Source of the DNA: an uncultured Verrucomicrobiales bacterium
Lineage (GTDB): Bacteria; Verrucomicrobiota; Verrucomicrobiia; Verrucomicrobiales; DEV007
NCBI GenBank assembly: GCA_938082635.1
Contig: CALLLI010000036.1
Location: 17,370 to 81,369, forward strand
DNA: 64,000 nt
Reading direction: 5' to 3'
The translations under genes and the position numbers were made by a program. Shown here piece by piece: positions 1 through 64,000 of this stretch. Below the pieces are notes generated by a model that was not told where the DNA came from, did not search any database, and saw nothing but the letters and a program-made list of their open reading frames with translations. The first letter of the stretch is position 1. The number at the start of each line of letters is the position of its first letter.

Positions 1-300
1 GATTGGCCCAGCAAAAGCCGATTCTCATGAGCGTAAGCGCAGCCAAGCACTTAGCGGTCCCGCCTCCCGCTATGTCAGGGCGGGGCTACCAACGGCTCCA
101 TAATTGATAAAAATTAGTAACCCCACCAGAGTGTTCACACTGCCAGATCCTTATCTACCCCGAAAGCACAACCCCTTAAGTAATTTTCCATCAACAAGTT
201 ACGCTCCAGGCCTTGGATGATTCAGGCTTCTAAAAAGCTTGGACCTGCGTTTGAATAAGATACCTTGAATTTCTTTCAAAATTTATTAAATTTAGTAGTC
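1..300. other. upstream non-coding region, no gene seen
   Basis: No convincing reading frame is present. The stretch from about 105 to 300 is much richer in A and T than the neighbouring genes and probably holds the promoter of the LysM lipoprotein gene, but I cannot point to a clear -35/-10 pair. Confidence 0.4.
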
Positions 301-1095
301 ATGTTCTCCCCCCACGCACAGGCAAACAGCAGCTCCGTCTCCAAGAACGCTGCTTCCAAGGTGTTTCTCGCACTCGCGATGGCTTGCATCTCCGCGTTCT
401 TGATGAGTTGTCGTAGCTACGACCAGCCGAATTACGGAGCCTACCAACAACAACCAGCCCAGGCATACGCACAAGACCAGCGCGTGCAAACACCTTCCTA
501 CGGGCAACAGGCCTATCCCTATGTGCAAGCACCCACCACATACTCTGTTTCCAACAATCCCATCACGAACCGAGCAAAAACCTGGGCTCAACAGGCTCAG
601 AGCCGCAAACCGGTCTATCCCACAAGCAACCGCTCCCAAGGGGACCGAGGGAAGCGGCGTCTCCCAAATGCGACCACCGGCGTCTTCGGCACCACTCCAC
701 AACAGCTCCCACCCAATTATAGGCAGCCTTCACCGGTCGCCGCTCCCGTCGCACAACAGCGTATGGCCACACCTCAGCCCCATGCGGCGGCCAACTGGCA
801 GCAGTCCCCGACCTACCCTCAACAGCCTGCAGCTACCGGGTATCCTAGCACCGCCGCTGCACCAGCGGGTTATGGTCCAGTGAATCAAACTCAGGGCACA
901 GGTTACTCTAACGCTGGATACGCGCCCTACCCCGCAGCAACCAGCGGTTCCAACTACATCATTCAGAAAGGCGACTCGCTCAGCGTCATCGCCAACCGTA
1001 ACAATGTCCCCCTCGGGACTCTACTAGAGGTCAATGATCTCAGCATGGACTCGGTCATCCATCCCCAACAATCGCTGACCATTCCGGGACGCTAA
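301..1095 (+). CDS. LysM-domain lipoprotein
   Basis: Predicted outer-surface or periplasmic lipoprotein of 264 aa that binds peptidoglycan. The ATG at 301 is preferred over a TTG at 265 because it places a normal lipoprotein signal near the N-terminus: a hydrophobic stretch ends in L-M-S-C (Cys at about residue 36). Residues 40-215 are a low-complexity Q/P/A/Y-rich linker. The last 50 residues form one LysM domain (YIIQKGDSLSVIANRNNV, then an N-D-L and a P-x-Q-x-L-x-I-P ending), the glycan-binding fold of many cell-wall proteins. LysM assignment is firm; the precise partner is unknown. It is followed by a 49-bp gap and then the TIM-barrel gene. Confidence 0.85.
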   Translation: MFSPHAQANSSSVSKNAASKVFLALAMACISAFLMSCRSYDQPNYGAYQQQPAQAYAQDQRVQTPSYGQQAYPYVQAPTTYSVSNNPITNRAKTWAQQAQSRKPVYPTSNRSQGDRGKRRLPNATTGVFGTTPQQLPPNYRQPSPVAAPVAQQRMATPQPHAAANWQQSPTYPQQPAATGYPSTAAAPAGYGPVNQTQGTGYSNAGYAPYPAATSGSNYIIQKGDSLSVIANRNNVPLGTLLEVNDLSMDSVIHPQQSLTIPGR

Positions 1096-1144
1096 ATTCA
1101 TTCGATCAGTCGACACCGGTTTGGCGACGTGGTAACTCTTTAGC

Positions 1145-2104
1145 ATGCAACGCCGTCAACTCCTCCACACCGCCGCAGCCGCGACTGTCGGTGCCGCCAT
1201 CGGATCCAAATCTCTTCTCGCAGCAGACGAGAAACCCGCCACTCCAGAGAAACCCGCCACTCCAGAGAAGACCGCCTTACCCAACCGCATCGGCGTTTCT
1301 ACCTACTCGTTCTGGCGCTTTCGCGACGAGGCCTATCGCCCAATCGAGAAATGCCTCGATCTTGCCTCAGGCATGAGTTTCGACGGCGTCGAGATCCTAC
1401 AGAAGCAGATGCCAGACAACAGCAACGAAGCGTTGCAGAAGATCAAGCGGCACGCCTTCTTGTTAGGCTTGGACCTCATGGGGTTCTCCACGCACCAAGA
1501 CTTCGTCTCTCCTGACAAAGCCTCACGTCAGAAGAACATCGACCACACACTCGACACCATCGAGCAAGCCTATCGACTGGGCATCCCAACCCTACGCCTC
1601 AACACTGGCCGCTGGGGCACGATCAAGACCTTCGATGGCCTCATGGCCAATCGCGGCATCGAGCCGATTCTCGAAGGCTATACAGAAAACGAAGGCTTTG
1701 ACTGGGTGATTGATTCCATTTCAAAACTCATCCCAAAGGCAGCTGAATGCGGTGTCATCCTGGGCCTAGAGAATCACTGGGGCCTCGGACTCACACCAGA
1801 AGGCGTCTTACGCGTCATCAATGCGATCAATTCTCCATGGCTGCAGGTGACTCTAGACACAGGCAACTTCCTTGAAGACCCTTACAAACGCCTCACACAG
1901 CTCGCGGATCGTACCGTTCTCCTCCAAGCCAAGACCTACTATGGCGGAGGCACCTGGTACACGCTAGAGCTCGACTACGCCCGCATTGCCAAGATCATGA
2001 AGGAGGCGAACTACAAGGGCTACGTCTCTTTGGAATATGAGGGCAAGGAAGATTTGTTAGAGGCGATTCCTAAGAGTCTCGCACTCTTGCGCAAGCACTT
2101 CTAA
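1145..2104 (+). CDS. exported sugar phosphate isomerase/epimerase-like TIM-barrel protein
   Basis: A 319-aa protein of the xylose isomerase-like TIM-barrel superfamily (AP endonuclease 2 fold). The N-terminus is a twin-arginine-like export signal (RRQLL followed by an Ala-rich hydrophobic stretch ending around SLLAAD). Barrel landmarks include IGVSTYSFWRF, FDGVEIL, LGLENHWG, VTLDTGNF and YVSLEYEGKED, which carry the acidic and His residues that usually hold the metal. These proteins act on sugars or cyclitols and are often exported in Verrucomicrobia and Planctomycetes. The substrate cannot be read from sequence. Only 4 bp separate its stop from the FG-GAP gene, so the two are probably co-transcribed. 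A short tandem duplication lies just after the signal. Confidence 0.82.
   Translation: MQRRQLLHTAAAATVGAAIGSKSLLAADEKPATPEKPATPEKTALPNRIGVSTYSFWRFRDEAYRPIEKCLDLASGMSFDGVEILQKQMPDNSNEALQKIKRHAFLLGLDLMGFSTHQDFVSPDKASRQKNIDHTLDTIEQAYRLGIPTLRLNTGRWGTIKTFDGLMANRGIEPILEGYTENEGFDWVIDSISKLIPKAAECGVILGLENHWGLGLTPEGVLRVINAINSPWLQVTLDTGNFLEDPYKRLTQLADRTVLLQAKTYYGGGTWYTLELDYARIAKIMKEANYKGYVSLEYEGKEDLLEAIPKSLALLRKHF
1229..1264 (+). repeat. 18-bp direct tandem repeat (x2)
   Basis: Two identical 18-bp units (GAGAAACCCGCCACTCCA) encode two copies of E-K-P-A-T-P in the linker after the export signal of the TIM-barrel protein. The unit length keeps the frame. Confidence 0.85.
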
Positions 2105-2108
2105 AATC

Positions 2109-4040
2109 ATGCCGAGCCATGTCGCGTGTTGGCTTCTTGCGTGTGTAAGCCTAACCATCTCGTTGTTAGGTCAGGCCACACTCCAAGTAGACCTGCGCGA
2201 ACCAGCAGCAAACCGCTACTCCCGTTATCAGGGAGCCTTTGGGAATGGCAGATTCGGGATACCGGTGTGCGGAGGCCATGACCGCGATGGCGATGGCGAT
2301 GGCGATGGCGATGGCCATGTTGACAGCGCCTTTGCCTCTATCAATGCATCCGTCTCAAACAGAGCCAATGCAGGCATCGTTACCCTGGTATGGGGCACCG
2401 ATAGCGGCTTTGGCGAAACGCTCGACACGCTAACCGTCAGCGAGCGCACGCTACGGATCGCTGGCGCCCAACGCCGGGAGGTCTGTGGCAGTGAAATCTG
2501 GATGGATGACGTCGATGGTGATGGTCTAGGAGATCTCATCATCGGAAGACAGAATTTTTCTCCCGACACTACACGACGCGGAGCTGGAGCCTTGACCATC
2601 CTCTTTGGAGGACCTGAACTGCGCACTCTTGCTCGCAACGGGACCTTGTTAGACCTAGCCGCGCCACCCACCACCGTAAGACGACTAGATCTCCCCGGTA
2701 GCCGCGCGTATGATCGGTTAGGCATCTGGATGCGCACAGGCGATGTCGATGGTGACGGCATCGCAGACATCGTGGTAGGTGCTAATGAAGCAGATGCACC
2801 GAGGTCAATCAATGCTGGCGAAGTCTACGTCATACGAGGCGGGCCTCATTTGCATGAGACAGCCGTGGTGGACTTCGTCGACTACCCTCCTGCAGCTCTT
2901 GGAAATGAGGTGACCCTGATCACCCCGCCAGACCGATTTCCAAACGGCCACTTTGGGGCGACCGTTCAGTTAGGCGATCTTGATGGCAATAGAAGGGCTG
3001 AATTAGTAGCCTCCACTGCCCTAGATCGTGCCGGAGCGGCACTGAAGCTAGATGGTGCACCAGCCGCCACTGGCATTCCAACCGGTGGTATCGGTCGCGG
3101 GAGCACGTTCATCCTGTGGGATAGCTGGTTTGCACCAGACCAGTGGGTTCCAGGGCGAGTCATCGCGATCGATGGCGTGGCTCCAGAAATCAGCAGGATC
3201 ACTGGTGGCCTGCGCAACGCGCACCTCGGTGAAGAACTCCTAGCCAGAGCCGACTTCGACGGAAACGGCCAGCCCGATCTGTTCTTGGGAGATCTTCGCG
3301 GACTGGGACCCAATGGCGCCTCCGCTGGAATCGGCTACGTCTTCTTCGATGCCGCCCTGATTCGTAGTCGCGGCTTCAACGTCGACGAAATGCCTCGTGA
3401 CGTCCGCTGCACCATCATTCAAGGCGTCTCCGCAGGAGCACTCAGCGGCGATGCCGCCGCTTGGGGAGATCTTGATGGCGACGGTTTCGATGACCTCGTC
3501 ATCACCAGCCCTCACGAAAACCCCAGCTTCCGAGCCAGCGCAGGCAGCCTGCACGCCCTCTATGGCCAAGCCTCAGGTTGGCCAGACGAAATCAACCTCG
3601 CCGCCAATCGCCTTCCTGACACAGCTCGAACCGTTCACATGATCGGCGCACTCGGTGGCAACGGCGCCGATGCTGGAGACACTCTCGTTTACAGCGTCGC
3701 CGTCGCAGATACAAATGCAGACGGCCTTGCCGACATCATCACCAATGAGATGCAAGGAAACGGCTCACAATCCCTGGATGTCGGCAATCTCATTCTCTAC
3801 AGCGGCAAAGCCCTTCTCCCAGCAACAACTTTGCTGACTTTAAACCTAGACCAACCTATCAACTTTAACTGTCAAAGCCACATTCAATTACACTATCAAG
3901 TAGAGCAAAGCACGCTGCTCACCGGCTGGACTCCACTCGGCGAATCCATTGAGGACACCGGTGACCAGATCAACGTGCCCATTCCAGCAAGCAACGCCCC
4001 TTCCACCTGCTACCGGCTGGCCCATCAGCTACTCGACTAA
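2109..4040 (+). CDS. secreted FG-GAP (integrin alpha-like) beta-propeller protein
   Basis: A 643-aa exported protein. A signal peptide (hydrophobic stretch ending LLGQA) is followed by at least six FG-GAP/VCBS-type repeats, each with a calcium-binding D-x-D-G-D-G-x-x-D-L core: DDVDGDGLGDLIIG, GDVDGDGIADIVVG, GDLDGNRRAELVA, ADFDGNGQPDLFLG, GDLDGDGFDDLVIT and ADTNADGLADIIT. These normally form a seven-bladed propeller. The last 70 residues are the phylum-typical C-terminal domain (HYQVEQSTLLTGW). It starts 4 bp after the TIM-barrel stop and is followed 8 bp later by the TPM gene, which suggests one transcript. A calcium-dependent surface-binding role is inferred from the family. A hexanucleotide repeat lies in its N-terminal part. 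Confidence 0.85.
   Translation: MPSHVACWLLACVSLTISLLGQATLQVDLREPAANRYSRYQGAFGNGRFGIPVCGGHDRDGDGDGDGDGHVDSAFASINASVSNRANAGIVTLVWGTDSGFGETLDTLTVSERTLRIAGAQRREVCGSEIWMDDVDGDGLGDLIIGRQNFSPDTTRRGAGALTILFGGPELRTLARNGTLLDLAAPPTTVRRLDLPGSRAYDRLGIWMRTGDVDGDGIADIVVGANEADAPRSINAGEVYVIRGGPHLHETAVVDFVDYPPAALGNEVTLITPPDRFPNGHFGATVQLGDLDGNRRAELVASTALDRAGAALKLDGAPAATGIPTGGIGRGSTFILWDSWFAPDQWVPGRVIAIDGVAPEISRITGGLRNAHLGEELLARADFDGNGQPDLFLGDLRGLGPNGASAGIGYVFFDAALIRSRGFNVDEMPRDVRCTIIQGVSAGALSGDAAAWGDLDGDGFDDLVITSPHENPSFRASAGSLHALYGQASGWPDEINLAANRLPDTARTVHMIGALGGNGADAGDTLVYSVAVADTNADGLADIITNEMQGNGSQSLDVGNLILYSGKALLPATTLLTLNLDQPINFNCQSHIQLHYQVEQSTLLTGWTPLGESIEDTGDQINVPIPASNAPSTCYRLAHQLLD
2284..2313 (+). repeat. 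in-frame hexanucleotide microsatellite, GCGATG x5
   Basis: Five perfect tandem copies of GCGATG encode an alternating Asp-Gly tract in the FG-GAP protein. Because the unit is 6 bp, gain or loss of copies would change the length of the acidic tract without breaking the frame. Confidence 0.9.
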
Positions 4041-4048
4041 CACTTGCC

Positions 4049-4663
4049 ATGCACTGTCCTTCTTGCGAACATCGCCTCGTTGCTGGCCAAGACCGCTGTG
4101 ATCTCTGCGGTTTCCACCTGGGCGCGCTCGATGCCCGCTACGGTGGCCAAGACGTGGCCATGGATCAGATCACAGACACCACGCACTTTCTGCGCACCCA
4201 TGACCGCGATCACCTCTTGGACAGCATGGATGCCTTCGAAGATCAATTTCCTCAGCTCCACCCAGCCATCTATATCGCTGAACTACCTGCAAAAACAAAG
4301 CTCCCAGAATTCGCCACCTGGCTCATCAACCGCGCTCGCGTGTCTGTGCTAGACGAACTCCGCCAGAGCGAGAACACCTACCTCTTCGTCATCGACCTCA
4401 CCAGCCGATCCATGACCGTCACCTGCGGCTACTTCGCTGAACAATTCGTTAGTGAGAATGACCTCCGTGAACTCCTCGAAGATGCCTCTCCTTACATTGC
4501 CGCAGGCGACCTCCGCGAAGGGCTTGGCAAATTGATCGAGAACCTCCGCCTCATCCTTCGTCGCAACTATCGGCTTCTCCTCAAAAGCATGAAACCCGGC
4601 GGCCCCCTCGCCACTCGAGATCCAGGCACCCTTGCGAAGCCCCTCATGGACACCAGCGAGTAG
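4049..4663 (+). CDS. TPM-domain protein with N-terminal zinc ribbon
   Basis: A 204-aa protein. It opens with a zinc-ribbon (C-P-S-C at residues 3-6 and C-D-L-C further on), followed by a TPM-like (YgcG/Psb32-type) domain: PEFATWLINRARVSVLDEL, then YLFVIDLTSRSMTVTCGYF, then a helical end with LREGLGKLIENL. TPM domains are found in membrane-associated proteins of several bacterial and plastid systems; some act as acid phosphatases and others in protein turnover. There is no signal peptide and no clear membrane segment, so it may be cytoplasmic. It starts 8 bp after the FG-GAP gene and ends just before a pair of hairpin repeats that may close the transcript. The TPM call is by motif pattern and is moderately sure. 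Confidence 0.68.
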   Translation: MHCPSCEHRLVAGQDRCDLCGFHLGALDARYGGQDVAMDQITDTTHFLRTHDRDHLLDSMDAFEDQFPQLHPAIYIAELPAKTKLPEFATWLINRARVSVLDELRQSENTYLFVIDLTSRSMTVTCGYFAEQFVSENDLRELLEDASPYIAAGDLREGLGKLIENLRLILRRNYRLLLKSMKPGGPLATRDPGTLAKPLMDTSE

Positions 4664-4671
4664 AAGAACCC

Positions 4672-4745
4672 GTAAAATGGCCATTCCTGGCCGTCTCACA
4701 GCATGCCCTGCCTGAACGTAAGATGGCCATTCCTGGCCGTCTTAC
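4672..4745. repeat. two tandem copies of a hairpin-forming repeat (possible terminator or REP-like element)
   Basis: Two copies of a ~28-bp element (4672-4699 and 4718-4745) share the core ATGGCCATTCCTGGCCGTCT. The second copy is a nearly perfect inverted repeat: 12-bp arms GTAAGATGGCCA and TGGCCGTCTTAC with a TTCC loop and a single G-T pair. The first copy keeps the inner arms but its outer arms have diverged. The pair lies between the TPM gene and the sigma-factor gene, so it could end the upstream transcript, but there is no long T-tract. Confidence 0.7.
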
Positions 4746-4847
4746 AGTGCGCCCCGCTAGCCGTTCTATCTCCCCCGCCAAGAAAACTTCACCCAATTTC
4801 TAAGATGCTCAGACCTCCCGAGTCTTCTTGGTGAGTGAATCGCCATC

Positions 4848-5402
4848 ATGCCCATCATCAACCTCAAGCCGCGCACTACAGCCCAACCCAAGGTGGAAGC
4901 GAAGCCGACGTTGGAAGCGCTGTTTGAGGCGGAAGAAACACCTCTGCTACGCTTTGCCCACGGCATCGTCCGACGCCGTGAGGTGGCGGAGGAGATGGTG
5001 CAAGAAGCCTTCATGCGGCTTCACAACCACTGGGAAGAGGTTGTGAAGCCGCGTGCTTGGATCTACCGAGCCGTCCGCAATCTCTGTCTCTCCCACTTAC
5101 GAAACAACTCCCGCGAGACAGAACTCGATGAAGAGCGCGATGCCCAGGCGGCCGAGAGTCCCAAACCCGATGAGACTCTCGGCCGCTTGGAAGCGGTCGG
5201 CATGGTGCGCCTACTCATGACCGAGCTGGAAGAGAGAGACCGCCAGCTCATCCAACTCAAATACTTCGAAGAGCAAAGCTACGCGCACATCGCCAAAGCC
5301 ACCGGTCTCAGCGTGAGCAATGTCGGCTACCGCCTGCATCACCTGCTCAAAGGCCTCGCCGTCTCCCTCCGTCAAGCCGGCGTCGCAGACAGCCAAGGCT
5401 AA
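4848..5402 (+). CDS. ECF-type RNA polymerase sigma-70 factor
   Basis: A 184-aa extracytoplasmic-function sigma factor. Region 2 is seen at about residues 25-90 (LLRFAHGIV, AEEMVQEAFMRLHNHW, PRAWIYRAVRNLCLSHLR) and region 4 at about 120-175 (LEERDRQLIQLKYFEEQSYAHIA, then a helix-turn-helix with GLSVSNVGYRLHHLLKGL). It has only the two core sigma regions. The stop lies 24 bp before the large vWA protein, whose N-terminus resembles an anti-sigma factor. That arrangement predicts that the downstream membrane protein restrains this sigma factor until an envelope signal arrives. The target promoters are unknown. Confidence 0.9.
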   Translation: MPIINLKPRTTAQPKVEAKPTLEALFEAEETPLLRFAHGIVRRREVAEEMVQEAFMRLHNHWEEVVKPRAWIYRAVRNLCLSHLRNNSRETELDEERDAQAAESPKPDETLGRLEAVGMVRLLMTELEERDRQLIQLKYFEEQSYAHIAKATGLSVSNVGYRLHHLLKGLAVSLRQAGVADSQG

Positions 5403-5426
5403 CCAAACCCATTTCCTAACACCTCC

Positions 5427-8400
5427 ATGAAACCCGAAGATCCAAACGTCCAAGCCTGGCTCGAACCCGAGCTCGAAGCCCGCCTCGTCGCGTCGCTCCT
5501 TGGAGAAGCCTCCGCCTTCGAACAAGCGGAACTGGACCGACTCCTCAAAGAGCGGCCCGAAATCGCCGTCTTCCAACGCCGCCTCCAAGCCGTCCACGGC
5601 CTCGTCGATGAAGCCGTCAAGCAAGGCCCCGATGACGACTGGAAACTATCGAAAGACAAACGCACGAAAGTGCTAGAAACAATCCGTGGCACCGCCAGCC
5701 AAGACGAAACCCCTAGCAACGTCATCGCACAGAAGCAATCCAAGCGCCAATGGATCGGCATCGCCGCAGCCGCATCGGTAGCGCTATTCGCAGGCGCCGT
5801 CGCGATGGTGAACACGATGACAGGGCTCCAGTCCAGCGATAGCGCGGACATCGCCATGACCAGAGAACGCGAGGACTACGGAGTGGAACCCAACGTCGAT
5901 GCCAAGATCGCCAGCGCTGCCAAAGAATCATTCGGCGATCTCGCACAAGTAGACAACTACGCCTATCAAGTTTCCACCACACCAAGCAAACCCCGATACT
6001 TTCAAACCGAGAATACAGGCGTAACCCTCAAAGTCGCTCCCCAGGTCGGCCCCGATGGCTACACCATCGACATGGACCTCGTTCCAGAAGTCGTCGAGTT
6101 CGACGGCTTTGCAATCTACGAACCTAAGATTGCCGCCACCAAACCTCAGTCGACCAGCGACGACCTCGCCAAACTCGGCGACTTGGAGAATTCAGCAGCG
6201 GGTGAAGCACTCGCCTATCATGAAAGCCAAGAAGAACAATTAGGCGAACTTGACCAAGCTGAACAACGTTTCTACGAAGTTCTACGTGATGATAAATTCA
6301 ATTCAGCCGCTCGCCAAGGAATCGAACGCGTTGAAAGAGACCGTAGTCGTCACCTCTCCGCAGCTTATGATCAAACGCGTGCAGAGCTAATCGATAAAGT
6401 GGACGAGGCGTGGGAAACACCCGCCCCAAAGGCATCGGCAGCCACCGATGAAGAAAAAAAAGCGCAGCCCCAAGCCCCAGAGCTACTCGCTCGTAGTAGC
6501 CGCGAAGCGGAAAGCAAAGAGGCTCTCGGATTGATCAATCAAGAAGCGCTCACCGACAACCTTACGGCCTACGCTGTAACACCCGCCACGGGGGATGATC
6601 CCCCAGAACTCGCTCAAGAATTTGGGACGACTCAGAGCCGCTCAGACGCCCCAGAAATTAATGTGCACGGTCGTCCTCGCATCGATGCGTTCAAAACCAC
6701 ACCTGAGATCATCACCCGATCAGGATCGACAGCCAAGGTCGAGGTCGTTCGCGAATTGATCTACCCAGATGAATTCGACGCGGCTAAGCTTCCCCAAGAA
6801 GTTGTCGCTACCGACGGAGCCGTTGCTTTTCCAGTCACCCCGCCCACACCAACGCACTGGAAATGGAGCTTTGAATCGGACGAATCCAAACCTTCAGCAA
6901 GTAACACGCCCAACCTTGCACAGGCCCAGGAACAACCTGACCAGCTATCCTACTTTGCGACACAAGACACGGAATGGGCAGAGAGCGGATCGACCGAATC
7001 GCTGAACTGGGCATCTCAACCAGGGATGATCCGCACCTATCCACCAGCTAACGACAGCGATCGCCAAGACGCCCCCTCCATCGAAAGCACTCAAGTTGGT
7101 GGCGCACTTACACGCTTCGAAAACATAGCTGACTACGTCACCTTTGAATTCAGTGATCCTGATAGCAAATCTCTCGCAGAGAACAAATCTGAACCCTATG
7201 CAGAACTAGCGCCCGACAATGAAGCCAGCTTTGGTCTGATTGCTGGCTTCAACCTGATAGACCGCAATTTGAAGCGTGATGAGGCAGCAACTGAAGAGTT
7301 CTTTGAAAATGATCCCGAAGCGATCTCGCCTGCTCCTGGCGTCTTTGCGGTGGCCGGCGTCCTAACTGATCCACAGTTCCAAACTGTCTTGCAAAGCGAT
7401 GCGATGAAAAAATGGACCGGTTCGAGAGGAGGTTCAGAAGTAGAAGGGCTCGCGAAAGGACTTCGCTCAAGCAGTGAATCGATTGTTGACAACAACCTTG
7501 ATGCCTTGATCACCACGCTTGAAACGGCCCCACTCATAGCTCCCGAGAAGGTAGTCGCTCTTGCAATTGCGTCGCCTAAATCCCCTGAGCAAGTCGCACT
7601 TACTCAGCAAAGCATCAAAGTAGAAGAAGCTCGCCTAAGAATGCTAGATTTCGCTGAACGGTATCGCGCCATCGATCTCGCTGCCATGCAGAACCGAGCT
7701 TCCGAAACAGGGGAACCTTTGCAAGAGGAGGAGAGCGTGCAACACTCCTCGCAGGAGAAAGAGAAGGAGAAGGAGCAACGCTACGCGAAGGCGAAGAAGG
7801 ACTACGAAGCAGAGAAGCAGAATCTTCGTGGCTTCGAAGAAGGACGGCTCAGCGAGGCGTTGGTTCAAAAGGACTTCAAAACACGGGAGACCATCCTTCA
7901 GCAGCAGTTGGACAAAGTTGCCGCCCAGGAAGCCCAAGTCGCCATGCTAGGAACGCGGTATGATATCCCAACAGTTCTCAAGCGTCAGAATGAAACCGCA
8001 GGAAGCGATAGCCTCAGCCTCGCAGAGTTCGAGACAAAGAAAGACACCGCCATGGATGATCGGCGCAAGCTTGAGGAGTATAAAGAAGCCCAACAGGAGC
8101 TGGGATTCCGCAGAAAGCTTGTCGAGAAAGTTAAGCGAGCCTTAGAGCCGGCCAAATCACAAAGCCTGAACGAGAAGCACACCAAGCAAGAGCCGTTCTC
8201 TACCTTCTCGCTTCACGTGAGCGATGTCGCCTTCAAACTCGCGAAGGCAGCTTTGCTAGAACAGAACAAATGGCCTGAGGTAGCGAAGGTGCGGATCGAG
8301 GAGTTCGTCAATGCCTTCGACTACGGCGACCCTGCACCGACACAATCGGAGAAAGTGTCTTGCCAGGTCGAGCAAGCAGCCCATCCCTTTCGCCAGCAAC

Positions 8401-9497
8401 GCAATGTATTGCGCGTGGCCATGCGCACCGCCGAGATGGGACGCTCGTCTGGCACACCACTTCAGATCACGCTTTTGTTAGACACTTCAGGCTCCATGGA
8501 GCGCGCCGATCGGCAAGAATCGATTAGCCAGGCCATGAAGGTCCTCACTTCTCAACTCACTCCAAGTGACACCGTGACCCTGATCGGCTTTGCGCGCCAA
8601 CCCCGGTTGATTCAGGATCGCTTGACTGGCGACGCTTTGGCCAACTTGCCCAAGTTCGTCAAACAAACGCCCTCCGAAGGCGGCACGAATTTGGAAGAAG
8701 CTCTCTTGTTAGGTGCTGAACACGCCAGACGCCAGTTCGTCGAAGCCGGCCAGAACCGAATCGTTCTCATCACCGATGGCGCCGCTAACCTTGGCGATGC
8801 CGATGCCGAGTCCCTGCGCGATCTCGTCGTCGGACTACGTCAGGAAGGTATCGCCTTCGATGCTTGCGGCGTGGGAGCCGAAGGCTTGAATGACACGGTG
8901 TTAGAAGCTCTCACCCGCGATGGCGATGGCCGCTACTACCTGCTGAACAAGCCCGAGGACGCTAATGCTGGCTTTGCCCGCCAACTCGCGGGCGCGTTCC
9001 GCCCCGCCGCGCGCAATGTGAAGGTGCAAGTGCGTTTCAATGATCGCCGCGTGGGCAACTACCGCCTCTTGGGCTTCGAGAAGCATCGCCTGAAGAAGGA
9101 AGATTTCCGCAATGACAAGGTCGACGCGGCCGAGATGGCATCCTCTGAAACAGGCGTCGCCGTTTATGAAATCGAGCCGCTGCCTCAAGGCGATGGCGAG
9201 ATCGGCGAAGTCTCTGTCCGCTTCCAAGACATGACTACTGGCCGGATGGTCGAACGCACGTGGCCGATCGCCTACAACGCAAACGTGACAGCGTTAGACG
9301 AAGCGTCGCCATCGCTTCAACTCGCCAGCACCGCCGCCTTTCTTGGGGAGAAGCTCAAGGGCTCCACCTTCGGAAAAGCCATCAATTTGGAAGAGCTCTC
9401 TCAGGTCCTCACCAATCTAAGACAACACTACAGCTCCGATCCACGCATCGCCTCCCTGATCGCCATGATCGAGAAAGTCAAAGAGCAGCAACCCTAA
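5427..9497 (+). CDS. giant anti-sigma-like / vWA (YfbK-type) protein with secretin-like segments
   Basis: A 1356-aa membrane-anchored protein. Residues 1-100 resemble a zinc-less anti-sigma N-terminus. Residues 109-130 form one transmembrane helix. From about 922 the protein is a YfbK-type unit: EPFSTFSLHVSDVAF, a vWA domain with an intact MIDAS (D-T-S-G-S at 1019-1023), and the conserved C-terminal module (QLASTAAFLGEKLKGSTFG to the end). Residues 730-905 are highly charged and probably coiled coil. Residues 190-700 contain several pieces that look like the verrucomicrobial secretin (GspD-like) but in the wrong order (see findings). The usual YfbK-like protein lacks this insert. The position after an ECF sigma gene suggests sigma control coupled to an extracytoplasmic metal-dependent binding domain. 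The vWA part is firm; the secretin relation is inference from memory of that family. Confidence 0.85.
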   Translation: MKPEDPNVQAWLEPELEARLVASLLGEASAFEQAELDRLLKERPEIAVFQRRLQAVHGLVDEAVKQGPDDDWKLSKDKRTKVLETIRGTASQDETPSNVIAQKQSKRQWIGIAAAASVALFAGAVAMVNTMTGLQSSDSADIAMTREREDYGVEPNVDAKIASAAKESFGDLAQVDNYAYQVSTTPSKPRYFQTENTGVTLKVAPQVGPDGYTIDMDLVPEVVEFDGFAIYEPKIAATKPQSTSDDLAKLGDLENSAAGEALAYHESQEEQLGELDQAEQRFYEVLRDDKFNSAARQGIERVERDRSRHLSAAYDQTRAELIDKVDEAWETPAPKASAATDEEKKAQPQAPELLARSSREAESKEALGLINQEALTDNLTAYAVTPATGDDPPELAQEFGTTQSRSDAPEINVHGRPRIDAFKTTPEIITRSGSTAKVEVVRELIYPDEFDAAKLPQEVVATDGAVAFPVTPPTPTHWKWSFESDESKPSASNTPNLAQAQEQPDQLSYFATQDTEWAESGSTESLNWASQPGMIRTYPPANDSDRQDAPSIESTQVGGALTRFENIADYVTFEFSDPDSKSLAENKSEPYAELAPDNEASFGLIAGFNLIDRNLKRDEAATEEFFENDPEAISPAPGVFAVAGVLTDPQFQTVLQSDAMKKWTGSRGGSEVEGLAKGLRSSSESIVDNNLDALITTLETAPLIAPEKVVALAIASPKSPEQVALTQQSIKVEEARLRMLDFAERYRAIDLAAMQNRASETGEPLQEEESVQHSSQEKEKEKEQRYAKAKKDYEAEKQNLRGFEEGRLSEALVQKDFKTRETILQQQLDKVAAQEAQVAMLGTRYDIPTVLKRQNETAGSDSLSLAEFETKKDTAMDDRRKLEEYKEAQQELGFRRKLVEKVKRALEPAKSQSLNEKHTKQEPFSTFSLHVSDVAFKLAKAALLEQNKWPEVAKVRIEEFVNAFDYGDPAPTQSEKVSCQVEQAAHPFRQQRNVLRVAMRTAEMGRSSGTPLQITLLLDTSGSMERADRQESISQAMKVLTSQLTPSDTVTLIGFARQPRLIQDRLTGDALANLPKFVKQTPSEGGTNLEEALLLGAEHARRQFVEAGQNRIVLITDGAANLGDADAESLRDLVVGLRQEGIAFDACGVGAEGLNDTVLEALTRDGDGRYYLLNKPEDANAGFARQLAGAFRPAARNVKVQVRFNDRRVGNYRLLGFEKHRLKKEDFRNDKVDAAEMASSETGVAVYEIEPLPQGDGEIGEVSVRFQDMTTGRMVERTWPIAYNANVTALDEASPSLQLASTAAFLGEKLKGSTFGKAINLEELSQVLTNLRQHYSSDPRIASLIAMIEKVKEQQP

Positions 9498-9562
9498 GGG
9501 TGCTCGGTCGACATTTTACCAAACCTTTACAAACCGACCTTAGAAACAACGTCTTAATGTAG

Positions 9563-9601
9563 CACGGGCTTCCAGCCCGTGTCCTGGGCAGGATGCCCAG
9601 G
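9563..9601. repeat. double hairpin repeat between the vWA gene and the giant membrane protein gene
   Basis: Two adjacent perfect 8-bp stem-loops with 3-base loops: CACGGGCT-TCC-AGCCCGTG (9563-9581) and CCTGGGCA-GGA-TGCCCAGG (9583-9601). The element ends 10 bp before the downstream ATG at 9612. It resembles dispersed intergenic palindromes of Verrucomicrobia and Planctomycetes and would form strong RNA structure next to the start site. Confidence 0.8.
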
Positions 9602-9611
9602 CTACCCTATC

Positions 9612-12600
9612 ATGAAATCATTCATCGCATTCGTCAGCCTTCTTCTGGCATCTATCAGTCTCGCTCAAGAGCCCGTCGAGATGCCTTCCACATCTAGCGG
9701 ACTCCTCATTATCGACACCAAAGGCGTCGCTCCCAAACCCGCCCTCTTCTTTGCCGCCGATGCCCGGGCCACCATCCAGCTTACGCACGAAGCCATCACT
9801 CAAAGCATCACTGTCGACGTCCACGTGCTCCAGGGCACTCCAGATGTCATCACCCTAGCACTCTTCGGCGAGGGTAAGATCACCGCCGTCACGGGAGAGC
9901 AAGTTCAGTTCTGGGCCGTGCGCCAAGGAACCGGCGAGGACGCCGCCAAACGGTTCTTAGAGATTCGACCAAAGCTTCCGAGCAAAGACGCGCCTGCCCT
10001 TTCGGCCTTCCAGGCCACCATCACAACAACACAAGCGATCGAATCGCTGCCCACGACCACACAGATGCTCACCTTGGGCCCAGGCGAGTCCGCCGGCTTC
10101 TCAACTCAGCTCGAGATCGTCTCCGATGACACCGTGTCTCCCGAGGTGACCGACAGCACCGGATGGCTCTCCGCAACAGCAGCCGAAGATGACGGGCCAC
10201 TCCGTTTTCAAACCACCGGCAATAACACTCTCGCCCTGCAGCTAGAAGCGCGTGGGGTCGCGGCCAACCTCGTTGAGTTCACCAAGGTCCGTTTAGAAGG
10301 CCAGGTAGATTCCGACACTCAAAGTGCTTCCTTCACCCTAACGGGCACCGCCATCGTGCGCGATGAGAGGGGCGGCAAACTGAAACTCTTGTCAGGACAA
10401 GCAGCCCTCCACGAACTTCCCGCAGAGGCTTCCTATCAAGTCCATCTCCGCGCCCAAGGCGAGGGCGCCCCTTACTACGAGCTTGAGTTCACCGAAGCCG
10501 GTGAGTTTCCCATCAGCCTCAACATCGACGCCCGCTTGCAAGTCAAAGGCGAATGGCAGGCTTTCGACTTCACGATTCCCGCCAGTGCCATTGTTCCCAT
10601 GCGCCTCACCGGCCTTCCCGAAGATCTCCGCTTCGACAGTGCTCGCGCCGTCTTTCCGACACGTTCAGACAACGATTGGTTAGGCTTTCTCCCGCCAAGT
10701 GGCCGAGCCGCCACGGCCTGGCGCAGCGGAAAGGAAGAAGAAGACGGCAAGCTCTTCTTTGCCACTCAAGAACAAACCGAGGTCAGTGTCAGTGCAGGCC
10801 TTCTTAGACAAGCCCTGCTCCTCCAAGTCAGCATCCTCCAAGGCAAACTCGACAGCGTGCAGGTCGACCTCTTCGGCGAAGGAGAGATTCTCGCAGTCGA
10901 AGGCCAAAATGTGCTAGGCTGGACGGTAACACCTGGCGAGGACGGCGCTCGGCGTTTGGAAATTCCTCTAAGCCAGGCGATCGAAGGCCAAGCTCAGTTC
11001 CTCATCCGCAGCCAAACGCCCGTCGGTGCCTTTCCCGTCACGGCTACGCCAGTGCGCCTCGCTCCCGTCGATTCCGTGAGGCACTCTGGCAATCTACGCA
11101 TTGGCAACCAAGGCGCGGTGCGTTTGCAACTTTCTGGGCTGGCCGGCATGACGCAACTTTCTACCGATCAGTTTCCTGGTGAACTCAGCCTAACAAACGG
11201 CGCCACGCAGGTCTACGTCTACCGTTTGCCTTCAGCAAACTATGCTTACGAGATCCAGGCAGACCAGATCACTCCAGAAGTGAATGTTTCCCAAATCGTG
11301 GTCTATCACATGGGCGATTCCGATCGACAGATCAATGCCGCGATCGAACTCGACATCCGCGACGCCCCACTTCGCGAATGGGAACTCCAGGTTCCGGAAG
11401 ACTATGCCGTGGTGTCCGTGACGGGTGCCGATGTCGTCGATCATATCCTGAGCAGCCAAGCCGACAATGGCACACGCAGTCTCAAAGTCCTCTTCGGCAG
11501 CATGGTCTCTGGCCGCCGTCTGCTCAATCTTCACCTAGAGAAGAATGAGGCACCCGCTGCTGGCGACTGGGCCCTTCCAACGCTCACCTATCCCGGCGCA
11601 AAGTCGGTTCGCGGTCATTTGGGCATTTCCGCCACGGCTGGCTATCGCGTGAGTTCGGGAACCACTGAAAAGCTTTCAGAACTCCCCCTGACACAGTTTC
11701 CAAAGCAACAAGAGAACCTTCAACAAGCCTACCGGCTTCGCGAACCCGACTGGAGCGCGACCATGACGGTGGAGGCGCTGGGCCAGAGTGTTCAAGCAGA
11801 CGTCTTTCACCTCTATGCCCTGAAAGAAGGCATGGTCTACGGCAGTGTTCTCCTCAATTACTACGTGGTAGGCGCGCCGGTCAGCAACTGGCGCCTCCAG
11901 GTCCCAGCTGAAATGGGCAATGTCGGCATCGATGGCGAAGACGTCCAGACGTGGCGGCGTGAAGGCAACGAGATTTCCGTCACCTTACATGAGCCCGCCT
12001 TAGGGCCATCTACTTTGCTCATGACATTTGAACAACCCATGAGCATAGAGGGCGGCGCCCTCGCACTCGGAGCCGTCACCCCGTTGGAGGTACAGGGAGA
12101 ACGTGGCTTCATTCAAGTCGTCAGTCCCTATCAAGTGCAGCATGAGATCATGCAAGCTTCTGACAACCTGCTTTCACTAGAGGCGAACGAACTTCCGACA
12201 GAATTTCGTCTTCTAACGAGTGCGCCTTCTCTCATCGCCTATCAATATGGAGCGCGCCCTTTCGAGCTCGCCATGAATATCCAGTGGCTGACTCCCGGCA
12301 AGACCGTAGACCAGATGATCGAGTATGCCGACCTCAGCAGCCAGATCTCACGAGATGGCCAAGTGGCGACCACAGCAGTGTTTCATGTGAAAACCCGAGG
12401 CCAGCAAGGCCTTCGATTGCGCCTACCCGATGGCGCCACCCTCTGGGATGCCCAGGTGAATGACAAAGCGGTCAATGCCCGCGCCGATGGCGACTTCACC
12501 GTCATTCCCCTGTCAGCGGCCAACGAGCCTAACCAAAGCGTCCGCGTGAAAGTCCGTATGGGGCAACCTTCTGTCGATCCCTCACACCCTATCATTGGCG

Positions 12601-15600
12601 CACCGGCTGCCGACTCCCCGATCATGATCCATGCTTGGAAAGTGAAGAGCGATCACGGCCAACTCTTACTCCCCAAGGGTGACGCGGCCAAGCAACTTGC
12701 CGCTCCGGTGCTGACAGAGACCGGGTTCGAATGGCTTCTCGGAAACCGCGATCACTGGGAAGTCAGTTTACTCGTCCTGGCCCTGGCCCTGGCCATTATC
12801 GGCTCTTGGCTCGCAGGCAGCACTCAACGTTGGCGCTTGTTTCTCGGTGGACTCGTCATTCTCGCGGCCGCAATCTTTGCTGGCTTTCTTGCCCACCAAG
12901 CTCACGACCAGGCTCGGCCAAACAACACCAAACTTGAGATCATCGCGCCCGTCGTGTCACCAGGCGAGCCTCTGACCGTGTCGTTAGCCCATGTCTCACA
13001 CTTCAGCGCGATGATGCAGCCGGTCGGCATCGGCCTGATAGTGATTGGCCTAGGATTGTTCTTTCTAAGAAAGAGACTCGCCACCTGCCTTGGCGTGATG
13101 GCGATAGGCGTCGGCCTGCTCATGCATCCGTTAGGCGCTCCGATATTCTTCGGCGCTCTCGCATTGTGGCTCTTCTTTCATCGATTCGTTGGGTGCTGGC
13201 GTGCGTTGCTAGGGTCTCCTCCGACTCAGTTTCGTGCTGAGGCTGAGTCGGCCCCTCCCACGCCGCCAGCCATTTCCACACCACTCTGGTTGGCCTGCGC
13301 TCTCAGCGCGGCTGCCCTCTTTGGGGGTGCGGATTTTGCCCAAGCTGCGGATGTTTCTGCCAGCACCCTAACTCAGCGCTGGAAGATCGAAGGCCAGCGC
13401 CTCTTTGGCGAGTTCGAGATCTCCACCAGCGGAAAGGCCGGTGACAGACTGCGTCTTCTCAAAAACCCCGCCGTTCTCACCGCCTTCACAGCCACCAGCG
13501 GTGACGTACGCGTGGCCCGTCGCGCCGTCGACGGTGGTGTCGACTATGATCTAGTCCTTGAGGCTGATGGACGCATCTCTGGGACCGCGACCTTCGAGAT
13601 GGCTCTGGAACAGCCCTTGTCTCGAGTGAACTTCCCCACCGGCATTGCAGCAGTCCACCAGATGGAGGTCACCCTAGATCAGTCAAGCTGGGAAATCACC
13701 TCACCCGCAGCCGTGCGTTTGACGACAGCGCAAGAGGGAGACGCCAACCAAAGTAGCGTCGCTCTCTCAGTGGGCTCTCAAGGAGAACAATGCCTTTCGC
13801 TGGCGCCGCGCACACGGGACCTTGGTTCCGAGACGTCGCAGTTCTATGTCGAAGTCGATCAGGTCTTTCTCCCGAAGCCCGGCGTGATCGATGCCCGGCA
13901 TCGCATCGTGGTCCGGCCTTCTCAAGGACGCGTCCGCGAACTCACGATGCTCGCACCTAACGGATTCACCGTCAGTGATGTCCGATTGGAAGGATTGCGC
14001 AATTGGCGCTTTGATCCCGATACTCGCCAATTGCGAATCGAGCTAGAAACAGCCCGAGCCGATGGTTTTCAGATCGCCGTGTTCACCCAGCAAGGGTTGG
14101 CAGGGCTGCCTACCGACGCCACACTCGAACCGTTGCGAGTCGAAGGTGCCGCCGGAGAAGTTGGCATGCTCGCTCTCGCCTTTGGGCCAGATTCCCAACC
14201 TGAGTCCGTGACTGCCACCGGCCTTTCCGCAGTCAATTTAGAAGACTTTGATGCCAGTTTGTTAGGCAAACGCGAAGGCAATCCCCTCGTTCTCCATCGC
14301 GTCTACCGGTATGGGGCCGACCCAGGAAGCCTTGCTTTGCGAGTCACGGGCGTTGATCCAGAGATTCGCATGACGACGAGACAAACCCTCTCGTTAGGCG
14401 AAGAGCGCTTGGTTCTTGTCATCGATCTCACAGCCTCCATCACCCGAGCTGGCCTCTTCCAACTACGATTCCCGATGCCTGCAGGCCTCGATGTCGAGGC
14501 GATCAGCGGTTCTCACCTTGATCACTGGTCCGAGGTCACCGAGGACGATGTCCGCCTTATTATCCTCCACCTAAAGGGGCGCTCTATGGGTGAGCTCACC
14601 TTCGCCATCAGCCTAACAGGCACTGCACCAGGTGCATTAGACTCTTGGAACGTCCCAAGGTTCACGTTAGAAAACGCCGCACGCGCCACTGGAGAACTTA
14701 TCATCAGTCCCGATCTCGGCATTCGCGCTCAAGCCGTTTCCAGACGGAATGTTTCTCAGTTAGACACTCGTAAGATCGCTCGCAAACAGGCAGGCACGCT
14801 CGCTTTCCAGCTCTTGCAGGAAGAGTGGGAACTTGCGCTCCGTATCGAGCAACTCGAGCCTTGGGTTACAGCTCAAACACTCCAAGAAGTCACCCTGCGT
14901 GAAGGCCAGACACGCACCCGCCTTGCGATTCACTATCAGATCGAGAATGCCGCCGTCAAAACACTCCAACTGCGCTTGCCAGGCCTGAGCCCAACGGATG
15001 AACAATCCGTGCACGCCACGGGCGAAGCCATCAGTGACCTTGTCAGAGTACCCGAGACCGAGGATCTCTGGGAGATTCGTTTCCAACGTGGCATGTTGGG
15101 CGACGTCCATGTGACCATTGATTTCCAGCAACCGGCTGATCGCTCGGTGAATCAGGAAGCCATCGCCCCGGTGATCCTATCAGAAGTGCGCCAGGCTACC
15201 CACTGGATGGCCGTGCGCAGCGTCGGTAGGCTCGGGCTCTCGTTAGCAGAAGCGGATCGGCGTTGGCAAACGGCCGATTGGGGCACCGTCCCAACCAAAC
15301 TGCGTCAAACACGCCAAGGAGACACCCCACGACTCTGCGTCAGGTCGATCGCCCCCGATCAGCCGCTCCAAGTGCGAGTCGAACGGCACGCGGTGGCAGA
15401 AGCTCTCAAACTGCGCGTTTCCAAAGGCCAACTCACGACGCTTCTCTCCGCTGGAGGTGCCCAAGTCACCAAGGCGGTGCTCAACATCGACGTCGCCGAG
15501 AAGAGCCCGCTTCGTGTGACGTTGCCCAACGGCTCGACACTCCTGAATGCCTTCGTCAATGGGCAGAGCGTCGATCTTGTGAACGAAGGCGAAGGAAGCA

Positions 15601-16490
15601 CGTATGCGTTCTATGTCTTTCCCCAGGACGGCTCGCCGACTGCGCAGGTCTCCTTTGCCTATGGCACCTACGAGTCTCAGTCCCGAACCACCCTGGCACT
15701 GGTGGCACCCGCCCTTGAGCTTCCACTTCAAGACATCACCTGGCAAGTCGTGTTGCCCAATGGCTACACGCTGAAGAAAAAGGTCGGGATGTTAGAACTC
15801 AAAAGCTCCGGTAAAGAGATCCGTTTCGATGTCGACCGTTACCAAGCTGCTCAAAAACAACGGCAAGCCCAACAGGCACAGAACGCCAGAACCTTGCTAG
15901 AACGCGCCAACTACTGGCTACGGGAAGGCCAACAAGACAAAGCACGCGAAGCCTTACAAAGCGCGAGCCAATCCAATTCACTCGACGCCGCCTCAAGTGA
16001 AGATGCCCGTGTCCAACTGCGCCAGTTGCAGACCGAGCAAGCACTCCTCGGCCTCAACTCACGGAGACAGTCCGTCTATCTTGAGAACCGCATTGAGACA
16101 CCCGAATTCGCCCGAAACGAACAGCTTGAGCAAGCAGCTCAGTTCAACGTGGTCCTACAGGGCCAGCTAAACTACGACCCGAACAAGGTAGATGATTTCT
16201 TGTTAGGAAACACCGCCGAAGAGAACAGCGCGCTCAAACGCATGGCCGGCCGACTCGTTAGCCACCAACAAGCCGCCGACCTTGGAGTGCGAGGACTCGA
16301 AGTGTCCTTACCAGCCCGCGGCGAACTTCTGACATTCCATCGCAGCGTGCAGGTCGACGGCAGCGAGCCCCTTCGACTAGAATTGACCCTCAGCCCGGAA
16401 GGCAAGGTGCCCTGGTGGTTCATCGGAGCGACCGTCCTCCTGCTAGGGCTGCTCGCCATCGTAGGATCACGTAATCGGGTAAAGGGATAG
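9612..16490 (+). CDS. 2292-aa exported membrane protein with internally duplicated beta-rich modules
   Basis: I recognise no named family. The ATG at 9612 is chosen because it gives a clean signal peptide (MKSFIAFVSLLLASISLAQ); a frame extension to 9579 would run into the hairpin repeat. Residues 20-1045 are beta-rich and exported. Four to five hydrophobic segments lie at about 1046-1190. A second signal-like stretch at about 1225 (WLACALSAAALFGG) introduces another beta-rich half. Residues 2080-2160 are Gln/Ala-rich and helical, and a last membrane helix at about 2263-2287 precedes a basic tail. Internal repeats are visible: the V-x-x-LQG...LFGEG-x-I-x-AV-x-G...W-x-V pattern occurs near residues 70 and 405. 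It is 114 bp downstream of the vWA gene, and the two plus the sigma factor look like one locus. Confidence 0.8.
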   Translation: MKSFIAFVSLLLASISLAQEPVEMPSTSSGLLIIDTKGVAPKPALFFAADARATIQLTHEAITQSITVDVHVLQGTPDVITLALFGEGKITAVTGEQVQFWAVRQGTGEDAAKRFLEIRPKLPSKDAPALSAFQATITTTQAIESLPTTTQMLTLGPGESAGFSTQLEIVSDDTVSPEVTDSTGWLSATAAEDDGPLRFQTTGNNTLALQLEARGVAANLVEFTKVRLEGQVDSDTQSASFTLTGTAIVRDERGGKLKLLSGQAALHELPAEASYQVHLRAQGEGAPYYELEFTEAGEFPISLNIDARLQVKGEWQAFDFTIPASAIVPMRLTGLPEDLRFDSARAVFPTRSDNDWLGFLPPSGRAATAWRSGKEEEDGKLFFATQEQTEVSVSAGLLRQALLLQVSILQGKLDSVQVDLFGEGEILAVEGQNVLGWTVTPGEDGARRLEIPLSQAIEGQAQFLIRSQTPVGAFPVTATPVRLAPVDSVRHSGNLRIGNQGAVRLQLSGLAGMTQLSTDQFPGELSLTNGATQVYVYRLPSANYAYEIQADQITPEVNVSQIVVYHMGDSDRQINAAIELDIRDAPLREWELQVPEDYAVVSVTGADVVDHILSSQADNGTRSLKVLFGSMVSGRRLLNLHLEKNEAPAAGDWALPTLTYPGAKSVRGHLGISATAGYRVSSGTTEKLSELPLTQFPKQQENLQQAYRLREPDWSATMTVEALGQSVQADVFHLYALKEGMVYGSVLLNYYVVGAPVSNWRLQVPAEMGNVGIDGEDVQTWRREGNEISVTLHEPALGPSTLLMTFEQPMSIEGGALALGAVTPLEVQGERGFIQVVSPYQVQHEIMQASDNLLSLEANELPTEFRLLTSAPSLIAYQYGARPFELAMNIQWLTPGKTVDQMIEYADLSSQISRDGQVATTAVFHVKTRGQQGLRLRLPDGATLWDAQVNDKAVNARADGDFTVIPLSAANEPNQSVRVKVRMGQPSVDPSHPIIGAPAADSPIMIHAWKVKSDHGQLLLPKGDAAKQLAAPVLTETGFEWLLGNRDHWEVSLLVLALALAIIGSWLAGSTQRWRLFLGGLVILAAAIFAGFLAHQAHDQARPNNTKLEIIAPVVSPGEPLTVSLAHVSHFSAMMQPVGIGLIVIGLGLFFLRKRLATCLGVMAIGVGLLMHPLGAPIFFGALALWLFFHRFVGCWRALLGSPPTQFRAEAESAPPTPPAISTPLWLACALSAAALFGGADFAQAADVSASTLTQRWKIEGQRLFGEFEISTSGKAGDRLRLLKNPAVLTAFTATSGDVRVARRAVDGGVDYDLVLEADGRISGTATFEMALEQPLSRVNFPTGIAAVHQMEVTLDQSSWEITSPAAVRLTTAQEGDANQSSVALSVGSQGEQCLSLAPRTRDLGSETSQFYVEVDQVFLPKPGVIDARHRIVVRPSQGRVRELTMLAPNGFTVSDVRLEGLRNWRFDPDTRQLRIELETARADGFQIAVFTQQGLAGLPTDATLEPLRVEGAAGEVGMLALAFGPDSQPESVTATGLSAVNLEDFDASLLGKREGNPLVLHRVYRYGADPGSLALRVTGVDPEIRMTTRQTLSLGEERLVLVIDLTASITRAGLFQLRFPMPAGLDVEAISGSHLDHWSEVTEDDVRLIILHLKGRSMGELTFAISLTGTAPGALDSWNVPRFTLENAARATGELIISPDLGIRAQAVSRRNVSQLDTRKIARKQAGTLAFQLLQEEWELALRIEQLEPWVTAQTLQEVTLREGQTRTRLAIHYQIENAAVKTLQLRLPGLSPTDEQSVHATGEAISDLVRVPETEDLWEIRFQRGMLGDVHVTIDFQQPADRSVNQEAIAPVILSEVRQATHWMAVRSVGRLGLSLAEADRRWQTADWGTVPTKLRQTRQGDTPRLCVRSIAPDQPLQVRVERHAVAEALKLRVSKGQLTTLLSAGGAQVTKAVLNIDVAEKSPLRVTLPNGSTLLNAFVNGQSVDLVNEGEGSTYAFYVFPQDGSPTAQVSFAYGTYESQSRTTLALVAPALELPLQDITWQVVLPNGYTLKKKVGMLELKSSGKEIRFDVDRYQAAQKQRQAQQAQNARTLLERANYWLREGQQDKAREALQSASQSNSLDAASSEDARVQLRQLQTEQALLGLNSRRQSVYLENRIETPEFARNEQLEQAAQFNVVLQGQLNYDPNKVDDFLLGNTAEENSALKRMAGRLVSHQQAADLGVRGLEVSLPARGELLTFHRSVQVDGSEPLRLELTLSPEGKVPWWFIGATVLLLGLLAIVGSRNRVKG

Positions 16491-16687
16491 CACACCAAAG
16501 TGCGCTTTTCCCATCTGGAGGGCGCTTCCTGCCACAACCCACATCCCGGAGGGCGGGCCTCTGTATCCGCCGTGATTCCTACTCAGGGCGCCTTAATAGC
16601 ACTGATCATACCGCACTGTCGTTCAGTCACGGCGACGACTGAGCATCGCCCTCTGGGTTTGAAGGCTTCGCCTACGAGGCTTCGAAT
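16491..16687. other. intergenic repeat-rich spacer, no gene
   Basis: Convergent spacer between the giant protein gene and the DUF1501 gene. It contains GC-rich short palindromes (for example around GGAGGGCG...CGCCGTGATTCC at about 16548-16578, and GAAGGCTTCGCC...GAGGCTTC at about 16662-16684) of the dispersed intergenic type. I see no coding sequence or tRNA. Confidence 0.45.
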
Positions 16688-18103
16688 TCACACGAGCTCA
16701 GCAATGGGCTGTCCTTGATCGACAAGAAATTGCGGGCGGCCTGTGGTATCAGTTAACGTAGCGGTGGGATCGATGCCCAACTGATGGTAGAGCGTCGCGA
16801 TGACGTCTTGGTAGTGAATGGGCCGATCAATGGCTTCACCTGCATAGCGATCGGTTGCACCGAGAACGGCACCACCTGGGAGACCGCCGCCAGCCATGAT
16901 GCCCATGGCGACGCGAGGCCAGTGATCGCGACCGCCCTCAGGATTGATCTTAGGCGTGCGCCCGAATTCACCCCAAGCAAGGACCGTGACGTTGTCGAGC
17001 ATCCCTCGATCTCGCAAGTCCGTGATCAATGCGTGCAAAGCGTGGTCAACGATCGGCCCCAACTGCTGCATGCGCACATTGTTATTCGAGTGCGTATCGA
17101 AATCACTGATGGAAACACTGACACAACGCACACCAGCCTCGATGAGACGACGCGCAAGCAAGAGTTTGCGACCGGCCTGTGGGCCTTCGCTTGTGTAGAA
17201 CTTGGTCCCCGCGTCGCTGGCACTGCCTGGCGCCGTGTAGCGAGCGAGCATCTTGGGATCTTCTTTCTCCAAGTCCATGGCTGCTGCAAATTCGCCCGAG
17301 GTGAGGATGCGATAGGCTTGTTGGGTAAACGTGTCCAAGGCATCCATGTGCCCATTGCTATCGATCGCCCGCCGAGTATGATCGAGACCACGCAAGAGCG
17401 AAAGCCGATCATCGAGGCGCCCGATTGAAAGCTCCTGCATGAGAGAGAGCTTAGTGGTATGCCCAGCCCCCAGCTTGGCCAACTCCACTTTCATTCCCTC
17501 TTCCAACTCACGCTGAAAGAGATGGGAAATATCGGGCCGGAACGGCCCAAAGGCGGGGCCAAGGAATCCAGGTCTGGCACTGTTGCGAGCAAGCGGCCGT
17601 CCCTGCATCAGATCAACGAAGGCAGGTGCGCCATGTTGAGGCGAGCCTAACAAGTGATTCACCACACAACCCAAGGCGGGCCGACCACCGACGCTCGCTA
17701 GGCTCTTGTCACTGAACCCTGACTGACATTGAAACGCATCATGTTTGGCTGCCGCACCGACCAAGGAGCGAAGAAAAACCAATTCATTCGCGATAGAGGC
17801 CACCTTGGGCAGGAGTTCGCTCACATGAAATCCAGGGATAACGGTGGGGATGGAAGAGAACGGACTGCGATACTCCGAAGGCGCTTCCGGCTTGGGATCA
17901 ATGAGATCCATCTGAGGCGGCCCACCATCCAAATGGATATTGATCACCGCCTTCTGCGAAGCACCCGCTCCCGCTGCCTGCTCCGCTTTGAGAACATCTG
18001 CCAGGGTCAATCCAGCGAGCCCCAAGGAGCCCGCTTTGAGGAAACTCCGGCGAGGAACGCCATCGCAGTGGCGATGTGAGCGGTGCCCTAATACCGAGAA
18101 CAT
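16688..18103 (-). CDS. DUF1501 family Tat-exported protein
   Basis: A 471-aa DUF1501 protein (alkaline phosphatase/sulfatase-like fold) common in Planctomycetes and Verrucomicrobia. It has a twin-arginine signal (RRSFLKAG at about residues 18-25). Landmarks are INIHLDGGPPQMDLIDPKPEAP, VFLRSLVGAAAKHD, SVSISDFDTHSNN and VLAWGEFGRTPKIN with a following GRDHWP, which carry the metal-type His and Asp residues of the superfamily. In these phyla such proteins usually stand next to a DUF1549/DUF1553 cytochrome protein; that partner is absent here. The biochemical role of the family is not established. It converges on the giant protein gene, and a decayed region lies behind its start. Confidence 0.88.
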   Translation of the reverse strand: MFSVLGHRSHRHCDGVPRRSFLKAGSLGLAGLTLADVLKAEQAAGAGASQKAVINIHLDGGPPQMDLIDPKPEAPSEYRSPFSSIPTVIPGFHVSELLPKVASIANELVFLRSLVGAAAKHDAFQCQSGFSDKSLASVGGRPALGCVVNHLLGSPQHGAPAFVDLMQGRPLARNSARPGFLGPAFGPFRPDISHLFQRELEEGMKVELAKLGAGHTTKLSLMQELSIGRLDDRLSLLRGLDHTRRAIDSNGHMDALDTFTQQAYRILTSGEFAAAMDLEKEDPKMLARYTAPGSASDAGTKFYTSEGPQAGRKLLLARRLIEAGVRCVSVSISDFDTHSNNNVRMQQLGPIVDHALHALITDLRDRGMLDNVTVLAWGEFGRTPKINPEGGRDHWPRVAMGIMAGGGLPGGAVLGATDRYAGEAIDRPIHYQDVIATLYHQLGIDPTATLTDTTGRPQFLVDQGQPIAELV

Positions 18104-18315
18104 AAGGCCAAAGTATCCCGCTCACGTTTGCCCGACAAGCGCAGACTTGACCCGAAACCGTCTATCGAAGCTCAAGAGAACCTCACTTGGTCCGACTCGA
18201 CTTCAACAAGCCGAAATTTCTTCGCAGATGGCCCTCATGAATAACAGTGCTCGACGGGGGAAGATCGGTCATAGTTGGCGGGTTGTCCTCGCCAGTTCTA
18301 CCTCGTTGTCGACCA

Positions 18316-18878
18316 ATGAACCTTTCACACATAGCTGCTTCCTGGCGCTCCAAGCAGAGCGCGCCTCGCGGCAACAGGACCAGAGTGCTTTGGGCAACCC
18401 TACTCTTCTTCCTGGCGGGGCCTCTAGCGTCCTATGCAGCCACTCCTCAAACCATAGCCTTCCCGGAAATAGGGCCTTCATCTAACAACCGATGCGCCCA
18501 TTACTTTGCGAGCTACAGCCACCAGCGGCCTACCCACAGAGAGACGAGTCATGGACTCGTGTTGAACCCGTTACGCGAACCATAGAGGCGCTAGGCACGA
18601 GCGCCTCTGCTAGAGACGCCTTCAATGCGTTCATGACAGCAAACAGTTCACTCACCGGGCCAGACGCCGAGCCCATGGCGATTCCCTTTGCCGGTGGCTT
18701 GCCAAATCTCTCGAAATTCGCCTTTCACACGGACTTCTCCGCAATCGGCGTTCAGGGTTACGAACCTAGCAGAGCCTCTCGGGGGCTACCCACAATCACG
18801 GTGAATTTAGAATCGAAGGAAACCACATCAGACGCCTCGGGCGCTGTTGTCATCATTGATCGACCACTCCCCCTATAG
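18316..18878 (+). pseudogene. decayed surface-protein gene (signal peptide, Ig-like motif and C-terminal domain in three frames)
   Basis: Pieces of one secreted protein are spread over all three plus-strand frames. The frame from the ATG at 18316 has a signal peptide (LLFFLAGPLASYAA) followed by PQTIAFPEIGPSSNN. The next frame, from about 18494, continues with APITLRATATSGLPT, the usual continuation of that Ig-like motif. The third frame holds FAGGLPNLSKFAFHTDF and SRGLPTITVNLES, which match the end domain of verrucomicrobial surface proteins. A functional gene would have hundreds of codons between the second and third parts, so a large internal deletion plus frameshifts is likely. It ends at about 18878 and overlaps the end of the opposite lipoprotein gene. 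Confidence 0.62.
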
Positions 18879-19260
18879 AATAACTCTCTGCTAGGCATTG
18901 AGGAATTCCCGAGTGGCCGAGCGAAACATTGGTTCCAGCAAAGGGGCCAGACGTGATCACGCCATAAGGTGTTCGGAGTATCCCCCGGGTGGCAGTATCC
19001 CAAGTCCGGTCTCCCGTCCTGCGGATACCCGTGCTTTGAGCAAGGGCTCCTATCCGAGTCCCCATCGTGGCCTTGGTAACTAAACGCGTAGGAATGATAA
19101 CGTGAGCATTGCCAACTCGATAGAGTTCTACAGATTGCTTAAGCACTAACGGTGGTGCGTTGGACGGAGGACGTATAGGAACCGTAGCACACCCACTCAG
19201 GCTTAACAGTAGTCCGAGGAGGCAGGAGCGGATGCTCCGCCTGTGGATCGCCGGTTTCAT
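18853..19260 (-). CDS. small lipoprotein of unknown function
   Basis: A 135-aa protein with a lipoprotein signal (basic N-terminus, LLGLLLSLSGC; Cys at about residue 24). The rest is a compact soluble domain without recognised motif. Its ATG overlaps the stop of the hydrolase-like gene by 4 bp, which indicates translational coupling. Toxic lipases of type VI systems are often encoded next to a lipoprotein immunity protein, so this could be the remains of such a pair, but nothing else here supports a type VI system. The other side overlaps the surface-protein remnant on the opposite strand. Confidence 0.5.
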   Translation of the reverse strand: MKPAIHRRSIRSCLLGLLLSLSGCATVPIRPPSNAPPLVLKQSVELYRVGNAHVIIPTRLVTKATMGTRIGALAQSTGIRRTGDRTWDTATRGILRTPYGVITSGPFAGTNVSLGHSGIPQCLAESYSIGGVVDQ

Positions 19261-19979
19261 TGCCTAGAGTAACCCCGCTCGAGGCAGTGCATCATAATAT
19301 TCACGCCCTGACTATGACCTACCAAGACATAGTCGACCGAGGACCAAGAGAGCCACTTCGAAACGAGCTTAGGGCCCGTCGGGGCCTTGTGGCGTGAAGC
19401 TCTCCAAGTCCGTCGACGCCGCGTCTTGCTTGTTCGGCGCCAACCCTTCCTCATCGTTGTCGGACTGGGACGCATAAATTCGCGGAAAGCATGCGCACGG
19501 CTAAACAGACCACCCGAGATATTGTGAATCACGTAGAGACAGGCGCGTCCTCCGGTGAACTTGTTCCAATAGTTGTAGGTGTCCGGTCGAAACAGCCCTT
19601 GGTTCGGCACCGCATCATTGGGTGACCAGTAGATAGACATCTCAAGTCCCGATTCTCGAGGCGGTTTCGTTGTCGTCTTAGGCGCGGCGAGCAAGGCAAG
19701 AACGCGCTTTCCAAGGAAAGCGCCTGGCGTGATGTCTAGAAGACCATTGACACCGCTTGCAAACTCACGCGCTTCTTCGTCCAGCTTGGCTTCCGACTGA
19801 AATCCAACCACCCGCTGTGCCCCTTGGTAATAACGGCCGGTGCCCAGCGCACTTACATAAAGGCGATCAGGCTCGGTCAAACCGCCTCTAACAGCGAGCG
19901 TTTCCGAAACATAATCGACCAGCTCGCCTCGCGATTCGTCGTAGCTATTGATTCCTGAAAAAGTCCAATATTGTGGCAT
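19257..19979 (-). CDS. truncated alpha/beta-hydrolase-like protein (possible frameshifts)
   Basis: A 240-aa frame ends ten residues after a nucleophile-elbow motif (VLVGHSQGVNIMMHCL), so the Asp and His of a catalytic triad, which lie downstream of the elbow, are missing. Residues 170-205 are an implausible Arg-rich run. In another frame the same DNA (about 19372-19485) gives an ordinary acidic linker beginning IYASQSDNDEEG, so two compensating frameshifts are likely. The N-terminal part contains SIYWSPNDAVPNQGLF, reminiscent of large secreted lipases. I judge it a damaged hydrolase gene. The 4-bp overlap with the lipoprotein gene suggests both came in together. Confidence 0.45.
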   Translation of the reverse strand: MPQYWTFSGINSYDESRGELVDYVSETLAVRGGLTEPDRLYVSALGTGRYYQGAQRVVGFQSEAKLDEEAREFASGVNGLLDITPGAFLGKRVLALLAAPKTTTKPPRESGLEMSIYWSPNDAVPNQGLFRPDTYNYWNKFTGGRACLYVIHNISGGLFSRAHAFREFMRPSPTTMRKGWRRTSKTRRRRTWRASRHKAPTGPKLVSKWLSWSSVDYVLVGHSQGVNIMMHCLERGYSRQ

Positions 19980-20183
19980 CAGGCTCCCCCCCTTGGGGTG
20001 AAAGAATGCACGAAAGGGCGATCTTGAGTCAATGAAGAATGCGAGAACAAGACGGACGCGATAGCAGGACAGGTCTTTTTTATGGATAGGCTACGTCTGG
20101 GATATTCGGCTGAAGTCGGGACCCCTTACGGTCTCGAGTTGGGGATCCGAGGTTGGTGGATCTTGTCTATTTCCACACAGCAA

Positions 20184-20215
20184 GAAGCCACAGCCCAACA
20201 TTGGGATGTGGCTTC
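20184..20215 (-). terminator. stem-loop downstream of pilT
   Basis: An inverted repeat with arms of about 13-15 bp (GAAGCCACAGCCCAA against TTGGGATGTGGCTTC, one mismatch) and a very short loop lies 25 bp past the stop of the pilT gene. A run of Ts is weak, so it may be a 3'-end stabilising hairpin rather than a textbook intrinsic terminator. Confidence 0.6.
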
Positions 20216-20240
20216 GCTTTGAAAGGGTTTTCTATTCTCG

Positions 20241-21338
20241 CTACAACTCTGCGCCAGCAGAGTCCCCAAGGGCAGCGTCTTCAGGCGGTAGGAGGTTCTT
20301 GAAGCGGTTCTTATCGATCGCTTTCATGTAGGCTTCCTTGGCATTGATCATGCCGGCTTCGAGCTTGTCGTTGATGGCTTCGTCCATGAAAATCATGCCG
20401 CGTCCCTTTCCACCGGTAATCACGTCATAAAGCTTCTGGGTAGCACCTTCACGAATGATGGCACCGACAGCGGGCGTGGAGACGAGGATCTCATTGACCG
20501 CGCAACGGCCACCGTTGTCGCAGCGCTTACAGAGAAGCTGGGCCACGACGCCCTGCAAAGAGGCGGCGAGCATGGTGCGGACCTGGGATTGCTGATCGGA
20601 CGGGAACACGTCAATAATACGGTCGACGGTTTTACGAGCGTTGTTCGTGTGCAGGGTCCCGAACACTAACAGACCCGTTTCCGCAGCGGTGAGCGCCAAA
20701 GAGATGGTCTCCAAGTCACGCATCTCACCCACGAGAACAATGTCAGCGTCTTCACGCAAAGTCGCACGTAGACCATCGGCAAACGTTGGCGTTTGGATAG
20801 GCACCTCACGCTGGGTAATGATCGATTTCTTGTTCGAGTGCACGAACTCGATGGGCTCCTCAACCGTGATGATGTGGCGAGAGAAGTTCGTGTTAATGTA
20901 ATCAATAAGTGCCGCCAGCGTGGTGGATTTGCCTGAACCAGTCGGACCGGTGACAAGAACGAGACCACTACGAAGGTGACCGAACTCTTTCACAACGGAA
21001 GGAATGCCTAACTGCTCCAGCGTGGCGATCTTCGTCGGAATCAGCCGGAAGACGGCAGCGATGCCGTGACTCTGCTTAAGGTAGTTGCAACGGAATCGAG
21101 ATTTTTCGTCCATCTCATAGGCGAAGTCGAGATCACCACGATCCATAAATTTCTCCCATGCGGAGGGCTCGCAGATCTCCTTGAGCATCGGGTGAATCAC
21201 CTCATCAGTGAGAACTTCTTCGGAGATGGGAACAATGTTACCATGAAGACGCAGCTTGGGCGGTGAGCCTTGGCTGAGGTGGAGGTCGGATGCGCCCTGG
21301 TCGACGAGCATCTGGAAGAATTTATCAATAACGGCCAT
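20241..21338 (-). CDS. pilT: type IV pilus retraction ATPase PilT
   Basis: A 365-aa hexameric ATPase of the GspE/PilT family that drives pilus retraction at the inner membrane. It starts with the PilT N-terminal domain (QGASDLHLSQGSPPKLRLHG). Walker A is GPTGSGKS at residues 131-138; the Asp box is TVEEPIEF, the Walker B region DIVLVGEMRD, and the His box GTLHTN. Length and order match PilT. It lies 70 bp downstream of a second PilT-type gene. The pilus fibre and assembly genes are not in this window. It is the last gene of the minus-strand cluster and is followed by a stem-loop. Confidence 0.93.
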   Translation of the reverse strand: MAVIDKFFQMLVDQGASDLHLSQGSPPKLRLHGNIVPISEEVLTDEVIHPMLKEICEPSAWEKFMDRGDLDFAYEMDEKSRFRCNYLKQSHGIAAVFRLIPTKIATLEQLGIPSVVKEFGHLRSGLVLVTGPTGSGKSTTLAALIDYINTNFSRHIITVEEPIEFVHSNKKSIITQREVPIQTPTFADGLRATLREDADIVLVGEMRDLETISLALTAAETGLLVFGTLHTNNARKTVDRIIDVFPSDQQSQVRTMLAASLQGVVAQLLCKRCDNGGRCAVNEILVSTPAVGAIIREGATQKLYDVITGGKGRGMIFMDEAINDKLEAGMINAKEAYMKAIDKNRFKNLLPPEDAALGDSAGAEL

Positions 21339-21408
21339 GAAATTAGTGTCGTTGCTAGCTACCTAAAGAAAGTAATTAATTGGAATGATAGGGTGGTAGA
21401 CGCGTCGA

Positions 21409-22491
21409 TTAGACATCGAAATGCGCTTTCATGTTGGCCTGGTCATTGGCCCGGCTCATGCACTCATCTTGCGAGATAAGTCCCTGGTTGTAGAGATTCT
21501 TGAGTGAATCGTCCATGGTGATCATGCCCACCTTTCTACCCGTCTGCATGATGCCGCCGAGCATGTAGGTCTTGCCCTCGCGGATACAGTTGGAAACAGC
21601 CGGTGTGTTCACAAGATATTCGAGAGCGAGCACACGTCCTTCGCCGTCAAGACGAGGCACGAGGTTCTGACTGACAATGCCGCGCAGAGACTCACTGACC
21701 ATGATCCGGATCTGATCGCGCTGATCGACCGGGAACACGTCGAGCACACGGTCCAAGGTACGAGGGGCGTTTCCGGTGTGGAGCGTTCCCAATACCAAGT
21801 GACCCGTTTCCGAAGCGGTGATCGCGAGCTGAATGGTTTCCAGGTCGCGCATCTCTCCGACCATGATGATATCGGGATCTTCACGCAAGGCACCGCGCAG
21901 GGCAGCAGCAAAGGAAGCGGTGTGCGTGTGCACCTCGCGCTGATTCACGTGACAGCTGCGAGACTCGAAGAGGTATTCGATAGGATCTTCCAGCGTGATG
22001 ATGTGGTCCTGGCGAGAGGCATTCACCTGATCGACCATGGCAGCCAGTGTGGTCGACTTTCCGGAACCGACGGGACCAGTCACGAGGACAAGGCCGTTGT
22101 GATACTGCGTGAGAGGCTTGAGCGTCTCCGGCAAATTCAGCTGATCCATGGAGCGGACCTCCGTGTTGATGATCCGGAAGGCCATGTCGAGACCGAGGCG
22201 GTGGCGCACGACACTGGCACGGAAACGGCCCAGCTCAGAAGCGTAGGCAAAGTCGACATCACCGATCTTCTCAAGACGAGCGAGCTCTTTCTCCCCGAGG
22301 AAACTCTTCACGAGACGATCCGTATCAGCAGCAGTGAGCGGCTCGGCATCGTCCCAGATGGGCGCGAGGTGACCATGGCGGCGCCAGTGAGGCTGGCTAT
22401 TCACAGCTAAATGAAGGTCCGAGGCTTCGTAATCCTGGCCAACTTTGAGATAGCTATCGACGTGTTCTAGGGTCTTGACGGTTTCAGACAT
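21409..22491 (-). CDS. second PilT/PilU-type twitching motility ATPase
   Basis: A 360-aa paralogue of the neighbouring PilT. It has YEASDLHLAVNSQPHWRRHG at the N-terminus, Walker A GPVGSGKS at 139-146, an Asp box TLEDPIEY, Walker B DIIMVGEMRD and the His box GTLHTG. Tandem pilT/pilU-like genes are common where retraction needs an accessory motor. Which copy is the main retraction motor cannot be decided from sequence, so I leave the symbol empty. Its start overlaps the end of the upstream YqjK-like gene by 8 bp, which couples pilus retraction to the membrane-stress genes before it. Confidence 0.9.
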   Translation of the reverse strand: MSETVKTLEHVDSYLKVGQDYEASDLHLAVNSQPHWRRHGHLAPIWDDAEPLTAADTDRLVKSFLGEKELARLEKIGDVDFAYASELGRFRASVVRHRLGLDMAFRIINTEVRSMDQLNLPETLKPLTQYHNGLVLVTGPVGSGKSTTLAAMVDQVNASRQDHIITLEDPIEYLFESRSCHVNQREVHTHTASFAAALRGALREDPDIIMVGEMRDLETIQLAITASETGHLVLGTLHTGNAPRTLDRVLDVFPVDQRDQIRIMVSESLRGIVSQNLVPRLDGEGRVLALEYLVNTPAVSNCIREGKTYMLGGIMQTGRKVGMITMDDSLKNLYNQGLISQDECMSRANDQANMKAHFDV

Positions 22492-22891
22492 GAGATAATG
22501 GAGGCTTGGAAGCGCTTAGGAGTCGGTCCTTTACCACGCTGGAGAGTAGAGGTTCAAATGCTAAAAGTAACCTTTTCAGGAGCTGCCCCTTCGCCATCTG
22601 CACCAATGTAGACCATCGGCTACGATTATAGGTAGGTTTTCCATCCTTTGGAAGCTCTTTCTTTCGAAAGATGAGGCGAGTGGTAACAAAGCCCAGTCCC
22701 AATAGGCCCAGGCCCCAAGCAGAGGGACGACTGCGAAACGAGCGTGTGATCTGGCCTTTCACGCTGAGTTTATTCGAAAGGTCGTCGCCAAACTCGCGCG
22801 CGTCCCGGCTGAGTTGCCAGCGGGCGCTATCGAGTCGGGCAATAAGCTCTAACTTACTTACCACCAAGGTTTCGTCGGATTGGAGAGCCAT
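22484..22891 (-). CDS. small YqjK-like membrane protein
   Basis: A 135-aa protein with one hydrophobic segment (WGLGLLGLGFVTTRLIF) and a basic C-terminal half. The sequence alone is not diagnostic. Position is informative: it follows YqjE-like and YqjD-like genes in the order seen in the enterobacterial yqjD-yqjE-yqjK operon, so it probably fills the third place. The start at 22891 overlaps the previous gene by 34 bp; a GTG near 22861 would be an alternative start. Confidence 0.6.
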   Translation of the reverse strand: MALQSDETLVVSKLELIARLDSARWQLSRDAREFGDDLSNKLSVKGQITRSFRSRPSAWGLGLLGLGFVTTRLIFRKKELPKDGKPTYNRSRWSTLVQMAKGQLLKRLLLAFEPLLSSVVKDRLLSASKPPLSHV

Positions 22892-23313
22892 TCGCGGTCT
22901 TTGGCTAGTTCGTTGATAGACTCCTTAAATAAGGGGTCTTCTGGAGGGCGTTTGGCGAGTCTGAGGCAGAGGTAGCCGATGACGAGGTGCCCCGGTGCCA
23001 GGAGAAGGCAGACAAACCACCAAGGAACGCTTGTGAAGTGATCGATAACAATAATGGATCCTGCGAGGAGCAAGGCGTAGCCGAAGACGAGAAAGACCAG
23101 GGCAACGAGCGCCAGGACGACTCGTTTCGAAAAATAACCGAAAGCTTCCTTAAACTCGATCCCGAAGAGGAGGTGCCGAGCCTGAACATAGAGGACCAGG
23201 CTTCGAAGGACCTTCTGAAACCGGTTCTGAAAAACGCCGTCGTTCTGATAATCGTCGGGTGGAGGCTGCACGCGCGGACTAGCGGCGGAAGAGGAGGCCA
23301 AGCACGAAGCCAA
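22858..23313 (-). CDS. YqjE-like / phage-holin-superfamily membrane protein
   Basis: A 151-aa membrane protein with two long hydrophobic segments (VVLALVALVFLVFGYALLLA and WWFVCLLLAPGHLVIGYLCL) and a soluble C-terminus, the layout of the YqjE/holin-X family. These proteins are not phage holins in function; they sit in the inner membrane next to DUF883 proteins. The reading frame overlaps its upstream neighbour by 35 bp, so the true start may be a later GTG. The downstream overlap also points to tight translational coupling. Confidence 0.75.
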   Translation of the reverse strand: MASCLASSSAASPRVQPPPDDYQNDGVFQNRFQKVLRSLVLYVQARHLLFGIEFKEAFGYFSKRVVLALVALVFLVFGYALLLAGSIIVIDHFTSVPWWFVCLLLAPGHLVIGYLCLRLAKRPPEDPLFKESINELAKDREWLSNPTKPWW

Positions 23314-23608
23314 CTCCTAGAGCCGTCGCAACTGACTTTCCAGGATTCTCACGTACGTAGACTTCGCCTTCCTGCATGCAGTCCTGCACCTTGACCTTGG
23401 CTTCTTCCCAGCCCGTCTCAGCGGCTTGGCGTAGCTGATCAGCCCGTTCTGAGGCAATCTCGGAGACCTGGTCAGTCTTTCGCTCCACGACTTCGCCAAA
23501 CTGGCTGGCCCGCGAGGCGGCAGCTGAACGCAATTCCTCGGCTGCCTGCACTGCTTGTGATTTGAGATCGACCCCGTTTCCTGGGTCTACTACGTGCGAT
23601 TCACTCAT
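23279..23608 (-). CDS. YqjD/ElaB-type DUF883 membrane-anchored protein
   Basis: A 109-aa protein with a long amphipathic, Ala/Glu-rich helix and a C-terminal membrane anchor (YVRENPGKSVATALGVGFVLGLLF, here split by description: YVRENPGKS then a glycine-rich helix). The RENPGKS motif before the anchor is the hallmark of DUF883 (YqjD/ElaB) proteins, which in Escherichia coli tie ribosomes to the inner membrane in stationary phase. It is the first gene of the minus-strand cluster that ends with the two pilus motors. The 243-bp gap to gapA on the other strand should hold both promoters. Confidence 0.85.
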   Translation of the reverse strand: MSESHVVDPGNGVDLKSQAVQAAEELRSAAASRASQFGEVVERKTDQVSEIASERADQLRQAAETGWEEAKVKVQDCMQEGEVYVRENPGKSVATALGVGFVLGLLFRR

Positions 23609-23851
23609 GATTCTGATCGGGTATAACGAGGTTCACGGCATTGCAGCCCTATTAGCCACACCGATGGGTCCCATGATGACGTAAGTTTCTCACGAAATCA
23701 ACCTTGCTAGTATCGTAGCTGGAATCCGCGAAAGCGCCAGTTGACTGGCTTCCTCGCTACTGCTAAGTAGCGCCGAATTCGCTATAGAATGGCAACAATT
23801 TGCCGCACCGGCGTCTTCATTTCTTCAACGCACTGCATACTACAAGACACA

Positions 23852-24856
23852 ATGGCAACCTTCGCAATCAACGGATTTGGCCGCATCGGCCGCATGGTAC
23901 TTCGGGCAATGTCCCCGGAAACTCTCAAGCAAGTCGTCGCTATCAACGACCTGACGGACAACAAGACGCTCGCCCATTTGCTCAAATGGGACTCCGTCGC
24001 TGGCAAGTATGACGGTGATGTGAGCTACGATGATGAGTCCATCACCGTGAATGGCCACAAGATCAAAGCCTACGCAGAGCGCGACCCTGCAGCTCTCCCT
24101 TGGGGTGACCTCGGTGTCGACGTCGTTCTTGAATCTACTGGTTTCTTTGCCAGCCGCGACGGTGCTAGCAAGCACATCACCGCAGGTGCCAAGAAAGTCG
24201 TTATTTCCGCACCAGCCAAAGACCCAGACATCACGATGTGCCTCGGCATCAACGATGGTGACTACGATCCTGCAAATCACCACATCGTTTCCAACGCTTC
24301 CTGCACGACGAACTGCTTGGCTCCTATGGTCAAGGTTCTCAATGACACCTTCGGCATCGAAGGCGGCGTCATGAGCACGATCCACAGCTACACGGGCGAC
24401 CAGTGTCTTCTCGATGCTCCTCACAGCGACCTCCGCCGGGCGCGTTCCGCTGCTGTGAACATCATCCCTTCATCCACGGGTGCTGCTCGCGCCATCGCTG
24501 AAGTAATCCCAGCGATGAAAGGCAAGTTAAACGGCGGTGCTTTCCGTGTCCCAACACCTACGGGTTCTGTGACTGACTTCACGGCTGTTCTCACGAAGGC
24601 CGCAAGCAACGAAGACGTGAATGCTGCGCTTAAAGAAGCTGCCGAAGGTCCTCTCAAAGGCATCCTCGAATACAGCGAAGAGCCTCTCGTCCTCCAAGAC
24701 ATCGTTGGTAATCCTCACTCTTGTATCCTCGACGGCCTCTCCACGATGGGCGTCATGGAAGGCAAGATGGTCAAGGTTGTCGGCTGGTATGACAACGAGT
24801 GGGGCTACAGCAACCGTGCTGTGGACATGATGAACAAGCTCGGCGCGTCCATCTAA
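23852..24856 (+). CDS. gap: glyceraldehyde-3-phosphate dehydrogenase
   Basis: A 334-aa NAD-dependent GAPDH of glycolysis and gluconeogenesis, cytoplasmic. The Rossmann start is [11 protein letters not shown], the catalytic Cys is C151 in SNASCTTN, and the paired His is H178 in [21 protein letters not shown] near the end is also typical. The ATG at 23852 is chosen because the family begins exactly there; an in-frame extension to 23789 adds nothing conserved. It is the first gene of gap-pgk-tpiA, with a 20-bp gap to pgk. Confidence 0.97.
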
Positions 24857-24876
24857 GACACCGTCACCATCCTTCA

Positions 24877-26076
24877 ATGCCGAAACTCAGTTTCCGCGAC
24901 CTCGATCCGAAAGGGAAGCGCGTCTTCGTTCGGGTCGATTACAATGTGCCGTTGAAAGACGGTGAGATCACGGATGACACACGTATCCGTGCCAGCCTTC
25001 CCACGATCCAGCATCTCCTGGGTCGTGGGGCTCGGCTGGTCCTCGCCTCGCATCTCGGTCGACCCAAGGGCGAGAAGAACCCAGCGTTCTCCCTCGCTCC
25101 CGTGGCCAAGCGCCTCGGGGAATTGGTCGATGCCAAGGTGCATTTCCTCGGTGAAACTGTGGGTCCGGAAGTCGAGAAGGCTGCCAACGAACTCCCCGAA
25201 GGAGAAATTCTCCTCCTGGAGAACGTCCGTTTCTTCCCTGGCGAAACCAGCAACGATCCTGAGTTCGCAAAGCAATTGGCTGCTCTAGCAGACGTCTTTG
25301 TGAATGACGCTTTCGGCACCGCGCACCGCGCACACGCCTCAACAGCAGGCATCGCCGAGCATGTCGAGAAGGCAGCCATGGGCTCGCTCGTGGAGAAGGA
25401 ACTCAAGTATCTTCAAGGCGAGCTCAAAGATCCGGCACGTCCATTCGTCGTTATCCTCGGTGGCAAGAAAGTCAGCGACAAGATCGGCGTCATTGATGCA
25501 TTGTTAGACAAAGCAGATACCATTCTGATCGGTGGTGCCATGCAGTATGCTTTTCGTAAAGCGCAAGGGCACGCTATTGGCACAAGCTACGCCGTCGACG
25601 AAGACATCCCGATCGCGAAAGAAATCCTCGCCCAGGCAGAAGCCAAGGGAACGAACCTCTTACTCCCCGCAGACTCTTTAGAAGCCGATGACTTCTCGAA
25701 CGAAGCGAACACCAACAGCATCACGCCTTACGCGGATGGTGGTGGCATTCGTGACGGCTGGGAAGGCCTCGATATCGGCACCAAAGCCATCGAAGAATTC
25801 GATGCGGTCTTAAAAGATGCCAAAACGGTGATTTGGAATGGCCCCATGGGCGTGTTCGAAATCGACGCCTTCGCCAAAGGCACTAGAGCTATCTGCGAGG
25901 TGCTCGCAAACAACACCGAAGCCACGACCATCATCGGTGGTGGCGATTCAGTCACGGCGGTCAATAAGTTTGGCCTCGGTGACAAGATGACCTTCATGAG
26001 CACCGGCGGCGGTGCTTCACTCGAACTTCTCGAGGGCAAGACGCTTCCTGGCGTCGCCGCTCTCTCGGAGGCTTAA
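24877..26076 (+). CDS. pgk: phosphoglycerate kinase
   Basis: A 399-aa phosphoglycerate kinase that makes ATP from 1,3-bisphosphoglycerate. Landmarks are VRVDYNVPLKDG, the substrate-binding SHLGRPKG, LLLENVRFFPGE, VNDAFGTAHRAHAS and the nucleotide-site GGGDSVTAVNKFG with STGGGASLELLEGK. Length is normal. The ATG at 24877 matches the family start; an upstream in-frame extension overlaps gap and is not conserved. The gene is 54 bp from tpiA. Confidence 0.97.
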   Translation: MPKLSFRDLDPKGKRVFVRVDYNVPLKDGEITDDTRIRASLPTIQHLLGRGARLVLASHLGRPKGEKNPAFSLAPVAKRLGELVDAKVHFLGETVGPEVEKAANELPEGEILLLENVRFFPGETSNDPEFAKQLAALADVFVNDAFGTAHRAHASTAGIAEHVEKAAMGSLVEKELKYLQGELKDPARPFVVILGGKKVSDKIGVIDALLDKADTILIGGAMQYAFRKAQGHAIGTSYAVDEDIPIAKEILAQAEAKGTNLLLPADSLEADDFSNEANTNSITPYADGGGIRDGWEGLDIGTKAIEEFDAVLKDAKTVIWNGPMGVFEIDAFAKGTRAICEVLANNTEATTIIGGGDSVTAVNKFGLGDKMTFMSTGGGASLELLEGKTLPGVAALSEA

Positions 26077-26130
26077 GACCTCTGCCGAAACCAACACTTC
26101 TCATCCTGCCGACCCACTAGTCACTTTTTT

Positions 26131-26916
26131 ATGAAACGCAAACCGATCATCGCGGCCAACTGGAAGATGCACATGACGCCGCAAGAGACGGAAGAATTCC
26201 TTCGCTCTTTCGCTCGCCTGTTAGGCTCACGCGACGCCGTTGATGTCGTCATCGCGCCACCCTTCGTATCTCTGGCCGCAGCGGCTGGTTCTACCAGGCC
26301 TGCGGACAATATCGCTCTAGCCGCCCAAAACATGTCTCCTGAGCCAGCCGGTGCCTTCACCGGTGAGATCAGCGCACGCATGATCAAAGAGCTCGACTGC
26401 GCGTATGTCATCCTCGGCCACAGCGAGCGCCGCTCCCTCTTCGGAGAGTCAGACGACTACGTCCAACGCAAAGTCGCAGCCGCACTCGATGCGCGCATCA
26501 AGCCGATCCTCTGCGTTGGCGAAACCCTCGAAGAGCGTGACGCCAACAAGTTGGAAGAGGTTCTCGAGCGCCAACTCAAAGCTGGCATGAAAGACGTCAA
26601 TCGCTCCCGCGCAGACGATCTCGTCATCGCTTACGAACCCGTCTGGGCGATCGGCACAGGACGCACTGCATCCGCTGAGCAAGCGCAAGAAGCCCACGCC
26701 TTCATCCGTAAGGTCCTCACAGACCTCTACGATGCTGAAGTCGCTGGCCAACTCCGCATCCAATACGGTGGCAGCGTCAAGCCTGGCAACATCGCTGAAC
26801 TTATCTCTCAAGAAGACGTCGACGGCGCTCTCGTCGGTGGCGCTAGCCTGGAAGTCGATAGCTTCTTTGGCATCATCAAAGGAGCCGAAGAGCATGTGCG
26901 CAACGCCACTGCTTAA
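26131..26916 (+). CDS. tpiA: triosephosphate isomerase
   Basis: A 261-aa TIM-barrel enzyme interconverting dihydroxyacetone phosphate and glyceraldehyde 3-phosphate. The catalytic residues are all present: K12 in AANWKMH, H97 in LGHSERR, E169 in AYEPVWAIGTG. The phosphate loop is YGGSVKPGN and the end is GALVGGASL. It is the last gene of the glycolytic operon; a strong hairpin follows 33 bp after the stop. Confidence 0.97.
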   Translation: MKRKPIIAANWKMHMTPQETEEFLRSFARLLGSRDAVDVVIAPPFVSLAAAAGSTRPADNIALAAQNMSPEPAGAFTGEISARMIKELDCAYVILGHSERRSLFGESDDYVQRKVAAALDARIKPILCVGETLEERDANKLEEVLERQLKAGMKDVNRSRADDLVIAYEPVWAIGTGRTASAEQAQEAHAFIRKVLTDLYDAEVAGQLRIQYGGSVKPGNIAELISQEDVDGALVGGASLEVDSFFGIIKGAEEHVRNATA

Positions 26917-26948
26917 CAGAGACTTCCAACGAACCATTTAAAGAACAC

Positions 26949-26982
26949 CAAAGAGGGAAGTCGGCAACGGCTTCCCTCTTTG
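26949..26982 (+). terminator. stem-loop after tpiA
   Basis: A perfect 12-bp inverted repeat (CAAAGAGGGAAG and CTTCCCTCTTTG) separated by 10 bases. It sits between tpiA and hisH and probably ends the gap-pgk-tpiA transcript. There is no long T-run after it, so partial read-through into hisH is possible. Confidence 0.75.
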
Positions 26983-27024
26983 CCGTTAGGCCCATTTCAC
27001 CCAACTCAGAAACCTAACAGATTC

Positions 27025-27627
27025 ATGATCGGACTCATCGACTACGGAGCAGGCAATCTCCACAGCGCTCACAACGCACTCACCAAGATCGGCGCCTCCA
27101 GCAAACTCGTGCGCGGCCCAGCCGACTTGGCAGGCGTCGACCGCCTCGTCCTCCCCGGCGTGGGCGCCTGTGTCGACTGCGTCAAACAACTGAAGGAACA
27201 AGATCTCTGGAGCCCCCTGCGTGACTGGCTAGAAGCCGACAAGCCCTACTTCGGCATCTGCATTGGTTACCAAATCCTCTTCGACCACAGCGAAGAATTT
27301 GAAGGTGCCGATGGCCTCGGAATCTTAGCGGGCGAAGTCATCCGCTTCCCTCGCAATGACCTCAAGGTACCTCACATGGGCTGGAATGAGATTGAGCCTG
27401 TCGATAAGACAGACCCACTCTGGCGCGGTCTTCCCGAGAACCCGCACGTCTATTTCGTCCACTCCTACTACCCGCAGCCGAAAGACGACTCCATCGTCAG
27501 CGCTTACTGCGACTACGGCGTCCGCTTTGCCGCCGCCATCCGCAAAGGAAACATCGTCGCGACCCAGTTCCACCCCGAGAAGAGTCAGGCTCTTGGCCTC
27601 GGAATCTTACGAAACTTCGCGAGTTAG
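27025..27627 (+). CDS. hisH: imidazole glycerol phosphate synthase, glutamine amidotransferase subunit
   Basis: A 200-aa class I glutamine amidotransferase that feeds ammonia to HisF in histidine synthesis. The triad is visible: C79 in FGICIGYQILF, and H183 with E185 in TQFHPEKS. IGLIDYGAGNLHSAHNAL and LPGVGA at the N-terminus are typical of HisH. The nucleophile context is G-I-C-I-G-Y where many HisH proteins have G-I-C-L-G-M/Q, a mild variation. The ATG at 27025 is used because the family starts with MIGLIDYG. No other his gene is in the window. Confidence 0.9.
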   Translation: MIGLIDYGAGNLHSAHNALTKIGASSKLVRGPADLAGVDRLVLPGVGACVDCVKQLKEQDLWSPLRDWLEADKPYFGICIGYQILFDHSEEFEGADGLGILAGEVIRFPRNDLKVPHMGWNEIEPVDKTDPLWRGLPENPHVYFVHSYYPQPKDDSIVSAYCDYGVRFAAAIRKGNIVATQFHPEKSQALGLGILRNFAS

Positions 27628-27647
27628 AATCATCGGCAATCCACACC

Positions 27648-29105
27648 ATGAAACAACCAGCATTCGTCGCCTTTCTTGCCATCATCACATTAGGTGCTGC
27701 GATCGCCGCGCCGCCTAACCTCATGCTCATCCTGAGCGATGATCACCGCCATGACTTCCTGGGGTTTCACCCTGACGCTCCAGAATGGTTGGAAACTCCC
27801 AACCTCGATCAACTCGCTGCCGGTGGTGCCCATCTCGCCAATGCCTTTGTTAGCACCTCGTTGTGTTCTCCAAGCCGCGCCTCTGTTCTCACCGGCCAGT
27901 ACATGCATCACCACCGCGTGGTCGACAATCAGCGCCCCGTTCCTGAGGGCACGATGTTCTTCCCTCAGTATCTTCAGAAAGCAGGCTACCACACCGCCTT
28001 CATCGGCAAGTGGCACATGGGACACGACGATGACAGCCCCCGCCCTGGCTTCGATCACTGGGTCAGTTTCGAAGGCCAAGGCGAGTACTTTGACCCAACA
28101 CTCAACATCAACGGCAAGCAGAAGCCGTTCAAAGGCTACCTGACTGACATTCTGACAGACCAGGCACTGGATTGGTTCGAGAATCAGCGACCGAAAGACA
28201 AGCCCTTCCTCCTCTATCTCTCTTACAAAGCCGTTCACTATCCCTTCACACCGTCATCACGTCATCACGGTCGTTACCAGGACAAACCCATCCCCTACCC
28301 AGAGACGATGGCGAACACGGAAGAGAACTACGCCTCGCAATCAAACTGGATCCGCGAACGACGCTACGGGATCCACGGCATTGATCACATGGAAACGGGC
28401 GCTTTCGACAAAGATCCGGTGCCGTCCTTCGATAATCTCTACTGGCGTTTCTGTGAGACCGTACACGGCCTCGATGAGAACATCGGCCGCGTCATGAAGA
28501 CGTTCGAGCCCATTCAGAAAGACACGGTCACGCTCTACATGGGCGACAACGGATTCGCGCTCGGAGAACACGGCTTCTACGACAAACGCGATGCCTTCGA
28601 AGCCTCCATTCGAGTTCCCATGATCGCCCACGCACCAGGCAGGATCGCCCCCAATACGAGCATCGCTCACATGGTTCAGAACATCGACCTCGCACCCACA
28701 TTGCTCGACTTCGCTGATGTCAAAGTTCCAGACGGCGCTCCCAAGATGGATGGACAATCATTCACTCCCCTCCTCCGCGGTCAATCCATGCCTGACTGGC
28801 GCAAACACATCCTCTACGAATACCACTGGGAATGGAATTTCCCCGCCATGCCGACTTGCCTCGCCATCCGCACGGACAGATTTAAGTACATCTACTACCA
28901 CGGCGTATGGGATCGCAATGGCTTCTACGATCTACAGACGGACCCTCACGAACGCCACAATCTCATCCAAATTCCCGCCTATCAGGAACAGATTGAAGCC
29001 CTCCGTGAGCAGCTCTTCACGGAACTCGCTGAATCCGGCGGCATGACCATGCCCCTACGGCCCCCCAAGGGCGTGCAGTTTTATGACCGGAAGCTGAGAC
29101 GCTGA
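27648..29105 (+). CDS. exported sulfatase (Cys-type)
   Basis: A 485-aa sulfatase with a signal peptide (residues 1-21). The active-site motif C-S-P-S-R at residues 73-77 followed by LTGQY is the Cys-type signature in which the Cys becomes formylglycine. Metal ligands lie in LILSDDHRHD (residues 27-36) and MGDNGFALGEHGFYDKRDAFE. It should remove sulfate esters from a polysaccharide or similar molecule outside the cytoplasm. The anaerobic or aerobic formylglycine-generating enzyme is not in the window. It stands 20 bp behind hisH, but the two are unlikely to be functionally linked. Many marine Verrucomicrobia carry large sulfatase sets for sulfated algal glycans; that is inference about lifestyle. 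Confidence 0.92.
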   Translation: MKQPAFVAFLAIITLGAAIAAPPNLMLILSDDHRHDFLGFHPDAPEWLETPNLDQLAAGGAHLANAFVSTSLCSPSRASVLTGQYMHHHRVVDNQRPVPEGTMFFPQYLQKAGYHTAFIGKWHMGHDDDSPRPGFDHWVSFEGQGEYFDPTLNINGKQKPFKGYLTDILTDQALDWFENQRPKDKPFLLYLSYKAVHYPFTPSSRHHGRYQDKPIPYPETMANTEENYASQSNWIRERRYGIHGIDHMETGAFDKDPVPSFDNLYWRFCETVHGLDENIGRVMKTFEPIQKDTVTLYMGDNGFALGEHGFYDKRDAFEASIRVPMIAHAPGRIAPNTSIAHMVQNIDLAPTLLDFADVKVPDGAPKMDGQSFTPLLRGQSMPDWRKHILYEYHWEWNFPAMPTCLAIRTDRFKYIYYHGVWDRNGFYDLQTDPHERHNLIQIPAYQEQIEALREQLFTELAESGGMTMPLRPPKGVQFYDRKLRR

Positions 29106-29171
29106 AGTTCAGTGACCAAAGTGTACTTTTCCGAGTAACCTTTCTCTCATGAGCGCTCAGGAAAGGCCGAC

Positions 29172-30272
29172 ATGAACTCTGATCCTTCCATGACCTGCCC
29201 GAAGTGTGGCACCACACTCACAGCCGATTCTCCAGAGAGCCTCTGCCCGAACTGCCTGCTGGCGAGCGTCATGGCCCCCACAGAACCTGCGGAGAGCGAA
29301 GCGGCACCCACGCTCGAAGCGGTCGCCGCCGCCTTCCCGCAGTTAGAAATCGACTCACTCATTGGGCGCGGCGGCATGGGTGCCGTCTACAAAGCCCGCC
29401 AACCACACCTTGATCGTTGGGTGGCGCTCAAAGTCCTCTCCTCTGGCCTCGCGTCAGACAAGGCCTTCGCGGATCGCTTTACGAGAGAAGCCCGTGTCTT
29501 AGCAAAGCTAAATCATCCTAACATCGTCACGCTACACGATTTCGGCCAAGCAGGAGACTACTTCTTTCTCCTCATGGAGTACGTGGATGGCGTGAACCTT
29601 CGCCAAGCCATGCGCACGGGCAAGTTTACCCCAGAGCAAGCGCTCAGCGTCGTGCCCAAGATCTGCGAAGCACTCCAATACGCGCATAGCGAAGGCATCC
29701 TCCACCGCGACATCAAACCAGATAATATCCTGTTAGATTCGCGTGGCAATCTGAAGATCGCCGACTTTGGCATCGCTAAAGTCGTGGGGACGGAAGCCGA
29801 TCCCTTCTCAACGAGCAGCAGTAGCGGCGCAGTGACTGCACTCACTCACGCTAGCACTTCTTTGGGCACTCCCCAGTACATGGCCCCAGAGCAAGTCACC
29901 GATCCAAACAAGGTAGATCATCGTGCCGACATCTATTCTCTGGGCGTCGTATTCTACGAAATGCTCACAGGCGAGCTACCCACCGGAGAGTTCGTGCCGC
30001 CCTCACAAGTCTCTCAAGTCGATGCCCGCATCGATGCCGTCGTCCAGCGAGCACTTGAGCAAGAACGGGAACAGCGTCAGCAAAGTGCCGATGAGGTCCG
30101 CACTCAGGTGGAGACGATCGTCAGAACACCACCTCCCGCCCCCCCAGCCGGAGCAATCCACTCGGAGAACCGGTGCCGGAAAGGCAGCCGGCCTCGTCGT
30201 CTTCAGTCTCATCTTACCGCTGCTAGCAATGTTCGAAGTCAGTTTGCTCCGAGCGAAACTCGCCGATCTTGA
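29172..30272 (+). CDS. Hanks-type Ser/Thr protein kinase, frameshifted after the kinase domain
   Basis: A 366-aa frame. A small zinc-ribbon (C9, C12, C25, C28) precedes a complete kinase domain at about residues 55-320: glycine loop GRGGMG (65-70), Lys87, HRDIKPDN (178-185), DFG (198-200) and a GTPQYMAPEQ activation segment. After residue 323 the frame runs through a Pro-rich stretch and becomes nonsense-like until its stop at 30272. A C7 tract at 30139-30145 marks the break: in the next frame the gene continues with membrane segments to 30738. The intact ancestor was probably a membrane-bound kinase. The nearby ECF sigma gene suggests a shared signalling role. Confidence 0.88.
   Translation: MNSDPSMTCPKCGTTLTADSPESLCPNCLLASVMAPTEPAESEAAPTLEAVAAAFPQLEIDSLIGRGGMGAVYKARQPHLDRWVALKVLSSGLASDKAFADRFTREARVLAKLNHPNIVTLHDFGQAGDYFFLLMEYVDGVNLRQAMRTGKFTPEQALSVVPKICEALQYAHSEGILHRDIKPDNILLDSRGNLKIADFGIAKVVGTEADPFSTSSSSGAVTALTHASTSLGTPQYMAPEQVTDPNKVDHRADIYSLGVVFYEMLTGELPTGEFVPPSQVSQVDARIDAVVQRALEQEREQRQQSADEVRTQVETIVRTPPPAPPAGAIHSENRCRKGSRPRRLQSHLTAASNVRSQFAPSETRRS
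30139..30145 (+). repeat. C7 homopolymer at the kinase frameshift
   Basis: Seven consecutive Cs lie exactly where the kinase domain frame and the membrane-tail frame meet. Loss of one C (or +1 slippage) would restore one long frame. Confidence 0.8.
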
Positions 30273-30738
30273 CTCCGAACAGAGCGACGCCGCACGCCAA
30301 ATCTCACAAGCGCCTGCCACGGTCGTCGCCAAAGTCGGAGCGATTGCTTTGCTAGGCGTCAGCATTCTCATGCTAGGCGCAGGTACGTTGCGAGGTTGGA
30401 GCCATCTCAAAAGCATACGAGAAGGCCGGGCTCAGCACGGCACGGGCCTCGCCATGTTCGCAGCACTGTTCCTACCTCTTATCCTCCTCTTCATTGCCGT
30501 CTTAGCCCTCATCTACATTCCGGCATCAAATGCAAACGGCTTAGGTCGGTCTATTGGCACGTCACTCGCATTCATCGCCGCGTTTGGCGCATGCTTCTGG
30601 TCCATACGTAGCACCTGGCGATGGATTCATCCTAGACCTGACACCCGATCAACGTCGGCTGGCCCCATCGTAGGATGTCTAGCCGCTTTCGTCGTCGTCG
30701 CCGTCATCGCAATTCCTGTAGCAATGATCGCGTATTGA
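30146..30738 (+). pseudogene. membrane tail of the Ser/Thr kinase, in the +1 frame
   Basis: Open frame continuing the kinase gene after the C7 tract. It contains about five hydrophobic segments (GLVVFSLILPLLAMFEVSLL, VGAIALLGVSILMLGAG, LAMFAALFLPLILLFIAVLA, a glycine/alanine-rich helix, and AAFVVVAVIAIPVAMIAY). It has no good start of its own and ends at a TGA at 30736-30738, beyond which the same frame is open again. It most likely belongs to one kinase gene and is expressed only if the frame is restored. Confidence 0.68.
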
Positions 30739-30828
30739 CGCACAGCCGCCGCACCCGCACCTTCCTTCTTTGCACCGAGTTCAAAGTCCGTTGGCAACAA
30801 AACCTACTGTGTCTATGAAGAAGATAAC

Positions 30829-31905
30829 GTGCACTTTATCCTTCATTCCACCGACGACTTCAGCACGAGCTCGTCCAGTTCTTCCAATACCGTCAACCAT
30901 GCCTGGAGCAACGACGGTACTCTAACCTTACCCAACGAGCTTAAGATTGCATTCTATCATCATTCTGGAGATCCCAACACCCTGCGACTCAATGGAACCG
31001 TCTATCGGCTAAACGAAGGCCGCGTCTTCTTGATCGATCACACCGCTAGCATCGAACAGATCGAGATGACGCCATCTCCCGTGCGGGACAAAGAAGAGCT
31101 CCACGAATTCACGGAGTCTCTTTGGAACTATGATCTCAACCATGCTGTCCCATTTGAAGGCAAGCCAGAGATCCTCTGCTTGCAATGGCAAGTTGGAGGC
31201 GACGAGCAACCTGTCACTTGGGCTCGAGATGGCCGGCTAATGAATAACCTCGAAGATCTGACATGGCTTGAGACGCTCGACTTTCCGGTCGGTCAGGATC
31301 CAGGACCATACGATGAGGGCTTCGACTATCAGGTCCTTAAACTAGCCATCGACCATCCGGCTTTCGACCCCTCAACTTCGCTGACTTGCAACTTCTACGA
31401 CAAGGAAGGACAAAGCTTGTCGCATGGTTCACAGGGGCGACCTCCATATGAGACGACTTATCGTTTCTCAGCGGACCTTAAGATACCACCTCCAATGCTC
31501 AATACCATCTCGCTCAAGCTCACTGCATCAGGCGGGCAGTGGCAAAGGCGCCCCGAACGCTTGACGGAAGAGACATTCAACAAACGAATTCACTTCCTTG
31601 AGTTTGACAACTTTACTCTCAATGACCCGGGCGGCCAAGAATTCACCATCGATGTGCAAGTCATAGAGTCTACGGAGGCCCATCAGCTCAAGATCGTGCC
31701 GATTCTGCACACTGGCGAACGGGTCGATCACCGTTCTGGCAGGCAACGCAGTGGGAGGGTCGACAGCTATTCGTTTAAAGGAGTCCCGATAGAAGAAATT
31801 CAGGCTTTCGAGTTCTACACTCGCCCCCTGCGTGAGTTCACCTATCCAGACTTACCACTCATGCCTTACCCTAAAAGTAACGGAATTCGAGGATATCGTG
31901 AGTAA
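30829..31905 (+). CDS. beta-rich C-terminal domain protein, in frame with the kinase membrane tail after a TGA
   Basis: A 358-aa frame with a weak GTG start at 30829. The same frame is open back to the TGA at 30736, and the intervening codons (including SVGNKTYCVYEEDN) look coding. Residues 1-85 (HFILHSTDDFSTSSSSS, RLNGTVYRLNEGRVFLID) resemble the extracytoplasmic tail of verrucomicrobial Ser/Thr kinases. The last part (VPIEEIQAFEFYTRPLREFTY) resembles the end domain of related secreted proteins. I therefore read it as the extracytoplasmic domain of the kinase gene, cut off by a stop codon, or as a separate reading frame derived from it. No enzymatic motif is seen. It overlaps the sigma gene start by 8 bp. 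Confidence 0.6.
   Translation: MHFILHSTDDFSTSSSSSSNTVNHAWSNDGTLTLPNELKIAFYHHSGDPNTLRLNGTVYRLNEGRVFLIDHTASIEQIEMTPSPVRDKEELHEFTESLWNYDLNHAVPFEGKPEILCLQWQVGGDEQPVTWARDGRLMNNLEDLTWLETLDFPVGQDPGPYDEGFDYQVLKLAIDHPAFDPSTSLTCNFYDKEGQSLSHGSQGRPPYETTYRFSADLKIPPPMLNTISLKLTASGGQWQRRPERLTEETFNKRIHFLEFDNFTLNDPGGQEFTIDVQVIESTEAHQLKIVPILHTGERVDHRSGRQRSGRVDSYSFKGVPIEEIQAFEFYTRPLREFTYPDLPLMPYPKSNGIRGYRE
31889..31893 (+). promoter_or_regulatory. ribosome binding site fixing the sigma-factor start at 31898
   Basis: GAGGA lies 4 nt before a GTG at 31898-31900. That GTG overlaps the upstream stop as GTGAGTAA. An ATG at 31832 further upstream has no such site and would overlap the previous gene by 74 bp, so the GTG is the likely start. 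Confidence 0.65.
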
Positions 31906-32590
31906 CGGCGCCTTCTTCACAACGCGCTGGACACGTGTGGCCCGGTCTCGTGGCGCCTCGGAAGAGGCGAAACTAGCACTCTCTGAACTCTGCGAAGCCT
32001 ATTACGAGCCTGTGCAAGGCTTCATCCGAGCCACCGTTCGCCATGACGAGAAAGCACGCGATCTTACGCAGGGATTCTTCGCCAACGTGCTTAGCAAATC
32101 TGCCTTTGACGGTGCAGATCCGAATCGCGGTCGCTTCCGCGCCTTTTTGTTAGGCGCGGTAAAACACTACTTGTGGGATCGACAGCGTCATGATCTTACA
32201 GCTAAGCGGGGCGGCGGCGCGACAACGGTCCCTCTAGAGGAGGATCAAACGCCCAGCCCAGAGCTACCTCCAGATCAAGAGTTTGATCGGCGCTGGGCCC
32301 TCACCATTCTAGCCAAAGCGCTATGTGAACTGAGGGAATCCATGGAGGCGAACAACGAGTGGGCCAAGTTCGACGCCTTGAAGCCGTTGCTCACCGGGGA
32401 TAGCACCGGCTTACGACAAGCCGATACTGCCGAACAGTTAGGCCTAAGCGAGAATGCGACCAAAGTAGCTATCCATCGGCTACGCCGCAAGTTTCGTGAA
32501 ACCGTCAAAGCCGAGATTGCCCAGACGCTGGACGATCCCGATCACATCGACGCTGAGTTGGCCTACTTGCAGGAGGCGCTAAGATCCTGA
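31898..32590 (+). CDS. ECF-type sigma factor linked to the Ser/Thr kinase
   Basis: A 230-aa sigma factor of the kind often found beside Ser/Thr kinases in Planctomycetes and Verrucomicrobia. It begins SNGAFFTTRWTRVA. Region 2 covers about residues 25-100 (LCEAYYEPVQGFIRA, RDLTQGFFANVL, RFRAFLLGAVKHYLWDR). Region 4 covers about 165-210, with an HTH in TAEQLGLSENATKVAIHRLRRKFRE. A linker rich in Pro and acidic residues joins them. The GTG start overlaps the upstream stop, so translation is coupled to the kinase-tail gene. It probably acts downstream of kinase signalling; the promoter set is unknown. Confidence 0.85.
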   Translation: MSNGAFFTTRWTRVARSRGASEEAKLALSELCEAYYEPVQGFIRATVRHDEKARDLTQGFFANVLSKSAFDGADPNRGRFRAFLLGAVKHYLWDRQRHDLTAKRGGGATTVPLEEDQTPSPELPPDQEFDRRWALTILAKALCELRESMEANNEWAKFDALKPLLTGDSTGLRQADTAEQLGLSENATKVAIHRLRRKFRETVKAEIAQTLDDPDHIDAELAYLQEALRS

Positions 32591-32664
32591 AACGCAGAAC
32601 GGACAGAGCGTCGCCGCCCTGCCCGTTCGTTAATCGTCTTATTTGGTAACGTCTATCAGCGACG

Positions 32665-35600
32665 TTACTGCTTCGCGCGATAGAAGCCAGCGGGAGCAGC
32701 GATGCGGTCCGCGTCCGTCTCTTCGAGCGCGCCACCGAGGCCAGGAGCGATGACCTCCCAGTTCTCAAGGTCCGTCGAGTATTCGATGTCCACTGTGAAC
32801 CCATCAGGAATGGTAAGTCCGAAGACACCGTTCTCGGTAATGCCGACGTCTTCCAAGATTAGATTCGTTGGAGTGGGCATAACCTCAGGCTGCAATGTCA
32901 GAGGAGTCTCAGCGCCATTAAATAAGTCTAACAAGTCACTTTCACTCAGGGCCACGTCCCAGATCGAGATATCGTCCATCAATCCGTCGAAGTTACGCGC
33001 TGTGCCACAGCAATTGTCCTTACCAAAGAACCATGAGGTGTTCATGTTCATTTGTGCTAGCTGGGGAACCGCATTGACGGCGGAGTTCAGTTCACCACCT
33101 GAGCCGACATACAAGGTCGCTTCGTCTTCCGTCAATGAGAGGGCAATGAAGACCCACTCATTTGGTGGGATGGCGACCCCACTCTCGAAGCCCCAGGAGG
33201 TGTTGGAATTGTCGTTCCACGTGTAACCTATATTCCCAGAACCGCCACTGAAGCCGATGCCTATGGGCTGATCAGGAGCCTCGCCGCCACGGGCTTGAAT
33301 CAGCCCAGACCAATCCCCCGTGTGGGCGCCGTTAATCCAACCCGTGATCGTGATCTGCTCGAAGGTCTTGCCTGTGGCCGGCACTTCGACATAACTGCCG
33401 CCGCCATCCTCACCGGTGACCTCAAAGCCTCCGCCACTTGCACCCGCACCCCAGGTACCGCCGACCAATGTACCGTCGAGGCCATTGCCACTCACATCTG
33501 CCACCGTCGTGCCTTCACCTTCATCGGCTGGCCAATAACCCACCAAGTTTGGCGAGGGATCACCGCCAACACCAGCCGCCCATCGGATGGAGTTCACGAA
33601 CAACTGCTTGCCTGCATCCGTTAGGTCATTGAATGATGAATCCGTTATTGGGAAAGCCACTCGTCGCGCAGGCGACACATTGTCTGTCACTCCTGCGCCG
33701 TCGGCCACAGCCGCTCCAGCCTCTGTGGCGAAGAGCATGGCAAGATCCACAATGCTACCATCGGCAGCTGTTCCCACCGCCTCGGTTCCAGCTGAGAGTG
33801 AAGAGGACCCTAGCGTTTCCGCGCCTGGCGCAGAGAAGAAGTCGATCGTGGTTCCAGCCAGATCTCCAGCGATGGGGTGATCGGACAAGGCCATCTGAAC
33901 CGTGTCGGTGGACTTGGTCATGATCACCGAGCTTTGACCAAACTCGCCTTCCGCGCTTGCATCCATGACCGCTTCTTCCCAGTTCACAATAGGTACTGCG
34001 GCGTTGTGGAATTTCCCTCGCACGGACCCCGAACCAAACGTCGACGAGAAGATAATCACATCAGCCGCCTCGGTGCCATCCGTAGCCCCAGAGTTTTGAT
34101 AACGCACATTCTCGGCACCAAACGTCTCCCCAAGGAAAGCAAGCACATTGGCATCGGCCCCCGTCTCCCCAGTATCATCGGCTCCCAATACGAGGAGGTC
34201 GAGCGGTCCGTCACCACCTGTTGGCACCGTTAACGTAATATCGTCCCCCTCGGTCCGCCCCACATTAGAGGCAGAGATGAAGCTCCCAGCGGCATCTGTT
34301 AGAATAAAACCACTGAGACCAGGATCCACACCATTGTCAGTGCCTGAAACAATCATGATATCCTGAGTCGCTCCAGTCGCGGTGAAACTCCCGATGACCG
34401 AACTATTCCCCCGAGGGAAATCACTACTGACATTCGTCCCATCAGAGGCCGCTTGATTCCGCGTGTTACAGCAGCCTCGTGTATCTCCCGCGCCTAACAA
34501 TTGCACTTGGTAGGACTCGCCGGCCGTCAAGCCATCGAGCGTGATCGACGCGCCATCGCCATTCCAGCCATGGCTGTTGTAAACCGAGTCCAGAATATCG
34601 TCGCCCGTCGTTCCGCCATCACCTGTCCAGAACGTGCCTTCAGCGTTCCCGCCATCATAGGCGAACGGCGCAAACGTGATCGAAGAACCACCGATCAAGT
34701 CGCCCAGCGTCGTATCGAGGTCGACGTCTCCCCAAGTGATGTTGCTAGTCTCCATGGGCACTTCGACAGCGCCCAACACCGTGCCTGGCGTCGTAAAGAG
34801 CTCAGCCACATCGTCGGCTGAGATGACGCGATCATAGATCTGCACATCATCGATCAGGCCAGAGAACGCAAGGCCACCGTCAAAGGCACCGATGAAGTAG
34901 CTATCAAGAGGGTCAATGGAGACTTCGACAGGGTCGTCCTGGGTCGCAACTGCCACACCATCGAGATAAAGGACGGCCTGAGTCGCTGTGTAACTCGCAA
35001 CCACATGGTACTTCGTTCCTGCGGTGATCGCACCTGCAACACCGAACTCAGGAGCTTCGCCCGAGAACCAGTTTAGGTCACCATCCTGAACAAGAACCGC
35101 AAAGGTCGGTGTGCTCACGCCTTGACCAATCACGGTCTGCAAAGCGGCAAGTTCCGATGGCTGAATCCACATGGAAACTGTAAAGTCTGTGATTTCGCCG
35201 AGGCCCTCTCCGGGAACAACGCCTTGCGCTCCTCCACTGACGTTCAGAGAACCACCCGTAGCGAGTGTGGCTCCACCCAAGGTCGCGCCGTCTAACGTCC
35301 CGTGACGGTTGTAGCCCGTGACATCTCGCAGCTCAGTGCCACCAGCATCATCGTCCATGGCATAATGGGCAGCAGGTCCCGTGAAGTTGATCACAGCTGC
35401 ATTCACTCTCGTCGTCCGAGTCTGATCATCAGCATCGACGTCGTCACTTTGGATTTCGATCGTAAAATCAAAGGCTCCTGTTCGACCCACCGTGTCCAAC
35501 GTTACCGCAAGCTTACCAACGCCACTTGCAGGGACACTGGCAAGTTCTCCAACGGTGACGAGGTCTTTGTCAGGCCCAGTCACGGAGATGCTCGAAATAG

Positions 35601-36477
35601 TCAACGCATTGTCTTGACCCACATTCCCCACCTCGAGTTCAAACTGAACGGGCACACCGGCAGAAACTCTCCCGAGATCGAGTGCTTGTTTCACAAAGAT
35701 GTCAGGACCCGGCCCCTCTGGGAAGAGTAATTCCACATCCGGAAAGGTTGTAGGATCATGCCACTGCTCAGTGCTATCTGTAGCCCAGCTAAGCTGCGTT
35801 TGTCGTTCGCCTTCGGCTTCGTCGTCATCATTGATGGCCACGCCGAAGCCAAAGAAACCACGTTCAAGGATTTCCGCCGGAGTGAAATCAGTGAGGGTAG
35901 ACCAAGGGATGGCCCACTCTATCGTATAACCTGTGTCTGATGTGGCGGCAATCGCATTCAAGTCTGCCACATCTCCATTCTCAGTCACCCAACGCTCGTG
36001 ATTGATGCCGTTGGTAACCTCAACCTCACCCGGTACAATCGTAAGCTGATAGATCGGGTGTTCTTTATCGACATTGTAGTCAGGAACCGTAGGACCGTCG
36101 TCTTTACCGAGCCCATCTGCGTCGAGGTAAAGCTCAAAACTATCATCCTGCCAAGCATCAGGGCCGTCGTTGGAGAAATAGTCGTCTGTGACTACTGCGT
36201 AGAAATAGAAGTTGTCATCATCCCACAGCGCCTTCCACGTGCAGGAGAGGTCATCATCATCATCAGGCATGTCGCCTACTGCGGTGAACGATTCGCCATT
36301 GAGGGTATACTCATTGGCCGTCGCCCAGGCAGCATCATCGGGGTTGCCATCGATGACGATTGCTTGGGAGGTGTGTCTAATGGAGCCTTTGATGTCTTGA
36401 GCACTGGCCACGGAAATACCCGCGATTAGAATTGCCAACGCCACACACCAAGAGGCAAGAGTAGGAACTCTTGTCAT
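32665..36477 (-). CDS. 1270-aa secreted mosaic: CBM9-like, LamG x2, ThuA-like
   Basis: A secreted protein with a signal peptide (residues 1-26). In order: a family 9 carbohydrate-binding-like domain at about 30-255 (IDGNPDDAAW, DDSFELYLDADG), an Ig-like choice-of-anchor domain at 255-365, a LamG/concanavalin-like domain at 370-570 (VSMWIQPSE, FSGLIDDVQIYDR), a galactose-binding-like domain at 580-730, a ThuA/glutamine-amidotransferase-like fold at about 740-965 (DLLVLGADD, ADVIIFSSTFG), a second LamG at 970-1185 and the phylum-typical end domain (VDIEYSTDLENWE). The CBM9-like and LamG parts point to binding of polysaccharide outside the cell. No catalytic centre is evident. It reads convergent to the sigma gene, 74 bp away. 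Confidence 0.78.
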   Translation of the reverse strand: MTRVPTLASWCVALAILIAGISVASAQDIKGSIRHTSQAIVIDGNPDDAAWATANEYTLNGESFTAVGDMPDDDDDLSCTWKALWDDDNFYFYAVVTDDYFSNDGPDAWQDDSFELYLDADGLGKDDGPTVPDYNVDKEHPIYQLTIVPGEVEVTNGINHERWVTENGDVADLNAIAATSDTGYTIEWAIPWSTLTDFTPAEILERGFFGFGVAINDDDEAEGERQTQLSWATDSTEQWHDPTTFPDVELLFPEGPGPDIFVKQALDLGRVSAGVPVQFELEVGNVGQDNALTISSISVTGPDKDLVTVGELASVPASGVGKLAVTLDTVGRTGAFDFTIEIQSDDVDADDQTRTTRVNAAVINFTGPAAHYAMDDDAGGTELRDVTGYNRHGTLDGATLGGATLATGGSLNVSGGAQGVVPGEGLGEITDFTVSMWIQPSELAALQTVIGQGVSTPTFAVLVQDGDLNWFSGEAPEFGVAGAITAGTKYHVVASYTATQAVLYLDGVAVATQDDPVEVSIDPLDSYFIGAFDGGLAFSGLIDDVQIYDRVISADDVAELFTTPGTVLGAVEVPMETSNITWGDVDLDTTLGDLIGGSSITFAPFAYDGGNAEGTFWTGDGGTTGDDILDSVYNSHGWNGDGASITLDGLTAGESYQVQLLGAGDTRGCCNTRNQAASDGTNVSSDFPRGNSSVIGSFTATGATQDIMIVSGTDNGVDPGLSGFILTDAAGSFISASNVGRTEGDDITLTVPTGGDGPLDLLVLGADDTGETGADANVLAFLGETFGAENVRYQNSGATDGTEAADVIIFSSTFGSGSVRGKFHNAAVPIVNWEEAVMDASAEGEFGQSSVIMTKSTDTVQMALSDHPIAGDLAGTTIDFFSAPGAETLGSSSLSAGTEAVGTAADGSIVDLAMLFATEAGAAVADGAGVTDNVSPARRVAFPITDSSFNDLTDAGKQLFVNSIRWAAGVGGDPSPNLVGYWPADEGEGTTVADVSGNGLDGTLVGGTWGAGASGGGFEVTGEDGGGSYVEVPATGKTFEQITITGWINGAHTGDWSGLIQARGGEAPDQPIGIGFSGGSGNIGYTWNDNSNTSWGFESGVAIPPNEWVFIALSLTEDEATLYVGSGGELNSAVNAVPQLAQMNMNTSWFFGKDNCCGTARNFDGLMDDISIWDVALSESDLLDLFNGAETPLTLQPEVMPTPTNLILEDVGITENGVFGLTIPDGFTVDIEYSTDLENWEVIAPGLGGALEETDADRIAAPAGFYRAKQ

Positions 36478-36635
36478 GGGAATTTATGGGTAGTGGGGTT
36501 TGTAATACAGGTGAAGACAAGACTCTGCGAGACAGTTCTCCATAATGTCCAGAAGATTCCATACAATCGCCTAACTAAGGCGAGGTCGGTTAATTTACCT
36601 AACCAATCAAAGATCAGTAGATCTAATGGCAATTC

Positions 36636-37868
36636 CTACCTATCAACAACCACACGTAGCCGACCATGCGAGGCGTCCGTAAGGATTGCCGTCGTCACAC
36701 GCTCTACACCGTGAGCTAAAACATCGATCTCTTCGACCCCCGTAACCTGGCCATTGGGGCTATTCGTCTCCCAACTGTCCATACCGCTAGATACTTCGAT
36801 CTGGTAACTCAAATCGGAGACCTCTGAGAAACGTTGGAAGACAAAGAAGGCCTTCCCATCCATCACCTCCACCGCCACTTGCGGGGTCAAATCCCGGCGT
36901 TCCGGATGACTGGCCAACCCATATTCGAGTAACTGGCTCGCCCCATCTTGATCAAAGTCTCCTTCGGTAGCCGTATCCGCCTCGCTACGAGAGGTTCGGA
37001 AATAACGTGCCACGTACTGAGCATAGCTCGTCGTGCGCAGATCGAGGTCCGCATCCCACGGCTGAGAAAGGGATACAATCGTCTCCATCGGCCCGGCCAC
37101 ATCGAGGTCGGCTCGGTTGATCGCTTGGCCACCGTTGTTATGATTATCAGTGCCGGTATCGCACCAATACGCTTTCCTCGCCACTGGATCGATGACCAAT
37201 CCATGCGGCGTGTCTAAATCCGTGATCACTGTTTTGACAGGCCCACCATCCACGAGCCGTCGCTGGATATGATTCGACGCACGGTTGCACCAGAAGAGTT
37301 CCCCTTTCGCGCGATCCAACTTCACTCCGCGAATGCGTGGCTGGCCCGTAAAGAGATTGGTCGAGGCTCCTCCATCGAGTGAACAACGATTGATGTTCCC
37401 GGCGGAGAAATCGCCCCAATACAGAACGTTGTTAGGCACATCGAGTTCTAAATAATAGGGGCTCGGCGTCGCGACCACCGTTTCCACGCCTGACCCATCG
37501 AGATTGGCACGCTCAATCACACTACGCGCCTCATCACACCAGTAGAGTTTACGATTCGCCAGATCCAACGTCACATCCGCCGGGAAGCCTAGACCATTCA
37601 CAATCGCCGTCACACCATCGCCATCCAGCATGGCCTTCGAGATGCTCTTAGCTTTGTTGTCAGCGAAGTAGAGCGTATCATCCGCCACATCGATGGCGAT
37701 CCCCCGCAAGTTGTTCGAGTTTACTTCAATCAGAGTCTCTATCTCGGAACCATCTAGATTCGAACGCTGCACCTTCCCAGCACTACGATCTACCCAATAC
37801 AGCTTACCTCCATCTGCCACCAGCGGAGCCAAGCACAAGATACATCCTAGAAACGCCCTGCTTATCAT
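36636..37868 (-). CDS. secreted YWTD-type (LDL-receptor class B-like) beta-propeller protein
   Basis: A 410-aa exported protein. The ATG at 37868 is used because it gives a signal peptide (ISRAFLGCILCLAPLVADG); a TTG further upstream would bury it. Six repeats of the form K-L-Y-W-x-D...I-x-R-x-x-L-D-G follow (KLYWVDRSAGKVQRSNLDG, TLYFADNKAKSISKAMLDG, KLYWCDEARSVIERANLDG, VLYWGDFSAGNINRCSLDG, and two more), the pattern of YWTD propellers. A calcium-type EGDFDQDG segment leads into the C-terminal domain (YQIEVSSGMDSWE). The role is probably surface binding. It lies 158 bp downstream of the 1270-aa gene's start region on the same strand and 48 bp after the giant cytochrome gene, so it may be the second gene of that transcript. 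Confidence 0.82.
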   Translation of the reverse strand: MISRAFLGCILCLAPLVADGGKLYWVDRSAGKVQRSNLDGSEIETLIEVNSNNLRGIAIDVADDTLYFADNKAKSISKAMLDGDGVTAIVNGLGFPADVTLDLANRKLYWCDEARSVIERANLDGSGVETVVATPSPYYLELDVPNNVLYWGDFSAGNINRCSLDGGASTNLFTGQPRIRGVKLDRAKGELFWCNRASNHIQRRLVDGGPVKTVITDLDTPHGLVIDPVARKAYWCDTGTDNHNNGGQAINRADLDVAGPMETIVSLSQPWDADLDLRTTSYAQYVARYFRTSRSEADTATEGDFDQDGASQLLEYGLASHPERRDLTPQVAVEVMDGKAFFVFQRFSEVSDLSYQIEVSSGMDSWETNSPNGQVTGVEEIDVLAHGVERVTTAILTDASHGRLRVVVDR

Positions 37869-37916
37869 GTGGAGACGATAGCAAAGAACGACCTTCCCGG
37901 CCAAGACAAACTCAAT

Positions 37917-40900
37917 CTAACGCTCTCTCTGAATTTCTACAGCTGGCACACGATAACTACGGTGAGACTCGCCCGTCGCTTGGAAGAAGAACGCCCGGTC
38001 TCCCATGAAGAGCGTGGAGTGATCTTCATCCGTAAGATCCGGGTCCGTCGCCCCCGTCCAGTACTCGTGACCATCCGCCTCGAGCAAGAAGTAGCCTCGA
38101 TACCCAAGTATTCCCTGAACCAGATCCCCAAGCCAGAGCTGCACCTGATCCGCACCCGTCGGGTCCGAGTCTCCTAAGAAGCCATTGGACAACGTCAGCC
38201 CGCGTGTCGAAGGGCTCATATCAAGGGGCGCACTCGGCGCAAGTAAGTTATATCCCTGCTGAAGCGGTTGTATGAACGCGTGGTCACGCAAATGCCCTGT
38301 CACCAGAACAGATGCCCCTAGACTATCACTTGAAAGCCTAACAAAGGCTCCAACTCCAGGCGGAATCACCATTTGATGCGCGTTGTCGAGATCCGTATCT
38401 CCACTAGCAACCCAGTGTCGCCGACCACCCGCGTCTAAGAGATAGTAGCTATCGTAACCCGTTCCATTAAAGAACTGCATTTGGTCCGCGCTCGCAGGAT
38501 CATTGGATCCTTGGAATTGGCCAACGGGATACACCTCACCAAGTAAGCGATGTGGACGAATAACGGCCTGGCTGAATCGAAGCCCCGACGTGGGAAGAGC
38601 ACTCAAGGTGTTGTGCAAACCGCGAAGATCTATAGAGACGACCTGATCCGTCGTTCCTGCTAGATCGATATCAAAGCGATGCCCCTCATGCTGGCCACTC
38701 GCCAACTCAAGATAGTACGCACCTTCCCCAAGAAATTCTCTCAGGCCAGGCGCAGCAAGGGTGAAGCGGGCGCCGTCCACATCCACTTCAGCAATGCTAC
38801 TCGCGTAGATTGGAGACGCATTCAGACTCACACCATGGGTTTGGTAACCAGAACTGAATGAAGTTCGATACCAACCGCAAATCGGTGTCGTCGTTTCATA
38901 GTTCCAATCATGATGCCAAATACGCAACCTGACAAAACCACGCTCCAGACTCACACCAGGCAAATCTTCTAGATGGTCATAGTTCACTTTCTCCCAGCCA
39001 TAACGCAGGGTCTCGATCTCACTCTCCCGCAGGACGGTCGACCAAGAAACGAGGTCCGCACTAACCTCCAGCCAATAATCGATATTGCTATGGCCGGCCG
39101 GACGTTTGTAGGAAACGGATAGACGTGTGCCTTCCTCGTGAGCTTGCAGATCGATCCCCACATCCTCCATAGACGCGACATAAGGGTTCCGACCGAGCGC
39201 ATACTCTGCCGCCAAATCTAGCAGATCTCCATCCGCATTATCATGGGTTGGCACCCGCCGCCCTACATGATGAAACCCTAAATTCTCTCCGGTTTCATTC
39301 ACCGTGATCGCGCTATTCGGTAACTCCTCACGTGCAAAGCCAGGGCCTGCCCACGAGACCTCCAGGGTCTCCGCTCCTTCGCGTTCGAAGTAGTGCACCT
39401 CCACAGGATGCATTCCGGCCGCTAGTGTGATTGTCTCAGAAACTTCTGCTACGTCGTGAACACCGTCGTTGTCCACGACCAAGTTGCCGTCCAGATAGAG
39501 ACGGCTACCTTCATCTGACCGGAGGAACAAGGTATAGTCTCCATCTGCGGGGATCGCGAGACAGCCACGGTAGCGTATGGCAAAGAAATCGTCGCGTGCT
39601 CGCGGTGTCAGATTAATGGAAGAAAGGGTACCTGTTAGAACCGGATTCATCGTCGTGAAATCAGGCAACTGAGTCCAAGTCCCCTCGTAATAGGAATAGG
39701 TCATGCCATTGACCAGAGCCCCACCTAGCGAGCCGTAGACCTCCACCTCTGCAAGGCTAAGATAATTTACTCCGCTCAACTGAACCCGAACATAGCGCGC
39801 AGCTCGATTCACATCGATTCGCTGTGTCGGCAGCGGCACTTCGTTGTAGGTGAACTTAGACACGCCAAGTTGGTTGCTCACCTCCGAAACGTCCGTGGAA
39901 ACAAAGGGCTCTTTACTAACAAAGACATTGTAAGGCACGAGACGATCACCGCAGCAATCATTTCGATTCCAGAGCAGAAGATGGTCCACAGCGCGCACGC
40001 TGCCTAGATCGAGGTCCCACCATGCATCAACGTCCAGTTCCGTATGGGTCACACTGCCATTGCGCCAATCACCATCCGTATTGCCGTCACGGGCGAGATC
40101 GGCCTCGAAGACGGTTCCATAAACCGAAGCCTGAGTCGCGCTCGCAGTTGGGAGAACCGCCAGGTTCACAAGATCCGTCGCTCGCTCGTCCACCTGAGCA
40201 TCTTTGTAGAAGGCATCAAAGGCCTCATCTGAATCTGCCCACCCTTCAGGAAGCAAACGCACGGCCCAGATGTAACCGGCACCGGGACGGGCATCGCCGA
40301 CGATGCCGATATTGAACGTTTGCGAGCCAATGCCAGGATCCACTTTGACCAATCCCTGCCCGATCGTACGCCAACCATCCGTTGAATCATGCAGCCAGAT
40401 ACCAAGGTCCCGCCGAACTGTCGCTTCATAGTCCACCTGCACCTCGACCACCGTCGCGGGTTGGACCGCACTCGGAGCCTCCACACTCGTCACGATGTCT
40501 TGGGTCGCGGGACCTCCTGAGTTCCTCTCCACGGTCGCATTGCCATAGTCGGCGTCCAAAGCATCATCGTCCGTCGTCGCTCCTAACGGAAGCAAACGCA
40601 CCGCCCAGACATAACCATCACCTTCGCGGGCACCGGTAACGACAGGCAGGGTAAACGCATGGGCACCAAAGCCAGGCTCAACCGTCGCGTTGCCCTTGGC
40701 CACGGTGAACCAGCCGTTCTGCGAATCATGCAGATAGACCCGTAGTTCACGACGCTCCGTCACTTGAAAGGGAATATCCAGCGTTATAGTGTCAGGACTC
40801 ATGACGAGTTCCGGAAGCACGATGGCTCCCAACGCATCCACTTCCGGCGGGGCCGTTCCCGCTCGCACATCAGCGAGGCCGAAGTCCTCTGCCAGGGCAT

Positions 40901-43900
40901 CGGCGGCCGTCGCCCATCCCACTGGCAACAAACGCAAAGCCCAGACATAGCCATCGCCAACACGCGCACCCGTATCGATGACCAAATCAAACGTGTGGTT
41001 TCCAGATCCCGCCGCCAGACTCACATTGCCCTGAGCTGCCGTCCGCCAGCCACCGTTAGAATCCTGCAGCCACACCCACAACTCGCGCGTCTCCGTAGCC
41101 GCATACTCGACACTCACGGTCACCGTCTCCCCATGTACCACACTACCCGGGACACTTAGATTCGCCAAACCATCTTCGGTAGGCAGCGAGCGATCCACCG
41201 TGATCGTGGTCGTCGCAGAAACGCTCCCCACGCCATTCGTAGTCGTTAGCGTGTAAGTCGTGGTCACACTCGGCGTCACCACGACGCTACTCTGTCCGAG
41301 CACATTGCCCAGGTTCGGGGTGATTGTGAGCGCCGTGAGAGGCGTGCCACCATCCAGCACCGACCACTGCAAATCCGTCGGCTCTCCTTCAGTGAGAACC
41401 GACGCACTACTAGCAAAGCTTTCCACAACAGGTGCCGTGAAGGGCAACTCATAGATCACGGGAAGAGTATTCGAATCCAAGTTTCCACGCGATCCATCAT
41501 CCGTTGCGGAATCGGCAGGCAACCGAACCGCGATCGCCCCAGGAGCAGCCGGCGTCACATCGAATCGATAAATGTCGCCAGCGCCAGACAGCGAACTGAC
41601 AGTCGCATTCGACAGCGCGAAATCACCTAACGAAAGCCCAGTGACTGCGGCGGTGAAACGTACGGTGACTTCAAAGGGGCCCATGACAGAGGCAGCACTC
41701 GTCGACAAGACCACCGCTGGAGCAGACTCAGGTGGGCGCACTTCCCAAGAGAACGATTGCGACACGGTTGACCACGGATCACTTACACGCACGAGCACGG
41801 TATAATTTCCCGCACTACTTTCGCTCAGTGTCCCAGAAACGACGCCATTGCTCTCATCGATCTGCAAGCCCGGCGGCAAGTTCACGGCGGTGAAGGTCAG
41901 AACATCGTTCGTCGGGTCCGATCCAAGAATTACCAATTCGACAACTTCACCAACTTGATTGGCCTGCGGTCCAGGGTTCGCTAGGACAGGCGCAGCAGCA
42001 CCACCTTCACGAAGTTTCAGGAATTGGTTAGGCGCTGGATCCAGCACTTCCTCGACGAGCCCTGAAGGCCACCGGACCCAGAGCTTCTCGATGCTTAGCG
42101 CATTCCCCAAACCGAAGATCTGCGTGAAACTGTGACTGATTCCGTAGCTCTCGCCCCCACGCACCTCTCGCACCTGCACTCCCCACGGACCATGCAGCTC
42201 CATGCGCGCACCAATCGCGGATTTGTTAGACGCCTCACCTTCAAGGCTAATCGAAAGGAAGCCATTGCCGTTTGGAGAAGCGAGGAAGAGCTTGTCCGGA
42301 CGGCTAGTCTGCGGCGTGTTATAGATCTTCGCGTACCCCGCATAGACATCGGTAAATCCATCGCGATTAAGATCACCCACCGCACAAGACTCGATCGTGG
42401 TAGAGGTAAAGGCCTCTCCAGAACGTGTAAAGGTGCCGGCACGATCATTAAGCCAGAGTTCGTGATCCTGCCCTACTAGCAGAAGATCCAACCAACCATC
42501 GTTATTGAAATCTCGGAATACAGTCTGGATCACCCGCCAATTCACTGAGATTCCGCACGCAGCCGTGATATCCGTGAACGTGCCGTCTCCATTGTTCTGC
42601 ATCACGACGCTTGGATCGTGGTGGTTTCCAACGAAGCAATCCAAATCACCGTCGTTATCAATATCACCAAAGTCCGCCGCCCAGGACTGTTCGCCAAAGG
42701 CCATGCCAAGATCAGAAGCGACGTTGGTGAATCCCGCCGCTCCGTCATTGCGGAAGAACATGTTAATCCGACGCGGATCTGTGTAGCTACTGACGCCGCC
42801 GCGACACTTCGAAAGATAGAGATCGAGGTCCCCATCATTGTCATAGTCCGTCCACACAGTCCCATAGTTTCCCGAGTTATCGCTCGAAGGCGTCGTCCGC
42901 GTGTTTATAAGACTGTTATCATACACAAAACTGCGTCCATTTCCGCCGCGGAACTTCGCGTTGTCCCCCACATCGTGGCAGGCAAAGATATCGAGATAGC
43001 CATCCCCATTGATATCCGCAAAGTTTACCGCCTGGAGGAAGACGCGTGGGCTAGTGAGATTAGTTGTGTTGTAAACCGTTCGACTACCATTGTTCCATTT
43101 GAGATGTAGATTGTCGTAGTAGCCGCCACTGAGTACATCCGGGTAACCATTGTCATCAGCATCGGCAAGGCACAGCCCCCACTGACGTTGATTGCTTACT
43201 TTTCCAAGATTCTGGGCAACGAAACGAGCCCCGCCAGCGGACTGGTGATCAATGAACAAGTTCTTTGCTCCATTCAAATGGACGATATCGTCAAGGCCAT
43301 CCTGATCCATGTCAGCGATCCCCATGGCCACGCCGCTTGCGTGAGACGGGTTCGCCAATCTGCTAGAGCGATCAAAAAAAGTGATCGCAGCCGCATTCGT
43401 TCCCGAGATCACTTGAATCGTCACTGTGCTCGCGTTAGAAACGCCGCCAGCTCCATCGTTCACCACATAGGTGAAGCTATCCGTCCCTAAGAAATCAGTA
43501 TTCGGCGCGTAACGCGCATAGCCGTTGGAAAGCCATTCCAACGATCCTTGAGAAGGCTCGGTCGAGCTTTCTCGAACTAACACATCGTTATCGAGGTCAG
43601 TATCGTTGGACAAGACTGGGATATCCACGAACTCCCCTTGCAACGTGCTCGCTTCATCATCTTGCGCCACCGGTGATCGATTGAGCCCGCCACCATCAGG
43701 GTCAGGCGTCAGAGCAAGAATCCACTCACTAATCGCAGTCACGGCCTCGTCATGCACGACGTTCCGACCAATCGGCGGCATCTGATGGATCCCAACTGAA
43801 CTGACCCGCCGATGCAAGATGCTCCTCTGGATGCTCTGCGGCACGACCACGCGCGCATCTTCTACTCCAAGATCATAGAGCACGGAACCATCAATAAGAT

Positions 43901-44852
43901 TCTGCTCAGCAGATGGCGTTGTAAAACGCGTGTCAAAGGAGGTCGCCAAAGCGTCAGGCCGATGGCAGTGCGCACAGTTTGCATCGAGATAGGAACGCAC
44001 CCGCGTTTCGATAGACGCGTTGGTGTCGTCCAAAGATACAGAACTCAAATACCCAGGAATCGCTGACTCATCGAGAGCTGGCGATAACAGCCCCAAGTGG
44101 TTTAACGTCCGCAGCTGGTTATCATTCCTCCCGGTGCTCGGATACGTAAAATCACCGTTCAGTTGATGCGTGTTCAAACCTAACATGTAGCCCGAATCGG
44201 GATTGTGACAGCTCAGACAATCAGTGCGACTCGGATAAGACCACGTTTGCGTGCTCACGGTACCACTCGCATCAGTCACCGTGATCTCTTCGGACGCTCC
44301 ATCTAACAAGAGATCGGCATCGGACCCATCTTCGCGCCATTGATAGGTCACTCCGTAGATACCACCATTGGCTGCGCGTACAATGAAGCGTGTTTCCACT
44401 CGGCGAATATGTGAGGGATCGCGCCCATCGGTCGGCAAGTCGAACTGCTTCACCGCCACAGTACCGACCGGGAAGTCCCAAGGAGACTCTGGAGAAAACT
44501 GTATCTGCTCTGCAGCCGAATCGGCTGCACCATCATTCGGAACAGCGACCCAACGCTGCTTCACAGAACCATCCGTCCAAAGTGGCGAGTTCACGCCGTA
44601 AGGCACCAAACCAGCACGGGGCGAAAGCGAGGCCAGATCCGTGAACGCCCCAGTCTCAGAAAGGAGACTCGGTGGCTGCGGAGCCCCGGCCACGCCAGGC
44701 TCGGTCGAGGGAAAGATGCCGTCCAAATAAGCACTAATCGGCGTCAGCGCATCTTGCCCATACTGCTGGGCCTTCCCCAGCTGGAGACCGCACACCAGCG
44801 TCATCAAGCCCAGAACCAAGGCACAGGAGGTCGTCGAAACACATCGCTTCAT
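37917..44852 (-). CDS. 2311-aa extracellular diheme cytochrome c fused to FG-GAP/ASPIC, F5/8C, PA14 and lectin-like modules
   Basis: A secreted giant with a signal peptide (residues 1-28). Residues 30-385 form a diheme cytochrome unit with two C-x-x-C-H sites (C212-H216 and C293-H297) and candidate Met ligands M223 and M358. Then follow a cadherin-like Ig domain (392-480), FG-GAP/VCBS repeats (487-870), an ASPIC/UnbV-like end (877-945), further Ig-like domains (945-1215), three copies of a ~110-aa beta domain (1224-1557), an F5/8C-like domain (1560-1715), a PA14-like domain (1717-1859) and a TIGR02597-like tandem pair (2097-2300). Individual pieces are known families; I know of no protein with this full order. 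Redox activity coupled to glycan binding is inference. Confidence 0.82.
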   Translation of the reverse strand: MKRCVSTTSCALVLGLMTLVCGLQLGKAQQYGQDALTPISAYLDGIFPSTEPGVAGAPQPPSLLSETGAFTDLASLSPRAGLVPYGVNSPLWTDGSVKQRWVAVPNDGAADSAAEQIQFSPESPWDFPVGTVAVKQFDLPTDGRDPSHIRRVETRFIVRAANGGIYGVTYQWREDGSDADLLLDGASEEITVTDASGTVSTQTWSYPSRTDCLSCHNPDSGYMLGLNTHQLNGDFTYPSTGRNDNQLRTLNHLGLLSPALDESAIPGYLSSVSLDDTNASIETRVRSYLDANCAHCHRPDALATSFDTRFTTPSAEQNLIDGSVLYDLGVEDARVVVPQSIQRSILHRRVSSVGIHQMPPIGRNVVHDEAVTAISEWILALTPDPDGGGLNRSPVAQDDEASTLQGEFVDIPVLSNDTDLDNDVLVRESSTEPSQGSLEWLSNGYARYAPNTDFLGTDSFTYVVNDGAGGVSNASTVTIQVISGTNAAAITFFDRSSRLANPSHASGVAMGIADMDQDGLDDIVHLNGAKNLFIDHQSAGGARFVAQNLGKVSNQRQWGLCLADADDNGYPDVLSGGYYDNLHLKWNNGSRTVYNTTNLTSPRVFLQAVNFADINGDGYLDIFACHDVGDNAKFRGGNGRSFVYDNSLINTRTTPSSDNSGNYGTVWTDYDNDGDLDLYLSKCRGGVSSYTDPRRINMFFRNDGAAGFTNVASDLGMAFGEQSWAADFGDIDNDGDLDCFVGNHHDPSVVMQNNGDGTFTDITAACGISVNWRVIQTVFRDFNNDGWLDLLLVGQDHELWLNDRAGTFTRSGEAFTSTTIESCAVGDLNRDGFTDVYAGYAKIYNTPQTSRPDKLFLASPNGNGFLSISLEGEASNKSAIGARMELHGPWGVQVREVRGGESYGISHSFTQIFGLGNALSIEKLWVRWPSGLVEEVLDPAPNQFLKLREGGAAAPVLANPGPQANQVGEVVELVILGSDPTNDVLTFTAVNLPPGLQIDESNGVVSGTLSESSAGNYTVLVRVSDPWSTVSQSFSWEVRPPESAPAVVLSTSAASVMGPFEVTVRFTAAVTGLSLGDFALSNATVSSLSGAGDIYRFDVTPAAPGAIAVRLPADSATDDGSRGNLDSNTLPVIYELPFTAPVVESFASSASVLTEGEPTDLQWSVLDGGTPLTALTITPNLGNVLGQSSVVVTPSVTTTYTLTTTNGVGSVSATTTITVDRSLPTEDGLANLSVPGSVVHGETVTVSVEYAATETRELWVWLQDSNGGWRTAAQGNVSLAAGSGNHTFDLVIDTGARVGDGYVWALRLLPVGWATAADALAEDFGLADVRAGTAPPEVDALGAIVLPELVMSPDTITLDIPFQVTERRELRVYLHDSQNGWFTVAKGNATVEPGFGAHAFTLPVVTGAREGDGYVWAVRLLPLGATTDDDALDADYGNATVERNSGGPATQDIVTSVEAPSAVQPATVVEVQVDYEATVRRDLGIWLHDSTDGWRTIGQGLVKVDPGIGSQTFNIGIVGDARPGAGYIWAVRLLPEGWADSDEAFDAFYKDAQVDERATDLVNLAVLPTASATQASVYGTVFEADLARDGNTDGDWRNGSVTHTELDVDAWWDLDLGSVRAVDHLLLWNRNDCCGDRLVPYNVFVSKEPFVSTDVSEVSNQLGVSKFTYNEVPLPTQRIDVNRAARYVRVQLSGVNYLSLAEVEVYGSLGGALVNGMTYSYYEGTWTQLPDFTTMNPVLTGTLSSINLTPRARDDFFAIRYRGCLAIPADGDYTLFLRSDEGSRLYLDGNLVVDNDGVHDVAEVSETITLAAGMHPVEVHYFEREGAETLEVSWAGPGFAREELPNSAITVNETGENLGFHHVGRRVPTHDNADGDLLDLAAEYALGRNPYVASMEDVGIDLQAHEEGTRLSVSYKRPAGHSNIDYWLEVSADLVSWSTVLRESEIETLRYGWEKVNYDHLEDLPGVSLERGFVRLRIWHHDWNYETTTPICGWYRTSFSSGYQTHGVSLNASPIYASSIAEVDVDGARFTLAAPGLREFLGEGAYYLELASGQHEGHRFDIDLAGTTDQVVSIDLRGLHNTLSALPTSGLRFSQAVIRPHRLLGEVYPVGQFQGSNDPASADQMQFFNGTGYDSYYLLDAGGRRHWVASGDTDLDNAHQMVIPPGVGAFVRLSSDSLGASVLVTGHLRDHAFIQPLQQGYNLLAPSAPLDMSPSTRGLTLSNGFLGDSDPTGADQVQLWLGDLVQGILGYRGYFLLEADGHEYWTGATDPDLTDEDHSTLFMGDRAFFFQATGESHRSYRVPAVEIQRER

Positions 44853-45013
44853 TCATACGGATATTATAATTACCACCATAAGTAAAGCATTTGATTATAA
44901 CTTCCATAACAATAACTCAGATCTGAGACACGATCGCCCGCCCTGACCACCAAAAGCTCAAGAATGGCCCCATCACTTCCTGACAGCGCCTGCGTAGACC
45001 AGAGCGACAAATC
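44853..45013. promoter_or_regulatory. A/T-rich divergent promoter region
   Basis: 161 bp between two divergent secreted-protein genes. The segment from about 44860 to 44920 is strongly A/T-rich (for example GGATATTATAATTA and TTTGATTATAACTTCC), in contrast to the flanking genes, and likely holds at least one -10 region. No operator can be named. Confidence 0.4.
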
Positions 45014-45847
45014 ATGAGCATCTCGCTCTCTCACCGCCCCTTACAGTTCGCCCCCACCCTGGTTATTCTAGGTCTTGGGCACCTTCTCATCGCCGCAAAT
45101 CTCTTAGCCGGCATTCATCCCAATTCCCTACCACGCCCTCCTCTGGAAACCGATATCTTCGTTTCGGGCACCAATATGGCAAAGAACGCTGGCTTTTTCG
45201 AGATCACCAACAGTATCGGCGCGGCTATTCACAAAGTGAAGAAAGGGGATTCCATGCTCATCCGCTGTATCCGGCCGCCTGACAGATCCGGCAGACCAGG
45301 AAGCATCGCCTTCACCCGCTACAATCGCGGAACACTCAATCGCGGCACTGAACAAGTCATCATCGTTGAGAACAAAGGAAACGCCACAGACTCCTTTCGA
45401 CTCAGAGTGACCGAATCGAATGCCACCGATTGGGAGAACGATTACCTCCTTGAAGGCAATGATGAGAGAGCCGCAATGACCAGCCCTGACGGAGACCTCC
45501 TCGCCAATCTCCCGTCGGGTGAGAAGCGCCAATTCGACGCTAGCCTGCGACCAGGAAACGCCTCACTCACTCCAGGCTCCTTGGACACCACCATGGAGAT
45601 CGAACCCGTCAGCGAAATGCCTGATCACTTCGAAGTAAGAATCACCGTCACCAACAGGAATACGGCACAAGCAACCTCCACATCGCCTCGAATCGTCTTT
45701 CCTCCTGGAGCTTCGTCTTCCGAAGGCACGCTTCCCTATCACTTTGTCAGCGGTACTTATCTCAATCCTGTCTTCGTCAATATTGATGCGGGCACGTCAC
45801 ACACCTACATCGGAACAATGGAACTCCCTCTACCAGACCCTCATTAA
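45014..45847 (+). CDS. secreted protein of unknown function
   Basis: A 277-aa exported protein with an N-terminal hydrophobic signal (FAPTLVILGLGHLLIAANLLAG). Residues 85-160 look like an NEW3-type or CARDB-type beta domain (TEQVIIVENKGNATDSFRLRV, then W-E-N-D-Y), which is common in surface-exposed proteins. The rest is beta-rich with no catalytic motif. The frame ends at TAA 45845-45847, but the same frame runs on as a recognisable coding remnant up to 46069, so the protein may be shortened. The promoter region is shared with the giant cytochrome gene. Confidence 0.68.
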   Translation: MSISLSHRPLQFAPTLVILGLGHLLIAANLLAGIHPNSLPRPPLETDIFVSGTNMAKNAGFFEITNSIGAAIHKVKKGDSMLIRCIRPPDRSGRPGSIAFTRYNRGTLNRGTEQVIIVENKGNATDSFRLRVTESNATDWENDYLLEGNDERAAMTSPDGDLLANLPSGEKRQFDASLRPGNASLTPGSLDTTMEIEPVSEMPDHFEVRITVTNRNTAQATSTSPRIVFPPGASSSEGTLPYHFVSGTYLNPVFVNIDAGTSHTYIGTMELPLPDPH

Positions 45848-46069
45848 TTTCTTGCAGACACATCAGACTGTGTCACCGCAGGCATAAGCACTATCACAAA
45901 CGTCATTCTCTAAAACTTCATCAGGGCAAATTCAGATGGATCGCCTGTCGGCACTAGTGAACCCGACCAGATTCCACTCGGCGATTGGAACTTCAATCTA
46001 GATGCCGAAATGGTCACCATGATTTGGGACTCTGAAATCGGAAGAAGGACGAAGAGACCCAGCTACTGA
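45848..46069 (+). pseudogene. decayed C-terminal tail in frame with the upstream secreted-protein gene
   Basis: The reading frame of the upstream gene continues after its TAA and meets one more in-frame TAA at 45911. The second stretch (45914-46069) reads NFIRANSDGSPVG...LGDWNFNLDAEMVTMIWDSEIGRR, which has the spacing of the phylum's C-terminal domain (F-x-L-x-x-x-x-V-x-x-x-W-x-S-x-x-G-R) and then breaks off. This suggests that the gene once ended here. Confidence 0.4.
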
Positions 46070-47559
46070 GCGGCGGGACTGACCCCGAGAGAAAAGAAGG
46101 CCCTAACGTCGGCTGAGAAATCCCCTGGGAGCTCCACTTGGAGGTGATCGTATAAGAGGCCGTCGGTCATCGTCGTGGTTGTTGAATCCGTCTGCGGGAG
46201 CCACATAGTAAGGTCACTGCTGCTTAGGATGTCCCAATCCACCCCCATGGTATGATCGGCTCTCATGAAGTCGATCACGACAGGCCCTTCGAAACTGCTA
46301 GCATCCAACGACGCGAGCCCATCAGGGACCAACGGATTCAATCCCAGAAAATACTCTGCTAGAGTGTTAAACCCATCGCCATCAAATTCGGCGTCATCTC
46401 CCCAGTGGGTGGCCTCTTTGCATGCGTCCGCCAAGTCTGCTGCGGGAAAACAACGTGTGCGCCAAGTCCCCAATTCAATCGGAGCGGAATCGCCACCATC
46501 AACAGCGGATTTGGTGATCCTGACCTCGTCTACATAGCCCTCAAAATTACCGATCGTCAGATCCCAATGAGATATGCTTGTGGCGTTTAACGACGCAGGT
46601 TCCTCCGCGACCAGATTCTCGTTTAGATAGACCCGCATCATGGAACTCTCACCACCTTCCTCATAGACGATCTTCAGATGGAACCATTGATCTTCGCTCC
46701 AGAACGCGCCAAAGGTCGATTCGGGGTCGAGCGCACTGTGGTTGAAGGTCATCTCTGGATCATTCGTGTATTTATTCTCGTCTAATCGGAGCCCACCGAA
46801 GGACAGAAACGTCACTCGATCGTCATTCTGTTCTTTGGCATGGTCCACGTAGAGCAGCGCCTCGATGGTCAGGCTCTGGCCAGGATCCGGTTGGATGTCG
46901 TCATCATGAAAGACGGCGACGATGAAGTCATCTCGTCCAGTGAATTTGATAGCTTGCGATCCAGGCAAGGGTGACGCCATCCACCCCATGTTGTCAGAGG
47001 CCAATGAAGTGTTTCCGTAGGCGCGAAAGTGATAGAGATCCTGGCTGCCATTTCTAAAAGAGTCATCGAAGTGATAATGAGCAACGGTGGGAGACTGAAT
47101 GGATTTCAAGATTTCGTGAGAGGGAGACGAACCCAGTGGGAGGACTGGATCAACACTGGAAGATCCCTGGTCCCAGCCGTCACAACCGGACACCGGCAAC
47201 TCTCGGATGAAGATATTAGGAAATTCAATCCGGTCGAACCCTTCAGCCAAACCCTCACCTTGAAGGCAGATGGTTCCTTTGTGATGATACAGAGGGTCCA
47301 CGATGGGATGCTGGGTAATGACCACGCCATCGATCTCGATCGTCACGAACTGATTCATCACCAAGATGCGCATGTGTGTCCACACATTGTCCACGGTGGG
47401 AGAAGGAGAAACGTCATCATCGGTCGTGGTTGGGCCCACGGGAAAGAGATTCCCTGTACGACGATTGGTCGCTGCAACCGCCGTGTTGTTGATCTGGGCC
47501 TCAAGATCGTTGTACTTTTCAGGAAAATCCACAGCCTGATAGCGGCTTCGAAAATACAC
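46063..47559 (-). CDS. C-terminal part of a DUF1080-LamG secreted protein, separated by a frameshift
   Basis: A 498-aa frame that starts inside a DUF1080 (3-keto-disaccharide hydrolase / LamG-like) domain: YFRSRYQAVDFPEKYNDLEAQINNT with RTGNLFPVG is the middle of that fold and lacks its N-terminal strands. The rest of the DUF1080 domain ends around residue 120. A concanavalin-like LamG domain follows at about 160-360, and a TSP3-like segment (FDGDGFNTLAEYFLGLNP) leads into the end domain (VDWDILSSSDLTMWLP). The missing N-terminus is present just upstream in another frame (47591-47965). Together they make one exported glycan-active or glycan-binding protein. As it stands this piece has no signal peptide. 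Confidence 0.72.
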   Translation of the reverse strand: MYFRSRYQAVDFPEKYNDLEAQINNTAVAATNRRTGNLFPVGPTTTDDDVSPSPTVDNVWTHMRILVMNQFVTIEIDGVVITQHPIVDPLYHHKGTICLQGEGLAEGFDRIEFPNIFIRELPVSGCDGWDQGSSSVDPVLPLGSSPSHEILKSIQSPTVAHYHFDDSFRNGSQDLYHFRAYGNTSLASDNMGWMASPLPGSQAIKFTGRDDFIVAVFHDDDIQPDPGQSLTIEALLYVDHAKEQNDDRVTFLSFGGLRLDENKYTNDPEMTFNHSALDPESTFGAFWSEDQWFHLKIVYEEGGESSMMRVYLNENLVAEEPASLNATSISHWDLTIGNFEGYVDEVRITKSAVDGGDSAPIELGTWRTRCFPAADLADACKEATHWGDDAEFDGDGFNTLAEYFLGLNPLVPDGLASLDASSFEGPVVIDFMRADHTMGVDWDILSSSDLTMWLPQTDSTTTTMTDGLLYDHLQVELPGDFSADVRAFFSLGVSPAAQ

Positions 47560-47590
47560 CCCCGAATTGGTTCCAATTTCGGTGCGAAAC

Positions 47591-47965
47591 TCACAGACGA
47601 GTTCCAGATCGGACCATCCATCGTCGTCTGAGCGAGCTAGTCGGATCTGGTCCCATGGGCAGCGCCGGCCCTTCGTAGTATGTGTGGTTCTCCCCGCTCC
47701 AATTCTCGTGGGTCAGGATGCCATCGACGACTTTCCAGATGTTGGTTTCGAAATGGTCGACGTCCGGCTTGCTCGGGTCGATGTCGGTGGCCTCCCGCCA
47801 ATCGTCTAAATCCTCGGGATCCCCGTCAAACAAGGCCACCCAACCTTCGCCTTGAGGGGGCATGCCAATAGGCGCGGGGCAATTGAACTCCTGGGCAGGA
47901 AGAACCGAGATGCCTAACCAGAGAAAAAAGCACCCTAGAACCCCTGAGAAACGATCGTGCGACAA
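47591..47965 (-). CDS. N-terminal part of the DUF1080-LamG protein (signal peptide and first DUF1080 strands)
   Basis: A 124-aa frame with a signal peptide (MSHDRFSGVLGCFFLWLGISVLPAQ, cleaved about residue 25) and the start of a DUF1080 domain (GEGWVALFDGDPEDLDDW, NIWKVVDGILTHENW). After residue 107 the frame turns to nonsense. Moving one base at the GGG of 47652-47654 continues the domain (QIRLARSDDDGWSDLEL and VCEFRTEIGTNSGVYFRSRY) straight into the downstream frame. The true gene is therefore 46063-47965 on this strand with one extra base. Confidence 0.72.
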   Translation of the reverse strand: MSHDRFSGVLGCFFLWLGISVLPAQEFNCPAPIGMPPQGEGWVALFDGDPEDLDDWREATDIDPSKPDVDHFETNIWKVVDGILTHENWSGENHTYYEGPALPMGPDPTSSLRRRWMVRSGTRL

Positions 47966-48369
47966 ACACGTGAACTACCCTAAAAGCTTCGGTGCTCTTG
48001 TCGCCAAAATTCCCCAACGGCTCTTCAAAAAGAGTCATTGCTGAGAGGATTGGCTAACTTCGAAGGTCACTCACGGCATTCCGAAGAGCCTCCGATGACA
48101 CGTCATCCAAAAGGTGGGCGTGTCCGAAACTACCTCGCCCGGTGTGTTAGCGCTCAATATCAAGGCATCGACAATCATCGGAGCCTTCCAATGTGTCGTC
48201 TATCTATCGACACAATAACGAAGCCTCGAAATCTAACATTATCTTTCATAACCATTCGGCACACTCCCCTTCAGAGATACACAGGACCAACTAAGGATGG
48301 CCTATCACGTATGTGACAGACGACATCCTATGCGACACACAAATGCAAAGCCAACCCACATTCAGCGAT
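47966..48369. other. intergenic stretch, no gene seen
   Basis: About 400 bp between the DUF1080 gene and the decayed sigma gene. Short frames exist but lack any protein-like composition. A weak 5-bp stem (CTCTT-CAAA-AAGAG near 48022) is the only structure noticed. Confidence 0.4.
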
Positions 48370-48710
48370 CCTCCATGATAATCATTGAACGATAGAACAC
48401 CAGAAACATGTTAGCCAATGTCCTTAGCGAGCTCCTCTTCCAACCACTCGGATACTGATTCCGATGTCGCTCATGTCGTCGGAAGTTTGCTGTTCCTCGT
48501 AGCTCTGACACCTCGTTGCCGAGCCAATCGTTTGGACTTGCGAGCGACCAGGGTGAACACGTTCTGCGCCACCTCCTCGGCAGCTGTCGTCTTTCCAAGC
48601 CGACGTCTCGCAATCCCATAAACCATGCCCGAGCAAACGTGAACAAATTCCATAAAGGCCCGCTCCTCTCCCGAGTCCGCGTAACGTTGAAGTAGGACAT
48701 CAGCATCCAT
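48370..48710 (-). pseudogene. decayed ECF sigma-factor gene
   Basis: From an ATG at 48710 the frame reads a good sigma region 2: ADVLLQRYADSGEERAFMEF, SGMVYGIARRRLG and AAEEVAQNVFTLVARKSKRLA. After about 65 codons the frame is lost. Other frames then give fragments expected of the same protein, for example SESVSEWLEEELAKDIG (about 48412-48465). Region 4 is not found. Several indels and a deletion are needed, so this is a pseudogene. It sits upstream of and divergent from the 8-kb DUF1800 gene. Confidence 0.65.
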
Positions 48711-48982
48711 AGGTTCGTCTATTCGAGAGATTACCGTTATCCTGGCGCAGAAATGTGCCGGAATTCGCCACAAATTCTGGTGTTTGTTCCTGACAACGAC
48801 GATTGCTGAAACGCTCCACTCTCGGATTCGTCCATTTCTATTTGCGAGAGAACTAAGCCTGCGCGTGATCCCGAGTCTGAGTCGCACGAGCGCGATAGGA
48901 ATCACGTGTGTAGCCCCACTATCGGATTCCTTGATAAGTCGATGGAGATTCCGGCGTATTAAAGGACTGGTCAATAATTACC

Positions 48983-51900
48983 ATGAATACGAGCTTTCGA
49001 CGTCCTGGGGCGCTTCTTCTATTTCTGCTACTGTGCGTGCTAGGAACGGCACCCGCAGAACTAGTACATCGGTGGAACTTTAACAACGCGGCCGGCGCCG
49101 CTCCTGCTGGCACCACGGTGACGGATTCCATTGGCAGTGCTAACGGAACCATCTTGGGTACCGGTGCCACGCTCACCGGGACAGAGGTGTCGCTTCCTGG
49201 AGGCACGTCAGCGACCTCGCCTGCCTTTGTAAATTTGCCTAACGGATTGCTCTCGAGCCATGCAGCGGTAACGTTTGAGGCTTGGTACACGGTCGACGCG
49301 ATTCAGGACTGGGCCCGGGTGTGGGACTTCGGTTCAAATTGGTTAGGCGAGTATGACGACTTCGCAGAAACGTCAAGCGCTCGGGATTCGTTTATGTTTG
49401 CCCCGCATCGAGGCACAAACTTAAGCAATCAGGAGTTAAGTGTGCGAAATCAAGATCCAGCTACACTTGGAACCGGCACGTCAGCAACTGGGGGCACTGT
49501 TTCTACACAGGGAAATTTCACCACCACCACCGGCACCCGCTATCATGTGGTCGGCGTCTGGGATTCCTTCCAAACCGGCGAATCTCGAATCACCTATTAC
49601 CGAGATGGCATTCGCGCCGCGACTGTGGTCGCTCCCTACGTGGCAGCTGACATGAACGACATTAATAATTGGTTAGGTCGTTCCAATTATCTGTCAAATG
49701 GCTATCTTGAAGGAAGCATCGATGAATTCCGGATTCACGACCATGCCATGTCAGCTTGGGAGGCCGCACTGTCTCATCAGTTGGGTTCTGAAATCATAGA
49801 TAGCGATAGTGATGGTTTGCGAGATGAGTGGGAGACGTATTTCTTCGAAAATCTCGCGCAAGCAGCGAGCGGGAATACAGATGGCGATGCCCTCACGCAT
49901 GCCCAGGAACAGGCGCGGGGCGCTAATCCTACAAAGCCTGATACGGATGGCGATGGTTTGATGGATGACGTCGAGACGCGAACAGGAATCTATGTTTCAA
50001 TAAGTGATCGCGGGACGGACCCCGGCGAAGTGGATTCGGATCACGATGACTTGGATGATGCTGTCGAATCAGGGACTGGAAGCTTCGTCTCGGAAACGAA
50101 TACCGGAACCAATCCTAGCCATATTGATAGTGATGGCGACGGATCAGATGATGCGTTCGAGGTCCGCGTCGGACGAGATCCCAATAGCGCAGCAAGTGTG
50201 CCTACGCTGCTGGCTGATTCGGCTTCTGGTTGGAGCTCCTCTGGAATTCAGGGAGAGAACGGGTGGACCTTTGGATATCGGGATGTGGCCATGTCGATTG
50301 CCAAGGCATACGACCCTATCAATGACTTCGAAGATTTTCCTACAACGTGGTGGACTGGCTCCTACTGGGATCATCCGAATGGAAATCCTCCTTGGACAGA
50401 AATCCGGGAGGGAAGTTCTCATCCAGGATCAGAGAGCATTGATGCGACTACAGAACTCGACGGAGAAGTACAATGGCCTGTCAGGCGTTGGCTTTCCACC
50501 TTGTCCGGCGAGAAAGCGGTGACCTTGGCCTTTCATGTGCGCAAGACACATACCACGTGCGGCAACGGTGTCACCGCCATCATCGCTGTGAATGGGATTG
50601 AGCGCGGGCAAATCGTGATCGAATTCGATAATGAAGACGGGGCATGGGGAATCGTCCCACTGAGCGTGCAGCCGAATGACATCGTGGATCTCATTCACTC
50701 TCCCATGGGCCCAGACGGAGAGTTCAGTGAGGGGTGTGATGGTTCTCAGTTGCGCTTGGAGATTCTCGATGCGGCAGACAGCGACGCAGACGGCCTAGCA
50801 GATCTTTGGGAAATGGCCTGGTTTAATGACTTGGACGAGATCGGCACGAGCGATCCAGACAATGATGATTTGAACCATTTGGGAGAGCAGCGCTGGGGCA
50901 CCAATCCCAACGACGATGATAGTGACGACGACACGTTGAAAGATGGCGTGGAAACCGCGACCTGGGTGTATGTCAATGCCAGCAATCGCGGCACGAGCCC
51001 CGTCTTAGCCGATACCGATGGCGACGGCCTTAGCGATGCCGTTGAAGACAACAGTGGAACCTTTGTCAGTGCCACACAGACCGGCACGAACCCCTTGCTG
51101 ACAGACTCAGATACGGATGGGTACCGCGATGACAAGGAAATCGCGGTGGGAAGTCTGCCCACCTCTTCAGCAAGTGTGCCCGTGAATGGCGCAGGCTTGT
51201 TAGCTTATTGGGACTTTGACGACGCAACGGACCCAACAAAGGCACTCGACGAGGTGGCTGGCCGCGTCGGTATCTTTGATAGTAGAGCTGCATTCTCGGC
51301 AGACACGGGCGGCCACAGTGGCACGGTCGGTGATCGCTCGCTTGATCTGGGTACCTCGCAAGTAAATCAGCGAATGCGTTCACTGGAAACAGCGTGGCTG
51401 CATGGTGCGGCGGCGCGAGACACGATCACGGTATCATTCTGGCAGCAGCTCGATGGACTGACGGCCTCAAGCGCCTTCTGGATCGACTCGCCAACGGTGG
51501 ACCGCGCGGCACAGGCACATGCGCCTTGGTCGAACAACAACATCTCTTGGGACACAGGAGAAGGCTACGAAGATGATACACGACTCAACGTGAAGGTGCC
51601 CGCTGACACCGATGTGACCTCCGGCTGGCATCACTTTGTCTTCGTAAAAGAAGGCAATCGCAAGTCTGTGTGGCTCAACGGCACGTTGTTAGCATCAGGC
51701 GTCAACAGCGGAGAGCTCGCCTTGGACATGGAGACGCTCACGGTCGGTGCAAGTCGAACAGGCTGGGGAAGCATCAGCGGACAAATCGATGAATTTTCCA
51801 TCTTTGCTGACGCGCTCAACTCTACTGACATTGCGGCATTATCTGGCGGCAGCACGCCTCTCGATATCCGGCCAATCATTGATACGGATGATGATGGCAT

Positions 51901-53392
51901 GACGGATGATTGGGAGAACCAGTTCGGACTGAACCCTGCAGTGAACGACGCGGCACTGGACAAAGACCTCGATGGCGCGACGAACCTAGATGAGTTTCGT
52001 TTGGGAACAGATCCCATCGTGAATCCCTCGCCATTCTTGAGCGCCGGCAATTGGCGGGTGCGCATGGTCCGGAGCGACGATGGTCTCTGGCACTTGAATT
52101 CGGAGCCCTACCGTGTGGGCGTGTTAGAAGTGCTTCGTCCTCGGCACCGCTCCGTGACAAACGAATCGCGCACCGAGGAAGCCCTGATCAATTTCAAAGG
52201 AGATCTCTTCGACAACTCGTGGATTTTCGGCGGCTCCGTCCAGCCATTCCCGCTCTTTGGACTGTATCAACGGGAGCAGCACTATGCCATGGAAGTCACG
52301 GGTGCCATCTATGCGAAAGCTGCTGGCGACGTGACGTTAGGCTTCAACAGCGGCGATGGCGGCGCGCTATGGATCGATGATCAACTCGTGGCCATCTACA
52401 ACCAAGCACGTGGTCGTGACAATACCTTTACCACGGTGACGCTCACCGAAGGCCTCCATCGGTTACGCTTTGTCTATTGGAATGGCGAAGGCAGTTCTGG
52501 CGTGAGCCTCTTCGGTGGACGTGGCTACGGTCCGATCACTGAGGTGACGACCGGTACTGTCCAGCTATTGCAGGCCTTTGATGTGCATGAAGTGGCCACG
52601 GCCGATGCCGACATGGACGGAATGGACGACTTCAAAGAACAGCTCTTCTTTAGCAACTTAGCTAGGGATGGCTCAGGCGATGCTGACGGTGACAATCTCA
52701 CGGACACAGCAGAGCTGACAGCTAAGACTGACCCGACCAAAGCAGACACCGATGACGATGATCTAGATGACGAAACAGAACTGTTAGCATCAAGTGACCC
52801 TCGCGTGGCGAATATCGGAATCGATACGGACAGTGACAGCTTCGACGATGACTACGAGCAACTCGTGGGCACAGATCCACTGGCGAATGGCAGCTATCCA
52901 GGTGCCTACACGGGGCCTTTAGTAGAAGTCACGTCTTACGAGCAAGACTTCACTGGCGTTGCCGATGGCACACTCGAGCTATCAGATGGTTCGCTCATCG
53001 TGAATCGGCAGCAGGAAGCAGCCATGGTCGAAGGTGAAGCCCTTCGCCTCAGTGACGCGACCATTGGCTCAGCGCGAGCGAACTATGCGCTCCCCTCCAT
53101 GGGACGCGCCCCCACACAGAGTTTCCAAGCGAGCTTCCTATTCAAGCTGGCCACAGGCAATACTGCAGGAGACGGGTTTTCATTCAATTATGGCGCCATT
53201 GACGCCAATCTCACAGGCAGCGAAGAAGGCTTCAGTCGCGGGCTCTCCATTGAGTTTGATACCTGGTCTGACGGAACGCCCGAGGATCCCATTGGTTACA
53301 ACGTCGCTGTGGATGGCACCGATGTCGCTGGCGGCTCCAACCCACAGGCCATTCCAACCGATGACGCCTGGCACACCGCCGTGATCACCTGA
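48983..53392 (+). CDS. giant LamG/TSP3/lectin surface protein, 5' part up to an in-frame TGA
   Basis: A 1469-aa frame with a signal peptide (residues 1-24, LLLFLLLCVLGTAPA). In order: LamG (26-270), TSP3-type calcium repeats (271-405; D-x-D-x-D-G-L-x-D), an unassigned beta domain (412-600), TSP3 repeats (600-730), LamG (736-962), TSP3 (965-1020), a PA14-like domain (1020-1203), TSP3 (1205-1310) and an L-type lectin domain starting at about 1311 (GDGFSFNYGAID, LSIEFDTW). The TGA at 53390-53392 falls inside the lectin fold. The same frame continues for another 1195 codons with the rest of the lectin and a DUF1800 domain. As found, the product would be a truncated adhesin-like protein. Confidence 0.8.
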   Translation: MNTSFRRPGALLLFLLLCVLGTAPAELVHRWNFNNAAGAAPAGTTVTDSIGSANGTILGTGATLTGTEVSLPGGTSATSPAFVNLPNGLLSSHAAVTFEAWYTVDAIQDWARVWDFGSNWLGEYDDFAETSSARDSFMFAPHRGTNLSNQELSVRNQDPATLGTGTSATGGTVSTQGNFTTTTGTRYHVVGVWDSFQTGESRITYYRDGIRAATVVAPYVAADMNDINNWLGRSNYLSNGYLEGSIDEFRIHDHAMSAWEAALSHQLGSEIIDSDSDGLRDEWETYFFENLAQAASGNTDGDALTHAQEQARGANPTKPDTDGDGLMDDVETRTGIYVSISDRGTDPGEVDSDHDDLDDAVESGTGSFVSETNTGTNPSHIDSDGDGSDDAFEVRVGRDPNSAASVPTLLADSASGWSSSGIQGENGWTFGYRDVAMSIAKAYDPINDFEDFPTTWWTGSYWDHPNGNPPWTEIREGSSHPGSESIDATTELDGEVQWPVRRWLSTLSGEKAVTLAFHVRKTHTTCGNGVTAIIAVNGIERGQIVIEFDNEDGAWGIVPLSVQPNDIVDLIHSPMGPDGEFSEGCDGSQLRLEILDAADSDADGLADLWEMAWFNDLDEIGTSDPDNDDLNHLGEQRWGTNPNDDDSDDDTLKDGVETATWVYVNASNRGTSPVLADTDGDGLSDAVEDNSGTFVSATQTGTNPLLTDSDTDGYRDDKEIAVGSLPTSSASVPVNGAGLLAYWDFDDATDPTKALDEVAGRVGIFDSRAAFSADTGGHSGTVGDRSLDLGTSQVNQRMRSLETAWLHGAAARDTITVSFWQQLDGLTASSAFWIDSPTVDRAAQAHAPWSNNNISWDTGEGYEDDTRLNVKVPADTDVTSGWHHFVFVKEGNRKSVWLNGTLLASGVNSGELALDMETLTVGASRTGWGSISGQIDEFSIFADALNSTDIAALSGGSTPLDIRPIIDTDDDGMTDDWENQFGLNPAVNDAALDKDLDGATNLDEFRLGTDPIVNPSPFLSAGNWRVRMVRSDDGLWHLNSEPYRVGVLEVLRPRHRSVTNESRTEEALINFKGDLFDNSWIFGGSVQPFPLFGLYQREQHYAMEVTGAIYAKAAGDVTLGFNSGDGGALWIDDQLVAIYNQARGRDNTFTTVTLTEGLHRLRFVYWNGEGSSGVSLFGGRGYGPITEVTTGTVQLLQAFDVHEVATADADMDGMDDFKEQLFFSNLARDGSGDADGDNLTDTAELTAKTDPTKADTDDDDLDDETELLASSDPRVANIGIDTDSDSFDDDYEQLVGTDPLANGSYPGAYTGPLVEVTSYEQDFTGVADGTLELSDGSLIVNRQQEAAMVEGEALRLSDATIGSARANYALPSMGRAPTQSFQASFLFKLATGNTAGDGFSFNYGAIDANLTGSEEGFSRGLSIEFDTWSDGTPEDPIGYNVAVDGTDVAGGSNPQAIPTDDAWHTAVIT

Positions 53393-53476
53393 GAGAAGGC
53401 TGGCGCTACTTCCGGCCAAGCCAATTTCGCAATCGATGGCACCCCCATCTTCACCAATCTCCCCACACCTGGCTTT

Positions 53477-56400
53477 GTGCCTTGTGAGGATGCACGAATC
53501 ATCTTTACGAGTCGCACAGGCGGCGCACGAGAGGACGTGTTTATCGATGACATTGTGGTGCTCACCCCAGCCGATCAAACGGACAGCGACAATGACGACT
53601 TGTTAGACTCTTGGGAGCAAGCCTACTTTGAAAATCTCACAGCAAGCGCGACTGGCAACCCCGACGGAGATGGACTCACAAATCTTCAGGAACAGACCAA
53701 CGCCACTTCGCCCAACGCTGCGGACACAGATCTTGACGGGCTGTTAGATCACTTCGAAACGAATACGGGTGTCTTTGTCAGCGCCACGAATACCGGCACG
53801 GATCCCTCAAGAGCAGACAGTGATCGCGATGGCCTGGGAGACGGACGCGAAGTCGCCGCCCTGGATCACGTGACGAATCCCACGCTCTTTGACACAGATG
53901 GTGACGGTCATGGAGATCTGCACGAACTCTTCTGGGACATGGATCCAAACGATGCGAACAGCGTCCCAGATCGCGTGCCCTTGCCCTGGTACTCTGCCTA
54001 TGATGGGTCCTGGGTTTGGCGCTTGGAGAAACTCCGCGTACTCTGGGATCGGACGTCCACCGTACCCGTGCAGAATCAGTGGCGCGAACAACGTCTCTTT
54101 GGCGCCACCGTGCAGAACACGTCGACCGATTGGGGCCGCGAGATCAATTTCACTCTCCGCTATCATGCGACAAACGGAATGGGCTTCCTACTTCGCGCAG
54201 ACAATCTCGGGGTGTTAGAGCGCCCCTCAGGAAACGGTCTTTCGCGGAATGAATGGCGGCCCAATGACGACTGGAACGATCCGTTAGGCTTCTCGGGTGT
54301 CGGACGTATGGATGAATCCGATCCGTTAACCTTCGAAGCCCGTGTCTGCCCAGGAGAGGATTCGCCCTCCGGCGGCATGGTCCTCCTGCGCTTGATCAAT
54401 GAACGAACAGGCGACGTCGTCGTGGAAGCCAGGGAAGCGGGTATCAGTCCTGCGTCACTCCGAGATGGGTCTGCCGTCTGGTTGTCCCGTTACAACGAGT
54501 CAGAGGGCACACTATGGTCAGCGCCTGGAATCAACGTGACCATGGGGCCTCCCCAAGCTCCACTCGACTCAGATGACGACGGCATGACAGATGCTTTCGA
54601 AACGATGCATGGCTTGAATCCAAACGACGCTTCAGATGCCGGGCTTGATCCTGACTTGGATGATCTCACCAATTTCGAAGAAGCTTTCTGGATGACAGAT
54701 CCAACCGTGGCGCATTCCGACAGCGATGGCGTCAGTGACGGGGAAGAGGTGCGACGGGGCTACTCACCGACGTCGGATTCTTCGACACCTCCATACTTCA
54801 GTTTCCCCCCCCCAACAAACCGCGAAGACATCGACGGCAATGGCCTAACGGACCTCTGGGAGAAATCGTTAGGGCGTGGTCAACCACTGGATCCCGATGG
54901 CGACAAAGACGGCGATGGCCAAACCAATGCGATGGAAGACCTCGCAGGCACCGACCCCTTCGATGCGGAGTCCGATCTCGAAGTGACGATGGATTTGTTA
55001 GACGAAGATGTCGATGTCCAGTGGGATGCCGTCCCAGGAAAGCGCTATCGATTGCTAGGATCCGATAATCTAGACGTCTGGGGCCCTATCACAACCCGGA
55101 GCGCAGCTGCAGGCGAGCGCAGGATGGCCGAAACGCTCACGGGAGACGGCAAGGATACAAGAAAGATGTATCAAGTGGAAGTCAGCAGCGTGGATACGGA
55201 CGGCGACGACGTGCCGGACGATGCGGAAATGATCATCGGCACGGATGCCACTCGAGCAAACAGCGGTGGGTCCAGCGAGACCGGCTCTGGCGGCAGCACG
55301 CTCTCGGGCGACTATGTGAAGCTACTGGAAACAATCCAAGGTGCCAACGGCAGCGCGACAAGTGGGCAACCATCACGCACACAAGCGTCGCGTTTCCTAA
55401 TGCAGGCAAGCTTTGGACCTTCGTTAGAAGCAATGGACCGCGTAGTTGATCTCGGATACGAGGCCTGGATTGATGATCAGATTGCCAACCAAGGCATGTA
55501 CCTTCACGAGCCCTACATTGCCGCACTCGACCAAGATCATCGCTATGGATTTGGGGAGATTCGGAACTACCGCAAGGGTCAGTTTGGCGTGCCCGGCGAG
55601 AACACGACGACCCCATTCTTCCGCGGCGCCCTTCAAGAGAGTGACCAACTCCGTCAGCGCGTCGCCTTCGCTCTCAGCCAGATCTTAGTCGCGTCACGAG
55701 CCGACACCAATTTAGAGGATCGTCCGCAGGCCATGTGTCAGTTCTACGACATCTTCATCCGGCATGCCTTTGGGAACTACGAAGACATCCTGTGGAAAAT
55801 CTCTATGCACCCCGTCATGGGCCGTTACCTCAGCCACCTCGGAAACCAGAAAGCACGACCAGAGATTAATCAATTCCCCGACGAGAACTATGCTAGAGAG
55901 ATCATGCAGCTCTTCACCATTGGCATTTGGGAACTCCATCCCAATGGCGAGCGCATCCTTGATGGCGAGGGCGAACCGATTCCCACCTACGACAACGATA
56001 CGATCAAAGAGCTAGCGCGCGTCTTTACAGGCGTTTGGTATGGCGGCTTAAACTTCGGTCAGGGAAATGATTACCTCCAACCCATGGTCGTGCATGCCGA
56101 GCGGCATGACTTCGAGGCTAAGCCTATCTTTGTCGACCGCACCGCCCCTGGTCGACCAGACATCACGCTGCCAGCCCGCCTCGAGTCGGTGGCGAACGCC
56201 GAGCAGGACATTCGAGACGCCGTAGCCATGCTCTTTGAGCACCCGAACACCGCGCCATTCGTTTCCCGCCAATTAATTCAGTTCCTCGTCACCGCAAATC
56301 CAAGCCCGAGCTACGTCGAGCGTGTTCAAGCCGTCTTTGGTAACAATGGCAGTGACGAACGAGGTGATCTTAGCGCCGTCGTTAAAGCGATTCTGCTAGA

Positions 56401-56980
56401 TGAAGAAGCGCGTTCGCCCGAGCACTTTCTAAAAGAAGATTTCGGCAAACTGAAAGAGCCCGTTCTCCGGATGACCAGCCTAGCACGCGCCTTCAACCTC
56501 GGCCGTTACGACGACCTCGTATGGTGGGATCTCAATGCCTTCCAGAGTGCTGGCTTCCAGGTGCCTACAATGGCGCCGAGCGTCTTCAACTACTTCCGCC
56601 CAGACTATCAGGCCCCTGGCGAAGTTCGCGCGGAGAACTTAGTCAGTCCGGTCTTCCAGATCACGGATAGTTTCACCACCATCGCCATGCCGAACTACCT
56701 CTGGGAGATCCTCTCCGAAGGTTTCCCTGGAGGCACTGGAAATGACGACGATGATCGATTCGCGTTGGATTTCTCGACCCTCACCGCCTTGGCCGACTCC
56801 ACGGAAGCCTTGATTGATCGCATGAACCTTCTCTTCTGTGCAGGTCGCATGTCGGTCGCCACGCGCGACGAGCTCATTGCCGCGATCGACGTGCTTACTG
56901 CCGATTACCTCCCGCAGCAGAAAGCTGTCCTCGCGGCCTACCTGACACTTTGCTCTCCAAACGGCGCCATCCTCAAGTAA
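53477..56980 (+). CDS. 3' part of the giant protein: lectin end, TSP3 repeats and DUF1800 domain
   Basis: The frame is open from just after the TGA at 53390; 53477 is the first ATG, but there is no ribosome site or signal peptide, so this is a continuation rather than a separate gene. It begins with the end of the L-type lectin (ANFAIDGTPIFTNLP, VFIDDIVVL), then TSP3 repeats, a beta domain, more TSP3, and the phylum's YRLLGSDNLDVWG domain. From 55380 a full DUF1800 domain follows (ASRFLMQASFGPSLEAMDRV, LRQRVAFALSQILVAS, NFPDENYAREIMQLFTIG-like NQFPDENYAREIMQLF, RVFTGVWYGG). DUF1800 proteins nearly always pair with DUF1501, and a DUF1501 gene follows 25 bp downstream. Confidence 0.82.
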   Translation: MPCEDARIIFTSRTGGAREDVFIDDIVVLTPADQTDSDNDDLLDSWEQAYFENLTASATGNPDGDGLTNLQEQTNATSPNAADTDLDGLLDHFETNTGVFVSATNTGTDPSRADSDRDGLGDGREVAALDHVTNPTLFDTDGDGHGDLHELFWDMDPNDANSVPDRVPLPWYSAYDGSWVWRLEKLRVLWDRTSTVPVQNQWREQRLFGATVQNTSTDWGREINFTLRYHATNGMGFLLRADNLGVLERPSGNGLSRNEWRPNDDWNDPLGFSGVGRMDESDPLTFEARVCPGEDSPSGGMVLLRLINERTGDVVVEAREAGISPASLRDGSAVWLSRYNESEGTLWSAPGINVTMGPPQAPLDSDDDGMTDAFETMHGLNPNDASDAGLDPDLDDLTNFEEAFWMTDPTVAHSDSDGVSDGEEVRRGYSPTSDSSTPPYFSFPPPTNREDIDGNGLTDLWEKSLGRGQPLDPDGDKDGDGQTNAMEDLAGTDPFDAESDLEVTMDLLDEDVDVQWDAVPGKRYRLLGSDNLDVWGPITTRSAAAGERRMAETLTGDGKDTRKMYQVEVSSVDTDGDDVPDDAEMIIGTDATRANSGGSSETGSGGSTLSGDYVKLLETIQGANGSATSGQPSRTQASRFLMQASFGPSLEAMDRVVDLGYEAWIDDQIANQGMYLHEPYIAALDQDHRYGFGEIRNYRKGQFGVPGENTTTPFFRGALQESDQLRQRVAFALSQILVASRADTNLEDRPQAMCQFYDIFIRHAFGNYEDILWKISMHPVMGRYLSHLGNQKARPEINQFPDENYAREIMQLFTIGIWELHPNGERILDGEGEPIPTYDNDTIKELARVFTGVWYGGLNFGQGNDYLQPMVVHAERHDFEAKPIFVDRTAPGRPDITLPARLESVANAEQDIRDAVAMLFEHPNTAPFVSRQLIQFLVTANPSPSYVERVQAVFGNNGSDERGDLSAVVKAILLDEEARSPEHFLKEDFGKLKEPVLRMTSLARAFNLGRYDDLVWWDLNAFQSAGFQVPTMAPSVFNYFRPDYQAPGEVRAENLVSPVFQITDSFTTIAMPNYLWEILSEGFPGGTGNDDDDRFALDFSTLTALADSTEALIDRMNLLFCAGRMSVATRDELIAAIDVLTADYLPQQKAVLAAYLTLCSPNGAILK

Positions 56981-57005
56981 CCACTCTCAAGCCTAACTGA
57001 CTCTC

Positions 57006-58454
57006 ATGGAAATCCATTCAAAGAAGACATCCCGTCGCCGGTTTCTCAAACAAGCCAACTGCGCAGCCATCGGCTCGTCCTCGATTCTATCGACCGTGCT
57101 CAATCTGCGCATGGCAAATCAAGCTGCGGCAGCCGATCTCGGTGGCGGCGAAGATTGCAAGTCCTTGGTCTGTATCTACCTAGGTGGCGGGATGGACTCC
57201 TACAATCTCCTCGTTCCCAGAGACACCACGCCCTATCAAGACTACGTCACCACGCGGAGCAATCTCGCCCTTCCTCAGTCAAGCCTCACACAGCTAAATC
57301 AAGCTAACGGCGGAGATGGAGACCTCTACTCCATGCATGGCTCAGCGACCGGCATGTCAGACATGTTCAATGGCACCGGCGACTTTTCAGGCAACCGGAG
57401 GCTCTCCTTTATCACCAATGTGGGCACGCTGATCCAACCGACTAGCCTTAGTGATTACTTGGGCAAGAGGGTCCCGCTCCCCAAAGCACTGTTCTCACAC
57501 AAAGATCAAACAGAACAGTGGCAAACTTCGGTGCCGCAAGGCATGCAGCAACTCACCGGTTGGGCCGGGCGCGCAGCCGATGTGCTGCACTCGACGCTCA
57601 ACACCGGGGCCACCTCGATGAACATCTCTTTGAGTGGGAACAATGTGATGCAAACTGGAGAACAGGTGACACAGTTTGTCGTCACGCCGGATGGTGCCTT
57701 GCAGTTTTCAGAATCCAGCCAGAACGAGCCTCTCTTTGTCACGAAGAACAGCGCGCTGAAAAGCCTCATGGACCAAGAGTATTCCAACCGCTTTGAGCGC
57801 ACGTTTGCTGGCCTTACCAAGGACAGTGTGGAAACGAGCGCTGAATTCACCAAAGCCTTCTCTGAAGCCCAGACGCCAGCCAATCCGTTCCCAACGGACC
57901 GGTTTGGACAGCAACTCCTCTCCATTCTCAAGACGATCGAAGCGCGCGATAAGCTCGAATTGCGCCGCCAAACCTTCTTCGTCGATTTCGGCGGCTGGGA
58001 TCACCATGGAGAATTGCTCGAGTCTCAGGCCGCTTTGTTAGAACGCTTGAGCCCAGCCTTGGCAGCGTTTCAGCTAGGCCTGGATAATTTGGGTTTGGGC
58101 AATGACGTCATCACCTTCTCCTGCTCGGACTTTGCTAGAACCTTGCGCTCCAATGGCCGGGGAACCGACCATGCCTGGGGCGGCAATGCCTTCGTCATGG
58201 GTGGCCCGATCGACGCTGGCAAGGTCCACAGCACCACCTTGCGCCCGTCTGGTTACCCCTCCATTGCCCTCGGCGGCCCAGACGACATTGGCCGGGGTGG
58301 ACTCATCTTGCCAACCACCTCTGTTGATGAATACCTTGGCGAAATGTTAACCTGGTTTGGCGTGTCGAATGCAGCAATGGATGACGTCTTGCCCAACCTC
58401 GACGAGTTCTACAATCCGGCCGTAACTCCAAAGCCAATCGGATTCCTTGCATGA
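57006..58454 (+). CDS. DUF1501 family Tat-exported protein paired with DUF1800
   Basis: A 482-aa DUF1501 protein with a twin-arginine signal (SRRRFLKQA). Landmarks are VCIYLGGGMDSYNLLVPRD, SHKDQTEQWQTS, FFVDFGGWDHHGELLE, and FSCSDFARTLRSNGRGTDHAWGG, the shape of the family that pairs with DUF1800. The pair is widespread but its chemistry is unknown; export and metal-type residues suggest a periplasmic or surface role. It begins 25 bp after the DUF1800 gene and its stop overlaps the next start as ATGA, so all three are likely one operon. Confidence 0.9.
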   Translation: MEIHSKKTSRRRFLKQANCAAIGSSSILSTVLNLRMANQAAAADLGGGEDCKSLVCIYLGGGMDSYNLLVPRDTTPYQDYVTTRSNLALPQSSLTQLNQANGGDGDLYSMHGSATGMSDMFNGTGDFSGNRRLSFITNVGTLIQPTSLSDYLGKRVPLPKALFSHKDQTEQWQTSVPQGMQQLTGWAGRAADVLHSTLNTGATSMNISLSGNNVMQTGEQVTQFVVTPDGALQFSESSQNEPLFVTKNSALKSLMDQEYSNRFERTFAGLTKDSVETSAEFTKAFSEAQTPANPFPTDRFGQQLLSILKTIEARDKLELRRQTFFVDFGGWDHHGELLESQAALLERLSPALAAFQLGLDNLGLGNDVITFSCSDFARTLRSNGRGTDHAWGGNAFVMGGPIDAGKVHSTTLRPSGYPSIALGGPDDIGRGGLILPTTSVDEYLGEMLTWFGVSNAAMDDVLPNLDEFYNPAVTPKPIGFLA

Positions 58455-59011
58455 ACCGGCGCAGACTCGTCTTCGCCAGTGGACTCGTCCTCGTACTGAG
58501 CGGGTGGTGGCTACAGACTCGGCCACATCCCGATCAACCCCAGGTTATTCCGCCCAAGGCTTCGGTTCAGATTGATCGACCGATCAAAGCGCCCGAGGTC
58601 GTCTCGGACGAGACCGCAATCGGGACAGCCATCTTAGAAGGGTACGGCAAAGTCACACAAGGCCTGCACGAAGATCTCGATCAGTTAGGCAAATTGCTAA
58701 CAAGCTACTTCACAATCAACAAAGCTGCCGATCCCCTACCCATGGCGTCTAATCTCGACATCGCCGCCGCCATGCGCGGCGTGAACTCCTTCCGCATGGC
58801 CTTGCTTCCCGCAAAGCATGCCGCGTTCAGCCCCGGCGGGGAGATCATCGATCGCTTTGGAACTCCCATCTTCTTCCACGCGCTCTCTCAATATCTGGTC
58901 GAGATAAGATCCGCAGGACCAGACGGCGCCATGTGGACAGAGGACGATCTCCAACGTCAGCCTAACGGGACGTTTCTACATCCGACGTCGGCGGACACTG
59001 AACACGAATAG
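58451..59011 (+). CDS. small exported protein coupled to DUF1501
   Basis: A 186-aa protein with a single N-terminal hydrophobic signal/anchor (LVFASGLVLVLSGWWL). The C-terminal part contains IIDRFGTPIFFHALSQYLVEIRSAGPDGAMWTEDDL, split here as IIDRFGTPIFFHAL and IRSAGPDGAMWTEDDL; the second motif is the pseudopilin-like ending common in GspG-type proteins and related verrucomicrobial proteins. The ATGA overlap with DUF1501 indicates translational coupling. Function unknown; probably the third component of the DUF1800/DUF1501 unit. Its last 36 bp overlap the end of the opposite PEP-CTERM gene. Confidence 0.7.
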   Translation: MNRRRLVFASGLVLVLSGWWLQTRPHPDQPQVIPPKASVQIDRPIKAPEVVSDETAIGTAILEGYGKVTQGLHEDLDQLGKLLTSYFTINKAADPLPMASNLDIAAAMRGVNSFRMALLPAKHAAFSPGGEIIDRFGTPIFFHALSQYLVEIRSAGPDGAMWTEDDLQRQPNGTFLHPTSADTEHE

Positions 59012-59560
59012 ACCAAACAAGCCTAACAAGGCGACGTCTGGCTCTGGAATCGCAGCCGAGCTTTGAAATTCAAAGACAGCGCTGGAAGTCGTGCCCGTCT
59101 CATTCATCCAGAAAGCATAGTTCCCCGCCTGTAAGGGACCAGCTGGACTTCCGCCTAACTGAAGCATGCGCGGGAGAAGGTTCTCATTCAGGTCGAGAGC
59201 CCCATAGAGGGAGTAGTTGATCTGATCTGAAAAGCCACTGAACGGAAATCCTGAAAGCGTCGTACGGTTCGATTGGAAGCCGATAAACGAGACGTTCCCC
59301 ACAGCCGTCGACTGGTAGTTGCGAAGAATGATCGAGTCGAGTTGGAGGCCAAGAGGTATGTGTAGGGTCAGAAGATCCGTATCGAACTCGCCCACCGTAT
59401 AATCAAGCAAGCTCGATCCTTGCGAAAGCGCGAGGGTTGTCGGTGACATGTAATTGTCTCCAAGATCAGCCCCTACCGATTCATTGTGCAAGTAGACCTG
59501 AGCGTGGAGCGAGCCAATGCAAAGCAAGAACCAAAGCAGGACGTAACGGGAAAAGAGCAT
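58976..59560 (-). CDS. PEP-CTERM sorting-domain protein
   Basis: A 194-aa exported protein. The ATG at 59560 gives a normal signal peptide (YVLLWFLLCIGSLHAQ); an upstream frame extension would add a second unnatural hydrophobic segment. The C-terminus is a PEP-CTERM signal: I-P-E-P, a hydrophobic stretch (ALLGLFGLFVFSV) and R-R-R-R. Such proteins are delivered to the outside by the PEP-CTERM/exosortase pathway, usually with extracellular polysaccharide. The exosortase gene is not in the window. The middle is beta-rich without known domain. Confidence 0.82.
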   Translation of the reverse strand: MLFSRYVLLWFLLCIGSLHAQVYLHNESVGADLGDNYMSPTTLALSQGSSLLDYTVGEFDTDLLTLHIPLGLQLDSIILRNYQSTAVGNVSFIGFQSNRTTLSGFPFSGFSDQINYSLYGALDLNENLLPRMLQLGGSPAGPLQAGNYAFWMNETGTTSSAVFEFQSSAAIPEPDVALLGLFGLFVFSVRRRRM

Positions 59561-59754
59561 GATGAGTGAAAGGCTCCATGAGGATGCCGCAGGCGTCAAT
59601 TTCCATGCAAGGACCACCAGAAATGAGGGAGACAGGGAAATCACAACCATCTCAGCAATGAACTCCGTTCTGAAGCAGAGTAACAAGCACAGAACCACTC
59701 CAAATACAACATAATGTTAGAAACGAGCGATTCACGCGACAAAGCTACTTAAGA

Positions 59755-60588
59755 CTATGCAGAACGGCGACGGCGACGGAAGCCTACGACACCTGCCAAG
59801 AAAGCGAGCGAGAGGGCGGCACCAGGCTCTGGCACCGCTTGCGTCGGCTCAGCACTCACCGTGACGCTAATGAGGCCATTTGGATAGAGCGCTGAGTCAT
59901 TGAAGTTCAGGTTTGCTGGGACTCCACCTGCAGGAGCATTCGCAAAGCCACCAAAGGGATCGCTTGCAGCCACAGATGTGATCGAGCCGCCTTGGCCCGT
60001 CCCACCGGGTGGGTTGGTAGGCTCGCCATTGAGGAATGGAAAAAGCGGCGCACTGTTAGGAGGTGCAGAGAAGGCAAAGTCTTCAAGCTCAGTACCCGCA
60101 TCATAGACCGTGCTACCGACATCGAATGACAAAGGGCCACCACCGTTGAGAACACTTGAGATGTCATACGCCAGTGGATTGCCGTTGTTGATGAAGAAAT
60201 CGTTCGAGGGCAGGGCCATGCCGAGAAGAGACAGGTAATCGTTAGAGCCATCAGCTGCGAGGTCGAGAGTAAGCTCAAGCATGCCTCCAGCTGGCAACGC
60301 ACCACCTGCGCTACCGTCCACGCCACCAGTAGCAGCAGCGCTAAATTCCGTGCTGAACAGGGACGTGTTGCCAAGTTCGGCCAGAAGTTCCAGGCCTGGA
60401 GAGGCTGCCTGTCCGGCGTTCGCATCAAAAGAGTCGAAAGAGCCATCGTGCGCACCAGCCCAGACAGGAGCGAGGGCGACACCGCCATCAGCGTCAAGGC
60501 TAGTAATTTTTACGTTCACAGTAACAGCGGAGGCCATGCCAACTGAGAGTACGGAGGCCAACGCGGTCGCTAAGGTAAGTTTCTTCAT
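59755..60588 (-). CDS. spondin-domain PEP-CTERM protein
   Basis: A 277-aa exported protein with a signal peptide (residues 1-21). Residues 22-190 look like a bacterial spondin_N domain: VNVKITSLDADGGVALAPVW, HDGSFDSFDANAGQAASPGL, LLAELGNTS and AGTELEDFA. The C-terminus is a PEP-CTERM signal (VPEPGAALSLAFLAGVVGF then RRRRR). Spondin-like domains occur in extracellular matrix proteins; here an exopolysaccharide-associated matrix role is inferred. It is 194 bp upstream of the other PEP-CTERM gene on the same strand, with an A/T-rich promoter-like region before its start. Confidence 0.85.
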   Translation of the reverse strand: MKKLTLATALASVLSVGMASAVTVNVKITSLDADGGVALAPVWAGAHDGSFDSFDANAGQAASPGLELLAELGNTSLFSTEFSAAATGGVDGSAGGALPAGGMLELTLDLAADGSNDYLSLLGMALPSNDFFINNGNPLAYDISSVLNGGGPLSFDVGSTVYDAGTELEDFAFSAPPNSAPLFPFLNGEPTNPPGGTGQGGSITSVAASDPFGGFANAPAGGVPANLNFNDSALYPNGLISVTVSAEPTQAVPEPGAALSLAFLAGVVGFRRRRRSA

Positions 60589-61225
60589 AGTGGTGTATTA
60601 AGTAAGTACAATTGTATTTGGTTTCTTGAACGCGACAGAATGGATGTCGCGTGAAAGCGACGGCTTGTTACCTACTCTACTCCCAGCAATACGGACTATT
60701 TATGAAATACCATGACGACTGTCTATTTCTCTATAGCTACCATAAAAAAGTCATCGCGACCACGGAGGGACAGACGGCTTCGCTAGTCCTGACAAATGGC
60801 GCTTGTTTCAACAGATGGTCTTACAGGATAGAACGGAGGCTCATGCTCAGCCGCTTCGCGCCACATTCTTGGCCTGGGGCAGCCCCCCAGGTTTCCGTTA
60901 TACGGAACTGTTAGTGATTCAGCGGATGATTACCCAGAGCGATTCACTTTGAATCACGGCTTCAGCGCTAGGGGAATGGTGTCAATGGTTCCTAAGGCCT
61001 TTCCCTAAGCTAACATAGATCGCACCGTTGGTGCTGCTATGACATGAGCTCATTCCCGTTTCTAGGGTAATACGTTGATCTCCTATTCCAGCGTGATGCC
61101 CACCACCAATAATGCGGTGGCGAGATTCTGAAGGGCTGCCAGCAAGGGCGATCGTCACTCGAATCCGCGAGCACGTCCTACTAGGTCACTCTTGACGCCG
61201 AGTGCTGAGCACGGGAGTCTGATCC
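60589..61225. other. 637-bp intergenic region, no gene seen
   Basis: Lies between divergent genes. The left 150 bp are A/T-rich and likely hold the spondin gene promoter. A frame at 60651-60914 (87 aa) has a codon and residue composition unlike the neighbours and no family motif. The rest shows only small palindromes (for example CTCG-AATCCG-CGAG near 61158). I see no RNA gene. Confidence 0.45.
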
Positions 61226-62452
61226 ATGCTTAAGAACGCTCTTTCTACAATCCTCCTCTCGATCACTGCTGCGTGGACTGTGTCCGCAGACGATTGGCAC
61301 CGCTGGCGTGGCCCCCAGTTGAATGGCGTTTCCAGCGAAGCTGGCTGGCTCACGCAATGGCCGGATGGTGAACCCACCGTTTCATGGAAGGCATCTGTCG
61401 GCACGGGCTTCTCAACCGTGGCTGTTTCCAAGGGGCGCCTCTACACCATGGGCAATGAAGACGACGTTGAAACCGTCTTCTGCCTCGATGCCGACAAGGG
61501 TGAGGTCATTTGGAGACACGAGTATCCCTGTGCACTGGATCCGAAGTATTTCGAAGGGGGGCCCACATCGACGCCAACGATCGATGGCGATGCCGTCTAC
61601 ACCCTAAGCCGACGCGGCCATTTGTTCTGCTTCGATGCCACTTCAGGTGAGATCCGGTGGTCAAAGAACGTTCAAGAAGAGACCGCAGCCGCCATTCCAA
61701 GCTGGGGTTTTTCAGGGGCACCGTTAGTTCATGAAGAATTGTTAGTTATCAATGTCGGGGACTCCGGAATGGCTCTTCACAAAGAGAGTGGCGATGTCAT
61801 TTGGAAGTCGGAGATCACGGAATCGGGTTACTCAACTCCCTACCCTTACAAAGTAAACGATACCCAATGGGCCGTGATTCTGGGTTCCGCCAAATCCTAC
61901 GTCGCTGTGGATATTAAAGATGGGAAAGAACTCTGGCGTTATCGCTGGCTCACACGGTTCGGCGTCAATGCGGCCGACCCCATTGTCAGTGGCGATCAAG
62001 TGTTTATCTCCTCTGGTTACAACAAAGGATCGGCTCTGCTTCAGCTAGGCACGGAGGAACCGAAGCTCATTTGGAAATGCAAAGAGTTGCGAAGTCAAAT
62101 GAACCCTAGCGTGTTACTCGACGGCTATCTTTACGGAACGGATGGCGATGCCGGGAACGATGCCACCTTGAAATGCATCGCTTGGAAGACAGGCGAGGTC
62201 AAATGGTCGCAGAAAGCCATTGGAACAGGAGGTGTTACCGCTGCGGACGGAAAGCTCATCGTCCTCACATCCCGAGGCGAATTGATAGTGGCCCCTGCTT
62301 CACCAGAGAAATTCCAGCCCATCACACGGGCACACGTGCTCGGTGGAAAGTGTTGGACCTGTCCCGTTCTCTCGAACGGGAGAATTTACTGTCGGAATGC
62401 CGCCGGTGATCTTGTTTGTATCGACGCCAGGAGGCCCAAGCCGCAAGATTGA
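61226..62452 (+). CDS. exported PQQ-type beta-propeller protein
   Basis: A 408-aa exported protein with a signal peptide (residues 1-21). The repeated pattern of PQQ-like/BamB-type propeller blades is visible: DDWHRWRGPQLNGVS at the front, then VFCLDADKGEVIWRHEYP, LFCFDATSGEIRWSKNV, ALHKESGDVIWKSEI, YVAVDIKDGKELWRYRW and KCIAWKTGEVKWSQKA. The start WRGPQ-N-G is typical of planctomycete-verrucomicrobial PQQ-like proteins. Whether it binds PQQ cannot be told. It is 12 bp upstream of a Tat-exported oxidoreductase, so the two probably act together on a sugar substrate. Confidence 0.88.
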   Translation: MLKNALSTILLSITAAWTVSADDWHRWRGPQLNGVSSEAGWLTQWPDGEPTVSWKASVGTGFSTVAVSKGRLYTMGNEDDVETVFCLDADKGEVIWRHEYPCALDPKYFEGGPTSTPTIDGDAVYTLSRRGHLFCFDATSGEIRWSKNVQEETAAAIPSWGFSGAPLVHEELLVINVGDSGMALHKESGDVIWKSEITESGYSTPYPYKVNDTQWAVILGSAKSYVAVDIKDGKELWRYRWLTRFGVNAADPIVSGDQVFISSGYNKGSALLQLGTEEPKLIWKCKELRSQMNPSVLLDGYLYGTDGDAGNDATLKCIAWKTGEVKWSQKAIGTGGVTAADGKLIVLTSRGELIVAPASPEKFQPITRAHVLGGKCWTCPVLSNGRIYCRNAAGDLVCIDARRPKPQD

Positions 62453-62464
62453 TCTATCGAACGC

Positions 62465-63793
62465 ATGAAACGACGAACCTTTATTCGATCCACCGGAACA
62501 GCCGCTGCTGGCTCCGTTCTCACGCAAGCGCCTTTTATTCTCGCGGCAGACAAAGGTCTCAAGCGCTATCGCACCGCCTTAATCGGTTCCGGATGGTGGG
62601 GCATGAACATTCTTCGTGAAGCTCTCGCATTGGAAAAATCTCAAGTCGTCGCCTTGTGCGACGTCGATGCGGACGCCTTGGAAATCTCTGCTGAAGAGAT
62701 CGAAGACATGACCGGTGAAAAGCCTCGGATCTACAAAGACTTTCGCGAACTCCTAGAGAACGAGAAGCCGGAGATCGTCATCAACGCCACGCCCGATCAC
62801 TGGCACGCCTTGATCTCCATCGCCGCCATGGAATCTGGCGCTCATGTCTTCCTTGAAAAACCTACCGGGCACACGATTCAAGAAAGCCGGGCCGTATTAA
62901 ATACGGCCCGAAAAACTGAGCGCATTGTCCAGGTCGGACTGCATCGACGCATAGGACCGCATCACGTCTCTGGAATGAAATTCCTCAAGGACGGCAGCGC
63001 GGGCACGATTGGCTCCGTCAGGATGTTTGTCCAGAGCAGTGGCGGCACTGAGCAAGCAAGTCCTAACAGTGCGCCTCCAGAAGGATTGGATTGGGACATG
63101 TACTGCGGGCCTGCGCCTCTTCGCCCCTTCAATCGCAAGATCCATCCAGGCGGCTTTCGCAACTTTCTCGATTTCGCCAATGGAACGCTCGGCGACTGGG
63201 GCGTTCACTGGCTCGATCAAGTGCTGTGGTGGACGGAAGAGAAGTATCCCAAGCGCGTGTATTCAACTGGCAATCGACACGTTCGCGGCGAAGCCATCCT
63301 ATCAGAGAATGAACAAACCACCGACGCGCCCGATTCTCAGATCGCCGTGTACGAATTTGAATCATTCCATGCCACATGGGAGCACCGAAAGTACGCTGGC
63401 AAGGGCGCAGAGAACACCGGTGTCGGATGCTATTTCTATGGAAGTAAAGGCACCTTCCACATGGGATGGCGTGATGGTTGGACGTTCTACCCTTCCAAGA
63501 AAGGCGGCAAGGTCGTGCGCCAAGCCCCACAGTTTGATCATGAGAAGGACGGTCACAATGTGAAGATGCTCTGGGCGGACTTCCTAGCGGCCATCGAGAA
63601 CAACACCCGCCCAGTGGCCGATGTCGAGATCGGTCATTTGTCGACCAATCTCAGCCTGCTTGGCATGCTCTCTCTCAAAGTTGGCCGCAGCATTGCTTGG
63701 GACGGCGAGAAGGAGCAAGTCATCGGCGACCCAGAAGCAAACGCCTTGCTCAAGCGGGACTATAGGCAGCCTTGGGAGTATCCGAAGGTCTAG
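62465..63793 (+). CDS. Tat-exported Gfo/Idh/MocA family oxidoreductase
   Basis: A 442-aa NAD(P)-dependent sugar oxidoreductase of the Gfo/Idh/MocA family. A twin-arginine signal (KRRTFIRSTG) precedes the Rossmann domain at about 35-160 (ALIGSGWWGMNIL, VVALCDVDADAL, NATPDHWHALISIAAM), with the family's E-K-P motif in FLEKPTGHTI. The second domain has GDWGVHWLDQVLWW and YGSKGTFHMGWR. Export by Tat is common for these enzymes in Verrucomicrobia because the cofactor is bound before transport. It follows the PQQ-like gene by 12 bp. An IS630-type element begins 21 bp after its stop. Confidence 0.92.
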   Translation: MKRRTFIRSTGTAAAGSVLTQAPFILAADKGLKRYRTALIGSGWWGMNILREALALEKSQVVALCDVDADALEISAEEIEDMTGEKPRIYKDFRELLENEKPEIVINATPDHWHALISIAAMESGAHVFLEKPTGHTIQESRAVLNTARKTERIVQVGLHRRIGPHHVSGMKFLKDGSAGTIGSVRMFVQSSGGTEQASPNSAPPEGLDWDMYCGPAPLRPFNRKIHPGGFRNFLDFANGTLGDWGVHWLDQVLWWTEEKYPKRVYSTGNRHVRGEAILSENEQTTDAPDSQIAVYEFESFHATWEHRKYAGKGAENTGVGCYFYGSKGTFHMGWRDGWTFYPSKKGGKVVRQAPQFDHEKDGHNVKMLWADFLAAIENNTRPVADVEIGHLSTNLSLLGMLSLKVGRSIAWDGEKEQVIGDPEANALLKRDYRQPWEYPKV

Positions 63794-63814
63794 TGTCGTG
63801 CGCGCTAAGTTCAT

Positions 63815-64000
63815 TTAGTTAAAGCTATCAGCAAGTTTCTCTAAGATTTGTTCTGGAGTCGCGACCCAGGCGAACGGTTTGGAGTCGTCGTTGTGGGTTT
63901 CAATGTATTGCATGATTGCCTCTTCAAGCTCTTTCACTGATCGAAAGCTTCCTCTCCGGATTCGTTGTGACGTGATCAATCCGAAGAATCGTTCTACCTG
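63815..64000 (-). mobile_element. IS630-family transposase, 3' end (runs off the window)
   Basis: From the window edge the minus strand reads 61 codons to a TAA at 63815-63817. The peptide (VERFFGLITSQRIRRGSF, RSVKELEEAIMQYIETHN, then KPFAWVATPEQILEKL) is the C-terminal end of IS630-family DDE transposases. The 5' part lies outside the window. These elements insert at TA dinucleotides and have short terminal inverted repeats; the outer end must lie within 63794-63814, but without the other end I cannot define it. Confidence 0.85.

Follow-up and report, generated by a model that had tools for sequence, protein, structure and literature searches.

In RsgI-type anti-sigma factors of cellulolytic clostridia, the extracellular part is borrowed from secreted proteins of the same cell, and in the FecI-FecR-FecA system a secretin-related STN domain on the outer-membrane receptor takes part in ECF signalling. 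The inducer of the RpoE response is unfolded outer-membrane proteins (PMC8103513). Here we analysed a locus of an uncultured Verrucomicrobiales bacterium that encodes an ECF sigma factor, a membrane protein with an anti-sigma-like head and terminal vWA and YfbK domains (the vWA protein), and a giant exported protein. Profile and own-genome comparisons identified the linker between the membrane helix and the vWA part as a collage of short, shuffled, in-frame fragments (shards) of the cell's own envelope machines.

Operon organization and conservation

The three genes lie in a row on the forward strand of the window, the whole 64,000-nucleotide stretch of DNA that was analysed (Table 1). An earlier note, made from the letters alone, had placed this layout at window 4848-16490 with intergenic gaps of 24 and 114 bp, and both the layout and the gaps were correct. 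For the giant gene, a GTG at 9579 falls inside an inverted repeat, and the ATG at 9612, where a signal peptide starts, yields 2292 aa. REP-like inverted repeats (tagcacgggcttccagcccgtg and cctgggcaggatgcccagg) precede this gene (window 9564-9612), and a repeated ggccattcctggccgtct precedes the sigma gene (window 4664-4750). Two adjacent PilT-like ATPase genes lie on the reverse strand about 4 kb downstream of the operon (window 20241-22491). A paralogous copy of the locus within the window was considered and rejected: a 2311-aa gene (37917-44852) and a 1270-aa gene (32665-36477) are alike in length, and their translations are unrelated.

Table 1. Features of the locus, in window coordinates
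Feature	Position	Strand	Basis
Putative ECF-type promoter, TCTAAGATGCTCAGACCTCCCGAGTCT	4799-4825	+	Conserved motif, 23 nt before sigma start codon
ECF sigma factor gene, 184 aa	4848-5402	+	ORF, Pfam/NCBIfam
Membrane anti-sigma/linker/vWA-YfbK protein gene, 1356 aa	5427-9497	+	ORF, domains, hydropathy
Predicted anti-sigma-like head, residues 11-88, cytoplasmic	5457-5690	+	AlphaFold2, VIA, NF052375
Single TM helix, residues 110-128	5754-5810	+	Hydropathy
Secretin shard 1, residues 176-238	5952-6140	+	Secretin profile 667-729, PEVVEFDGF
Secretin shard 2, residues 268-348	6228-6470	+	Profile 191-271, TPR region
Secretin shard 3, residues 424-478	6696-6860	+	Profile 624-683
Secretin shard 4, residues 630-657	7314-7397	+	Profile 586-613
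Wzc/Wzz coiled-coil shard, residues 726-790	7602-7796	+	Wzc profile E 0.004; own-genome Wzz-like matches
Periplasmic vWF_A, VWA (MIDAS), and YfbK_C domains	8175-9479	+	Pfam; MIDAS residues invariant
Giant exported membrane protein gene, 2292 aa	9612-16490	+	Signal peptide; ortholog downstream in 63/66 loci
Tandem beta-sandwich module of giant	11199-12758	+	AlphaFold2 pLDDT 87
Central TM cluster of giant, residues 1062-1249	12762-13325	+	Hydropathy
Second copy of giant's beta module	14301-15782	+	BLASTP between halves, E 5e-17

Orthologs were found in about 18 genomes of the window's family and order, and scanning the GTDB species genomes brought the set to 80 loci, distributed over Verrucomicrobiota and Planctomycetota; most of the genomes used were metagenome-assembled. 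The sigma gene stands directly upstream of the vWA gene in 59 of 61 testable loci, with a 4-bp overlap between the two in 32 of 60, and the giant gene follows downstream in 63 of 66. Judged by gene order, the trio is a conserved operon in both phyla. The earlier note had made its proposal depend on the three genes being co-located in other genomes; since they are co-located across two phyla, it passed this test. Its view of the locus as a candidate for an undescribed system is also supported, as nothing relevant, and no description of the collage or the switch, was found in the open-access literature searched.

Of 60 loci, 29 have CTAAG-N17-GTC upstream of the sigma gene, the window locus among them, and the spacing is 17 in every case. 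A fixed-spacing motif in this position is the pattern expected of an autoregulated ECF operon, and the motif is likely the sigma factor's own promoter. Genome-wide, the pattern was not enriched (8 matches versus 13 in the reversed control), which told against a regulon defined by it, and none of the matches examined preceded a gene that donates shards to the linker. Several matches in the window's genus stand just before ORFs for exported proteins, and in one exported ortholog pair (G000:C390 and G002:C11, 66% identical) the match lies 110 and 116 nt upstream. Such matches may mark a small regulon of exported proteins. Four small exported proteins of 144-180 aa (L328, L331, L337, and L340) start 8-9 nt after a match and are possible leaderless members.

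Domain architecture of the three proteins

The sigma factor matched Sigma70_r2 (E 8e-14) and Sigma70_r4_2 (E 5e-11) in Pfam and TIGR02937 (sigma70-ECF) above its cut-off in NCBIfam, and it consists only of regions sigma2 and sigma4 within about 180 aa, as defines an ECF sigma factor. For the head of the vWA protein (first 105 residues), AlphaFold2 predicted a helical domain (pLDDT 78.6) with the three-helix bundle and fourth helix of the ASD I class, as in RseA and RsiW, and the protein is encoded beside its ECF sigma factor, as that class requires. A blind VIA comparison with solved structures returned RsiW (Z 6.2), MucA (6.1), RslA (5.6), and RseA (4.1), with ECF anti-sigma chains making up five of the six listed matches (MucA as two entries); each of these Z values (4.1-6.2) is modest and below the aligner's own trust level, so the likeness holds at the fold level only. 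The head also matched NF052375 (E 9e-5, NCBIfam), and a sequence search for solved relatives returned none. The predicted fold agrees with the anti-sigma-like head suspected in the earlier note, and we infer from the model that it binds the sigma factor.

A single membrane helix precedes the linker, beyond which vWF_A (PF12450), VWA, and YfbK_C (PF12034, E 8e-24) all scored above their curated Pfam cut-offs. The MIDAS that had been proposed for the vWA domain is intact, and its residues (D1019-x-S1021-x-S1023, T1087, and D1117) are invariant in 17 orthologs; the whole vWA/YfbK part is strongly conserved among orthologs.

The giant protein carries the signal peptide, central membrane segments, and duplication first read from its translation, with residues 547-1033 matching 1575-2068 (E 5e-17), and it has a C-terminal TM besides the central cluster. 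Foldseek matched its beta-sandwich stack to OST1/ribophorin I (E 7e-9), integrin alpha, and the M1-peptidase saddle of LTA4H, all with a query TM of <=0.27. The giant is strongly conserved among loci, and docking of the MIDAS vWA domain on its beta-sandwiches is plausible by analogy. A second giant family (L111/L120 in G024:C435 and L112/L121 in G030:C156) is remotely related to it and carries secretin N-domain pieces and a BamA-like FLGGAANLRGFDFRD stretch before its TM cluster; its loci hold three large exported genes in a row, with no sigma factor among the ORFs listed.

The linker as a collage of envelope-machine fragments

The secretin-like pieces that the earlier note had seen proved real: the window linker matched the NCBIfam Amuc_1098 family (E 3e-47) in four stretches, which lie out of donor order (profile starts 667, 191, 624, and 586). 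Shard 1 showed 72% amino-acid identity to the genome's own secretin 1, shard 2 was nearest to secretin 2 of the genus, and weaker Wzc/Wzz similarity continued to about residue 905. A full-length Amuc_1098 secretin has a complete secretin domain and scores >750 bits; the scattered stretches here gave 161 bits, with PF00263 (secretin) below its cut-off. Carbohydrate-binding or glycosidase modules of the RsgI kind were absent from the window protein by Pfam and NCBIfam.

Across Verrucomicrobiota, the donors were a PilQ-like secretin, BamA, a GspK-like pseudopilin-cassette protein, and Wzc. The G011 linker matched BamA of its own genome at the DNA level, and later protein searches added Wzc-type proteins and Verru_Chthon cassette protein A, whose NTA motif suggests that it is GspK-like. 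Donor, segment, and order vary among orthologs. The G042, G030, and G027 linkers contain other secretin segments (46-386, 47-268, and 266-484, respectively), long secretin N-domain pieces occur in L039 (430-657) and L044 (608-952), and no secretin segment is common to all orthologs. Donor order is random, with 10 of 17 adjacent secretin pairs inverted. The linkers are very variable in length and of low complexity (73-82% GPSAEDQKRTN); shards account for ~27% of their residues. Most Verrucomicrobial linkers contain PEVVEFEGF-like motifs, and no shard was detectable in 2 of the 18 full linkers.

When 19 linkers were scanned in six frames, all 50 shards fell in the coding frame and the remaining five frames gave none; secretin was the commonest donor (32 of 50). 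In a second locus set, which has 11 loci in common with the first, 77 of 77 shards, all in Verrucomicrobiota, were in frame. Chance similarity was ruled out, since a single one of the six frames holds every shard. Among 1446 neighbouring ORFs (551,812 aa), the same profiles matched a single one, and the 71 adjacent giants (142,730 aa) gave no match. Such scans detect only donors for which profiles were built; the unbiased evidence comes from five linkers searched against their own genome, three of them also against that of a relative, and at E<0.01 these recovered only envelope proteins, family relatives, and Wzz-like or small secretin-derived proteins, with no cytoplasmic donor. An assembly artefact is unlikely because the collage recurs in dozens of genomes within long, diverged, uninterrupted frames, including isolate or complete Planctomycete genomes (L247, L267, L269, and L274).

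In Planctomycetota, the donors were mainly a small lipoprotein, together with a secretin (GspD) and a DUF1559 pilin. Ten linkers carried a piece of the lipoprotein (YLDDDVQYFPAGPEFKL), two a piece of planctomycete secretin, and one the start of a DUF1559 pilin (PF07596, E 1.2e-5); all 14 of 14 profile matches were in frame. Comparison of the C-terminal halves of planctomycete secretins with the linkers gave nothing clear. The main donor was itself observed as a small protein (L322 in G057:C62 and L323 in G058:C259) with the pattern TGCQT..GGQTLPS..YL.DDVQYFPAGPEFKL.

Similar pieces were observed in other proteins. Two paralogous vWA/YfbK proteins have shards as well: L169 (G011:C118) has a Wzc shard, 62% identical across 196 aa to the Wzc of that genome, and L028 (G021:C150) has a piece of BamA loop 6, so fragment capture may extend beyond this operon. 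In one genome, M56 (BlaR1-like) sensors (L006/L118, G000:C232; L100, G000:C238) contain secretin N-domain pieces, the G000:C238 sensor also having a Wzz-like coiled coil; further sensors may thus recruit pieces of envelope machines. Small exported proteins encoded in tandem gene arrays (L109, G009:C410; L116, G042:C92) are built largely from secretin profile region ~616-770, present once or twice.

Capture history and constraint

In a phylogenetic tree, the shards clustered with secretins from the same genome or genus, and a tree forcing all shards into one clade was rejected (delta lnL 179, p-AU 3e-61). The tree, the AU test, and the random order rule out a single ancient secretin fusion followed by decay, and phylogenetically the fragments were captured repeatedly from the host lineage's own genes. 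Capture appears to be ongoing, as judged from the G017 linker: 55 bp of it match that genome's secretin gene exactly and in the same phase, the flanking sequences are unrelated, and there is no third copy.

Older shards mostly retained 47-72% amino-acid identity to their donors, with dN of 0.2-0.5 for most and synonymous sites mostly saturated. Because amino acids were kept while synonymous sites became saturated, these shards have been held under protein-level constraint. Within a genus, dN/dS was 0.28-0.39 for shards, slightly below the 0.39-0.45 of the remaining linker, and shards were conserved no better than that remainder. No particular bait peptide is therefore strictly kept, and the linker is weakly constrained; a conserved bait peptide was ruled out on this ground despite the recurrent motifs.

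Discussion

We tentatively interpret the locus as an ECF/anti-sigma envelope-stress switch in which the linker is bait that mimics envelope-assembly clients. The head of the vWA protein would keep the sigma factor at the inner membrane, while the periplasmic linker would expose its shards of the cell's own envelope machines, baiting the chaperones, proteases, or assembly factors that handle the real proteins. The terminal vWA domain would dock on a stable partner, probably through the MIDAS metal, the likeliest candidate being the giant's beta-sandwich arms. The anti-sigma factor would thereby report envelope-assembly load: with the handling factors diverted or idle, the linker would be cut or released, and the freed sigma factor would transcribe the operon that encodes it and genes for a small number of exported proteins. 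The bait function is an interpretation, and the docking on the giant, the trigger, and the proteolysis are postulated steps.

The main rival, which we consider rather unlikely, is that the linker is a permissive spacer filled with recombination debris, of which only in-frame, export-compatible pieces survive, length mattering and sequence not. Envelope genes would then dominate through this survival filter, and the switch would work through the vWA domain and the giant alone. The random donor order, the differences in shards among orthologs, the linker dN/dS of 0.28-0.45, and the low-complexity linkers of very variable length all suit a spacer, as does the lack of extra conservation of the shards. 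However, the donors belong to a few envelope-machine families and not to the many other exported proteins, the pattern recurs in two phyla with different donors, and the adjacent exported giants are free of shards, all of which favours bait.

It is improbable that the switch specifically senses the type II secretion or type IV pilus pore by way of linker pieces that dock on the secretin or assemble together with it. Secretin is the source of most Verrucomicrobiota shards, and the long N-domain pieces in L039 and L044 could fold, but BamA, Wzc, and GspK-like shards occur in the same linkers, no secretin segment is shared by all, and Planctomycetota linkers draw mostly on the lipoprotein. This reading is the earlier note's idea; its suggestion of the type II/IV secretion pore as the specific object sensed is not supported as stated, since secretin pieces are one part of a mixed collage. 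Less probable again is an ordinary ECF/anti-sigma operon whose vWA domain binds a ligand unrelated to envelope assembly, with the collage incidental; the strong conservation of the vWA/YfbK part and the giant is consistent with it, but the restricted donors would be left unexplained. Action of the shared stretches as RNA or DNA, for example as small-RNA decoy sites or gene-conversion tracts, is very improbable, since despite the exact 55-bp copy in G017, synonymous sites elsewhere are mostly saturated and amino acids kept, with nucleotide identity of 47-72%.

If the linker is bait, it may also be a self-sampling sensor, its sensory region continually rebuilt from in-frame pieces of the genes for the machines being watched, so that the bait tracks its evolving clients. 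We hold this with more reserve than the bait reading itself; if true, two phyla would be using a new means of building and maintaining a sensor. Little is known about how Verrucomicrobiota and Planctomycetota respond to envelope stress, and the locus gives their envelope biology a conserved ECF switch as a central element. Repeated in-frame capture of fragments of the cell's own envelope proteins, into one region of one protein family, had no description in the open-access literature searched. Fragments that serve as bait would make each linker a readable list of what the cell monitors; fragments that are filler would still form a striking case of biased gene-fragment capture.

Among known systems, the E. 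coli RpoE-RseA-DegS pathway shares with this locus a membrane protein of the anti-sigma kind, a cytoplasmic head (here predicted to be RseA-like), and the theme of envelope biogenesis. However, RseA has neither client pieces nor a vWA domain, whereas here client-like segments lie inside the putative anti-sigma factor and the neighbouring gene encodes a giant beta-sandwich protein as its probable partner. RsgI proteins carry whole, folded ligand-binding modules, in contrast to the mostly sub-domain shards described here, which are shuffled and repeatedly recaptured. In FecI-FecR-FecA, the secretin-related domain is on the receptor, whereas in this locus it is the anti-sigma factor that contains secretin pieces, and these come from any part of the secretin. 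The Amuc_1098 PilQ-like secretin (NF042912) is the donor of most Verrucomicrobial shards, but the vWA protein, with its partial and permuted match, is not itself a secretin. With the YfbK family, finally, the protein shares its C-terminal domains, to which the anti-sigma head, the collage linker, and the operon with sigma factor and giant have been added.

Follow-up and report, generated by a model that had tools for sequence, protein, structure and literature searches.

A giant verrucomicrobial protein that joins an SO2930-like diheme cytochrome module to a CRTAC1-like propeller and a putative glycan-binding arm

Architecture of the giant protein and its locus

The window, the whole 64,000-nucleotide stretch that we analyzed, carries on its minus strand a single intact, ATG-started frame of 2311 codons (Table 1). 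As the original prediction had it, the encoded 2311-aa protein has two N-terminal C-x-x-C-H sites, both within this frame. The protein starts with a hydrophobic segment, a putative signal peptide; for the remainder, the calculated mass is about 246 kDa and the pI 4.4. Pfam and NCBIfam models gave the domain order SO2930-like diheme cytochrome, Big_9, six FG-GAP stretches (Pfam FG-GAP_3), UnbV_ASPIC, He_PIG, Big_12, F5/8 type C (F5/8C), and PA14. Each of the remaining three genomes in the genus encodes a full-length ortholog (86, 66, and 63% identity; four of four genomes in total), and the same full-length architecture is present in public MAG records labelled Verrucomicrobiaceae and Verrucomicrobiia (L037 and L038). 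Thus, the frame is no assembly accident, and the gene is real and under selection. The sequences close to the window protein all come from MAGs. The original prediction had named an already common domain order as a point against itself; we found the full order only in this genus, whereas the core order recurs across Verrucomicrobiota.

The adjacent gene for a YWTD-propeller protein is kept next to the giant gene across the genus. Also downstream lies a gene for a 1270-aa secreted protein with a CBM9 and two Laminin_G_3 domains (window 32665-36477), which is absent beside the giant gene in the neighboring loci examined. Elsewhere, the window holds a 2303-aa open reading frame on the plus strand with no Pfam match at an E value of 0.01 (9579-16490) and a gene pair encoding a large DUF1800 protein (1167 aa) and a DUF1501 protein (53477-58454). 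No candidate gene for an electron donor or acceptor was identified in the window.

Table 1. Features of the giant gene and its neighbor, in window coordinates
Feature	Residues	Position	Strand	Evidence
Giant diheme/propeller/putative glycan-binding protein, 2311 aa		37917..44852	-	Frame translation, Pfam/NCBIfam, orthologs
N-terminal hydrophobic segment, putative signal peptide	1-28	44769..44852	-	Sequence
SO2930-like diheme c-type cytochrome module	55-385	43698..44690	-	TIGR03806 and alignment
Heme 1 motif CLSCH	212-216	44205..44219	-	C, C, H invariant, n=101
Heme 2 motif CAHCH	293-297	43962..43976	-	C, C, H invariant, n=101
Met358, putative sixth ligand of heme 2	358	43779..43781	-	Met358-Pro359 invariant, n=101
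Big_9 linker domain	391-479	43416..43682	-	Pfam, E 5e-18
FG-GAP beta-propeller, CRTAC1-like	490-860	42273..43385	-	FG-GAP_3 E 1e-30, AlphaFold, Foldseek
UnbV/ASPIC domain (Pfam match 879-945)	861-950	42003..42272	-	Pfam, E 2e-14
He_PIG Ig domain	954-1038	41739..41993	-	Pfam
Big_12 Ig-like domain	1046-1124	41481..41717	-	Pfam
Ig-like segment	1138-1222	41187..41441	-	No Pfam match; conserved in genus orthologs
110-aa repeat 1	1224-1334	40851..41183	-	Repeat alignment; remote 8wae match
110-aa repeat 2	1336-1446	40515..40847	-	Repeat alignment
110-aa repeat 3	1450-1560	40173..40505	-	Repeat alignment
F5/8 type C (fucolectin-like) domain	1572-1694	39771..40139	-	Pfam; phmmer
PA14 domain	1715-1845	39318..39710	-	Pfam E 2e-19; PDB 6qdi
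C-terminal domain, remotely TIGR02597-like	1870-2311	37920..39245	-	Order-wide matches; profile-profile
Adjacent YWTD (LDL-receptor class B) propeller protein, 422 aa		36636..37904	-	12 nt downstream of giant

The diheme module

The cytochrome module matches TIGR03806 at residues 61-380 (232 bits; E value of 9e-69), covering positions 2-313 of the 314 in the model and including two CxxCH motifs and a conserved Met-Pro. This score lies below the curated cut-off of 313.3 bits, which was reached by none of the 195 genomes in our phylum sample. We found no relevant paper on TIGR03806 in the openly licensed literature, and a PDB profile search gave no significant sequence relative of solved structure. 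An identity as a MauG/CCP or RoxA protein was rejected, based on the lack of a CCP_MauG match in Pfam and of a PDB relative.

Conserved axial ligands had been set as a test of the original prediction. Among 101 relatives, the proximal ligands and the heme 2 Met are invariant, whereas for heme 1 neither a His nor a Met is conserved on the distal side. Heme 2 is very probably His/Met coordinated, since both its CxxCH motif and Met358-Pro359 are invariant. The sixth ligand of heme 1 would be unusual or missing, because conserved His and Met are absent outside the motifs; Met223, the sole Met near heme 1, is present in 1 of the 101 relatives. Further invariant residues are Ser65, Arg100, Glu153-Thr154, Tyr170, Trp172, Tyr288, Asn292, and Ser344, with Tyr170 and Tyr288 the only ones of a type that might serve as the heme 1 ligand.

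This coordination pattern would suit a heme 1 that is catalytic or binds oxygen or peroxide, making the diheme module an oxidase or peroxidase like RoxA or MauG to which the propeller presents substrate. Sister giants with RoxA-like and MauG-type diheme domains, described below, are consistent with such a role. However, the open coordination is read from an alignment, and neither sequence kinship of the module to MauG or RoxA nor a significant PDB relative was found. We consider heme 1 catalysis improbable.

In the Flavobacteriaceae sample described below, many second diheme matches cover only about positions 3-243 of TIGR03806 and lie apart from the propeller genes. Two of these shorter matches that we examined (L235 and L236) have two CxxCH motifs each.

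The propeller

Pfam scores of 106.6 bits for FG-GAP (cut-off, 26.9) and 53.6 bits for UnbV_ASPIC (cut-off, 23.4) place the segment behind the Big_9 linker in the FG-GAP/ASPIC family. The AlphaFold model of the core (residues 24-950) has a mean pLDDT of 89.9, with residues 490-950 folding at high confidence, and its best PDB match by Foldseek is murine CRTAC1 (9etn; E value of 4.7e-25; 532 columns; target TM of 0.69). According to this model, residues 490-950 are a bacterial CRTAC1-type FG-GAP/ASPIC propeller. The propeller noted originally is therefore present, and it is more than an adhesive module.

In the overall columns of the aligned propellers, the Asp-rich loops of FG-GAP, which are of calcium-binding type, are invariant. 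A search of the FG-GAP/ASPIC propeller revealed no active-site signature or catalytic motif, and CRTAC1 itself, the best structural relative, is not known as an enzyme. CRTAC1-family propellers are common in bacteria.

Pairing of diheme modules with propellers

The diheme module occurs in three arrangements: fused behind GSDH, a PQQ sugar dehydrogenase; fused before a propeller; or encoded on its own, by a gene that immediately precedes a propeller gene. Among named records, the diheme-propeller fusion is confined to Verrucomicrobiota. Of 57 related genomes, 9 have the fused core of diheme module, Big_9, propeller, and ASPIC, as do further MAGs. Separate diheme-then-propeller genes, sometimes in tandem pairs, occur in Flavobacterium, Chryseobacterium, Oceanihabitans, Fluviicola, and others.

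The query of our initial scan of the genome collection held both the diheme and the propeller parts. We therefore used an unselected sample of 121 genomes of one family, the Flavobacteriaceae, centred on a Flavobacterium and drawn without reference to the propeller. A propeller-ASPIC gene lies directly downstream, on the same strand, of 30 of the 36 full-length diheme genes in this sample. Seen from the propeller side, the link is looser: a diheme gene lies upstream of 30 of 49 propeller genes but not of the other 19, some of which stand amid unrelated genes. An obligatory link of the propeller to a cytochrome was thus ruled out; the propeller does not need one. Two contig ends of one genome of this family (G399) may hold a broken fused gene.

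We analyzed the origin of the pairing with trees from quick searches without bootstrap, which were midpoint-rooted and have long branches. In the diheme tree (75 rows), the fused sequences fall among the GSDH-linked ones, and a strongly supported branch separates the paired Flavobacteriaceae. The propeller tree has the same split, with lone propellers from Saprospiraceae and others grouping with the fused side. A single clade of fused and paired sequences was rejected for the diheme module (AU p of 0.0003) and more strongly for the propeller, so the association probably arose twice, which is the best reading of these trees rather than proof. A single old pairing with several losses is possible and requires more steps.

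Because this diheme module has a propeller of that type as its partner in other lineages too, where the pairing seems to be of independent origin, the two probably make up a genuine extracellular redox unit. The original description of a stalk tipped by an electron carrier overlooks this propeller partner, which is fused here and a neighboring gene in Flavobacteriaceae. In the openly licensed literature that we searched, no paper was found on a diheme-CRTAC1 pairing or on a redox role for CRTAC1-family propellers. The juxtaposition would be functionally meaningless if it came from ordinary domain shuffling within a giant surface protein, and these genomes are indeed rich in giant mosaic proteins, with many FG-GAP matches in the window's genome. 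Such shuffling is highly improbable in our judgment, as it accounts neither for the conserved Flavobacteriaceae neighborhood of apparently separate origin nor for a fused core that different genera and families share despite their differing C-terminal arms.

In two Deltaproteobacteria and one MAG of the Flavobacteriales (L049:237-4354, L051:7887-11764, and L055:5909-10838), a propeller-ASPIC gene directly adjoins a gene that encodes five CxxCH motifs. The five-CxxCH genes have weak Cytochrome_C7 and MtrC/MtrF-like matches, and the one in L055 has a T9SS tail.

The C-terminal arm and the sister giants

The three tandem unassigned domains of about 110 aa that were first noted at residues 1224-1557 now have refined boundaries (Table 1). 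They are 41-46% identical to repeat 1, with 25 invariant columns in two species, and have no convincing Pfam assignment. The PDB yielded a single significant relative, a beta-agarase domain (8wae; profile E value of 4.2e-6; 84 columns), which the repeat resembles in this one remote match; no relevant paper on 8wae was found in the openly licensed literature. A structure prediction, as the original prediction had proposed, gave the CRTAC1 fold for the core; a model of the C-terminal half, with a pLDDT of 54, is too weak to confirm this likeness, and its fold matches were disregarded. Among 142 genomes of the order, this genus alone has the repeats, one of its genomes carrying 18 copies. A phylum-wide sample added weak relatives in four further genomes, including proteins with GH26, weak GH30C, or CBM96 matches.

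Pfam also bears out the F5/8C-like and PA14 modules of the original prediction; the F5/8C domain is nearest to fucolectin-type structures, with FBP32 among its phmmer matches. The C-terminal residues, about 440 in number, recur in many giant proteins of the order (many matches at 1870-2305). Direct membership in TIGR02597 was rejected, since model matches at E values up to 10 do not include the window protein. Compared profile to profile with two TIGR02597 proteins from its own genome, the C-terminal domain scored a probability of 95.5% (E value of 1.5e-8). The TIGR02597-like tail first described is accordingly a remote relative only, as judged from profiles.

Sister giants (L142, L138, and L143, all of the same genus, and L137) carry a C-terminal cassette of repeats, F5/8C, in some cases PA14, and the C-terminal domain. 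In L142 (1925-9610; 2562 aa), the cassette includes PA14 and follows GSDH, diheme cytochrome, PA14, and SASA esterase-like domains. It is combined with galactose-oxidase-like E-set and Kelch domains and MauG/RoxA-like diheme domains in L138 and L143, and with a lactonase-type propeller and two CxxCH motifs in L137. The 110-aa repeats are missing from L147 and L148, which share the C-terminal domain and have the oxidase-plus-MauG arrangement. These sister giants are our strongest hint that the cassette would deliver redox chemistry to a glycan, and the window protein may do likewise by analogy. The redox-coupled polysaccharide work suggested originally becomes more plausible through this cassette on sugar dehydrogenase and galactose-oxidase-like enzymes. 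The window protein itself has no GSDH domain (Pfam, E values up to 1), and PF09118 was not matched in the window's own genome, in a search unable to show absence.

At two loci (L148:803-10461 and L149:3428-12324), an MbnP plus CCP/MauG fusion gene lies directly before a giant gene whose product has galactose-oxidase-like, PKD, propeller, and MauG/RoxA-like diheme domains.

Proposed function

Taken together, we read the giant as a secreted, glycan-tethered extracellular redox protein derived from a dehydrogenase-diheme fusion, with a probability of about 0.5. The SO2930-like diheme module and the CRTAC1-like FG-GAP/ASPIC propeller would form one functional unit, in which the binding of a redox partner or substrate would fall to the propeller, rich in Asp calcium-type loops; the electrons would go to the diheme module, which would hand them to an acceptor. 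The Ig domains, triple repeat, F5/8C, and PA14 would hold this unit on a polysaccharide, for which a galactan-like polymer is a guess from the agarase-domain match, and the TIGR02597-like tail may be a lineage-specific terminal module. The ancestor was probably a fusion of GSDH, a quinoprotein sugar dehydrogenase, with the diheme module that lost the dehydrogenase and gained the CRTAC1-like propeller. The analysis shows the architecture, the conserved heme motifs, the recurrent pairing, and the common C-terminal cassette, from which secretion, electron flow, glycan binding, and substrate oxidation are inferred. Against this reading stand the missing active-site signature, the 19 propellers out of 49 with no diheme gene upstream, the single remote repeat match behind glycan binding, and the absence of a donor or acceptor gene among those identified in the window.

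The same missing motif would suit a noncatalytic extracellular electron-transfer protein or redox adhesin, with a propeller that serves solely as a scaffold for docking or adhesion and dihemes that carry electrons from other enzymes to the cell or a solid acceptor, or back. Propellers of this family beside the five-CxxCH genes fit such a protein, as does the listing of SO_2930 as outer membrane or extracellular in Shewanella (PMC4837345). Two hemes, however, are too few for a long-distance span, and the oxidoreductase domains of the sister giants with the same tail suggest glycan chemistry over bulk conduction. We therefore think this alternative rather unlikely, and the contact-dependent electron transfer of the original prediction is not supported.

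The giants also show how Verrucomicrobiota hang differing redox units on a common, putatively glycan-binding tail, with a bearing on how these bacteria attack polysaccharides. A broader proposal, which we advance as doubtful, is that bacterial c-type cytochromes have in CRTAC1-like FG-GAP/ASPIC propellers a class of partners that recurs. With the SO2930-like diheme module they would make up an undescribed extracellular oxidoreductase, the FG-GAP propeller replacing the quinoprotein propeller of sugar dehydrogenases. The repeated pairing with a specific diheme cytochrome, by fusion in one phylum and as neighbors in another, is a directly testable lead, and the Flavobacterium gene pairs, from genera in ordinary laboratory use, make testing feasible.

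Comparison with known systems

With CRTAC1 and other FG-GAP plus UnbV_ASPIC proteins, the giant shares the propeller and ASPIC fold; unlike murine CRTAC1, its propeller, 17% identical, is bacterial and fused to a cytochrome. It resembles the SO2930 family (TIGR03806) over nearly the whole model, in both heme motifs and the Met-Pro. In contrast to that family, the module scores below the cut-off, belongs to the GSDH-linked branch, and is fused to a propeller and a putative glycan-binding arm, whereas an SO2930-type diheme gene adjoins a beta-helix-like gene (as in L156).

Gene clusters with HZS-like alpha and beta-gamma genes have been described to include an FG-GAP gene of the CRTAC1 family (PMC12758564); the resemblance lies in a CRTAC1 family gene that neighbors diheme-propeller genes. 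HZS gamma is a peroxidase-type diheme protein, and the hydrazine synthase kinship that this paper led us to consider was rejected, as the sequence search gave none with the window module. PSCyt cytochromes with carbohydrate-binding modules, described in Verrucomicrobia by He et al. 2017 (PMC5615132), likewise combine cytochrome c and glycan-binding modules in one verrucomicrobial protein. They differ in being of the Planctomycete PSCyt/PSD type, with another cytochrome family, no CRTAC1 propeller, and a predicted periplasmic or cytoplasmic location.

Cellvibrionaceae encode proteins of 1.9-2.0 kaa with GSDH, F5/8C, SO2930-like diheme, more F5/8C, and C-terminal ThuA domains (L085:6042-11723 and L095:6012-12128). 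GSDH-diheme fusions, including those of this domain order in Cellvibrio and Gilvimarinus, share the diheme branch, the giant format, and the F5/8C modules with the window protein. Theirs is a quinoprotein propeller before the dihemes, whereas the window protein has a CRTAC1-like propeller after them.
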